Positions 1 through 37,696 of a DNA stretch of 37,696 nt are shown here, piece by piece. The notes beneath the pieces are model-generated. The model did no database searches, was not told where the DNA came from, and saw nothing but the letters and a program-made list of their open reading frames with translations. A program made the translations under genes and the position numbers. The stretch comes from Deltaproteobacteria bacterium (lineage in GTDB: Bacteria; Desulfobacterota; Binatia; UTPRO1). Position 1 is the first letter of the stretch; each line of letters starts with the position of its first letter. The DNA lies in contig JAJCZP010000084.1 in NCBI GenBank assembly GCA_029262315.1, positions 1 through 37,696 on the forward strand. Direction: 5' to 3'.

Positions 1-1
1 C

Positions 2-922
2 CTGCACCGCCTCGCGATGCTCCTCGCGGGGACCACCTTCATCCTGATCTTCGTCGGCGGGCTCGTCACGAGCACCGGCTCGGGGCTCGCCGTCCCGGAC
101 TGGCCCCTCTCCTTCGGGCAGTTCTTCCCGCCCATGGTGGGGGGCGTCTTCTACGAACACGGGCATCGGATGGTCGCGACGCTCGTGGGAATGCTCACCG
201 TGGTTCTGGCTGTCGCCGCCCGACTCACGGGCGCAGCTCCGCTGATGCGGCGGCTCACCCTACTCGCAGTCGGCACGGTAATCGCGCAAGGAGTCCTCGG
301 GGGCGTGACGGTCCTCTTCCTCTTGCCGACACCGGTATCGGTGGCACATGCGTGCCTGGCGCAGGCTTTCCTGTGCTTGACCGTCGCCCTGGCGGTGATC
401 TCGGCGCCGTCATGGCAGCGAATGCGCGCGCCGGCCGCTGAAAGCGACCCGACGCTTCGCGCCCTCACCGCCGCCACCGTCGCGACCGTGTACGTGCAGT
501 TGATCCTCGGCGCCATCATGCGCCACACCGGCGCCGGTCTCGCCATCCCCGATTTCCCACTGGCATTCGGCGGGCTCGTGCCACCGTTCGATCTCCCCGG
601 CGTCCCGGTCCACTTCCTACATCGAATCGGCGCGCTCGCCGTCACGGTGCTGGTGATGGCCTCGCTCGCCAGTGTCCGCGCACGCGCCGGAGAGGACCGA
701 CGTCTCACTCGCCCCGCCCGCCTCGCGGCCGTGCTCGTGCTTTTCCAGGTCACGCTCGGCGCACTCACCATCTGGACGGGCAAGGCCGTTCTACCGACGA
801 CGACGCACGTAGCCTGCGGTGCGGCGGTGCTGGCCTCAACGTTCGTGCTGGCGCTTCGCACCTGGAGAATCACCACCGCGCAGCCGGCTGACGCGGCAAC
901 GTTCGTCGAGGTCCCCGCGTGA
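2..922 (+). CDS. ctaA: Heme A synthase CtaA/Cox15, 5' end cut by window edge
   Basis: It oxidises the C8 methyl of heme O to the formyl group of heme A in the cytoplasmic membrane, supplying cofactor for an aa3-type oxidase. The frame is open to the left edge: the codons before the first ATG (17) read LHRLA, a usual stretch at the start of TM1, so the true start lies outside and only a short N-terminus is missing. The protein is a chain of hydrophobic helices in two homologous halves, each with a TGAGLA/TGSGLA-like loop (V-P-D-W-P and I-P-D-F-P). Heme-ligand histidines are visible in YEHGHRM, VAHAC, HFLHRIG and TTHVAC. The stop TGA overlaps the GTG start of ctaB by 4 nt. The family call is secure and the full start is unknown. 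Confidence 0.95.
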   Translation: MHRLAMLLAGTTFILIFVGGLVTSTGSGLAVPDWPLSFGQFFPPMVGGVFYEHGHRMVATLVGMLTVVLAVAARLTGAAPLMRRLTLLAVGTVIAQGVLGGVTVLFLLPTPVSVAHACLAQAFLCLTVALAVISAPSWQRMRAPAAESDPTLRALTAATVATVYVQLILGAIMRHTGAGLAIPDFPLAFGGLVPPFDLPGVPVHFLHRIGALAVTVLVMASLASVRARAGEDRRLTRPARLAAVLVLFQVTLGALTIWTGKAVLPTTTHVACGAAVLASTFVLALRTWRITTAQPADAATFVEVPA

Positions 923-1827
923 TCGAGAGCGGTACACTCGCGGTCCCGCAGACCGGCAGGCGGCTCGGCGACTTCCTGGCGCTCACCAAGCCACGCGTCG
1001 TGACGATGGTCCTGCTGACCACCCTGGTTGGCTACTACCTCGGAGCGACGGCCGCGCCGTTCGACTACTGGCGCCTGCTGGCAACGCTGATCGGCACCGC
1101 GTTGGCCGCGGGCGGCACCCTGGCGCTGAATCAGTACCTCGAGCGACACGCGGACGCGCGCATGGAACGCACGCGTGACCGGCCCCTGCCCGACGGACGT
1201 CTCGCGCCGCTCGACGCATTGATCTTCGGCGCCGGCCTCACGGCGACCGGCATCGTCTTCCTCGCGCTCGTGGTTGGTCCGGTGCCGGCATTCGTGATCG
1301 CCGCGGTCACCGCGAGCTACTTGTTCGTCTACACGCCCCTGAAGACGCGCACGTCTCTCTGCAGCGTGGTCGGCGCCATCCCCGGCGCCCTGCCCCCCGT
1401 CGCCGGGTGGGCCGCCGCGAGCGGCGAGATCGGCCTGGGCGCGTGGGTCTTGTTCGCGATCATGTTCCTCTGGCAGATCCCCCACACCCTCGCGATCGCG
1501 CAACTCTATCGCGACGACTACGCGCGGGCGGGGATCCGCGTCCTCCCGGTGGTCGCGCCGGACGGTACCATCACGGCACGGCAGATCATCAGCAACTCCG
1601 TCGCGCTGCTGGGCGTCGCCCTGCTGCCGACGCTGATCGGCATGGCCGGTCCGGTCTACTTCCTCGTCGCCCTGGTGCTCGGGCTGGTCCTCTGCGGCCT
1701 CTCGCTCCGTCTGGCCCATTCGGGAGGCACGACCGACGCGCGCCGCCTGCTGTTCGCAACGTTGATCCACCTGCCACTGCTGCTGGCGACGATGGCCATC
1801 GACAAGGTCCCGGTGTCACCGTGGTAG
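919..1827 (+). CDS. ctaB: Protoheme IX farnesyltransferase CtaB (heme O synthase)
   Basis: This UbiA-superfamily prenyltransferase adds a farnesyl group to heme B to give heme O, the substrate of CtaA. The 302-aa length is normal and the protein is polytopic. The first Asp-rich motif region starts at N71 and reads N-Q-Y-x4-A-D-A-x-M-x-R-T-x-x-R-P-L. The second conserved loop contains YRDDYARAGIRVLPV. The start is GTG 919, inside a GTGA overlap with the ctaA stop, which fits translational coupling. Gene order ctaA-ctaB followed by oxidase subunits is classic for heme-copper oxidase operons. Confidence 0.95.
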   Translation: MIESGTLAVPQTGRRLGDFLALTKPRVVTMVLLTTLVGYYLGATAAPFDYWRLLATLIGTALAAGGTLALNQYLERHADARMERTRDRPLPDGRLAPLDALIFGAGLTATGIVFLALVVGPVPAFVIAAVTASYLFVYTPLKTRTSLCSVVGAIPGALPPVAGWAAASGEIGLGAWVLFAIMFLWQIPHTLAIAQLYRDDYARAGIRVLPVVAPDGTITARQIISNSVALLGVALLPTLIGMAGPVYFLVALVLGLVLCGLSLRLAHSGGTTDARRLLFATLIHLPLLLATMAIDKVPVSPW

Positions 1828-1928
1828 ACTGGTACCGCACCAAGAATCGTCGACTGGGCGCGTTCCTGTTCGGCGTCTGGGGCGCGCTGTTCGCCCTCTC
1901 GGTGCTCGGGATCCTGGTGCTCGAGTAA
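1821..1928 (+). CDS. 35-codon single-TM protein in the oxidase operon
   Basis: A GTG at 1821 overlaps the last codons of ctaB and opens a 35-aa frame that ends in TAA, overlapped by 1 nt by the ATG of the next gene (1928). The product begins VVDWYRTKNRRLG, a short basic segment, followed by one hydrophobic helix of about 22 residues and ends VLE. It fits an N-in single-span membrane peptide. Small single-TM peptides sit at the same place, between ctaB and the subunit III genes, in many oxidase operons (for example CoxF/CtaF-type peptides), so an assembly or accessory role is possible by position only. No strong ribosome site is visible. The frame fills the gap exactly. Confidence 0.55.
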   Translation: MVDWYRTKNRRLGAFLFGVWGALFALSVLGILVLE

Positions 1929-2560
1929 TGGCGCCCCGTCGCGTAACACCGAGCGGCTCGCTGCTGCTCCTCAGCCCTCAGATCCCCATGCCCGCAACGG
2001 CACCGGGTCTTCCAATCAGCAACGCCCGGCTGGCGATGGTGATCTTTCTCGCCTTCGAGACCATGTTGTTCGCCGCGTGCATCGCGGCCTTCCTGGTGTT
2101 CCGTCTGAGCGCCACAGCGTGGCCGCCCGCCGACCTTCCACGCCTCCCCATCACCGTCACCTGGCTCAATACGTTCGTCCTCATCGCGAGCGGGTACGCA
2201 ATGACCCGCGCGGTCGGAGGACTGCGCCGCGCCGACCAACGCCAACTCGAACGCGGCCTCATGGCGGCGGGTATCCTCGGAAGCATCTTCCTCGCCGTGC
2301 AAGGCTCCGAGTGGATTCGTCTCGTCCGACACGGCCTCACCCTCTCCACCGGGATGTATGGGGCGACGTTCTACACCTTGATTGGCTTCCACGGCGTGCA
2401 CGTCTTGAGTGCCGTCCTCTGGCTGCTCCTCCTCATGGTCGGTGTGCAGCGCGATCGCTTCCGGAACCGCGTACGGGTCCCGATCGAGCTCTGCGCCATG
2501 TACTGGTATTTTGTGGTCGCCGTCTGGGGCGCCCTTTTCTATTTGGTGTATCTACTATGA
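1928..2560 (+). CDS. Heme-copper oxidase subunit III-like protein (first of two)
   Basis: This is a 210-aa polytopic protein of the cytochrome c oxidase subunit III family. Seen: an N-terminal segment rich in Ser/Leu/Pro; a helix with FETMLFAAC, whose Glu matches the buried acidic residue conserved in subunit III; SEWIRLVRHGLTL; GFHGVHV; and a C-terminal YWYFVVAVWGALF segment. The ATG at 1928 overlaps the preceding TAA by 1 nt. The start could also be an internal Met (MPATAPG, 1988), because the first 20 residues look unlike the family. It stands beside a second subunit III gene (2835-3458), so the pair may be a duplicated or divided function. It would assemble with subunits I/II, presumably encoded upstream of the window. 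Confidence 0.88.
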   Translation: MAPRRVTPSGSLLLLSPQIPMPATAPGLPISNARLAMVIFLAFETMLFAACIAAFLVFRLSATAWPPADLPRLPITVTWLNTFVLIASGYAMTRAVGGLRRADQRQLERGLMAAGILGSIFLAVQGSEWIRLVRHGLTLSTGMYGATFYTLIGFHGVHVLSAVLWLLLLMVGVQRDRFRNRVRVPIELCAMYWYFVVAVWGALFYLVYLL

Positions 2561-2838
2561 GCCTACGACACGCCGCATCGAGCGCCGTCACCGCACTCAT
2601 CCTCGCCTTGCCAGAGCAGGTCCTCGCGCAGGGCTGCGCGATGTGCCGCACCACCCTGGCGGGCTCGGACGATCCTCTCGTTGGCGCAATCAACACGAGC
2701 GTCATTTTCCTGATGTCGATGCCCTACCTGATCGTCGGGTCCATCGGCGGATGGGCGTATATGACCGTTCGGCGACATCATGCCGCGTCGCCCGCGGAAA
2801 CGCATGAATCGGTGGAAGTGGAAGGAGACCACACGTGA
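2557..2838 (+). CDS. Small exported membrane protein with C-x-M-C motif
   Basis: A 93-aa protein whose ATG sits in an ATGA overlap with the preceding stop and whose TGA overlaps the next GTG. The N-terminus is a signal-like segment ending VLAQG, then C27-A-M-C30, a short polar stretch, a hydrophobic helix around residues 45-70 (INTSVIFLMSMPYLIVGSIG) and a charged tail with His and Glu residues. The CxxC placed just after the signal would face the periplasm, where it could hold copper, heme or a disulfide. Small proteins of this pattern occur in oxidase operons of uncultured aerobic phyla, but I cannot name a characterised family. A role in oxidase maturation is inferred from position. Confidence 0.7.
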   Translation: MSLRHAASSAVTALILALPEQVLAQGCAMCRTTLAGSDDPLVGAINTSVIFLMSMPYLIVGSIGGWAYMTVRRHHAASPAETHESVEVEGDHT

Positions 2839-3458
2839 GCGAAGCTGCAACCCTTGATCACGCGCTGGAGGTACCGCCAGCCGAGTCGCCGCTGACCCCG
2901 GAGAGTTGGGGCAAGCTCGGCATGTGGCTGTTTCTCGCCGGCGATGCGATGTCGTTCGGCGCCCTACTCGCGGGCTACGGCGCGATGCGCTACGCCAGCG
3001 GCGACTGGCCGAATCCCGCGGAGACGCTCGGCATCTCGCTGACCGCGTTCATGACGTTCCTGCTGATCTGCAGCAGCGTGACCATGGTAAAGGCGCTCGC
3101 GGCCGTGCAGGAGGGCGAGCAGGCCAAGTTCGTGCGCTTCCTGAGCCTCACGATCCTCGGCGGGGTCATCTTCCTCGGCTTGCAGGCCTACGAGTGGACA
3201 CACCTGATCCATCGTGGCCTCACCCTGACGGGCAATCCGTGGGGAGCATCACTGTTCGGCTCCACGTTCTTCGTCGCAACCGGATTCCACGGCATGCACG
3301 TCACGGCGGGCGTGATCTATCTTTTGTGCATTCTCGTCCAAGGCTTGCGTGGGAAGTACGGGCCGGACAACGCCACCCCAGTAGAGATCGTGGGCCTGTA
3401 CTGGCACTTCGTCGATCTGGTGTGGATTCTCGTGTTCACCTTCGTGTATCTTCTGTAG
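2835..3458 (+). CDS. ctaE: Cytochrome c oxidase subunit III (CtaE)
   Basis: A 207-aa, five-helix-type subunit III. Diagnostic segments are GMWLFLAGDAMSFGALLAGY in the first conserved helix, YEWTHLIHRGLTL, FFVATGFHGMHVTAGV and YWHFVDLVWILVF at the C-terminus. The residue equivalent to the conserved buried Glu is Asp here (G-D-A-M), a conservative change. The start is GTG 2835 with a GGAGA-type ribosome site just upstream, overlapping the previous stop as GTGA. It shares the WTHLIHRGLTL / EWIRLVRHGLTL and GFHG-H-V motifs with the protein at 1928-2560, so the two are paralogues. Confidence 0.93.
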   Translation: MSEAATLDHALEVPPAESPLTPESWGKLGMWLFLAGDAMSFGALLAGYGAMRYASGDWPNPAETLGISLTAFMTFLLICSSVTMVKALAAVQEGEQAKFVRFLSLTILGGVIFLGLQAYEWTHLIHRGLTLTGNPWGASLFGSTFFVATGFHGMHVTAGVIYLLCILVQGLRGKYGPDNATPVEIVGLYWHFVDLVWILVFTFVYLL

Positions 3459-3470
3459 AGGGAGCGGATC

Positions 3471-3794
3471 ATGACAGACACGCATCGGGAACACCCCAAC
3501 TACATGGCCATCTTCTGGTGGCTGCTCGCCCTCACGATTCTCGAGGTGGGCGTGATCTACCTCCCCATCGCCAAGACGGCCATCGCCATCTTGTTGGTCG
3601 GCATGGCGCTCACCAAAGCGGCGCTCGTGGGACTCTACTTCATGCACCTGCGGTTCGAACGGGTAACGTTGAGCCTCATCGCGATCACGCCACTCGTCAT
3701 CTGCGTCTTCTTGGTACTGATGCTGACTCCCGATCTCACGGCGGTCGTACACAAGACCGAGACGACGACAGCCCCCGCCGAAGCGCACCACTGA
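3471..3794 (+). CDS. Cytochrome c oxidase subunit IV (caa3/CyoD-like)
   Basis: A 107-aa protein with three hydrophobic helices. The third-helix signature K-A-A-L-V-G-L-Y-F-M-H-L-R-F-E is the hallmark of the prokaryotic COX4 family, which stabilises subunits I and III in the membrane. The N-terminus is short and polar (HREHPNYM), and the C-terminus is a polar tail rich in Thr, Ala and His. An AG-rich ribosome site (agggagcgg) precedes the ATG, and the gap to ctaE is 12 nt. Position directly after ctaE is normal for this subunit. Confidence 0.9.
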   Translation: MTDTHREHPNYMAIFWWLLALTILEVGVIYLPIAKTAIAILLVGMALTKAALVGLYFMHLRFERVTLSLIAITPLVICVFLVLMLTPDLTAVVHKTETTTAPAEAHH

Positions 3795-3800
3795 CGCTAC

Positions 3801-3826
3801 GGCGCGCGCTTACACGCACGCGCGCC
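3801..3826 (+). other. GC inverted repeat between subunit IV and sco genes
   Basis: Eight-base arms, ggcgcgcg at 3801-3808 and its complement at 3819-3826, flank a 10-nt loop. It lies between the stop at 3794 and the sco start at 3838. No T tract follows, so it is a poor intrinsic terminator. It may be an mRNA-processing or stabilising hairpin, or chance in a GC-rich spacer. Confidence 0.3.
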
Positions 3827-3837
3827 AGAGGTAACCC

Positions 3838-4488
3838 ATGCCGTCAGCCTGGCAGTCATCCGCCGGAGAGGCGCGAGCACGCTCGCTGGTATGGGGCGTA
3901 CTCGTGCTCGTTCTCGTGGGAGCCGCGGTCGCGGGTGCCTGGTCCATCCTCGGCGGCGCGAGGCGGACAGCCCCGGCCGTCTTCGGCCAGGTCCCCGCTT
4001 TTTCGTTGGTCGAGCGAAGCGGCAAGCCCCTCTCATCCCGCGACCTCCTCGGGCGCCCCTGGGTGGCCGACTTCATCTTCACTCGATGCCAGGGCATCTG
4101 CCCGGTCCTGAGTGGGCGCATGGCCGATCTCCTCGGCCGTCTCGAGGACCAGGGCATCACCGACACGATCGCCGTATCGTTCAGCGTCGACCCCGAGCAC
4201 GATGACCCGGCGACGCTACGAGCATACGCGAAGCGCTTCGGCGCCGACCCCGAGCGCTGGCTCTTCCTCACGGGCGACCTCGCACACGTCGAGGATCTCG
4301 TCCGACACGGCTTTCGGCTCAGCATGGCCGCCCTTCCCGAAGAGCAGCGTCGGACGGCCCCGGAGCCCATCACCCACAGCGATCGCTTCGTCCTCGTCGA
4401 CGACCAGCTGAGGATTCGCGGCTACTATCACGGCAGCGACGACGAAGGCCTCGCTCAACTCGAACGCGACCTCGCCGCGATAAGATAG
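3838..4488 (+). CDS. sco: SCO1/SenC-family copper chaperone
   Basis: A membrane-anchored, thioredoxin-fold protein that delivers copper to the CuA site of oxidase subunit II. It has 216 aa with one N-terminal TM segment (about residues 15-38) and an extracytoplasmic domain. The copper-binding set is complete: C84-x3-C88 in TRCQGICP and H180 in ITHSDRFVLVD. The FSVDPEHDDPATL stretch is typical of the family. It closes the oxidase operon; the next gene is convergent after 9 nt. The start is ATG 3838 with an agagg element upstream. Confidence 0.93.
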   Translation: MPSAWQSSAGEARARSLVWGVLVLVLVGAAVAGAWSILGGARRTAPAVFGQVPAFSLVERSGKPLSSRDLLGRPWVADFIFTRCQGICPVLSGRMADLLGRLEDQGITDTIAVSFSVDPEHDDPATLRAYAKRFGADPERWLFLTGDLAHVEDLVRHGFRLSMAALPEEQRRTAPEPITHSDRFVLVDDQLRIRGYYHGSDDEGLAQLERDLAAIR

Positions 4489-4497
4489 AGCCGCCCG

Positions 4498-5271
4498 CTA
4501 GCCCCGACGCGCCATGGCGGTGGCGCCGGCGAACGCTACCGCACCAAACGCCACCGTCACGACAATCGACAGGGCCAGTGGCGGCACGGCGCCGACGGCT
4601 GTGGGCATGTCGAAGTAGAGGCAGCGTCGCAGTGCGCCCATACCGTAGGTCAGTGGGTTCAAATGCATCGCCCATCCGAGCCAGCCGGCGGCTCCGGCGA
4701 CTGGAAAGAAGGCCCCGGAGAGGAGCCAAATGGGCATGAGAATGAGATTCATGATCGCGTGGAAGCCCTGGGTGGACTCCATGCGCCAGGCGATCACGAG
4801 CCCCAAACTGGTGAGTGCGAACGCCACCACGGCCATCACGGCCACGCTCGCGAGCGCGGCCGACAGGGTAAGGGGCACCCCCACCATGGGCGCGAGCGCG
4901 AGCAGGAGAGCCCCCTGGGCCACGGCAAGCGTGGTCCCTCCCAGGGCCTGGGCGAGCACCACCCGCGCGCGCGAGATAGGCGCGACCAAGACCCCCTGTA
5001 AAAACCCGGAGCGCCGATCCTCGACCACCGCGATCGTGGAGAAGATCGCCGTGAACAGCAGGACCAGGACGAGGATCCCTGGATAGAAGTACTGCAGCGC
5101 ATCAACGTCGGTGGGCGTCCCCGCAGGCCGGAACGACAAACCAAAGCCACCGCCGAGGAGAATCCAGAAGAGCAACGGCTGCGCGAACGCGCCGATCACC
5201 CGGCTTCGCTGGCGGAGGAAGCGTGCCATTTCCCGCCACCAGAGGGCGTACACACCGCCGAACCCGCTCAT
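4498..5271 (-). CDS. ABC-2 type transporter permease
   Basis: A 257-aa integral membrane subunit of an ABC-2 exporter. It has about six hydrophobic segments, starting with a cytoplasmic amphipathic stretch (YALWWREMARFLRQRSR) and a helix with FWILLGGGFGLSF. A conserved cytoplasmic loop DRRSGFLQGVLVAPISR and a C-terminal LNPLTYGMGALRRCLYF segment match the ABC2_membrane pattern. The ATG at 5271 overlaps the ATPase stop as ATGA, so the longer open frame upstream is antisense shadow of the ATPase gene. Partner: the ATPase at 5268-6218. Substrate is unknown. The place beside oxidase and Sco genes recalls NosFY- or CcmAB-like maturation exporters, but that is only positional. Confidence 0.9.
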   Translation of the reverse strand: MSGFGGVYALWWREMARFLRQRSRVIGAFAQPLLFWILLGGGFGLSFRPAGTPTDVDALQYFYPGILVLVLLFTAIFSTIAVVEDRRSGFLQGVLVAPISRARVVLAQALGGTTLAVAQGALLLALAPMVGVPLTLSAALASVAVMAVVAFALTSLGLVIAWRMESTQGFHAIMNLILMPIWLLSGAFFPVAGAAGWLGWAMHLNPLTYGMGALRRCLYFDMPTAVGAVPPLALSIVVTVAFGAVAFAGATAMARRG

Positions 5272-6218
5272 TCGGCGGCCTGATCCCAGAAACGTTGTCC
5301 CGTAACGTGCACGAACACGTCCTCGAGCGTCGGGCGTCCGAAGGTCACGGACTGAATGTCCCCGGGAAACGCCTCGACGACCTCGCGCACGAACTCGTGG
5401 CCGCGGGGCGTCTCCAGCCGCAGCGCGCCATCGACGAGGCGGAGATCGTATCCGAACCGCTCGCCGACCGCGGCGCGGACGCGGTCGATGTCGTGAGCCG
5501 TGATGACCACGACATCGCCGCCGATCGTGGCCGTCAGCTCGGCGGGCGTCCCGAGAGCGACGACCTCTCCACGGTGGACGAAACCCACCCGATCGCAGCG
5601 CTCTGCCTCTTCCATCGTGTGCGTCGTCAGCAAGACCGTCAATCCTTCCGTCTCGCGGAGATGGGTCAGGTGGTCCATGAACTCGCGCCGGGCGCCAGGG
5701 TCGAGCCCGGCGCTCGGCTCGTCGAGCAGCAGGAGTTCCGGCTGATGCAGCAATCCTTTGGCCAGCTCGACCCGCCGGGCGAGACCACCAGACAGCGTCG
5801 CCACGCGCTCGTTGGCACGATCCTCCAACCGCAACCGCTGCAGCACGGCAACCACGCGCTCGTCGAGTCGACGACCCGTCCATCCGTACATTGCGCCGTG
5901 ACAGCGGAGATTCTCGGCCACCGACAGCAGGCCGTCGAGGCCTGGATGCTGGAAGACGACCCCGAGGCGCCTCCTCACCGCGGCCAGATCGCGTTTCGGA
6001 TCGTCGCCCAGAATTCGAACGCTCCCCTGCTGCGGTGCGCATACGGTGGCCAGCACTCGGAAGAGCGTCGTCTTGCCGCCGCCGTTCGGACCGAGCAAGC
6101 CCAGGATCTCTCCGCGACGAACGTCGAGATCGACGGCCCGAAGGGCACAGCGCTCGCCGTAGTAGTGCGATAGGCCACGAACGACGATGGCGGGCTGTTC
6201 CGGAGGACTGACCGTCAT
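5268..6218 (-). CDS. ABC transporter ATP-binding protein
   Basis: The 316-aa nucleotide-binding subunit for the permease downstream. Walker A is GPNGGGKTT (residues 43-51), with Gly where Ala is usual. It also has a Q-loop (VVFQHP), signature LSGGLARRVELAKG, Walker B LLLLDEPSAGLDP and H-loop TTHTMEEAE. A C-terminal extension of about 80 residues ends GRPTLEDVFVHVTG, characteristic of drug/lipid-type (DrrA/NatA-like) ATPases. ATG 6218 was chosen because it overlaps the DUF983 stop as ATGA and starts at the family boundary; in-frame codons further upstream lie inside the DUF983 gene. Confidence 0.94.
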   Translation of the reverse strand: MTVSPPEQPAIVVRGLSHYYGERCALRAVDLDVRRGEILGLLGPNGGGKTTLFRVLATVCAPQQGSVRILGDDPKRDLAAVRRRLGVVFQHPGLDGLLSVAENLRCHGAMYGWTGRRLDERVVAVLQRLRLEDRANERVATLSGGLARRVELAKGLLHQPELLLLDEPSAGLDPGARREFMDHLTHLRETEGLTVLLTTHTMEEAERCDRVGFVHRGEVVALGTPAELTATIGGDVVVITAHDIDRVRAAVGERFGYDLRLVDGALRLETPRGHEFVREVVEAFPGDIQSVTFGRPTLEDVFVHVTGQRFWDQAAE

Positions 6219-6574
6219 CCGGCGTCCGGATTCAAGAGGTACTCGACGCTCAGCCAAAGGCTCCGAGAATAGCGAAAGAACAACAGCGGCAAGGCGACAC
6301 TGCACACGGTGCACACCGTGACGACCGTGGTCGAGCTCAGGTCACTCCACCTTTCGAGCCCGAGGAACGCGGCGAGGCAGAGCGCGATCGTGAAGACGTA
6401 GTTTAGGTAGATGGCGCCGACGAAATAGCCCTGTGCACGCTCGAACACGAAGCCGCAGTGACCGCACTGGTCGTGCATCGTGAACCAACCTCGAAAGAGG
6501 GGCGCCGTGCGACACCGGGGACACACTAAGGTGACACCCGTCCGAACGGTTCGCGCTACGTCTGCAATGGTCAT
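6215..6574 (-). CDS. DUF983 family zinc-ribbon membrane protein
   Basis: A 119-aa protein with two CxxC knuckles, C18-x2-C21 and C37-x2-C40, around an LFRGWFTMHDQC segment, then GYFVGAIYLNY and two TM helices. This arrangement is diagnostic of DUF983, a family of unknown biochemical role that is often encoded near cytochrome oxidase operons. ATG 6574 places the zinc ribbon near the N-terminus as in relatives; a longer in-frame start at 6679 would add 35 residues with no family likeness. Its stop overlaps the ABC ATPase start, so the three genes form one operon. Confidence 0.85.
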   Translation of the reverse strand: MTIADVARTVRTGVTLVCPRCRTAPLFRGWFTMHDQCGHCGFVFERAQGYFVGAIYLNYVFTIALCLAAFLGLERWSDLSSTTVVTVCTVCSVALPLLFFRYSRSLWLSVEYLLNPDAG

Positions 6575-6950
6575 CGTTGGCTGGGAGGACGCATCCTGCC
6601 ACAGGTGCCTAGGGACGGCCAGCCGACACTGGACGCACGAATGCCTGTCATCCCGAACAGCGTAGTAGAGGGACTTCAACCGCCAGGACGGCGGAGGCAG
6701 CGCCGAGGATGGCGCATGGGGGGAATGGGGACCGCGAGCGGAACGCAGCTATCGGGAGGGCCCCGGAGCCCAGAGAGCGCCGGGGCGTCGTACTCAACCA
6801 GTGGCGGCCTGCCGACTCTCGTGGATCCCTTTCAGGTGGGCGACGGGCTTGGGCATCCCATCTTCGAAGCCAATCGAAGGAATGGCGCTCGCCACAGGCA
6901 AGGTTGAAGGCTTCGCCCGTACCGGCCGCTGAAGATCCGACAGTAGTAAA
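6575..6950. other. 376-nt stretch without a recognisable gene
   Basis: No frame here gives a convincing protein. The part nearest the HTH ORF (about 6780-6950) is less GC-rich than the flanks and has short inverted repeats, for example cttcga at 6862-6867 against tcgaag at 6874-6879. It follows the 3' end of the transposase-type HTH ORF, so it may be the decayed remainder of an insertion or a dispersed repeat. The other end must carry the promoter of the DUF983-ABC operon, but I could not pick a clear -35/-10 pair. Confidence 0.5.
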
Positions 6951-7190
6951 CTAGCCAACTGCCTTCCCCAGGTCGCCCTTGGGAGCGCTGGGCTCGCCCG
7001 CGGAAGCCCGGGCGCGGGCCCCGGCAAGCGCACGCCTGCCACCATCGAGAAACGCATTGCGGATCTTGTAAGCGGTCGTATGGCTCACCTGATAGTGCAG
7101 GCAGATCTCTTCCAGAGAGCGATCTCGCTTGACCAGATCCAGGGCCAGCGCGAACCGCTCCTCGGGTGTCAGCTTCTCCCGTTTCCTCAT
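6951..7190 (-). CDS. Short transposase-type helix-turn-helix ORF (probable IS remnant)
   Basis: A 79-aa product starting MRKREKLTPEERF. Residues 15-50 form a typical HTH of IS3-like OrfA proteins: D-R-S-L-E-E-I-C-L-H-Y-Q-V-S-H-T-T-A-Y-K-I-R, followed by FLDGGRRALAG. Such OrfA proteins usually continue into a Leu-zipper coiled coil of about 30-40 residues. Here the tail after ALAG is Ala/Arg/Gly/Pro-rich and ends at TAG after GDLGKAVG, so the protein looks truncated. No OrfB with a DDE domain follows and I found no obvious terminal inverted repeats. A good ribosome site (aaaggag, 9 nt before ATG 7190) shows it could still be translated. A stand-alone small DNA-binding regulator is the alternative. 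Confidence 0.55.
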   Translation of the reverse strand: MRKREKLTPEERFALALDLVKRDRSLEEICLHYQVSHTTAYKIRNAFLDGGRRALAGARARASAGEPSAPKGDLGKAVG

Positions 7191-7222
7191 GAGGTGGAAC
7201 TCCTTTGGTCGCTTCGCAACTA

Positions 7223-7243
7223 CACCCGTCACCACGACGGGTG
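7223..7243 (-). terminator. Perfect 8-bp hairpin downstream of the GT2 gene
   Basis: Arms at 7223-7230 (cacccgtc) and 7236-7243 (gacgggtg) are exactly complementary around a 5-nt loop. A second GC hairpin lies at 7267-7283 (ccgggcc / ggcccgg). Both fall between the stop of the GT2 gene (7309) and the start of the HTH ORF (7190), where the upstream - strand operon should end. No T run follows either stem, so any termination would be weak or factor-assisted. An insertion-end role is also possible. Confidence 0.4.
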
Positions 7244-7308
7244 CACACGCGAAATGCTGCTACAGGCCGGGCCATGGGCCCGGGAAAGCGCCGGCCGTAC
7301 CCGAACGC

Positions 7309-8088
7309 TCAGGGGTGCTGCGACGGACGATCGATACGGGCGGGTCGCGGGGTCACCTCTTCGACGGCGACCGGGGCGGGCACACGAGGGCGCCTACTCG
7401 AAGTGTTGAAGCGGAGGATATGCCAGATCGCGGCAACTCCGTCCCGCCAGGTGATCTTCTTGCCCTCGTCGTAGTCGCGCCCGCGGTACGAAATCGGCTG
7501 CTCGTACACGCGACAACGCAGACGAGCCACCTTCGCCGTAATCTCCGGATCGAAGCCGAAGCGCTCGCTCTCGAGTTCGATCTGCTCGATGACCTCGGCC
7601 CGGAACAACTTGTAGCCAGTCTCCATGTCGGTGAGATTCAGATTGGTGCACACGTTGGAGAGGAGCGTCAGCACGTTGTTGCCCACATAGTGCCAGAAGT
7701 TCAGGACGCGATGCGGCCCGCCGAGAAAACGCGAGCCGTAGACGACATCCGCGTCGCCGCTCTCGAACGGCGCCAGGAGCGCGGGAATGTCGCGCGGATG
7801 ATACTCGAGATCGGCATCCTGCACGATGATGATATCGCCACGCGCTCGCGCGAACCCCGTACGCATGGCACCGCCCTTGCCTCGATTTTGCGCGTGGAAG
7901 AACACACGCACCTCGCCCCCGGCCAACTCGCGAAGAATCTCGCGCGTACCATCGAGCGAGCCGTCGTCGACGATCAGAATCTCTTTCGGATGCGTGAGCG
8001 CCTGTACCCGCGCCACGATCTCCCGGATCGTTGCCGCTTCGTTGTAGACGGGCATGACGATCGACAGCGTCAGCGGGGCCTCGCTCAT
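7309..8088 (-). CDS. Family 2 glycosyltransferase, dolichyl/polyprenyl-phosphate mannosyltransferase-like
   Basis: A 259-aa GT-A enzyme resembling DPM1: it would move a hexose from a nucleotide sugar to a polyprenyl phosphate or similar acceptor at the cytoplasmic face. Seen: LSIVMPVYNEAATI at the N-terminus, V40-D-D (nucleotide), Q-D91-A-D93-L-E-Y (metal-binding DxD), GSRFLGGPHRV, and a C-terminal region with ETGYKLFRAEV and SYRGRDYDEGKKITWRDG. There is no C-terminal TM domain, as in the soluble DPM1 type. ATG 8088 overlaps the FKBP-gene stop as ATGA. The last 25 residues are Pro/Arg-rich and not conserved. Confidence 0.9.
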   Translation of the reverse strand: MSEAPLTLSIVMPVYNEAATIREIVARVQALTHPKEILIVDDGSLDGTREILRELAGGEVRVFFHAQNRGKGGAMRTGFARARGDIIIVQDADLEYHPRDIPALLAPFESGDADVVYGSRFLGGPHRVLNFWHYVGNNVLTLLSNVCTNLNLTDMETGYKLFRAEVIEQIELESERFGFDPEITAKVARLRCRVYEQPISYRGRDYDEGKKITWRDGVAAIWHILRFNTSSRRPRVPAPVAVEEVTPRPARIDRPSQHP

Positions 8089-8549
8089 CGCAGCGTCCCC
8101 CGGCGAATCTCTTCATCGGTAGCGCCACGAACCGCCAGCACGCGCGCCGAGATCGTGAGACATTGCCCGGCGGCTTTCGCGTTAAAATCGGCCACGACTT
8201 CCTCGTCGACGATCTCGACGACCTTAAAGTCCAGGGCCTTCCCGTCGCGAGCTTTTAGTTGGTACCGAGCACCGATCTCGATGTCCAGATCGGAGGGAAG
8301 CTGGTCGCGCGGAATCCGACGCACCAGCTCGGCCCGCCAGGAACCGTAGGCCTCTTCGGGCGAAAGACGCAATTCGCGTTCTGCGCCAGGCGCCAAGCCC
8401 TCGACCGCGGCTTCCAACGCCGGGAAGATCTGCTCGTTGCCGTGGAGGTAGCTGACAGGCCCGCAGTGCTCGGTGGAATCGATGAGGGCGCCATCCTCCA
8501 AACGCGCTGAGTACTCGATCGTCACGACCGTATCTTTGTCCACATTCAT
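8085..8549 (-). CDS. FKBP-type peptidyl-prolyl isomerase, SlyD-like
   Basis: A 154-aa protein with the SlyD arrangement. The N-terminal FKBP strand has V-V-T-I-E-Y-S-A-R-L-E-D-G and Y-L-H-G; an insert-in-flap domain runs about residues 65-120 (R-R-I-P-R-D-Q, ARYQLKARDG); the return to the FKBP fold reads AGQCLTISARVLAVRGATDEE. It would speed proline isomerisation and act as a chaperone. The His-rich metal-binding tail of enteric SlyD is absent; the protein ends EEIRRGTLR. ATG 8549 was chosen over upstream in-frame codons because those lie inside the next gene. It overlaps the GT2 gene by 4 nt, an unusual pairing. Confidence 0.88.
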   Translation of the reverse strand: MNVDKDTVVTIEYSARLEDGALIDSTEHCGPVSYLHGNEQIFPALEAAVEGLAPGAERELRLSPEEAYGSWRAELVRRIPRDQLPSDLDIEIGARYQLKARDGKALDFKVVEIVDEEVVADFNAKAAGQCLTISARVLAVRGATDEEIRRGTLR

Positions 8550-8566
8550 GCTGATCTCGATGTCCT

Positions 8567-9790
8567 CTACTGTTTCGTACCCTTTGCAACCAGAGCCGTC
8601 AGCGCCTCGACGTCGCCCCCGGACCCCCCCTTGGTGACGAGGAGTGTTCCGGCCGCGATTCCGGTTGCGATCTCCGCGATGGCTACCAGGGGCACGGGGC
8701 GTCCGTGCACCATGAGCTCCGTTGCTGACAACCGCCGCAACACGCCATAGCTCGTTTCTCCGCCGATCAGGATCAGGCTGCCGATCGGCCCCGCCGCTGC
8801 GACACGGTACACGGCCTCGCTCAGCGTATGCTCGATCCGGCGGAGGGCCTCCGCCGTCGGCGAGCCCTCGACCGACGGCGCCTCCAGAATCACATTCCGA
8901 CCACGATCGAGGAGGCGACGCACCTCGGCCGCCAGGGCTACCGCCCTTCGCCCATCGACGAGCTCGCGGGTGGCGAGATCTGCCGCGACGAGTGCCGCGG
9001 TCTGTGCGTGCGCCCGGGAATGCAGGCTGCCACAGACAATCAAGGTCGGCGGACGGAGCGTTGCCCGAACCGGAGCCGAGCCGACCGCGTTGCCGAAGTC
9101 CCCCCGCCGGACGAGGGCACTCGCGAGCGGGACTGATCCTGCGAGGCACAGTGGACGCGGCAGCGTGAGAATCGAAGACACCGCCTGCTCGATATCGGCC
9201 TCGGTGTCCGCATCGACGATCACGAACCGACACCCGGAGTCGACGAGCTCGGCCGCTCGGCTGGCGAGTCGCCCCGCACGTACGACGCCCGCGTCGACGA
9301 CCGCGGAGGACCAATCACACTCGTCGGCCAGCACGGCGGCAATCGAGGATTCGGCACCCTTCCCTTCAGGATCCCTCGCGAACTCGGTGGTACCAAGAAG
9401 CTGTCCGCCAACCCACTGCTGACCAGCACGCGTCACACGGCCGACGGCAGGAATCGCGGGAATGACGAACGCACCGGACGCCCCGCTCGCCGTCACCGCC
9501 GCGGCCAACTCGGCACCGAGGTGCCCACGAAGCGCGGTATCGATCTTCTTGAGCAGCAACCGCGGCACGCCCCCGGCGAGCGCCCGCTCCACGCGACCCG
9601 CGGCCTCGGCCGCCGTCAGGGAGCGGCTTTGCGTATTCGTAACCTCGACCTCGCCGACACGACCATCCAACGATCTGGCAAGCCCGTCCGCATCGACCAA
9701 GACGCGCACGGCATGGCCTTCTGCCGCGAACTCGCTTCCGACGTCACAGGCCCCGGTGACGTCGTCCGCAATCACCCGCAGGCCCCTCAC
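8567..9790 (-). CDS. Four-carbon acid sugar kinase family protein (DUF1537)
   Basis: A 407-aa ATP-dependent kinase of the family that phosphorylates four-carbon sugar acids such as threonate, erythronate or 3-oxo-tetronate. The N-terminal domain opens LRVIADDVTGACD (residues 4-16), the family signature; KKIDTALRGHLG and VIPAIPAVGRVT follow. The C-terminal nucleotide domain has VCGSLHSRAH, LILIGGETS and TKGGSGGD. The start is GTG 9790, overlapping the upstream TGA as GTGA. An ATG-less longer frame begins inside the cyclase gene and is rejected. It is transcribed with a cyclase-family hydrolase and a PdxA homologue; in characterised loci kinase and PdxA2 act in sequence. Confidence 0.9.
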   Translation of the reverse strand: MRGLRVIADDVTGACDVGSEFAAEGHAVRVLVDADGLARSLDGRVGEVEVTNTQSRSLTAAEAAGRVERALAGGVPRLLLKKIDTALRGHLGAELAAAVTASGASGAFVIPAIPAVGRVTRAGQQWVGGQLLGTTEFARDPEGKGAESSIAAVLADECDWSSAVVDAGVVRAGRLASRAAELVDSGCRFVIVDADTEADIEQAVSSILTLPRPLCLAGSVPLASALVRRGDFGNAVGSAPVRATLRPPTLIVCGSLHSRAHAQTAALVAADLATRELVDGRRAVALAAEVRRLLDRGRNVILEAPSVEGSPTAEALRRIEHTLSEAVYRVAAAGPIGSLILIGGETSYGVLRRLSATELMVHGRPVPLVAIAEIATGIAAGTLLVTKGGSGGDVEALTALVAKGTKQ

Positions 9791-10422
9791 CGCATGAGCA
9801 CGGCGCGCGCCGGCGCGCCATCGACTCCGAGTAGCTTGAGTGGCAAGCACGACAGGAAGTACCGCCCGGCCGCGACGGCGCTGAGATTCAGGCCTTCAAT
9901 GATGAGCATGTTGCGCCCCAGCAGGCGCTTGTGCACTGCGAACGTCTTGCTCCCAAACTCCTCAATCGAGAGGTAGTCGAGCCCGAGGGTTTTGATCCCC
10001 CGTGCGACGAGCACCTCGGCGGCATCCAGGGTCACGTAGGTGAAGTCCTCCTGAAAACCGTCGTGGTCCCAGAGGGCCGAGTTGTCGGTCTTGCAGAGAA
10101 CGATGTCGCCCTCGCGCAGATCCTGATCGGCCAAGGCCGCGGCGTCGATCGCGGCGCGCCCACGGAGATCCAACACCGTGGCCTCACCGACCATATGATC
10201 GAGCGGCATCTGATCGAGGGTACGGCCGCCGTCGATGAAATGAGCCGGAGCATCGACATGCGTCCCCGTATGGGCACCCAAGGTCAGGTGAGTCAGATTC
10301 GCCGGATCGCCCTTCGCGATGGCCCGGACCTGCGTCACCTCGATCGTGGGGTCGCCGGGATAGCTGTGCATTCCCGGCCGATCCGGCACGGAGATGTCCC
10401 AGACCTGCTGCGCGCGCATCAC
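9787..10422 (-). CDS. Cyclase-family metal-dependent hydrolase (kynurenine formamidase-like)
   Basis: A 211-aa protein of the cyclase family (Pfam PF04199). The metal-binding motif is intact: H51-T-G-T-H55-V-D57-A-P-A-H61-F. The DISVPDRPGMHSYPGDP start and the YLSIEEFGSK stretch are usual for the family. Members open amides, lactones or cyclic substrates. Between a PdxA-like dehydrogenase and a four-carbon acid kinase, a lactonase or amidase step in sugar-acid use is a reasonable guess. The start is GTG 10422 or the directly following ATG 10419; both overlap the pdxA-like stop. Confidence 0.88.
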   Translation of the reverse strand: MMRAQQVWDISVPDRPGMHSYPGDPTIEVTQVRAIAKGDPANLTHLTLGAHTGTHVDAPAHFIDGGRTLDQMPLDHMVGEATVLDLRGRAAIDAAALADQDLREGDIVLCKTDNSALWDHDGFQEDFTYVTLDAAEVLVARGIKTLGLDYLSIEEFGSKTFAVHKRLLGRNMLIIEGLNLSAVAAGRYFLSCLPLKLLGVDGAPARAVLMR

Positions 10423-11444
10423 GACTGCGCCGCCGCCTGCGGGCCCCTCTCGAGCCGGCGCGCGCCCAGCTCAGCCGCCACCTGGATAGCGCCGAGCAGA
10501 TTCTCGTGGCCCGCGATCCCCTTGCCCGCGATGTCGAACGCGGTGCCGTGGCCCGTCGAGGCCCGAATGAACGGCAGGCCCGCGAGAAGCGTCACCACGT
10601 TCCCGAACCCAAGGAGCTTCACCGCACCGAGCCCGGCATCGTGATAGAGCGCGATCGTCAGGTCGAACATGCCATTCTTGGTCTTGAAAAAGACCGTATC
10701 CGGAGGCACGGGGCCGATCGCGTCCACGCCCTCGGCCCGTGCCCGGGCGATCGCCGGCTCGATCTCCTCGATTTCCTCGCGGCCGAACAGACCACCCTCG
10801 CCAGCGTGGGGGTTCAACGCCGAGACGCCGATCCGCGGCGCCGCGATCTGCTGCTCGACCAGCGCCTCGTGTGCCAGCATGATCCTCTCGTAGACACGGG
10901 CTTCCGTGACCTTGTCGATGGCCTCGCGGAGCGACATGTGGTTGGTGAGGAGCATGAGACGCATCTCGCCGAGGACGAGAATCATCGCATGGCGGGTAAC
11001 GCCGGCTTCCTCCGCGAAGATCGCGGTCGCGCCTTCGTAGTGATGTCCCGCGGCTCGCATGGCTTCCTTGTTGAGTGGTGCCGAGACGATCCCTTGCACG
11101 GTATTGGCAAGAGCCATGCGCGCGGCCTGCCGCGTGTAGTGCACGGCGGCCTCCCCAAGGGCAGGATCCATGACGCCCATCTGTAGCGTGCTGCGATCGA
11201 CGTTCGCGTAGTCGACGATGCCGATCGTCGCACCATCCCCACGCCACGCCACAGGCTCGGCCACGGCCGTAAAGCGAAGGTCGAGACCCGCGCGCTCGGC
11301 AGCATCTTGCATGACGCCGAGGTCACCAAGTACGAGCGGCTCGCACCAGGTGCGCAGCTGGGGCTCGGCGAGGCACTTGGCCGTAATCTCCGGTCCAATA
11401 CCGGCGGCATCACCCAGGGTGATGGCGATGATCGGCTTCTGCAT
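10419..11444 (-). CDS. pdxA: PdxA-family dehydrogenase (4-phospho-acid type, probably PdxA2-like)
   Basis: A 341-aa NAD-dependent metal dehydrogenase of the 4-hydroxythreonine-4-phosphate dehydrogenase family. Seen: ITLGDAAGIGPEI (Ala where Pro is usual in GDPAGIGPE), SAPLNKEA, a TNHMSLREAI segment with the first metal His, LNPHAGEGG (second His), ALYHDAGLGAVK (third His; Ala where classical PdxA has Gln) and STGHGTAFDIAGKG. A strong ribosome site (ggagga) is 7 nt before ATG 11444. Operon partners make a D-threonate or D-erythronate 4-phosphate dehydrogenase more likely than a role in pyridoxal phosphate synthesis. The product would decarboxylate to dihydroxyacetone phosphate. Confidence 0.9.
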   Translation of the reverse strand: MQKPIIAITLGDAAGIGPEITAKCLAEPQLRTWCEPLVLGDLGVMQDAAERAGLDLRFTAVAEPVAWRGDGATIGIVDYANVDRSTLQMGVMDPALGEAAVHYTRQAARMALANTVQGIVSAPLNKEAMRAAGHHYEGATAIFAEEAGVTRHAMILVLGEMRLMLLTNHMSLREAIDKVTEARVYERIMLAHEALVEQQIAAPRIGVSALNPHAGEGGLFGREEIEEIEPAIARARAEGVDAIGPVPPDTVFFKTKNGMFDLTIALYHDAGLGAVKLLGFGNVVTLLAGLPFIRASTGHGTAFDIAGKGIAGHENLLGAIQVAAELGARRLERGPQAAAQS

Positions 11445-11480
11445 CCAGTCGTCCTCCGGTCTGATGTGTAGCGCGCGCGC

Positions 11481-12761
11481 TCAGGGCACGCGCGCGGTCT
11501 CGACAGCGCCAACCCCAGCCTCTTCGGGAAGGGGCGGCGCAACGACGCGCACGCCTGCCGCATGCTCGTCGAGTACATGTTGATATGTCGTCTCTACCTG
11601 GTCCAGCACACGATCCCACCCGTACTCGTCCTCGACCGTGCGCCGCGCCGCCCTCCCAAGTGCGGCACGGAGCCGCGGGGCGGCGAGGAGATCGACGATG
11701 GCCCTAGCATAGGCTTCGGGCCTGCCGTCCGACACGACCCATCCGTTGAGCCCGTGGCGGATGGCCTTAGCCGATCCGGCCGAGACGACCACGGGCTTCC
11801 CCGCCGCCATGTAGTTCAGCAGCTTCATCGGAAACCCCGACCATTCGTGGCGCGGCAGGAGCGCGACATCGGCAACGGTCAGCAAATCGCGAATCGTGGC
11901 GAAGTCGGCCGTCCGCAACACCTCGACCCCTTCGATCGCACCCCGCAGCGCCGCTGGCAGCTCGCCGCGGCTCGCGTGCGTTGCAATCACGAGCAACGCC
12001 TCCGGCACGGCCACTCGGACGCGGGCGATACTCGCCAGCAGAAGCTCGACATTCTGATAGCCGTCGAGGTTGCCCGTATACAGAAGGATGGGCCGGGTGC
12101 CGAAGCGAAACCGCGCCCGGATCGCACTGGCCTCCGTGGCCGAGCGCACCGGAAACTCCTCGAGGGAGCTTCCCGGCGCAATCATCCGGATCGCCCCCTC
12201 CTCGACGCCTCGCGCGCGGAGAAAGTCGACCAGCTCCCGACAGATGGCGATGCAATGATCGGCGCGTCTCGGGACCATCCGGTCGACCACGGCGCCGAAC
12301 GCGCGCGCCATCGTTCGCGTGATGCGCCAACGAAAGTAGGTTGGCAGCTCCTCCGCGAGCGCGTTGTGGCTATGATAGATGAGCGGCACGCCCACCAGCT
12401 TGCTCGCCACGAGCCCCACCAGCGCGCCCTCGTAGTTGTGTGCGTGCACGAGTTCGATGCGCTCGCGCCGGAGCACCCCGATGAGGGTCCAGAGCAACGC
12501 CAGGTCGAGCACGAGCTTGCTCGCTTGCGGACCGGAGCGCGAAGCACGAATCCCGGGAATCCGCACGATGCGCCTGATCGGGATACCGTCGAGGACATCC
12601 TCGAGCCCTTCCGCGTACGCCACGACGACGACGCGATGTCCGCGCGCGGCAAGCCCTTTCGTCAGGTGCCGTACCAGTACTTGCGACCCCTGCAACGTCG
12701 GATACGGACACGCGGCTACGACCGCCACCCGCTTCGGTCGCCGAGCGCCGGGCGTGGTCAT
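11481..12761 (-). CDS. Family 4 glycosyltransferase
   Basis: A 426-aa GT-B retaining transferase with a complete Rossmann pair. The N-terminal domain has VAVVAACPYPTLQGSQVLV and HAHNYEGALVG; the acceptor region has IYHSHNALAEELPTYF. The C-terminal domain has LLYTGNLDGYQNVELLLAS and LLPRHEWSGFPMKLLNYMAAGKPVV. The usual first Glu of the E-x7-E motif is Ser in SGFPMKLLNY, as in a known GT4 subgroup. ATG 12761 overlaps the stop of the phosphatase-superfamily gene as ATGA; the longer open frame upstream runs antisense through that gene. Its co-transcription suggests action on the same glycan. Confidence 0.92.
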   Translation of the reverse strand: MTTPGARRPKRVAVVAACPYPTLQGSQVLVRHLTKGLAARGHRVVVVAYAEGLEDVLDGIPIRRIVRIPGIRASRSGPQASKLVLDLALLWTLIGVLRRERIELVHAHNYEGALVGLVASKLVGVPLIYHSHNALAEELPTYFRWRITRTMARAFGAVVDRMVPRRADHCIAICRELVDFLRARGVEEGAIRMIAPGSSLEEFPVRSATEASAIRARFRFGTRPILLYTGNLDGYQNVELLLASIARVRVAVPEALLVIATHASRGELPAALRGAIEGVEVLRTADFATIRDLLTVADVALLPRHEWSGFPMKLLNYMAAGKPVVVSAGSAKAIRHGLNGWVVSDGRPEAYARAIVDLLAAPRLRAALGRAARRTVEDEYGWDRVLDQVETTYQHVLDEHAAGVRVVAPPLPEEAGVGAVETARVP

Positions 12762-14437
12762 GAGCCGCCGTCCTCGAGATATCCAAGCGCGACCAGTCGG
12801 CGCCACAGCTCGGCCTCGCCATCGGCGTCGAGATCGCTGCGCGTGGGGGGGGCGGGCTTGTCTTCGATGATGGGTCGTCCCGAAACACCCGGGAGCAAGG
12901 TGCCGTCCATCCACGAGGGTACGCTCAGGCCTGCCGCGTGCAGCACCGTCGGGGCAACGTCGAGGATCGATGCAGCCTCCTGACGCCCCGCGGCGACCTG
13001 CGGTCCCGAAAGGGCCCACACGCCGTCGCTCCGATGGCTCCCGTTCATGCCACCCCCCTTGCCGGCCATGTGCTCGCTCGGCTCGAGGCGTCGCACCGCG
13101 GGCCCCTCCCCGGCACCGCTGGGAAGACACGCGAACGAATAGCCATCCTCGAGTGCCAGCTCGAGGATCAGGTCGGGCGCCTCTTCGACACACGGGCCAT
13201 CGTAGATCGTGTCCCGGCGATGCACGGCGGCGACGATCGGTGCCCCGGTCTCGGGATGTCGCCAGTCGAGGAGCGCTTCGCTGATCGCGCCCACGGTCGT
13301 GTCGTAGTCCGCCCCTGGTTCGACCGTTCCGTCCGGATCACGACCCCGCACGTTCAGCCACAGGCTGGGCGCGTAGTTCAACTCCTCGGAAAAGGCACGT
13401 GTGTTGGGCATGTCGATGGCACTGAACCGCGACCAGCCCTCGAGCCGACGGGCGACACCACGCCCGAGGCGTCGGACGAGGCGCTCCTGCAGTCGCGCCG
13501 GAAGAGCCGTGAGCGCAAACTTCCGTATACCGCGCACGATGCGGGCCGCAAGCGCCCCGGATCCGCCACGAAATCCGAGCCAGCCCTGCTCGGCCAGCCA
13601 CCGATTGATGTGCAAGACGCTCGTCCCCGCCCCACCGAATCCATGGTCCGAGGCCACCAGCACCGTGGCGTCGCCGGGCACAGCGGAGAGGAGCGACCCC
13701 AGCGCCGCATCCAGACGGCCGTAGATCTCGGCGATGGCGCCGCCAAGCTCGCGTGCGCCAGCCGGGTCGAAACGCGGCGATCGCGGGTCGGCGAACATCC
13801 AGAAGTGATGACTGACGGTGTCGGCCTCGCCGAACATCACCATGAAACAATCCCACGGCTCGCGTTGCAGGACGTACTGCGCCAGGTTCCGCTTGGTCTC
13901 GATACCCTCACGGAGCTTGGGAAGCGCCGCGGCATGCCACCCTGGACCGATCCGCAGCTCCTGAAAATCAGCGAAGGCATAGCTGCCGACCGCGCTCCGC
14001 ATCTCGTCGTAGAACGCGCGTGGATAGACGAAGGAGCCGTCGATCCCCGTTGCGACCGGACTGTCGAACCCGCCGACCATGATCCCGTTCAGCGGCTCCG
14101 GCGGATACGTGGTCGGGACACCGAGTACCGCCACTCGGCGCCCGGCGTCGGACAGCAAGCGCCAGATCGTCGGCACGCGCCGTTGGCGACTACTGACGAA
14201 CCCGATCTGGTAACTCGCCGGCAGCCGGCGGGTAAAATCGAAGACGCCGTGCTTCCCAGGGTTGGCGCCGGTCATGAACGAGGACCAGGCCGGAAAGGTC
14301 ACGGGCGGCATGGTCGAGCGCAGCACACCCGAGGTGCCGCGCTCGACGAGCCCCCGCAAGTTGGGCATGGCTCCGGCGTCCATGAGGGGACGGGCAAGAT
14401 CCCAGGTCGCCCCATCGAGCCCGAAGATCGCGATCAC
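12758..14437 (-). CDS. Alkaline-phosphatase-superfamily protein (type I phosphodiesterase-like), Thr nucleophile
   Basis: A 559-aa protein without signal peptide or N-terminal TM, so apparently cytoplasmic. The metal and nucleophile set is visible: D8 in FGLDGATW, T47 in P-V-T47-F-P-A-W, D264-H265 in SDHGFG, and a late HRSDG histidine. The order matches nucleotide pyrophosphatase/phosphodiesterase and cofactor-independent phosphoglycerate mutase relatives rather than sulfatases. The start GTG 14437 directly precedes the IAIFGLDG strand and follows the upstream stop by 18 nt. It overlaps the GT4 gene. A paralogous protein is at 20412-21809, with the same G-L-D, T-x-P-A-W and DHG layout. Possible substrates are phospho-glycans, polyprenyl-phosphosugars or nucleotide sugars; none can be chosen. 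Confidence 0.85.
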   Translation of the reverse strand: MIAIFGLDGATWDLARPLMDAGAMPNLRGLVERGTSGVLRSTMPPVTFPAWSSFMTGANPGKHGVFDFTRRLPASYQIGFVSSRQRRVPTIWRLLSDAGRRVAVLGVPTTYPPEPLNGIMVGGFDSPVATGIDGSFVYPRAFYDEMRSAVGSYAFADFQELRIGPGWHAAALPKLREGIETKRNLAQYVLQREPWDCFMVMFGEADTVSHHFWMFADPRSPRFDPAGARELGGAIAEIYGRLDAALGSLLSAVPGDATVLVASDHGFGGAGTSVLHINRWLAEQGWLGFRGGSGALAARIVRGIRKFALTALPARLQERLVRRLGRGVARRLEGWSRFSAIDMPNTRAFSEELNYAPSLWLNVRGRDPDGTVEPGADYDTTVGAISEALLDWRHPETGAPIVAAVHRRDTIYDGPCVEEAPDLILELALEDGYSFACLPSGAGEGPAVRRLEPSEHMAGKGGGMNGSHRSDGVWALSGPQVAAGRQEAASILDVAPTVLHAAGLSVPSWMDGTLLPGVSGRPIIEDKPAPPTRSDLDADGEAELWRRLVALGYLEDGGS

Positions 14438-14455
14438 GGACTCGCGATCCCGCGC

Positions 14456-16345
14456 TCACTCCGCAACGTAGCCGAGCGCTCGAAGACGTTCCCGTGTTGC
14501 TCCGTCGATGGCAGTCTCGGCCGCCTCGACCGCCGAGGAGACGGCATGCGCCTCCACCGCGCCAAGGTCAGCCGACAGGGCCTCGACGTCGCCCCCGCGG
14601 CTCGCAGCCAGATCCTGCTGCTCCCCGGCATCGCTCGTCATCTCGAACAGCGCGCGCTCGGGAAGGCCACGCGGGTTGGAAGCGTTCGCCTCGATCAGCT
14701 TCAGCGCGCCCTTCCGATAGGCCCGCACGCGATTCCCTTCGAGATCCTGCTCGGAGAACACGTGGTCGCGCGGACCCGTCGTGCCCGCCGCCAATGTCAG
14801 TACCCCGCCTTGCATGCTCTCGGGCACGGGAACACCGGCGCCCTGCAAAATAGTCGGCGCGATGTCCAGACTGGACACGAGCGCATTGTTGACGGCGCCG
14901 GCTGCCGCGCTACCCGCTGCCGGCTTGACCAGAAGCGGGACCGCGATCTGCTCCTCGTACAGGGTCAGTCCGTGCCACCATCCGCCGTGCTCGTGAAACT
15001 CCTCGCCATGATCGGCCGTGAGCACGATCATCGTGCGATCGTAGAGACCGCGCGAGCGCAGTGCTTCGAGGAGCGCGCCGATCTGCACATCGAGATGCCG
15101 AATCTCACCGTCGTACGCGGCCCGGTACGTATCGGCGACCGAGGCGTCAGGATTGGGATTCGCGACACGTGCGAACCCCTGCCCGTCGTAGGGATGATTG
15201 AAGTACGGATCGTGCGGCTCCATGTAGTGCAAGAACATGAAGAACGGCCGTTCACCGTTGGCTTCGATCCAGGAAAGCGCACGCTCGTTCACGACCTCGG
15301 CGGGCTGGTAGTAGTTCTCGACGTGCTTGACTTCGGACAGATACCGCTCGCGAAGCACACGCAGCTGATTGTAGACCGTGAGTTGCGCCGCCTCTTCCGT
15401 CGCGCCGAAGAAGAACGCCGGCTCGAGGAAATGATACTCGTCGAACCCCTGCTGGAAATTGAACAGTGGCGCGACGTTGATGTTGTTCGGAAACCCGATC
15501 GTTCGGTAGCCGGCCGCCTGCATCACCTCTGGCAGGGTCACGACATCGTCTGGCAGAACGTCCGATTTATGCACCGCCTGGTGCGATGACGGATACAGCG
15601 ACGTCAGAATCGTTGCCACCGACGGCCGCGTCCAGGACGCTTGCGAGTAGGCGCGGCCGAAGCGCGTGCCCTCCGCCGCCAATCGATCGATCGCTGGGGT
15701 CGCGCTCTTGGAGTACCCGTAACACGACAAGTGATCCGCGCGCAGCGTGTCGACCATCAACAAGATGACATTCGGCCCGCTCGGAGCCGATCCTGACACC
15801 GGGCGTATCGCCGCGGATCGGTCACTGGCGGCCGTCATCGCCGCCCACGAACCACCGATACCGAGCACCAACAGGCCTACCATGGCGACCGGCGATGCCA
15901 GCCACGGCTGCTGGCGCGCCACGGCCCTGAGCGCGAAGAACCCGACGACGATCAGGACGATCGCAACGCCCAAGGACGCCAATTGAAAAGCCATCGGACT
16001 GAGGGCTTGCCCTTCGAACGTCTCGTGAAAGACGTCTCGGAACACGCGGAAGCGCCCAATGATCGTCGCCAGCACGCTGAAAATCGAGGCGCCGCTCAGC
16101 GCGAACGCCGGCGCACCCGCCATCCGAATGCCCGTGACTGTGCCCAGGAGGGCCAGGCCGACTCCGGCACCCACACCGGCAGCCAATCCGGCGCCACCGT
16201 AGAACAGGAGGGCGAAGAACAGCAGGCCACCGTCGAATCCGAGCCCGCGCTCGAATGCGATGAGGCCAGCCTCACCAAGTCCCACTAGCGTGGCAGCCAG
16301 CACACCCCCGGCCACCGCCGCCCCAACCACCGATCGAGACCCCAC
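14456..16345 (-). CDS. Membrane-anchored sulfatase-fold protein with Thr in place of formylglycine Cys
   Basis: A 629-aa protein with an N-terminal bundle of about five TM helices (residues 5-170) and an extracytoplasmic sulfatase-fold domain (from PNVILLMVDTLRADHLSCYGY). Metal residues D199 and D445-H446 (ADHGEE) are present. The nucleophile position in S-W-T239-R-P-S-V is Thr, and the Arg of the C-x-P-S-R formylglycine signature is Val, so maturation to formylglycine is not expected. TM bundle plus Thr-nucleophile domain is the architecture of LtaS and phosphoethanolamine transferases, which argues for a phosphotransferase or phosphodiesterase acting on lipid-linked glycans. The start is GTG 16345, 12 nt after the upstream stop. 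The C-terminus ends R-E-R-L-R-A-L-G-Y, like the protein at 12758 (L-V-A-L-G-Y). Confidence 0.85.
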   Translation of the reverse strand: MGSRSVVGAAVAGGVLAATLVGLGEAGLIAFERGLGFDGGLLFFALLFYGGAGLAAGVGAGVGLALLGTVTGIRMAGAPAFALSGASIFSVLATIIGRFRVFRDVFHETFEGQALSPMAFQLASLGVAIVLIVVGFFALRAVARQQPWLASPVAMVGLLVLGIGGSWAAMTAASDRSAAIRPVSGSAPSGPNVILLMVDTLRADHLSCYGYSKSATPAIDRLAAEGTRFGRAYSQASWTRPSVATILTSLYPSSHQAVHKSDVLPDDVVTLPEVMQAAGYRTIGFPNNINVAPLFNFQQGFDEYHFLEPAFFFGATEEAAQLTVYNQLRVLRERYLSEVKHVENYYQPAEVVNERALSWIEANGERPFFMFLHYMEPHDPYFNHPYDGQGFARVANPNPDASVADTYRAAYDGEIRHLDVQIGALLEALRSRGLYDRTMIVLTADHGEEFHEHGGWWHGLTLYEEQIAVPLLVKPAAGSAAAGAVNNALVSSLDIAPTILQGAGVPVPESMQGGVLTLAAGTTGPRDHVFSEQDLEGNRVRAYRKGALKLIEANASNPRGLPERALFEMTSDAGEQQDLAASRGGDVEALSADLGAVEAHAVSSAVEAAETAIDGATRERLRALGYVAE

Positions 16346-16357
16346 GCTTGCCGCGCG

Positions 16358-16624
16358 CTATTCCGGGAACTCGCGGTCGAGTTCGTCGGTCCCGTGGGTC
16401 ACCCGCAGGCCCTTTGGCGAGATCTTGAAGACGTCGGCGGCCTTCCAGTGCAGGTAGCGATTCTGCTCCAGCCACTGCACGTGGGGGGCGAGTTCGTCGT
16501 AGCTCTGCTGAAGCAGATCCGCCAGGTGCTGGCGCGTATGGAGGAACGGCATGGCCTCGTTCTCCGTGTGCGCACGCCGATACTCTTGCAGAATCCGCTT
16601 TCGAACATTGTTATCCGCACTCAT
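16358..16624 (-). CDS. 88-aa putative winged-helix protein, unrecognised
   Basis: I do not recognise a named family. The protein is soluble and charged: MSADNNVRKRILQEYRRAH, a helical middle (HLADLLQQSYDELAPHVQWLEQ), then NRYLHWKAADVFKISPKGLRV and an acidic tail. The last part, Y-L-x-W-x3-D-V-F-x-I-S-P-K-G-L, reads like the recognition helix and wing of a small winged-helix domain. A ribosome site (gaggag) lies 10-12 nt before ATG 16624. It is the first gene of the - strand run that continues into the sulfatase-fold gene 12 nt away, so it could be a local regulator, though partner binding is equally possible. Confidence 0.65.
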   Translation of the reverse strand: MSADNNVRKRILQEYRRAHTENEAMPFLHTRQHLADLLQQSYDELAPHVQWLEQNRYLHWKAADVFKISPKGLRVTHGTDELDREFPE

Positions 16625-16725
16625 ACCGAAGCTCCACTCCTCATCAGACTACGATAGCCGTCGCCGTGACGGCAGGAAAGTTCCAAATGTCGCGCCGGTG
16701 TGGGCGGACACGGGGCGGTAGGTAA

Positions 16726-16758
16726 CCCCGGAAGCGCCGACCCACGACGCCTCCGGGG
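16726..16758 (-). terminator. GC hairpin after the secreted-protein gene
   Basis: Arms ccccgga (16726-16732) and tccgggg (16752-16758) pair perfectly, and a further gcg/cgc stack extends the stem after one mismatch. It lies about 40 nt past the stop at 16798 on the - strand. There is no clear T tract, so it is a candidate terminator or transcript-end stabiliser only. Confidence 0.4.
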
Positions 16759-16797
16759 CAATGGAACCAGTCAGGAAACTGCCTCAGGCAACATCAA

Positions 16798-17871
16798 CTA
16801 GGGACTGGAGGCGCAGGTGCCGAGCAATGCGGCGGTACCGCTGGTGGCACCGCAATTCAGTGTCGGCACGAGATCCGGATCGTCATCGAGGATCGTGGCG
16901 TTGTTGACGTTACACGTCGCCCCGGTCACCACGATTGCGCCCTTCTTCTTGCCGCAGTTGGTGATGTTCGCATTCTGCATGTCGACGCCGAACCGTGCCG
17001 TCAGTGTGATGTTCTCGCCGGACATCAGCGTGGCATTGGATACGTCGATGCTCCCCTGCGGCGCCAGAATGGTGACATCCCCCTCGACGCATGTCTTGAG
17101 GATATTCGGCGCCTGCTGGCAATCCGCGCAGAACGTGCCGAGCTCCTGCAGGTTTGTCAGCACGATCGTCCCACCCTGCGAGAACGGACACGCGGGGTCG
17201 TTCGGATTCTGCGAGCATACCGCCTGCACCGCATTGCAGCAGAGCGTCGCCAATCCGCCAATCTGGCCGCCGCCGATGTTGACGTCGCCATTCCTCGAAA
17301 TGATCTCGATCAGGTCACGCGGACAGCTCGTGGTGATGGTCGTCGCCGGGCTCACGGTCACATCGCCGTCACCCTGGATGCGGACTTCGTTCCCATTGAT
17401 CGCCGCGGCCGCAATACTGATCGTGCAGAGGGGGCCCGAACAGCTCATCTCGACACGATCTCCAGCCGAGATCGCGGTTCCGCTGGTGGCAATGATGTTG
17501 CCTCCGGCGCGGATGATCGCGTTGCCGTTGCTGTTGGCGGCAATGACACTCGCCTGGTCGATCGTGATGCTGCCCGTGGCCGCGAGTGACGTCGCCTGCC
17601 CGCCTTTGCCGCTCGAGCTGACGGAGCCGCCGTTTGGTCCATCGACGGTGATCGACGCACCGCTGATCCTAGTTTGATCGCTCCCCGGCAGGGCCATCAA
17701 GGCACACTGGAGGACGATATCCTCGCCCGGCAAGTCGAGCCGGGTAATCTTGTTCACGACGGCTGCTGGGCCCGCGGCACTACAATCGCTTACGATCGTC
17801 ACCGCATCGGCCGTCGTCGCGCACAGCATGGTGGCCAGCGCGGCAAGCGTCAGAGTCATGGTCTTCATCAT
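16798..17871 (-). CDS. Secreted Cys-rich, beta-solenoid-like hypothetical protein
   Basis: A 357-aa protein with a clear signal peptide: basic MMKT start, hydrophobic MTLTLAALATMLCATT core and cleavage near ADA-VTIV. The mature part is built from short alternating hydrophobic/polar stretches (SGASITVDG, GSITIDQASVI, GGNIIATSG, GNEVRIQGDGDVTV, GDVTILAPQGSIDVSNATL, GENITLTARFGVDMQNANI). These look like right-handed beta-helix or adhesin-type coils. It has more than a dozen Cys, including S-C-S-G-P-L-C, L-C-C-N and F-C-A-D-C, which suggests disulfides in the periplasm or outside the cell. ATG 17871 is preferred over 17868 and GTG-type upstream codons; both ATGs precede the same signal peptide. 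It is flanked by long spacers on both sides, so it is probably transcribed alone. No enzymatic motif seen. Confidence 0.75.
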   Translation of the reverse strand: MMKTMTLTLAALATMLCATTADAVTIVSDCSAAGPAAVVNKITRLDLPGEDIVLQCALMALPGSDQTRISGASITVDGPNGGSVSSSGKGGQATSLAATGSITIDQASVIAANSNGNAIIRAGGNIIATSGTAISAGDRVEMSCSGPLCTISIAAAAINGNEVRIQGDGDVTVSPATTITTSCPRDLIEIISRNGDVNIGGGQIGGLATLCCNAVQAVCSQNPNDPACPFSQGGTIVLTNLQELGTFCADCQQAPNILKTCVEGDVTILAPQGSIDVSNATLMSGENITLTARFGVDMQNANITNCGKKKGAIVVTGATCNVNNATILDDDPDLVPTLNCGATSGTAALLGTCASSP

Positions 17872-18120
17872 GAGGTAGCCCCCCCCTGGAAGCATTGGAA
17901 AGCAGCGGTTGTCCCGTCAACAACTCCACAACGACAGTCGTTCAGACCCTCCGCGCCGCTACATCCAACCACCGATCGTGCCAGGTGACGAGTCCGCTCT
18001 CAGCTCGAGAATCCCGTGCTGAGCGCACGCCGGGGGAGTATCGGCGCTTCAGATCCCGTTACTGCCACCGCCTGCCACGAAAGTGCAAGGGCTACCGCGA
18101 AAATCCATGAATTTGACCAG
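17872..18120. other. Spacer with candidate promoter for the secreted-protein gene
   Basis: This 249-nt gap separates the dehydrogenase gene from the secreted-protein gene, both on the - strand. A TTGACG (17920-17915) and a TCCAAT (17899-17894) on the - strand have 15-nt spacing, short for a sigma-70 promoter and therefore doubtful. A run of nine G residues in the transcript sits just upstream of the ATG and may act as ribosome site. No gene or RNA was recognised. Confidence 0.35.
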
Positions 18121-19416
18121 TTACAAGCGTACGATGTTACCTCCAATGAAGTCGCTGAGCGCGTTCCTGGTGTCGACGATGAGCGGCGCCAGATGAACGA
18201 TCTCCGAGTAGTTGAAGTCGCTGTGATCCGTCAGGAGCACTACGCAGTCCGTTCCCGCCTCGAGGGTCTCGCGAACCGGCACATGCGTGAGCGCCAATCC
18301 GTCCTCGGTCAGTTCGGGCACATGGGAATCGCTGTAGGACACCAGCGCGCCCTTGTCCTGCAGCATCTTGAGCACGTGCAGCGCGGGCGATTCGCGGACA
18401 TCGCTCACGTTCCGCTTGTACGCCACGCCAAGGATGTGCACCTTCGAGCCGCGAACGCTCTTGCTGTCGCCGTTCAACGCGCCCGTGATCTTCTCGACGA
18501 CGAAGCCCGGCATCGACTCGTTCACCTGGCCCGCCAATTCGATGAACCGCGGCTCGAATCCACTCATGCGCGCCTTCCAGCCGAGATAGAAAGGATCGAT
18601 CGGGATGCAGTGCCCACCGAGTCCCGGCCCCGGATAGAAGGGCATGAACCCGAACGGCTTGCTGCCAGCGGCGTCGATGACCTCCCAGACGTTGACTTTC
18701 AGCTTGTCGGACATGAGGGCCAACTCGTTCACGAGTCCGATGTTCACACTCCGGAAAGTATTCTCGAGGAGCTTCACCATCTCGGCGACCCGCGTCGACG
18801 ACACGGGCACGACGGTCTCGATACTCTGCTCGTAGAGCGTCTTGGCGACCTGGGTACAACGGGCCGTGATGCCCCCGACGACTTTCGGGATGTTCTTGGT
18901 CGTATACTGCTTGTTCCCCGGATCGATACGCTCGGGAGAGAACGCGAGATAGAAGTCCTCGCCGACCTTCAGCCCCGATTCCTCGAGGGCCGGAAGAACC
19001 AACTCCTCGGTGGTCCCTGGATACGTCGTCGACTCGAGAATCACGAGCTGGTCCTTGTGGAGATACTTCTTGATCTCCCCAACCGAGGCCACGATGAACG
19101 TCATGTCCGGGTCTTTGGTCTTCCGCAGCGGAGTGGGCACGCAGATATTGACCGTGTCGAGCTCCTCGATGACGCGAAACTCGGTCGTTGCCCGCAACCG
19201 GCCAGTGGCAACGAGCGACGCGACGTCCTCGCTGGCGATGTCCCCGATGTACGACTGGCCTGCATTGATCGCGTCGACCTTGCGTTGATCGAGGTCGATC
19301 CCGACCGCGTGGAATCCGGCCCGCGCGAACTCGACGGCGAGCGGTAACCCAACGTAGCCGAGCCCGATCACGCCTGTCTGCGCTTTGCGCTCTCGAATTT
19401 TGTCCAGGATCTCCAT
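18121..19416 (-). CDS. wbpA: UDP-N-acetyl-hexosamine 6-dehydrogenase (WbpA/WecC-like)
   Basis: A 431-aa NAD-dependent dehydrogenase that oxidises C6 of a UDP-HexNAc twice, giving UDP-HexNAcA for cell-surface glycans. The Rossmann start is GVIGLGYVGLPLAVEFARAG (G18, G20, G23). It has ICVPTPL, ESTTYPGTT, FSPERIDPG and K-L-L-E-N-T-F-R, and the catalytic Cys is C270 in GLGGHCIPIDPFYLGWKAR. The latter stretch groups it with WbpA/TviB rather than with UDP-glucose dehydrogenases. ATG 19416 was chosen because a strong ribosome site (gaagga, 6-9 nt upstream) precedes it; an in-frame longer start at 19485 would overlap the GTPase gene. Together with the AsnB homologue it could feed uronamide synthesis. 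Confidence 0.93.
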   Translation of the reverse strand: MEILDKIRERKAQTGVIGLGYVGLPLAVEFARAGFHAVGIDLDQRKVDAINAGQSYIGDIASEDVASLVATGRLRATTEFRVIEELDTVNICVPTPLRKTKDPDMTFIVASVGEIKKYLHKDQLVILESTTYPGTTEELVLPALEESGLKVGEDFYLAFSPERIDPGNKQYTTKNIPKVVGGITARCTQVAKTLYEQSIETVVPVSSTRVAEMVKLLENTFRSVNIGLVNELALMSDKLKVNVWEVIDAAGSKPFGFMPFYPGPGLGGHCIPIDPFYLGWKARMSGFEPRFIELAGQVNESMPGFVVEKITGALNGDSKSVRGSKVHILGVAYKRNVSDVRESPALHVLKMLQDKGALVSYSDSHVPELTEDGLALTHVPVRETLEAGTDCVVLLTDHSDFNYSEIVHLAPLIVDTRNALSDFIGGNIVRL

Positions 19417-19465
19417 ATGCGCTCCTTCGACTTCTTGTACCGGCGTGCCGGCACGGGAAATTCGT

Positions 19466-20407
19466 TCAGCTGCCATCGACCTCACCTACCTCGCATCGCC
19501 GCAGCGCGGCGAGAATCGTCGCGCGATGACGATCGATCGCCCGCCCTATGAACACCGCCTGGCTCTCAGCGCTCCCGTCCGGAAGCTTCAACCAGGACGT
19601 CTCGACACGCCCACACGTGACATTGAACAGGCAATGCCATTCGCGACCATGGAGTCGCACGAGGCCCTTCGCCCGAATGACATCGTTCGGTAGCGCTGCG
19701 AGCGCACGCTCGAAACGCCCCTGGTCCAACGCATGACGGCTCCGATAGCTGCACGAGCCAAAGGCGTCGCGCGCCAGGTGATCGCTGGCGTTCGGCCCGC
19801 CGCGCTCTCGGTAGGCCGCAACCCCTGTTGCGAATAGGATGTCCGCATCGACCGCCCCGTGGACGGCGCGCAGCTGCAATGCCCGTCCGTTCAGCCGCCG
19901 CAATCTGCGCACCACACGCTCGACTGCGCGCTCCTCGATGAGATCCGTCTTGCTGAGCACCAGGAAGTCGGCCGCCTCGATCTGCCGGCGGACGACCTCC
20001 GCCTCACGCAGACAGCGCTCGATGTTCACGACATCGACAACCGCCGTGACAGCATCGACACGCAGCCCAGCGCCCCGTACGCGATACGCCATGGGATCGG
20101 GATCAGCCAGGCCCGTCGACTCCACCACCACCAGATCGGGCCGGGCTGTGGCGACCAACTCCTGGATCGCCAGGTCGAACCTGTACTCGTCGATCGAGCA
20201 ACAGATGCAGCCATTGGAAAGCTCGACCATACGCTCGACCGCATCCAACCCGGTCACCACTCGGCCGTCGATCCCGATATCGCCCAGCTCGTTCATGACG
20301 ACGGCAACCCGCTTGCCGCGCAGGCCGTGGGTCAACACGTGGCGCAAAAGCGTCGTCTTCCCGCTCCCGAGAAAGCCGGTGAGGATATCGACGGCGACCG
20401 CACCCAT
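19466..20407 (-). CDS. CobW/ZNG-family G3E GTPase
   Basis: A 313-aa P-loop metallochaperone GTPase. P-loop GFLGSGKTT is residues 11-19; NELGDIGID is the switch I region; the metal motif C67-x-C69-C70 (NGCICCS) is intact; ESTGLADP is the Walker B region and SKTDLIEE the base-specificity motif. The C-terminal CobW_C domain carries GREWHCLFNVTCGR. Family members hand zinc, cobalt or iron to client metalloenzymes. No Zur-type operator was recognised upstream; the gene sits 4 nt after an alkaline-phosphatase-superfamily gene, whose products need bound metals. A link to metallation of those enzymes is conjecture. Confidence 0.92.
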   Translation of the reverse strand: MGAVAVDILTGFLGSGKTTLLRHVLTHGLRGKRVAVVMNELGDIGIDGRVVTGLDAVERMVELSNGCICCSIDEYRFDLAIQELVATARPDLVVVESTGLADPDPMAYRVRGAGLRVDAVTAVVDVVNIERCLREAEVVRRQIEAADFLVLSKTDLIEERAVERVVRRLRRLNGRALQLRAVHGAVDADILFATGVAAYRERGGPNASDHLARDAFGSCSYRSRHALDQGRFERALAALPNDVIRAKGLVRLHGREWHCLFNVTCGRVETSWLKLPDGSAESQAVFIGRAIDRHRATILAALRRCEVGEVDGS

Positions 20408-20411
20408 GCGA

Positions 20412-21809
20412 TCAGGCGGGCGGAACGAGCGAGCGACCGATCATATCGGGCGGAATCTCACACCCGAAGAGCGCCAACAACGTCGGCGCGACATCGTAGA
20501 TGGACGCGACCCCGAGATCGCCAAGACAGGGGGACGTGCCGCCGACACTCGAAACGACGAGGATCCCATGCCAATCGTGATTCGCCTCGTCGGGGCCGGT
20601 GTCGTTCTCGAACGTATGGATACCTCCCATGCCTACGGCGCCGACCGAACGCCAGTCGAGGTCGCCAAAGTACACGAGCAGATCAGGGGCAACGCCACGG
20701 ACCTGCCGGTAGATCTCCTCGGGGCGGACGGCCCGCGAGCGGAGCGGTAGACCGTTCTCATCCGCCAGCGCCTCGATACCCGCCACGAGATCATCGCGTA
20801 CGCGTTCGTAGTCGCCGGGATCGATCGTGCCCTCCGGTTCTCGCCCGCGCACATTGAGGAAACATCGGCCATAGTACCCGCCATCCCCCCAGGCTCGCGT
20901 GCGACCCCAGTCGATAGGCACGCGCCCGATGGGCGTCGGCTCTCGCGGCGTGGCCCCGAGCGTCAGGAACCGCTCGCGCATCAGCCACTCGTTGAAACAC
21001 AGCCCACCGGCCATGCGCTTGGAGCCGTGGTCGGAGACGACCACCACGATCGTGTCGTCGGACACCAGCGCGAGCAACGCCGCCAACTCCTCATCGAGCG
21101 CGCGGTAGTAGTCGCGAATCGCCGTCTCGAAGGGATTCCCGGCCTCGTACTTCCTGTGCGCGGGGTCCATGAAGCTCCAGAAACCGTGGTGCATACGGTC
21201 GAGACCCATCTCGACCATCATGAAGTAGTCCCACTCCTGCGAGACGATCAGGTGACGCGCCACGGCCCAATGCTTGCGCGTCTTCGCATACACACGCTCG
21301 AGCAAGCCAGCTTTGTCAGACGTGCGAAAATTCTCGACATCGAACACATAGCCGTCGGCCACCCGCTCGACCTCCGACTTCAGTGACTCGGGGAACGTGT
21401 ACGACGATTCATTGGTGGGCGTCAGGAAGCAGCTGACCATCGCGCCCCGAATCGGACGCGGTGGATAGGTCTGCGGCACCCCGAGCACGACCGACCGCTT
21501 CCCGGCGCGGCCCAGCAAATCCCAGAGACGCGGCTCGCGTACGAGCGACGACGTAGCGAACGCGTACCCGTCGTACGAATGATCCTTCCGGTTGCGGAAC
21601 CCGTACAGCCCGAGCTGCCCCGGGTCCTTGCTGGTCATCATCGATGTCCACGCCGGCACCGTAATCGGCGGGCTCGTGCTTTCGAGCTCGGCGCGCGCGC
21701 CACGAGCGATCAGCCCATCGAGCGTCGGCATCTCGGCTCGATACGTGTCGTAGGTCAGGCTCGGAGGAGCTGAATCGAGCCCGATGACAAGAACCTTGGG
21801 ATGCCCCAT
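20412..21809 (-). CDS. Alkaline-phosphatase-superfamily protein, Thr nucleophile, paralogue of 12758 gene
   Basis: A 465-aa protein without signal or TM segments. D12 (IGLDSAPP), T50 (P-I-T50-V-P-A-W), D260-H261 (SDHGSK) and a later NHDWHGIL His make up the expected two-metal site and nucleophile. The first 60 residues match the protein at 12758-14437 in layout (G-L-D, M-P-x-L, T-x-P-A-W-x-S-x-M-T), as do VLGVPQTYPPRPIRG and LNVRGREPEGT, so the two are paralogues in one cluster. ATG 21809 was taken as start because MGHPKVLVIGLD matches the beginning of the fold; an alternative at 21827 adds six residues. Predicted cytoplasmic phosphohydrolase or phosphodiesterase, substrate unknown. Confidence 0.86.
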   Translation of the reverse strand: MGHPKVLVIGLDSAPPSLTYDTYRAEMPTLDGLIARGARAELESTSPPITVPAWTSMMTSKDPGQLGLYGFRNRKDHSYDGYAFATSSLVREPRLWDLLGRAGKRSVVLGVPQTYPPRPIRGAMVSCFLTPTNESSYTFPESLKSEVERVADGYVFDVENFRTSDKAGLLERVYAKTRKHWAVARHLIVSQEWDYFMMVEMGLDRMHHGFWSFMDPAHRKYEAGNPFETAIRDYYRALDEELAALLALVSDDTIVVVVSDHGSKRMAGGLCFNEWLMRERFLTLGATPREPTPIGRVPIDWGRTRAWGDGGYYGRCFLNVRGREPEGTIDPGDYERVRDDLVAGIEALADENGLPLRSRAVRPEEIYRQVRGVAPDLLVYFGDLDWRSVGAVGMGGIHTFENDTGPDEANHDWHGILVVSSVGGTSPCLGDLGVASIYDVAPTLLALFGCEIPPDMIGRSLVPPA

Positions 21810-21875
21810 CAAACACGCGCGGCGCAACCGTCCACGCCGTGGACCATAGTGTCTTTCCTCGACCGGGGCAACGCG

Positions 21876-23207
21876 TCAGCCGGCACCACGGAGACGGGCG
21901 CCCGCGGCCATCAGCATCCGAGGATACATCGCGAGGTCGGCACCTCGGATCATCACGGTTTGCCGGACGCTCGCCCCGGACTCACGGACGAACGCCACGA
22001 GCAGCATCGACGAGGCAATCGTATAGGACACGGCTGTCGAACACGCCGCTCCGGCGATACCGAATCGCGGAATCAAGAGCACGTTCAGAACGCAGTTGAT
22101 CGCGAGGGCCACACTGGCAGCCAAGATGTTCACCTGTTGACGATTCCGGCTCGTGAAGTTCCTGGTGAGGATCTGGTACATCGAGATCATGATGATACCC
22201 GGCAACATCATGAACATGGGCGTGATCGCGGGCGTGTATCGGTCGCCGTAGAAGAAGGGTAGCAACTGACTCCCCATACCGACGTACAACACCGCGGCCA
22301 TCGTCGTCGCGAACACGGTATGCCGACACGTGGTGCTCGTCCGCTGGTGCGCATCGGCCGCCGAGCTCCCCGCGAGCTTCGGAAAGATCACCGTTCCGAC
22401 GGCATCCGGAATGTGCAGGATCGGATTCGTGACGTTGATGGCGATCGAATAGAAAGCGACTTCCGCGGGGTTGAGGTAATACGCCACGAGGTAGAGCCCG
22501 ATACGGTAGTGCAAGTGAGACGCGAGCGTCTGGAGGTACGACTTCAGCCCAAAGGTCAGGGTGCTGCGCCCGACATCCGCGGTCCAGTGCAGCCTGAATT
22601 TGGCCACGCGCCGCACCCGGTAAAGCAACCAGAGGTTCACCCCCGCGAGCACGATGACCTGCGAGAGGAGCGCTTCCCACAAGCCCCCATGAAACAGCAA
22701 TAGCGCGCTCGCCACGCCGCCAAAGCCGAGAATCGCCTTGTACACCGACTGTAGCGTGTACGCCCGAAACTCCTCCACGGCTTGCAGGATGGAGAGAAAG
22801 TAGCTCTCGATCAGGATGAAGGGGATCAGCAAGAGCACGAGCCACACGAAACTCGGCGGGGCTCCTTTCGTGAACGGCGCCAAGAGGCTTTGGCCTCCCG
22901 CGAAGCACACGCCCAGCATGGTGGCTGACAAGATGAGGCAGAGGACGAACGCGTTGGACGCCACTACCTCGATCGGGATCTTGCGCTTGCGAATCTGGTA
23001 GACGTTCGCCTGCGCCACCCCCATCTTCGTGAACGCGACGAGTGTCTGCGGCAGCAGCAGCAGGAGCGTGAACAGACCCCGATCGTGGGGACCGAGAATC
23101 CGCGCCGTCAGAATCCCTGTCCCGAGCCCGAAGACCACGAGCATCCCTCGGGAACCAATGATGCTCACAATGTCGAGGAGCATGCTCCCGCGCGGCTTCG
23201 TCGTCAC
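21876..23207 (-). CDS. Polysaccharide flippase (Wzx/MATE-like, MOP superfamily)
   Basis: A 443-aa polytopic protein with about 12-14 hydrophobic helices, of the oligosaccharide/lipid-linked sugar exporter group. The early helix reads FGLGTGILTARILGPHDRGLFTLLLLLPQT, the A-R-x-L-G-P-x-x-x-G-x-F signature of Wzx-type proteins. A mid region reads YYLNPAEVAFYSIAINVTN, and IFPKLAGSSAADAHQ occurs in the later half. It would flip undecaprenyl- or other polyprenyl-linked glycan to the periplasmic face. The start is GTG 23207, overlapping the TGA of the upstream membrane-protein gene (GTGA). An ATG at 23183 is the alternative. Confidence 0.9.
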   Translation of the reverse strand: MTTKPRGSMLLDIVSIIGSRGMLVVFGLGTGILTARILGPHDRGLFTLLLLLPQTLVAFTKMGVAQANVYQIRKRKIPIEVVASNAFVLCLILSATMLGVCFAGGQSLLAPFTKGAPPSFVWLVLLLIPFILIESYFLSILQAVEEFRAYTLQSVYKAILGFGGVASALLLFHGGLWEALLSQVIVLAGVNLWLLYRVRRVAKFRLHWTADVGRSTLTFGLKSYLQTLASHLHYRIGLYLVAYYLNPAEVAFYSIAINVTNPILHIPDAVGTVIFPKLAGSSAADAHQRTSTTCRHTVFATTMAAVLYVGMGSQLLPFFYGDRYTPAITPMFMMLPGIIMISMYQILTRNFTSRNRQQVNILAASVALAINCVLNVLLIPRFGIAGAACSTAVSYTIASSMLLVAFVRESGASVRQTVMIRGADLAMYPRMLMAAGARLRGAG

Positions 23208-25117
23208 ACGTCCCCCTGGACGATCAGGGGTCGGAGCCGATAGACGGCCCCTGCTTCGATCTCGGCGGTCTTCTCGCATCGCGAGAGCAGTTCGTCCCAG
23301 AGCCCCAACACGCGCGTACCCACCGGATTGATTCCGGGCTTCGCACGCTCCGGCTCGCGCACCACGTGGGTGACACCAAACGCTTCGAGCCGGGCGACGA
23401 ACTCGTCGACCGTCGCAATGCTCCGGTAGTCCATGGCCCCCTGCTCGAGTGGACTCGCCAGCGTGAATCGACGCTCCAGATGGTACGGGTGCGGAATCAT
23501 TCCCAGGATCAAGACGTTGCCGTCAGGAGGAACCTCCGCGTTGACCAGCGCCCATAGCGGATAGCGGCGTTCGTATCGTGTCAGGAACTCTTCTGACGTC
23601 ATCGCCCCCACGGCAACGCGCGCGGCGTCGGGCCAGCCGGGCGCCATCATGCGGAGCGACAGTGCCGCCTGCCCGACCACGGTCAACGCCAGGACGAGTG
23701 TCGCGACACGACTGGCCACCGCTCCATACGCTCGTAGCGAGTCGACCGCGCGCACCGCCACGATCAGGAGCAACGGCAAGGCGGGATGGATGTAGCGCGG
23801 GTGCGGCCACATGCCGATCACGATCGTGACCGCGTAGCCGAGCGCCAACCCCCCAAGCAGCCACGCCCGGGGATCTCGGCGCAGCAGGAGCAACCCCGGT
23901 GCGAAAGCCAACACGAATGGCCCAAGGTCGTACGCCGAGCGGCTCCCTTCGCCGAACGAATGCGGTGCCATGGTGACGTCCCAGGGAAAGCGAACACGGT
24001 CCGCGAGTGAGTCGTAGGATCCACTCTCACGCTTGCGGGCCTGATTGTCACGATAGGCCTGGTAGTAGCCGTCGAGACCAGCCGCGGCCTCGGCGCTCCA
24101 GTGCGCGCCTCCGAATACACCATACCCGAACGGAAAGATCGGGTTCCCGGTCGCGGCGGCGTTGCGGAGATAGCACGGGGAGGCGACCAATCCCGCGACG
24201 AGGCCAAACGCGACGACCGTGCGCACCGCGGCCCCAGTCGCGCCCAGCCCCTCCCGATGGAGGATACGCCCCAGAATCACCAGGCCCAGCAGGCCGCAGG
24301 CCAGCAGGCCCATGATCTTCGTGCCACCCGCAAAGCCTGCCATCACCGCACCAATGGCGAGCCACGGCTTTGCCCCCGAGTCCCACCAAGCGAGCACCGC
24401 CGCCACCGCCAGCAGAACGTACACTGCCAGTGCGAACTCGACCCACGCGCGGGTCATGAGCGTCGCCGTCATCGGCATGGTCAAAAACAATCCCGCCGCC
24501 CACACACCCACGCGTCGCCCGAACACCCGGCGTCCGACGGCGAACACCGCGAGGATGGCGAGCCCGCCGTAGGTGACGTTGATCAGACGGGCCAGCACGT
24601 CGCCGCGCAGCGCGAACGCGGCCGCGAAGAGCATGTTGACGAGATACTGAAGATAGCCCCAGAACGTCCACGGGGTCTCGAACAACGCATGCGTCTCCGC
24701 GTACAGTCGAGGATAGACTAGATGGTACTTCGTCTGGTCACCGCCGACTGGCGGGGCGAGATTGAACACGATCTCGACACTCACCAGGAAGACCCCGAGA
24801 AGCACGATCGCGACCTCGGAACGCGCCGGCTCACTCTCCCGCCAGCGCCGCACACCACGCGCCGCCAACGCACAGGTCGCCACCATCTCGCGCCGCCCGT
24901 ACCATGCCGCGCCAGCCACGACCGCGAGGACGGAGGCCCCGTGCAATAGGCCCGTGAGCCCCAGCGCCAGCGTCACGTATGCGAGCAGTCCGAAGCTCAA
25001 CGCGACCGCGAACAGGCTCTCTTCGAGCAGCCATGGGAACGGGACGCCGCGGAGCATCCGCCGCCCAGCACCCAGAGCAACCAGCACGAGGGCGACCATC
25101 AGGAGCAGATCGAACAT
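23204..25117 (-). CDS. Polytopic GT-C-like membrane protein (putative polyprenyl-sugar-dependent glycosyltransferase)
   Basis: A 637-aa protein with more than ten hydrophobic helices and a soluble C-terminal region of about 130 residues. The early loop PPVGGDQTKYHLVYPRLYAE contains an Asp and a Tyr-His pair placed as in GT-C enzymes (ArnT/PMT/DUF2029-like). Several TM loops carry Arg-rich turns (VGRRVFGRRVG), and GNPIFPFGYGVFGG follows. GT-C enzymes move sugars from polyprenyl phosphate donors on the periplasmic side. The DPM1-like transferases in this window could make such donors. ATG 25117 is one base after the stop of a small TM ORF. Exact family is not certain. Confidence 0.75.
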   Translation of the reverse strand: MFDLLLMVALVLVALGAGRRMLRGVPFPWLLEESLFAVALSFGLLAYVTLALGLTGLLHGASVLAVVAGAAWYGRREMVATCALAARGVRRWRESEPARSEVAIVLLGVFLVSVEIVFNLAPPVGGDQTKYHLVYPRLYAETHALFETPWTFWGYLQYLVNMLFAAAFALRGDVLARLINVTYGGLAILAVFAVGRRVFGRRVGVWAAGLFLTMPMTATLMTRAWVEFALAVYVLLAVAAVLAWWDSGAKPWLAIGAVMAGFAGGTKIMGLLACGLLGLVILGRILHREGLGATGAAVRTVVAFGLVAGLVASPCYLRNAAATGNPIFPFGYGVFGGAHWSAEAAAGLDGYYQAYRDNQARKRESGSYDSLADRVRFPWDVTMAPHSFGEGSRSAYDLGPFVLAFAPGLLLLRRDPRAWLLGGLALGYAVTIVIGMWPHPRYIHPALPLLLIVAVRAVDSLRAYGAVASRVATLVLALTVVGQAALSLRMMAPGWPDAARVAVGAMTSEEFLTRYERRYPLWALVNAEVPPDGNVLILGMIPHPYHLERRFTLASPLEQGAMDYRSIATVDEFVARLEAFGVTHVVREPERAKPGINPVGTRVLGLWDELLSRCEKTAEIEAGAVYRLRPLIVQGDV

Positions 25118-25118
25118 T

Positions 25119-25223
25119 TCAGCCGGCGTATCCGAGCGCGTACGACACGTAGACGATCGCCGCCCACGCAAGCACGCCGACCGCGACCCATCGTGAGGGT
25201 CTCTCGATTTCTTCAGTAGACAT
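25119..25223 (-). CDS. 34-aa single-TM peptide
   Basis: A very short frame, MSTEEIERPSRW then VAVGVLAWAAIVYVSYALGYAG, starts at ATG 25223 and stops at TGA 25121-25119. The product has a charged N-terminus and one hydrophobic helix with small residues. It overlaps the end of the methyltransferase-like gene by 11 nt and ends 1 nt before the ATG of the GT-C-like gene, which makes an exact fit in the operon. No good ribosome site was seen, so translation would rely on coupling. Function unknown. Confidence 0.5.
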   Translation of the reverse strand: MSTEEIERPSRWVAVGVLAWAAIVYVSYALGYAG

Positions 25224-25755
25224 AAGGAATCAGCCGGTAGGTCCTCTGCGCGTACGCTTCATATGCTGGAAGGCGCGCGCGCAACGTCGCCTCCTCGATC
25301 ACGATTCGCTGCAAAACCAGCAACGCGAACACGACGCTCAACACCACGGTCAACATCGCGCCGAGGGTGAGCGGTGCCGCGAAGGCCATGGCCAGTTCGG
25401 CCAGATACATGGGATGTCGAATGATGCGGTAGGGACCCCGCTCGATCAGTTGGGCAGGCTCGCGCGGCGCCACCAGGGGACTCAGGCCCTCCCCGAGCGC
25501 GCGGCCCCAACGCCTATATCCCCAAACGCCGAGCCCGAATATCACCGCGGCGGCCATCTGCCCTACCCTCGCGGGTCGACCGCATGCGAACCATTCGAGC
25601 GGCGCGGCCAGGAGGAGCAGATAGAACACCCGTTGGTGGCGCCGGACGAGGGCCAGATGCTCGGGACGAAGCTCCGCTGCGCTCGGAACCGATGCCCGAA
25701 TGACGTCGCCGCGTTCTGGATCGACGAAGCGAACGAACAGGGCGGCCACCAACAC
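25213..25755 (-). CDS. Isoprenylcysteine carboxyl methyltransferase-like membrane protein
   Basis: A roughly 180-aa integral membrane protein with the ICMT/PEMT-like C-terminal signature: GPYRIIRHPMYLAEL, two TM segments, then R-I-V-I-E-E-A-x-L, YEAYAQRTYRLIPYVY. These enzymes use S-adenosylmethionine to methylate a carboxyl or lipid head group. Bacterial members have mostly unknown substrates; here it lies amid glycan genes. The conventional start GTG 25755 would cut the first TM helix. A CTG at 25788, in CTGA overlap with the upstream stop and 6 nt after a ggagga element, gives the complete helix (TGLWPLGSYAVLVAALFVRF), and is discussed as a finding. Confidence 0.85.
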   Translation of the reverse strand: MLVAALFVRFVDPERGDVIRASVPSAAELRPEHLALVRRHQRVFYLLLLAAPLEWFACGRPARVGQMAAAVIFGLGVWGYRRWGRALGEGLSPLVAPREPAQLIERGPYRIIRHPMYLAELAMAFAAPLTLGAMLTVVLSVVFALLVLQRIVIEEATLRARLPAYEAYAQRTYRLIPYVY

Positions 25756-25784
25756 CGCGTACGACCCAAGCGGCCACAGCCCCG

Positions 25785-26396
25785 TCAGGCCAGATCCTCC
25801 TCACGCGCTGTCCCGACCAGCGGTAGCGTCGCGCGGCGCGCGCCCACGGCACGCCACACGCTCTGAACCGCCAGAACCCCCATGGTGATGACAGCAGCGA
25901 TCGCGAGTTCCCGTCCGAGCACGGCAGCCGTCCGCCACTGCAGAATCGAGTCGACGAAACCCAGTCGCGACTGCCCGTCGATCAGAATCTCGTGAAACAG
26001 CGTCACCGGTGCCCCGTAGTAGGCGTCCGAGAACGGCCAGAAGAACGCTGCCCCAACGGGCGGTCGCGCATCTATCGTCAGCGCGTCCACCACGAGGTGC
26101 GAGGCGTAGACCGACCCGAACGCCACGGCCGCCGGCCACCATCGGTCTCGGAGCGCCGCGCGACTGATCAGCGCCGCCACAGCACCAAAGACGATGGCAG
26201 CCACGAGAGTATGGCTCACCCCACGATGGTATAGGCCTGGAGCCCCGAGCGCGAATCCGATGAGAAAATCCGCGTCGGGAGAATTGGCGATCGCCATATA
26301 GACGAGCGCTCGCAACCACCCCTGCAACCGTGTGCGACGCCCATCGAGCCGATGAATCAGGAACCCCGCCGTGGCGTGGGCGATCGGTAACGCCAT
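25785..26396 (-). CDS. YdjM/DUF457-like metal-dependent membrane hydrolase
   Basis: A 203-aa protein with four or five TM helices and the conserved His/Asp set of the LexA-regulated YdjM group: MALPIAHATAGF at the start, NSPDADFL, HRGVSHTL, ASHLVVDALT and FHEIL. The pattern P-I-A-H...P-D-x-D...H-R-G-x-(S/T)-H-(S/T)...S-H-x-x-x-D is diagnostic of the metal-dependent hydrolase-like family. Function in bacteria is not established; a phospholipase-C-like metal site is suspected from homology. ATG 26396 is 12 nt after the upstream GT2 stop. No LexA box recognised. Confidence 0.85.
   Translation of the reverse strand: MALPIAHATAGFLIHRLDGRRTRLQGWLRALVYMAIANSPDADFLIGFALGAPGLYHRGVSHTLVAAIVFGAVAALISRAALRDRWWPAAVAFGSVYASHLVVDALTIDARPPVGAAFFWPFSDAYYGAPVTLFHEILIDGQSRLGFVDSILQWRTAAVLGRELAIAAVITMGVLAVQSVWRAVGARRATLPLVGTAREEDLA
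25795..25800 (-). promoter_or_regulatory. Ribosome site GGAGGA implying a CTG start at 25788
   Basis: On the - strand GGAGGA ends 6 nt before CTG 25788. The next ATG/GTG/TTG in this frame is GTG 25755, which is 39 nt away from the element and has no good site of its own. The element lies inside the 3' end of the YdjM-like gene. Confidence 0.45.
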
Positions 26397-26408
26397 GGAA
26401 CGGCTGTA

Positions 26409-27182
26409 CTACCCCACGCCGCCGGCCCGATGCTCGGAGACCTCGGCCTCAGGAGCGGGAGCCGGCGTGGGCGTCGCAGCGACCGCCGGCCGTCGTGCAT
26501 GCTTCTTCCGCAACATGAAGCGCTTCTTGAACAGGAAGAAAAGATTATAAAGACCATCGCGCCAGACGTTCAGCTTCGACACGCCAATGCGCTCTCCGTA
26601 GTAGATCGGCATCTCGAACGACCGAATACCCGGGTGCGTAAACGCCTCGATCTTGATCTCTTCCGACAGCGCCATCGAATCGCTCGTCAAGTCGAGATCC
26701 GCGAGGATCTCCTTCTTGAACATCCACATGCCCGACTGCGAGTCGACGATGAACTTGAAATAGAGAAGCATCATCGTCCCCGAAAGGACCGCGTTGCCGA
26801 GGAGGCGGATCGGATTCTTCGTATCGCCGTTCTTCGAGTACCATCGGCGCGCCGTAATGAAGTCGACGTTCTCCTCGAACATCACATAGAGGAGGAGCGG
26901 AAGGCTATCGGGCGGATAGGTCCCGTCGCCATCCATCGTGACGATGATGTCACCCTTCGCAGCCGCGTACCCCGCCTTGTGCGCATAGCCGTAGCCCTTG
27001 CGCGACTCTGGCACGACCCGCGCACCACGCTCGGTCGCGGCCTGCGCCGTGTTGTCCGTCGAACAGTTGTCGACGCACACCACTTCGTCGATACAGTCCG
27101 GCATCTGATCGATTACCTCAGCGATGCCATCCTCTTCGTTGTGACAAGGGATGACAACGGAAACTCGCTTTCCTCGGTACAT
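26409..27182 (-). CDS. Family 2 glycosyltransferase (polyprenyl-phosphate sugar synthase-like)
   Basis: A 257-aa GT-A enzyme: VSVVIPCHNEEDGI, C-V-D-N-C-S-T-D-N-T (nucleotide), T-M-D84-G-D86-G-T-Y-P (metal motif), SQSGMWMFKKEIL and YYGERIGVSKLNVWRDG. It resembles DPM1-like and the GT2 at 7309-8088, but with D-G-D instead of D-A-D and a shorter C-terminus; the last 30 residues are Ala/Pro-rich and variable. A clear ribosome site (ggagg, 6 nt before ATG 27182) sets the start, so the longer frame (to 27629) is rejected as antisense to the radical SAM gene. 149 nt lie between it and that gene, the longest spacer in this part of the cluster. Confidence 0.92.
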   Translation of the reverse strand: MYRGKRVSVVIPCHNEEDGIAEVIDQMPDCIDEVVCVDNCSTDNTAQAATERGARVVPESRKGYGYAHKAGYAAAKGDIIVTMDGDGTYPPDSLPLLLYVMFEENVDFITARRWYSKNGDTKNPIRLLGNAVLSGTMMLLYFKFIVDSQSGMWMFKKEILADLDLTSDSMALSEEIKIEAFTHPGIRSFEMPIYYGERIGVSKLNVWRDGLYNLFFLFKKRFMLRKKHARRPAVAATPTPAPAPEAEVSEHRAGGVG

Positions 27183-27331
27183 TGAGGGCCTCCAGTCGGA
27201 TGCCGGCACGGGCCGGCGGTCGGGGGGTTGGGCGACGGTCGGGCGACCGCCGATCGTTGGACATTGCGAGGCGCGCGAACTCCAGGACGGGCCGCGCGCC
27301 ACGCCTTCACAGATGTGGTGAGAGGGAGGTG

Positions 27332-28654
27332 CTACTGCTGCACGCCACCGTGAGTCTCGGTACTCTCGGGCTTGGCCGTGCCGTTGGCCACTCCAGCGGG
27401 CGGCGTCGTGCCGTTCAACATCTTCTGATTGTGCTCCTGAATCGCGCCATTCACGCACGCGTGCCCTTCCAATTCCTTCACGATCACCGACTCCGGACGC
27501 TCCTTGCCGGTAACCTTGCGGAGATACTTCCGGAATTTGAGGCTGCCCCACTCCTTCAAGATTCTCGGCATCATCCGTGGATTGAAGAGAATGTTGACGG
27601 TGAGAAAACACTCGTACGTACAGAAACACTTGGTATCCCGGATGAATCGACGCGTCTCATCCGCTTCCTTGCTGTACCAGATCTTCTTGAAGTCGTAGCC
27701 GGCGTCGCGCACGTTCCCGATCTTCCGATCGATGAGGAGCTCGCACGGCAGCACGTCGCCGTTGGCGAACATGCACGCCCCGAGACTGCCCGCGTAACAC
27801 GGGATCTGGTACGTGTTCGTCTTCGCTACCTCGGCAATGAGCTGGTGTCGGACGATCCGCTTGGCGTTGATGAAGTCCGCGAACGGGAACGTGTCGTATC
27901 CAGTGAGCGCACCGCTCTTCATGTCCTGTTCGATCATGTCGGCGTAGTGCTCGTACTTCTTCACATCGAAGAACTTGGCGATCGACTCCTTCGGGCTCCC
28001 GCGGGTGAGGAGCGTGAACACGTTGTCCACGTCCAGCTCACGGCGAAAGTACGCGTAGTTCTCCTTCAGCACATGGTCGTTGTGCGATGAGACCGTGGTC
28101 TCGATGTTCACGTTCAGCCGCGGGTAGTGCTTCGAGAGCTTCTTCAGCTCTTTGTAGGTGTTGATCGTGCGCTCGAACAATCCGGGGAACACCCGAATCT
28201 CATCGTGCAGCGCACCGACGCCGTCCATCGAGACGTCGACGCCGAAGTCCAAGTCCGGACACGACTTGAGCACGTCCTCGACAATCTTGAGTGTGCGCGC
28301 GGTCGTGCTGCCATTGGTCGGAATACCGACGTTTCGCACACCGGTATTCTTGTAGAAGATCTTGACGATCTCGCCGATGTCCTTGCGCAGGAACGGCTCG
28401 CCACCGGTCGGCAAGAGAAACATCAAGCTCTTGCCCATGCTGGCCGTGACCTTGTCGAGCTCCTCGAGCGAGAGCTCTTGCTTCTTGAACTGCATCGACG
28501 GCGTCTCCCATCCCGGATGCGCGCCGTCCGCCAGCAGGCAGTGCTTGCATTTGGCGTTACACGCGTCGGTGATGAAGTACACCATGTACACGGGCATCGA
28601 GCCCTTCTTCGAGAACATCCGGGTGCCGTGCTTGAGGTAGTCCAGGTAGCCCAT
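27332..28654 (-). CDS. Radical SAM protein with SPASM-type C-terminal cluster
   Basis: A 440-aa radical SAM enzyme. The first cluster motif is C32-x3-C36-x2-C39 (CNAKCKHC); TGGEPFLRKDI is the SAM-binding GGEP; GVDVSMDG and NVNIETTVSSHN match the barrel strands. The C-terminal Cys set (I-P-C-Y-A-G-S-L-G-A-C, LPCELL, KCFCTYECF) matches a SPASM/twitch cluster. SPASM enzymes modify peptides or serve cofactor and glycan pathways; no precursor peptide gene was identified beside it. The last 50 residues (GTTPPAGVANGTAKP...) are Thr/Pro/Gly-rich and disordered. ATG 28654 has aggagg 8 nt upstream. It sits between two GT2 genes. The 3' spacer holds gccggc inverted repeats at 27202-27217, perhaps an intra-operon hairpin. 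Confidence 0.93.
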   Translation of the reverse strand: MGYLDYLKHGTRMFSKKGSMPVYMVYFITDACNAKCKHCLLADGAHPGWETPSMQFKKQELSLEELDKVTASMGKSLMFLLPTGGEPFLRKDIGEIVKIFYKNTGVRNVGIPTNGSTTARTLKIVEDVLKSCPDLDFGVDVSMDGVGALHDEIRVFPGLFERTINTYKELKKLSKHYPRLNVNIETTVSSHNDHVLKENYAYFRRELDVDNVFTLLTRGSPKESIAKFFDVKKYEHYADMIEQDMKSGALTGYDTFPFADFINAKRIVRHQLIAEVAKTNTYQIPCYAGSLGACMFANGDVLPCELLIDRKIGNVRDAGYDFKKIWYSKEADETRRFIRDTKCFCTYECFLTVNILFNPRMMPRILKEWGSLKFRKYLRKVTGKERPESVIVKELEGHACVNGAIQEHNQKMLNGTTPPAGVANGTAKPESTETHGGVQQ

Positions 28655-28666
28655 GCGCCGATCCTC

Positions 28667-29698
28667 CTAGTACTTCTGTCCAGCAACGTAAGTCGCGATA
28701 CCGAAGAGGCTTCCCACTCCGGCAGCGACGAGTTCTATCATTAAAATGCCACAACCTTGGACCCACGACTGCACCCCACCGTACCGATGCAGGAGCCGAA
28801 GGAACGGGACGTTTAGCATGACTATAGCGACCAGGGCGAGTACGAGCGCCCCGAAAAATGCCGTCTGGCTGGTCACCAGGCCACCGAGGAGCGCCGCCAG
28901 CCCCAGGAGCGCCAATGGGACGCTCACAATGTATCCCGTCGGGACCGACGTGTCGTTGGCGACTCCCGCTTCCGAGCGTTTTCTGAGCTTCAACCTCGCA
29001 AGTGACATAGAGCGTAGGAAGTCGACCCGCAGCAGCCCTGCCAGATCGTAGCCCTTCACATGCTCCACCTCGAGCTCGGGGAAGATCCTGATGCGGTAAC
29101 CCATGCGTGCAAGCTTCTGCCCGAAGTCGGTATCCTCGATGTTGGGGTTCGTGTAGTTGAGGTCGAAACCGCCAGAATCCACGAACGCTTTCCGTCGGAT
29201 CGCTGCGGCTGTGGTGTAGAAGAGTGGCACGTCCTCACCCGCACGACGCGCGTACGTGTGGTACATCCACAGATTCTTGTACAAGCTGCATGGATTTCGG
29301 AAACGCATCTCTGGCGCCTGGACGGCCATCGCACCGTCGATCTCTGGATCGTCGAAGGCCTCGGACAGGCGCGCCAACGTATCGGGACGAATCATCACGT
29401 CCGAGTCGATGAAGAACAGAATGTCGCCTCGCGCCACCTCGGCACCGATGTTCCGGGCACGACCTGGCCCGAGTCGTCCGCCGCTTGGCACGACCCGACA
29501 CCCATGGGCCTCGGCGATCGCTGGCGAGCGATCCGTCGACGTGTCGTCGACGACGATCACTTCGTAGGATACGTCACCCCTCGTCGCCCGGACCGAAGCG
29601 AGACATTCATCGAGTAGCCCTTCGGCGTTGTAGACGGGCATCACGATCGAGATCCGCGGATTCGTATCTTCACGATCGGACGGGCTACGCGTACTCAT
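28667..29698 (-). CDS. Family 2 glycosyltransferase with C-terminal TM helices
   Basis: A 343-aa GT-A enzyme: ISIVMPVYNAEGLLDECL, V-V-D-D-T-S-T-D, LGPGRARNIGAEVARGDILFFID98-S-D100, and YTNPNIEDTDFGQKLARMGY (the E-D acceptor-side motif of GT2). Two or three TM helices near residues 255-335 anchor it. It probably adds a sugar to the lipid-linked intermediate at the cytoplasmic face. ATG 29698 overlaps the stop of the upstream sulfatase-fold gene (ATGA); its stop lies 12 nt before the radical SAM gene, whose ribosome site overlaps it. Confidence 0.92.
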   Translation of the reverse strand: MSTRSPSDREDTNPRISIVMPVYNAEGLLDECLASVRATRGDVSYEVIVVDDTSTDRSPAIAEAHGCRVVPSGGRLGPGRARNIGAEVARGDILFFIDSDVMIRPDTLARLSEAFDDPEIDGAMAVQAPEMRFRNPCSLYKNLWMYHTYARRAGEDVPLFYTTAAAIRRKAFVDSGGFDLNYTNPNIEDTDFGQKLARMGYRIRIFPELEVEHVKGYDLAGLLRVDFLRSMSLARLKLRKRSEAGVANDTSVPTGYIVSVPLALLGLAALLGGLVTSQTAFFGALVLALVAIVMLNVPFLRLLHRYGGVQSWVQGCGILMIELVAAGVGSLFGIATYVAGQKY

Positions 29699-31716
29699 CG
29701 CGCATCCCCCGCATCGGCGACGTTCCGGTCCATCGTGCCGATCGCCCCTTCGAGATCGGCCTCCATCCGCGCCACACGATCGGGATCCTCGGCTGCGAGA
29801 TTGTGCATCTCGTCAGGGTCCTCCGCGAGGTCGAAGAGCATCTTCTCTCCTTGCGAGGTCAGGATGAGCTTGTACGGCGTGTCGTACACGACGCGGAGCG
29901 CACGATTGTAGACGTTGCCGTATACAGCCACGAACTCCGGATTGATGTGCTCCTCGGCAAGATTCACGTGCGTCACCTGCTGCAGAGGCTCGCCCTCGAC
30001 GGCCGCTGGGGACTCGGCTCCGATGGCCCGCAACACGGTCGGCAGGATGTCGACGATCTGTACCGGCTCCGTGACCTCGCCGCGAGGACGATCGGCGCCC
30101 GGCAGCTTGACGATGAGCGGAACGTGCAGCAGGCCCTCGTACATCATCCGGCCCCCGTGCCCGACCTGATCATGCTCTCCCAAGAGTTCTCCGTGATCCG
30201 ACGTCACGACGATCAACGCGTTCTCGTAGCGTCCCCGTCGCTTCAGCGCCTCGAGCAGCTCGCCGATCGCCTCGTCCATCGCCAGTATCTGTCCGTCGTA
30301 GTTGGCAGTGACGAACTCCTGTTCCTCAGGCGTCAAGCCCGCCGGAATCGCGTGCGTAAAGAGGCCCTTCAGTGCGAGTCGGTCGGCCCCCGGCAAGTCA
30401 CGCGCCCAGAGATCGTATGGGGCGGCCGCCAACCAATGATGTGGCTCGAGATAGTTGATGAAAACGAAGGCCGGACGTCCCTGCGGCAGGCCGTCGAGCC
30501 AGTTCAACGCGGCTGCGTTCAGTTGGCGAGCACTTCGAAAGGGCTTCTTGAATGAGGTCGGCGAGAACCGCTGCGCCAAGCGGACCGCGTGCGGCACCGG
30601 GCGGAGCAGGAGGCTCGGATGATCCTCGTAGTAGTGGAAGCCCTGTGCCATGCCGAAGCCTCGGTAGAGATTCGCAAAGTTGGCAACGAATCCTGCGGTG
30701 GCCCATCCCCGCTCCGACAGGAGTTCCGCCAAGGTCGTGTGCTCCTCCGAGAGCGGAAATACCCGACGGCGACCGGAAATGAGGGGACCAGAATGCCATC
30801 CGCCCGCGTAGTGGGCACCGTGGCTGCTGGGGAACTTCCCGGTGAGCATCGACGCGTGCCCAGGGACCGTCCACTGCGCAGGCGAGCGTGCCTCGACGAA
30901 GTTGAGACCGTCCTCGGCGAGCTCGGTCAGACGCGGCGACGTCTCGCGATGATAGCCGTACGTCGACATATGGTCAGCGCGGGTCGTATCGAGCGAGAGC
31001 AAGATGACATCGGGCGCACCCGCGGCGGCAGTCGCGCCGTCATCAGGGGCCGAGAACGGCGCGATCGAGAACGGATGACCCCAAACCATCGCGACCACGG
31101 CTGCCGCGGCAAGCTCGGCGCCGAATCGAATGCCCGGCCGTCGAACGATACCGCCAATGACGCGATCAGCGAGAACGGCCAGAAGCGGCAGCGCTGCCAC
31201 GAGAAGCGGGAGCGTCGCACCACTCGGCTCCTCGTGCGCGAAGTACGTGCTCTGTACTTGGCTGATGCCGGCCTTGCCGAGAGCAGTCGCCCCCGTGGCC
31301 AACACCGTGATGTGGAGGAATCCGAGCACGCCAGACCCGGTACGCGCCAGCCGCACACCGAGCACGACAGCCGCAGCCGCCAGCCCTAAGAACAGCGCCT
31401 CCGCACGCCAGCCAGGGGGCTCGTAGATGCGAATGAGGCCGAACGCCGCGGTCAACGCGAGTGCCAGCGCGACGGCGTTCCTGCTCCAACCGACCGCACT
31501 CAGGATGGCGCCCACGAGAATACCCGCCACCCCGGCGACGGCGAGATCCAGGCCCAACATGACCAGGGCGGCCCGCACTGGGATGACGCCGCCGAACGCC
31601 CAGTTCGCCGCCGCTTCGACGAGCCACCACACCACGCCAGCGGCGAACCCCGCCGCAAGCCCCGTCATCATTCCGTTCGCGATACTGCGCGACGGTATCG
31701 TTGCGTCAGTCGACAT
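29695..31716 (-). CDS. Membrane-anchored sulfatase-fold protein, Thr in place of formylglycine Cys
   Basis: A 673-aa protein with an N-terminal multi-helix region (about residues 15-235) and an extracytoplasmic sulfatase-fold domain. D243 in SLDTTRADHMSTYGYHR and D507-H in SDHGELLGEHD build the metal site. The nucleophile motif is Q-W-T283-V-P-G-H-A-S-M-L-T-G, with Thr and without the Cys/Arg formylglycine signature. NYLEPHHW and GHGGRMMYEGLLHVPLIVK are usual for the domain. The layout equals that of the 14456-16345 protein, but helix sequence differs. The gene overlaps the GT2 gene and has a strong ribosome site (ggaggag, 11 nt upstream). Expected: phosphotransferase or phosphodiesterase on the periplasmic side; arylsulfatase activity is unlikely. 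Confidence 0.86.
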   Translation of the reverse strand: MSTDATIPSRSIANGMMTGLAAGFAAGVVWWLVEAAANWAFGGVIPVRAALVMLGLDLAVAGVAGILVGAILSAVGWSRNAVALALALTAAFGLIRIYEPPGWRAEALFLGLAAAAVVLGVRLARTGSGVLGFLHITVLATGATALGKAGISQVQSTYFAHEEPSGATLPLLVAALPLLAVLADRVIGGIVRRPGIRFGAELAAAAVVAMVWGHPFSIAPFSAPDDGATAAAGAPDVILLSLDTTRADHMSTYGYHRETSPRLTELAEDGLNFVEARSPAQWTVPGHASMLTGKFPSSHGAHYAGGWHSGPLISGRRRVFPLSEEHTTLAELLSERGWATAGFVANFANLYRGFGMAQGFHYYEDHPSLLLRPVPHAVRLAQRFSPTSFKKPFRSARQLNAAALNWLDGLPQGRPAFVFINYLEPHHWLAAAPYDLWARDLPGADRLALKGLFTHAIPAGLTPEEQEFVTANYDGQILAMDEAIGELLEALKRRGRYENALIVVTSDHGELLGEHDQVGHGGRMMYEGLLHVPLIVKLPGADRPRGEVTEPVQIVDILPTVLRAIGAESPAAVEGEPLQQVTHVNLAEEHINPEFVAVYGNVYNRALRVVYDTPYKLILTSQGEKMLFDLAEDPDEMHNLAAEDPDRVARMEADLEGAIGTMDRNVADAGDAR

Positions 31717-31770
31717 CCTGGCCGGTACTCCTCCGTTGCGTCATTGCCTGCTTAGTCCCCGCGGTCACCG

Positions 31771-31820
31771 ACCCGCCTGGTCTTAGTCTCCCGCCTGACA
31801 ACCCGCCTGGTCCTAGTCTC
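31771..31820. repeat. Direct repeat of 20 nt, 30-nt period, spanning a stop codon
   Basis: Copies at 31771-31790 and 31801-31820 differ at one base (tcttag versus tcctag). A shorter echo (gcctgcttagtcccc) is at 31746-31760. The right copy contains the TAG stop of the sugar-transferase/ligase gene. On the - strand the left copy has TAA at the same place, and because 30 is a multiple of 3 it stays in frame. A small tandem duplication of a gene end is the simple reading. Confidence 0.7.
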
Positions 31821-33708
31821 CGTGCTCACCGAATCGCCACAAGACGTGAAATGCAGCTCGGCGACCGTTCAAGTGCGTGACGATCCCGAGACCTACACCC
31901 ACCATGCCCCAGAAGAAGATCTGAATCGTCACATTGAAGAACACGTTGAAGTCGGCCATCGACAGGAGGAGACCAACGATCGAGCTGAAGATGGCCCACA
32001 CGATGCGCTTCATGTGCGGCTCTCGAATCCGATCGTAGCCACGGTACAGCGCGGTGAGGGTTGCCGCGACAATCCAGAGCATCAGCCCCCAACCGATCAG
32101 CCCGTGTTGCCTGATCAGGGTGAGATGCATGTTGCGGGAGATCCAAAGCTGATCGGACTCCGCGATCGAGGCGATGGCAACACGGCGGGTGCTGCCCACG
32201 CCGACCAGCAACTCGTTGAGTGGGGCCGAAAATACCTGATGCACGGCCTCACCGCGACGCTGCGCGGCCGCGGTCACCGAGGGCATGGACAGCCCAACGC
32301 CGTCTCCTGCCGCCACGGCACCGAAGAGAATGACCGCCGCCAACGTGGCGATTCCCACGTAGCGGTACCGCGTCTTCCACAGAAACACCCCGACTGTAAC
32401 GAGAAGAGCCGCGAGGCCCATGCGGGTATGGGTCAGAAAGACTCCCACGAGTGCGATGGTCGAACACCCCACCCAGAAATCCCGCTGCTCGCGTGACCCG
32501 CTATGCAACAACTGCGTCAGCAGGAACGGTATGCCGAGCACGAGGTAGGTCGCGAGCAGAATGGGACTACCGAGCGTCGACGACATCCGCGCCGCCACGG
32601 CCTCACCCAGCTGTCGGTCGAGCCCTATCTGAAGGAGGCCGATCATCGACAGCGTGACGGCAGAGAGCCCAATGACGGTCGCCACGAGGTTCGCTTCCGT
32701 ACGTGACAGCCTGGTCATCACGATGAGCAACGTCAGACAAAACCCCGTCGCGACATAGTAAAGGACACCCTGCACCGCCAGCAGCGGCTCGGGCGAGAAC
32801 GCCGAGGCTGCGAGCGTAAAGATGACGAACGCGGCAATCGGCTTGTTGACCGGCGTCTCGTAGAGACAGAGTTGATGGCGCGGTGCTCGCTGTGCCGTAA
32901 TCCAAGCCGCGCTCAGTGCAACCAGGACCTCGAACGGGCTCAGCCCGAAGCTGCCCACGTTGATCTCGAACGGAAAGTGGAAGAGACCCGGGGCCAGGGC
33001 TGAGGAGAAAAACAGGAGCGCGAGCAGGACTCCCAGCGTGAGCCAACGGTTCAACACCTTGATGAAGGTCAAGGTCACGAGCCGGACGTCCAGGTACCAC
33101 GACTGGTTCTGGATGTAGATGCGATCGTAGCGCAACTTGTCTCGCGGATGCGTGAAGTACCCTCCCCGCACCTGCGCAAGGCCGGTCATGCCCGGATTGA
33201 CCGCGAAACGGTCCTGATAGCCCGGAATCTCTCGCGTGAATGTCTCGAGGAAGATCGGACGCACCGGACGTGGACCGACGAGGTTCATCTCCCCGCGGAC
33301 TACGTTCCAGAGCTGCGGAATCTCATCACACTTGGCCCGCTTCAACATCCGGCCGACACGGGTATAGAGACCGTCCGAATGCTCCAGTAGGCGCGCGCCG
33401 ATCTTCTGCTCCGCACCGATCTCGAGCGTGCGGAACTTGTAGAGCATGAACGTGCGAGCACCACGCCCAACACGCTCGCCGGCATACAGAATCGGCCCCT
33501 TACTCGTCGCCTTGATCGCCAGCGCGATCGCGAATGCGAGGGGAGACAACAAAACAAGTCCGATGAGCGCCGCGAGCCGCTGCCACAAAGGCGTGGAGCC
33601 TCCGACGACGAGGACATCGGATCCCGGCAGGCTCGCCGCCTGCTCCTCCGGAGGAACGAGGGGCTCGGACGGTGGGGAAGAAGCGCTGGCGTGGGTGTGG
33701 AGGGACAT
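31813..33708 (-). CDS. Fusion of initiating sugar-phosphate transferase (monotopic PGT) and O-antigen ligase/polymerase-like domain
   Basis: A 631-aa fusion. Residues about 40-245 are a bacterial sugar transferase: a re-entrant hydrophobic helix (WQRLAALIGLVLLSPLAF), GPILYAGERVGRGARTFMLYKFRT, catalytic D128-E129 in K-C-D-E-I-P-Q-L-W-N-V-V-R-G-E-M, LVGPRPVRP and NPGMTGLAQVRGGY. This class moves a phosphosugar from UDP-sugar to polyprenyl phosphate. Residues from about 250 are a polytopic domain with about ten helices (CLYETPVNKPIAAFVIFTL, a long loop near AAQRRGEAVHQVFSAPLNELLVGVGS, R-N-M-H-L-T-L-I-R-Q-H-G-L-I-G-W-G), the Wzy/WaaL pattern including the H-x-x-x-x-x-x-x-G-L-x-G motif. ATG 33708 was chosen because it follows the asnB stop by 7 nt with a gagg element; longer in-frame starts lie inside asnB. 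Confidence 0.88.
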   Translation of the reverse strand: MSLHTHASASSPPSEPLVPPEEQAASLPGSDVLVVGGSTPLWQRLAALIGLVLLSPLAFAIALAIKATSKGPILYAGERVGRGARTFMLYKFRTLEIGAEQKIGARLLEHSDGLYTRVGRMLKRAKCDEIPQLWNVVRGEMNLVGPRPVRPIFLETFTREIPGYQDRFAVNPGMTGLAQVRGGYFTHPRDKLRYDRIYIQNQSWYLDVRLVTLTFIKVLNRWLTLGVLLALLFFSSALAPGLFHFPFEINVGSFGLSPFEVLVALSAAWITAQRAPRHQLCLYETPVNKPIAAFVIFTLAASAFSPEPLLAVQGVLYYVATGFCLTLLIVMTRLSRTEANLVATVIGLSAVTLSMIGLLQIGLDRQLGEAVAARMSSTLGSPILLATYLVLGIPFLLTQLLHSGSREQRDFWVGCSTIALVGVFLTHTRMGLAALLVTVGVFLWKTRYRYVGIATLAAVILFGAVAAGDGVGLSMPSVTAAAQRRGEAVHQVFSAPLNELLVGVGSTRRVAIASIAESDQLWISRNMHLTLIRQHGLIGWGLMLWIVAATLTALYRGYDRIREPHMKRIVWAIFSSIVGLLLSMADFNVFFNVTIQIFFWGMVGVGLGIVTHLNGRRAAFHVLWRFGEHGD

Positions 33709-33715
33709 GTTCGCC

Positions 33716-35683
33716 TCAGGGGTCATGGGGTGCGAGTCCATTGGGCATCGGATGAGAGGTCGAGGGCTCGATGGCGGCCGCCGCGTGCGGAACGCCGGCG
33801 CGGAGACGCTGCCAGGCATCGTGCCAGGTCATGAAGACCAATAGCGTCCACAATGGACGACTATTGTCGATACGCATCGCATCGTGTTCGGTGATCAGCC
33901 GCTCCACGACCTTCGGCTCGAACAAGCCGACCCGTCGCAGCGCCGCCGGAGACAGGACATCAGCAACCACGTCGCGAAGCTCGCCGCGGAGCCAGGACGC
34001 AACCGGGACGTTGAATCCGCGCTTCTTGCCTCGAAGGATCTCGGCGGGCACGTGGTTCTTGAGTGCCTGCTTCAAGACATGTTTCTTCGAAAAACCCTTC
34101 AACTTGACGTCACTGGGAAGCCGAGCTGCCAGCTCGACCAGCGCCGTATCCAGGTAGGGCACGCGCGCCTCCAGCGAGTGCGCCATGCTCATGCGGTCGG
34201 CCTTCGTCAGGATGTCGTCTGGGAGATACACGTGGGCGTCGATCGCCTGCAGCCTGGCCAGCCAATCCTCGGTGCCCGCGCGCGCCGCGGCCTCCCGGAA
34301 CAGCGCCGCCGTCTCGAGATTGGCACGGTACGCCGCTGTGGTGCACAGCTCTGCTTGGGCTTCGTCGGAAAGCACGACCTTCCACCAAAAGTGCCCGTCC
34401 GCAAGAGGTAAGTGCGCCCCGGCCACGAATCGCTTGGCCTTGTAGTCGAGGCTGACCTTGGCGTGCGACACAGGAATCCGCTGCACCAGGGACGGAATCA
34501 GGCGACGACCCAGCACATCCGGAAGCCGACGGTAGTAGGAGGCCAACTTCCCAGCAAGATAGGTCTCGTATCCCGCAAAGACCTCGTCTCCGCCCTCGCC
34601 CGAAAGCACGACCTTGACCGTCCGGTGCGCCAGCTCCGAGACGTAGTACACCGGGATAGAGGAGGAATCCGCGAACGGCTCGCCGAAATGATGGACCAGC
34701 GCCGGCAGAATCCGTACTGCATCCGGACGGACGACGATCTCGTGATGCTCGGTGCCATGCCGCTCGGCCACCTTCCGCGCCAGATCCAACTCGCTGAAGC
34801 TCTTCTCCTCGAAACCAACCGAGAAGGTGTGGATCTGCTGATTCGTGATCTCGCGCATCAGCGCCACGAGTCCGCCCGAATCGACCCCACCAGACAGAAA
34901 CACGCCGACGGGCACATCCGACAACAGATGACTCTTCACCGACGCTCGCAGTGTCTCCAGAACCTCCTCCGCGTAGTCCTCGTGACTGCGCGTGCGTGGT
35001 GCCGGATCGAAGCGAAGCGTCCAGTACCGCCGCTCGACCTGCCGACCGCCATCCTCCACCGTGAGTTGGCACCCCGGCTCGAGCTTGCGAACGTTCCGAA
35101 AAATGCTGCCCGGCGCCGGGATATACCCCAGCGACAGATAGTGGTGCAGGCTCTCGAGATCGAGTTCTTCGCACCAGCCGCTCACGATCAAGGGCGTGAC
35201 TTCGGACGCGAACGCCAAGCCCGCGTTCCCCGTCGCCACGTACAACGGTTTGATGCCGACCCGGTCACGCGCGAGGATCAGACGGCGCCGGCGCACATCC
35301 CAGAGTGCGAGGCCGAACATGCCATCCAGAAAACGAACGAAGTCGTCGCCGTACTCCTCGTACAGGTGCGGAATCACCGAAACGTCGGAATGCGACGGCA
35401 TCCTGTGGCCCTTCGCCTCGAGCTCGAGGCGCAGCGTCGGCGAGTTGTAGATCTCGCCGTTGCAGACCACCTGCACACTCCCATCCTCGTTGCTGATCGG
35501 CTGATGCCCACCGCCGAGATCGTTGATACTGAGACGGCGCATGCCCATCCCGAACGTGCCGTCGCGATAGAGGCCTTCGTCGTCGGGACCGCGATGAACG
35601 ATCGCGGCACACATGCGGCGCAGAACGGCCTCCTCCACCGGAGGACCTCCATGGCGCCCCAACTGTCCGACGATTCCACACAT
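33716..35683 (-). CDS. asnB: Asparagine synthase-like glutamine amidotransferase (AsnB family)
   Basis: A 655-aa two-domain amidotransferase. N-terminal class II glutaminase: Cys2 nucleophile (MCGIVGQLGRHG), HRGPDDEGLY, RRLSINDL, NGEIYN. C-terminal ATP pyrophosphatase: SGGVDSGGLVALM (PPi loop), SVGFEEKSFSELDLAR, EPFADSSSIP and LSGEGGDEVFAGY. Members in surface-glycan loci amidate uronic acids (WbpS-type) rather than make asparagine; that fits a UDP-HexNAc 6-dehydrogenase in the same cluster. The initiator Met must be cleaved to free Cys, so ATG 35683 is fixed. The gap to the deacetylase gene is 4 nt. The last 35 residues after TWHDAWQRLR are Pro/Ala/His-rich and not conserved. Confidence 0.92.
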   Translation of the reverse strand: MCGIVGQLGRHGGPPVEEAVLRRMCAAIVHRGPDDEGLYRDGTFGMGMRRLSINDLGGGHQPISNEDGSVQVVCNGEIYNSPTLRLELEAKGHRMPSHSDVSVIPHLYEEYGDDFVRFLDGMFGLALWDVRRRRLILARDRVGIKPLYVATGNAGLAFASEVTPLIVSGWCEELDLESLHHYLSLGYIPAPGSIFRNVRKLEPGCQLTVEDGGRQVERRYWTLRFDPAPRTRSHEDYAEEVLETLRASVKSHLLSDVPVGVFLSGGVDSGGLVALMREITNQQIHTFSVGFEEKSFSELDLARKVAERHGTEHHEIVVRPDAVRILPALVHHFGEPFADSSSIPVYYVSELAHRTVKVVLSGEGGDEVFAGYETYLAGKLASYYRRLPDVLGRRLIPSLVQRIPVSHAKVSLDYKAKRFVAGAHLPLADGHFWWKVVLSDEAQAELCTTAAYRANLETAALFREAAARAGTEDWLARLQAIDAHVYLPDDILTKADRMSMAHSLEARVPYLDTALVELAARLPSDVKLKGFSKKHVLKQALKNHVPAEILRGKKRGFNVPVASWLRGELRDVVADVLSPAALRRVGLFEPKVVERLITEHDAMRIDNSRPLWTLLVFMTWHDAWQRLRAGVPHAAAAIEPSTSHPMPNGLAPHDP

Positions 35684-35687
35684 AGTG

Positions 35688-36749
35688 CTAAGCGTTCACC
35701 TGTCCGACGTTCGGCTGCCCTAGCCAGCGATATCGCTCGATCGTCACGGCAAAGGCCTCCTCGTGGTAGAGCCGCGGCGCCACGCCGATCCGCGGTACGA
35801 TGAATGGATTCGTGCTGCCGTCAACGATACCGGGTCGCGAGGTCACCGCCGAGCGGAAACCCAACTCTCGAATCAGACCCGCGACCGCATCGTTGAAGTG
35901 TGGATACCGCCCGCCTGTGTTCGGGTACGCAAAGTCGGTCACCGGAGCACCCACGATGGACTCGAGGCGCTCTCTGCACACGACCAGCTCGGCGCGGACC
36001 TGCTCCGGCGAGAGCAGCGTCATGTTGCTGTGCGTCTGCGTATGCACTCCGATCGTCACGCCCCCTTCGTGCAGCCCGCGAATCTGATCCGAGCTCAGCA
36101 TGGTCTCGCGCAGGGAGGCGTCACCGTTGACTCCGAGCTCTTGGCGAATCGTCGCGAGAATCCGGCGCCGGAGCGGCGCCTCCACAGGCACGAGGACGTT
36201 GGTGAGATCCTTGATCGTGACCTGACGCTCGCTGGGGTCACCGAGTCGGAACTCCTGCCGTTCGCCGATCTCGACGCGCAGCGAAGTCTTGGAGGTCGCC
36301 ATCACTGCCGCCCGCAGCTCCGACATCCAGAGCGTGGCGCCCTCGTCGATGGTCTCGCTCACAACATAGACCGTAGCGGGCACGCCGTGGGCGCGAAGGA
36401 CCGGCAGCGCTTCGCGAAAGTTGTCGGCGTACCCATCGTCGAGCGTGACCGCGACCGTCCCAGGCGCGGGCGCCCCACCGTCACGCACCGGGCCAATGAT
36501 CTCCTCGAGGGGCACCGGACGATAGGCGCGGCACAGGAAGCGCATCTGCGCATCGAACAGGCTTCGAGGAATCGTAATGTCCGGACCAGCGTAGGGCGTC
36601 TCCGGCGTCGCGTCCGGCGCGACCGCATGGTAGCGCAACACGACGCTTCGCTCGCGCCGACGCAGCCGACGCAGCATAGCCAGTACCCCGAAGTGATGCG
36701 CGGCCAGCTTGGCGGCGCGACGCAATGATTCCGCGCGTGCCGTGCTCAC
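35688..36749 (-). CDS. Polysaccharide deacetylase family protein (long form)
   Basis: A 353-aa NodB-type deacetylase: VVLRYHAVAPD, TVAVTLDDGYADNFREALPVL (metal Asp pair), H-T-Q-T-H-S-N-M (H-x3-H), and DFAYPNTGGRYPHFND, the aromatic/Pro motif. A middle insertion (about residues 150-210) separates the Asp and His motifs. No signal peptide was found; the N-terminus is basic (RAESLRRAAKLAAHH). The start GTG 36749 is set by ggggga just upstream; a longer in-frame GTG/ATG start would run back over the upstream deacetylase gene. It would remove N-acetyl groups from a HexNAc glycan. Confidence 0.9.
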   Translation of the reverse strand: MSTARAESLRRAAKLAAHHFGVLAMLRRLRRRERSVVLRYHAVAPDATPETPYAGPDITIPRSLFDAQMRFLCRAYRPVPLEEIIGPVRDGGAPAPGTVAVTLDDGYADNFREALPVLRAHGVPATVYVVSETIDEGATLWMSELRAAVMATSKTSLRVEIGERQEFRLGDPSERQVTIKDLTNVLVPVEAPLRRRILATIRQELGVNGDASLRETMLSSDQIRGLHEGGVTIGVHTQTHSNMTLLSPEQVRAELVVCRERLESIVGAPVTDFAYPNTGGRYPHFNDAVAGLIRELGFRSAVTSRPGIVDGSTNPFIVPRIGVAPRLYHEEAFAVTIERYRWLGQPNVGQVNA

Positions 36750-36771
36750 CGTCTCTCCCCCGCTTGCTCGT

Positions 36772-37590
36772 TCATTGATTGTCTCGTGGTTGCTGACTCT
36801 CGACCGGTCCCGAGGCCGATCCGATGATCGCTCCGCGCACACGACGCCAACGCTCCATCCCAATGACTCGTTTGCCCATGGCCTTCAGGAGGTACCCGCA
36901 CTTGAGCGACGCCATCGTCACCGCCCGCCCCTCGAGCACCCGCTGCATAAACGTCGTCGACGTTCCGCTTTTCACCGCGATCCGCGGAACGTGATAACGG
37001 TCGGTGCGGCGATCACAGAGCCCGGGTTCGCTGGTGCAGAACATGTCGTACCCGCAGTCGGCAAGGACCGCCCCGATGTCTGGCGGCGCGGTACCGCGCG
37101 GCAACGAGGCCACCGTAACCGGACGACCGAGACCGTCCTCCAACACGCGCTTCGATTCCCGAAACTCCCGCTCGATGTCAGGCAGCGCCAAGCGCTGCAT
37201 ATGCGGATGCGTCAGCGAGTGGCTACCGATCTCCATGCCGCCGTCCGCCATCGCACGCAGCTCTCGCCACCCGACGTACCCGGGAGCACCGACCTGCCCC
37301 GCAATGATGAAAAAGCACCCAGTCCAGCCCCGCGCTTGCAACATCGGAAAGGCCACGGAGAAGTCGCTCGCCGATCCGTCATCGATACTGAGCACGAATC
37401 GCCGCCCGGGCCCGGCGCTCTGCGCGTCGGCCAAGGCACACGCCTGGCCGCCCGCAGCCGCGAGGGCGTCGAGGTGCTCGGCAAAACGCGCGCTCGTCAG
37501 CACGTACGGTCGATGCGCGGGACTCACACGTGCGCGCGCAGCCTCGTCGGAGACGAAGTCGTGGTACACGTAGATTGGTACGCCTGACAC
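36772..37590 (-). CDS. Polysaccharide deacetylase family protein (short form)
   Basis: A 272-aa NodB-like protein with VPIYVYHDF at the N-terminus, F-V-L-S-I-D-D-G-S-A-S-D-F (metal Asp pair), G-S-H-S-L-T-H-P-H-M (H-x3-H), and SLPRGTAPPDIGAVLADCGYDMFCTSEP. It lacks a signal peptide, so a cytoplasmic or exported-without-signal position is unclear. The C-terminus (KCGYLLKAMGKRVIGMERWRRVRG) is basic and amphipathic and might contact membrane. The start GTG 37590 has no clear ribosome site. It lies 22 nt upstream of the long deacetylase gene; both would act on the same glycan but share only the motifs. Confidence 0.88.
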   Translation of the reverse strand: MSGVPIYVYHDFVSDEAARARVSPAHRPYVLTSARFAEHLDALAAAGGQACALADAQSAGPGRRFVLSIDDGSASDFSVAFPMLQARGWTGCFFIIAGQVGAPGYVGWRELRAMADGGMEIGSHSLTHPHMQRLALPDIEREFRESKRVLEDGLGRPVTVASLPRGTAPPDIGAVLADCGYDMFCTSEPGLCDRRTDRYHVPRIAVKSGTSTTFMQRVLEGRAVTMASLKCGYLLKAMGKRVIGMERWRRVRGAIIGSASGPVESQQPRDNQ

Positions 37591-37619
37591 AGTGCGATCA
37601 CGCTGGTGCGTGGAGGGTG

Positions 37620-37696
37620 CTACTGATGCGCCGATCCTGCCCCGTTGCCGTTGGGAAGCACGGACGCGTACACGCTCTCGAGCCGTCGCACCATCG
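37620..37696 (-). CDS. 3' end of an unidentified gene, probably a glycosyltransferase
   Basis: An open frame enters from the right edge and ends at TAG 37622-37620. The visible tail is MVRRLESVYASVL, then NGNGAGSAHQ. R-R-L-E-x-V-Y-x-S-V-L is a frequent C-terminal helix of family 4 transferases, and the disordered GNGAG end is non-conserved. The 29-nt distance to the deacetylase start supports co-transcription. Too short for a firm call. Confidence 0.5.
   Translation of the reverse strand, partial: MVRRLESVYASVLPNGNGAGSAHQ

Follow-up and report, generated by a model that had tools for sequence, protein, structure and literature searches.

A phosphoglycosyl transferase fused in one chain to a ligase-fold membrane domain that lacks the usual catalytic histidine

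To our knowledge, the matching of the first and last steps of Wzx/Wzy-type polysaccharide assembly by the cell is little understood. Undecaprenyl phosphate is scarce and shared. One gene in the window analysed here (the whole 37,696-nucleotide stretch of DNA, from a draft genome of 298 contigs) gives this question of coordination a concrete object, a conserved single chain that combines an initiating enzyme with a ligase-fold domain. A first-pass annotation had proposed that the protein joins a phosphoglycosyl transferase (PGT), initiating on the cytoplasmic face, to an O-antigen ligase or polymerase-like domain acting on the periplasmic face, so that one polypeptide would link the first and last membrane steps. 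Does the second half of this protein still carry out a last step, or has it been kept for something else? The gene and its parts are the following.

31816–33708, minus strand: fusion gene (PGT plus O-antigen-ligase-like membrane domain), 631 aa, with stop codon TAG at 31813–31815
33052–33579, minus strand: monotopic phosphoglycosyl transferase domain (Pfam PF02397, residues 44–219, E=1.2e-50)
33322–33327, minus strand: Asp-Glu dyad D128-E129 within DEIPQL (alignment including PglC)
33031–33051, minus strand: junction motif NRWLTLG, residues 220–226 (alignment of fusions)
31816–33048, minus strand: C-terminal WaaL/Wzy-fold domain, about 12 membrane helices (predicted secondary structure and fold comparison)

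The C-terminal half (C-half) was found in 26 of 98 near genomes, and the same 26 were found among 148 genomes searched for the class, probably Binatia; they fall into four family groups (f1, which includes the window, f5, f6 and f8). In all 26 the PGT and the C-half lie in one frame, and all 16 loci in a second collection are fused as well; these come from several sequencing projects and largely from the same genomes as the 26. The survey of homologues thus turned up neither two separate genes nor a sequencing error at the junction, and the single protein of the first-pass annotation stands. In the window sequence the frame is open further upstream, to an ATG at 33819. The ATG at 33708 was taken as the start: it lies 7 bases past the asnB stop codon (33716–33718), has GAGG just 5' of it, and in f1 relatives the frames start at about this point, with similar MS(L/M) sequences. 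In some genomes the open frame is longer, up to 1284 aa, and could suggest a triple fusion with AsnB; in the frames inspected, the extra part reads as out-of-frame asnB ahead of the fusion. At the junction, RW-TLG is kept in 24 of the 26 fusions and is absent from both f5 fusions. In an AlphaFold2 model of moderate confidence (built from 17 sequences; pLDDT 70.1, pTM 0.58), NRWLTLG lies within a helix predicted to extend from the end of the PGT into the first helix of the membrane domain.

The fused PGTs also have a common history. In a tree of the PGT domain, 20 fused sequences group in a single clade (100/100), apart from the 23 further PGTs of the class that were included; since they sit on one branch, one fusion event explains the sample. 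The tree and the identity comparisons given below cover 20 genomes, with six of the 26 fusions outside them, and the non-fused set was drawn from 29 matches, 25 of them with loci, of which L154 and L149 were left out. Further afield, a profile of the C-half at 1e-10 found matches in four of 395 phylum-sample genomes, two of them with fusions from the known set and two carrying standalone proteins (G215 and G250), with no further fusion in this sample (at most four candidates scored per genome). In a plasmid collection 1003 records match, none over more than 80% of the query, and among the matches listed (15 of 1003) only the PGT part is matched; a fusion with a diverged partner would escape this search. 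A fusion of the same family is also present in L054, a record titled as a Klebsiella pneumoniae metagenome-assembled genome, a title that is probably mislabelled.

The PGT half appears intact. The PF02397 match of the window protein spans the full domain at about 171.9–175.1 bits (cut-off 27), and the fused domain is above the Pfam cut-off in all 26 fusion genomes. The complete PGT motifs described in the first-pass annotation are present, with the dyad at the residues it had named: KF(R/K)T, DE-PQL, GPRP and PG-TG-AQ occur in 26/26 fusions, and D128-E129 is invariant in the 25 complete ones. We take D128-E129 and the residues of the KF(R/K)T, GPRP and TG-AQ motifs to be catalytic, as in other PGTs. 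P56, in the region where a re-entrant membrane helix with its proline would lie, is invariant in 25/25; a crude text pattern for this region matched 20 of 26 fusions. In fold comparison, the N-terminal part of the model aligns with WbaP (8t53, Z 18.8) and PglC (8g1n, Z 17.5). Taken with the gene context, these motifs make it very likely that the PGT half starts the polysaccharide. By its family and intact motifs, it would act at the cytoplasmic face, with a nucleotide sugar as donor and undecaprenyl phosphate as acceptor of the sugar phosphate. PF02397 occurs in two genes of the window genome, the fusion and a second gene at another place.

The C-half is less readily assigned by family score. 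Of the domain searches proposed for the two halves, PF02397 came out well over its cut-off, while PF04932 (Wzy_C) did not: on the full window protein it matches residues 418–505 at 16.1 bits, below the cut-off of 31.7. With the window C-half alone, one cut gave Wzy_C at 16.5 bits (E 0.0073), and a slightly different cut showed only a sub-threshold DUF2231 among Pfam families at E<=0.01; the NCBIfam model TIGR00947 (IctB family) matched at 2.3e-9, far under the cut-off of that model. Among 15 C-halves of the family, matches at E<=0.01 were found to Wzy_C in seven, TIGR00947 in 11, TIGR03097 (O-glycosylation ligase) in six and the RfaL model in one. Across the 26 genomes, the Wzy_C score of the fused domain is above the cut-off in one (G002, 35.3 bits) and below it in nine, with no match at E<=0.05 in the other 16.

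Fold comparison gives a clearer picture. The modelled C-half aligns with the O-antigen ligase WaaL (7tpg_B) with Z 24.2 and rmsd 4.3 over 344 residues, covering residues 236–616 of the protein (211–591 of the model); FtsW and RodA come next (Z 12.2–15.5), and Foldseek returned the same families. A profile of 15 fused C-halves matches the two standalone ligase-like proteins of the phylum sample (3.9e-15 and 2.8e-13), which have normal ligase motifs with the His present. Together the fold and profile matches answer the low Wzy_C score, below the cut-off in 25 of 26 genomes: on the predicted model, the C-half has the WaaL/Wzy fold, and the Wzy/WaaL character first read from its helices is upheld. 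When solved structures were searched by sequence, there was no match with the C-half profile, nor with the canonical Wzy protein P0005.

The genes around the fusion place it in a polysaccharide cluster, of which the following lie in the window.

36775–37590, minus strand: second polysaccharide deacetylase, at the contig end
35691–36863, minus strand: polysaccharide deacetylase
33719–35683, minus strand: AsnB-type amidotransferase, adjoining the fusion upstream (TIGR03108-like, 576.1 bits, cut-off 816.9)
29698–31716, minus strand: sulfatase-domain protein, the next gene downstream of the fusion (Pfam)
28670–29698, minus strand: GT2 glycosyltransferase
27335–28654, minus strand: radical SAM/SPASM protein
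26412–27629, minus strand: GT2 glycosyltransferase
21879–23279, minus strand: Wzx/MurJ-type flippase
18124–19485, minus strand: UDP-glucose/GDP-mannose dehydrogenase

After the second GT2 gene come, in order, genes for a YdjM protein, a methyltransferase, a 655-aa protein (no Pfam match; read as GT-C-like) and the Wzx-type flippase, followed by a phosphodiesterase-type protein, a CobW protein and the sugar dehydrogenase. AsnB adjoins the fusion in all 20 regions of relatives examined. Its likeness to TIGR03108 raised the idea of an exosortase (XrtA) cluster, which was set aside: an exosortase is present in nine of 21 genomes, and in none of the nine does it share a contig with the fusion.

A family search found a canonical Wzy_C gene on the same contig and strand as the fusion in 19 of the 26 genomes; the distance upstream is 4 to 13 kb in 18 of these and 32 kb in G055. 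Of the other seven, five have the fusion on short contigs (G051, G067, G068, G086 and G091); the sixth is G035, where the 36-kb contig C46 (L109, L110) carries the fusion with no canonical Wzy_C found there, and the seventh is the window genome (G000). In the window genome, the end of another contig, C24, carries genes for NusG-like, OPX, Wzz, BcsQ-like ATPase (scoring just below its cut-off), Wzy_C (with PPHNSY) and GT4 proteins. This is the order found directly upstream of the fusion in relatives, and the continuity of C24 with the contig of the window (C84) rests on gene order only. With a canonical Wzy_C beside the fusions or on C24, the pathway very probably already has a normal polymerase or ligase.

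These canonical proteins allowed the active-site columns of the C-half to be compared, and four positions of the window protein are central.

32422–32424, minus strand: R429 (in THTRMG), corresponding to the SRSG arginine in canonical Wzy_C (alignment)
32254–32259, minus strand: R484-R485 of the large loop, with R485 in the column of the loop arginine of 20/20 canonical Wzy_C
32134–32136, minus strand: R525, in the column where canonical Wzy_C have the catalytic His, which is absent here (alignment)
32125–32127, minus strand: H528, three residues past the lost His (alignment)

In the column of the catalytic His of WaaL, the His of the H-N motif, none of 25 fused domains has His, as against all 20 canonical Wzy_C proteins, the columns being paired by a weak profile alignment (E=3.9e-5, 70.6%; 25 and 20 rows). 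An hhalign comparison of A1 with the three-row A3 is weak as well (1.1%, E 0.049) and gives an identical register. The 25 rows leave out L028, which ends at a contig edge and whose visible end is likewise without His there. The 20 canonical proteins are the 19 near fusions and the one on the syntenic contig of the window genome; excluded were G000b, elsewhere in the genome, and G000c and G001weak, read as other kinds of protein. As a control, 31 canonical Wzy_C matches with loci (six of them among the 20) have the His motif in 30 cases, 29 by pattern (L039 with spacing two residues longer) and L078 by eye; the exception, L068, has Tyr and no His motif.

The neighbouring positions divide the family. 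At the H528 position, His is found in 14 of 25 fusions (14/14 of f1, f8 and f5) and Asn in the remaining 11, which are all of f6. Both the SRSG arginine and the loop arginine are present in 11 of 25 fused domains (six of f1, including the window, and five of the six of f8) versus 20/20 canonical ones, and neither is present in f6 (11/11), f5 (2/2) or one f8 member. From their spacing, we take R429 and R485 to correspond to the undecaprenyl-pyrophosphate-binding arginines of WaaL. The loop arginine is replaced by a Cys-Gly...Cys pair in all eleven f6 rows (L014, L015, L017 and L019–L026) and in the odd f8 row L027; it is possible, judging from the residues, that this pair in the large loop forms a disulfide.

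Despite these losses, the C-half does not look like a decaying domain. In 20 genomes, mean identities within and between family groups were compared for the fused C-half and the canonical Wzy. Within groups they are 75.0 and 66.8% (f1), 70.4 and 62.9% (f6) and 73.3 and 60.4% (f8) for C-half and Wzy, respectively; between groups they are 41.0 and 37.1% (f1-f8), 31.4 and 31.0% (f1-f6), 35.3 and 30.8% (f1-f5), 32.7 and 25.7% (f6-f8) and 31.3 and 26.8% (f5-f8), and only f5-f6 is reversed (33.3 and 35.1%). In eight of nine family comparisons, conservation is thus slightly higher for the C-half than for the canonical Wzy. A decaying C-half would diverge fast, and this one does not, so selection seems to maintain it for some role, although good conservation would also be expected of an active enzyme. 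R409, D410 and W412 are invariant in the C-half, a hint of a contact.

The explanation that we think best, and hold to be reasonably probable, is a functional PGT joined to a ligase-fold membrane module that is conserved and probably not catalytic. The fusion would be the initiating PGT of a Wzx/Wzy-type exopolysaccharide cluster, and its C-half, a WaaL/Wzy fold without the conserved catalytic His, would most likely no longer transfer glycan: with no His in any complete member, and the usual catalytic residue lost, a helper or anchor is a more likely role than that of a second working enzyme. As a selected membrane module, the C-half would keep the PGT at the membrane, and it may serve as a docking site for the lipid-linked product or for canonical Wzy, Wzz or Wzx from the cluster; such docking would place initiation beside polymerisation. 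The claim that one chain links the first and last membrane steps is therefore supported for the single chain and the intact PGT and is not supported for the last step, in view of the His column (0/25 versus 20/20) and of the 19 genomes out of 26 in which a canonical Wzy_C gene shares contig and strand with the fusion.

It is nevertheless conceivable, though on balance unlikely, that the fusion is a two-sided bifunctional enzyme, in which the PGT starts the glycan on the cytoplasmic side and the C-half, by means of a displaced His, carries out transfer or polymerisation of the finished glycan on the periplasmic side. The window protein has R429, R485 and H528 together, the modelled fold is that of WaaL, and the C-half is the better conserved in most family comparisons. 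Activity through H528, one helix turn away, is possible chiefly for f1 and f8, the His being present in 14/25 members and both arginines in 11/25. There is precedent for a two-sided chain in WadA, which combines a cytoplasmic glycosyltransferase with a periplasmic ligase (PMC9938171). Chemistry can also shift within this fold: according to PMC10449877, the catalytic His of WaaL is His338, and RodA, which shares the fold, is proposed to use Asp262 instead, so that loss of the His is in itself no proof of inactivity. Against the bifunctional enzyme, the canonical His is absent from 25/25 members; the arginines are missing from f6, f5 and one f8 member, with Asn at the H528 place in f6; and a canonical Wzy_C is already in or near the cluster in 19/26 genomes.

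A rather doubtful alternative, with the same non-transferring C-half, is that of a pseudo-ligase regulator, which would bind the undecaprenyl-linked glycan or the canonical Wzy and signal its state to the PGT across the membrane; were it true, initiation would follow demand at the end of the pathway. That the C-half was simply inherited as a membrane anchor, binding neither a partner nor lipid, much like the four-helix bundle that large PGTs carry at their N terminus, is quite improbable. The loss of catalytic-type residues and the smaller share of invariant positions in the C-half (39/412, against 63/184 in the PGT half) would fit such an anchor, but a multi-helix domain of about 410 residues, with its full fold and mean identities of 31–75%, would be a costly one, and invariant R409, D410 and W412 suggest a contact. 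That two genes were merged by a sequencing or assembly error, an idea to which a draft in 298 contigs lends itself, is refuted by the conserved single frame (26/26 genomes with the C-half and 16/16 loci in the second collection) and has practically no probability left.

Several known systems resemble the favoured working PGT with a ligase-fold module, and the nearest described relative is WadA of Brucella, with an N-terminal glycosyltransferase and a C-terminal O-antigen ligase (PMC9938171). As in the fusion, a cytoplasmic transferase is fused ahead of a ligase-type domain; however, the first domain of WadA is a core glycosyltransferase, whereas that of the fusion is a PGT that would initiate on undecaprenyl phosphate, and WadA keeps its ligase His (H605 in a figure legend of that paper), which the fusion family does not (0/25). 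Large PGTs of the WbaP type share the catalytic domain and, presumably, the role in starting a Wzx/Wzy polysaccharide. According to PMC10942596, their catalytic domain is preceded by a DUF and by what is predicted to be a four-helix bundle; in the fusion the catalytic domain comes first and the membrane module after. As PF02397 begins at residue 44 of 631, there is no room for the bundle and DUF, and the fusion is not a large PGT. The Bi-PGT class (O'Toole 2021, cited in PMC10942596), in which a functional domain is fused N- or C-terminally to the PGT core, is similar in plan, and no ligase-fold partner is named in the passages of PMC10942596 consulted. WaaL (7tpg) and the canonical Wzy_C proteins are alike in fold (Z 24.2) and related in sequence through the C-half profile, but they have the catalytic His, absent from all 25 fused members, and the fused domain passes the Pfam cut-off in only one of 26 genomes.

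Thus fused PGTs and one transferase-ligase fusion were already known, while the pairing of a PGT with a ligase fold that has lost its His was not found described. A literature search (titles and starts of abstracts) gave no PGT fused to a ligase-like domain, in agreement with the initial impression that the combination is not a characterised protein; a mention in the O'Toole 2021 survey is possible. If the catalytic His has indeed been lost while the domain stays conserved, a glycan polymerase or ligase fold would have been re-used without its chemistry. For annotation, naming the fusion a 'PGT plus O-antigen ligase' would overstate its function.

Other features of the window may be recorded. 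The radical SAM/SPASM protein (27335–28654), between the two GT2 genes, has 80–83% identity in five f1 relatives, above most of its neighbours. Proteins of the sulfatase/phosphodiesterase superfamily recur in or near the cluster, at 29698–31716, 14459–16345 and 20415–21827 (Pfam) and at 12758–14437 (from its translation). The 365-aa protein at 16801–17895 reads as secreted, with no match in Pfam (0.001) or NCBIfam (1e-6). Two COX3-type genes at a short distance from each other (1928–2557 and 2835–3455) lie beside COX15/CtaA and UbiA genes.
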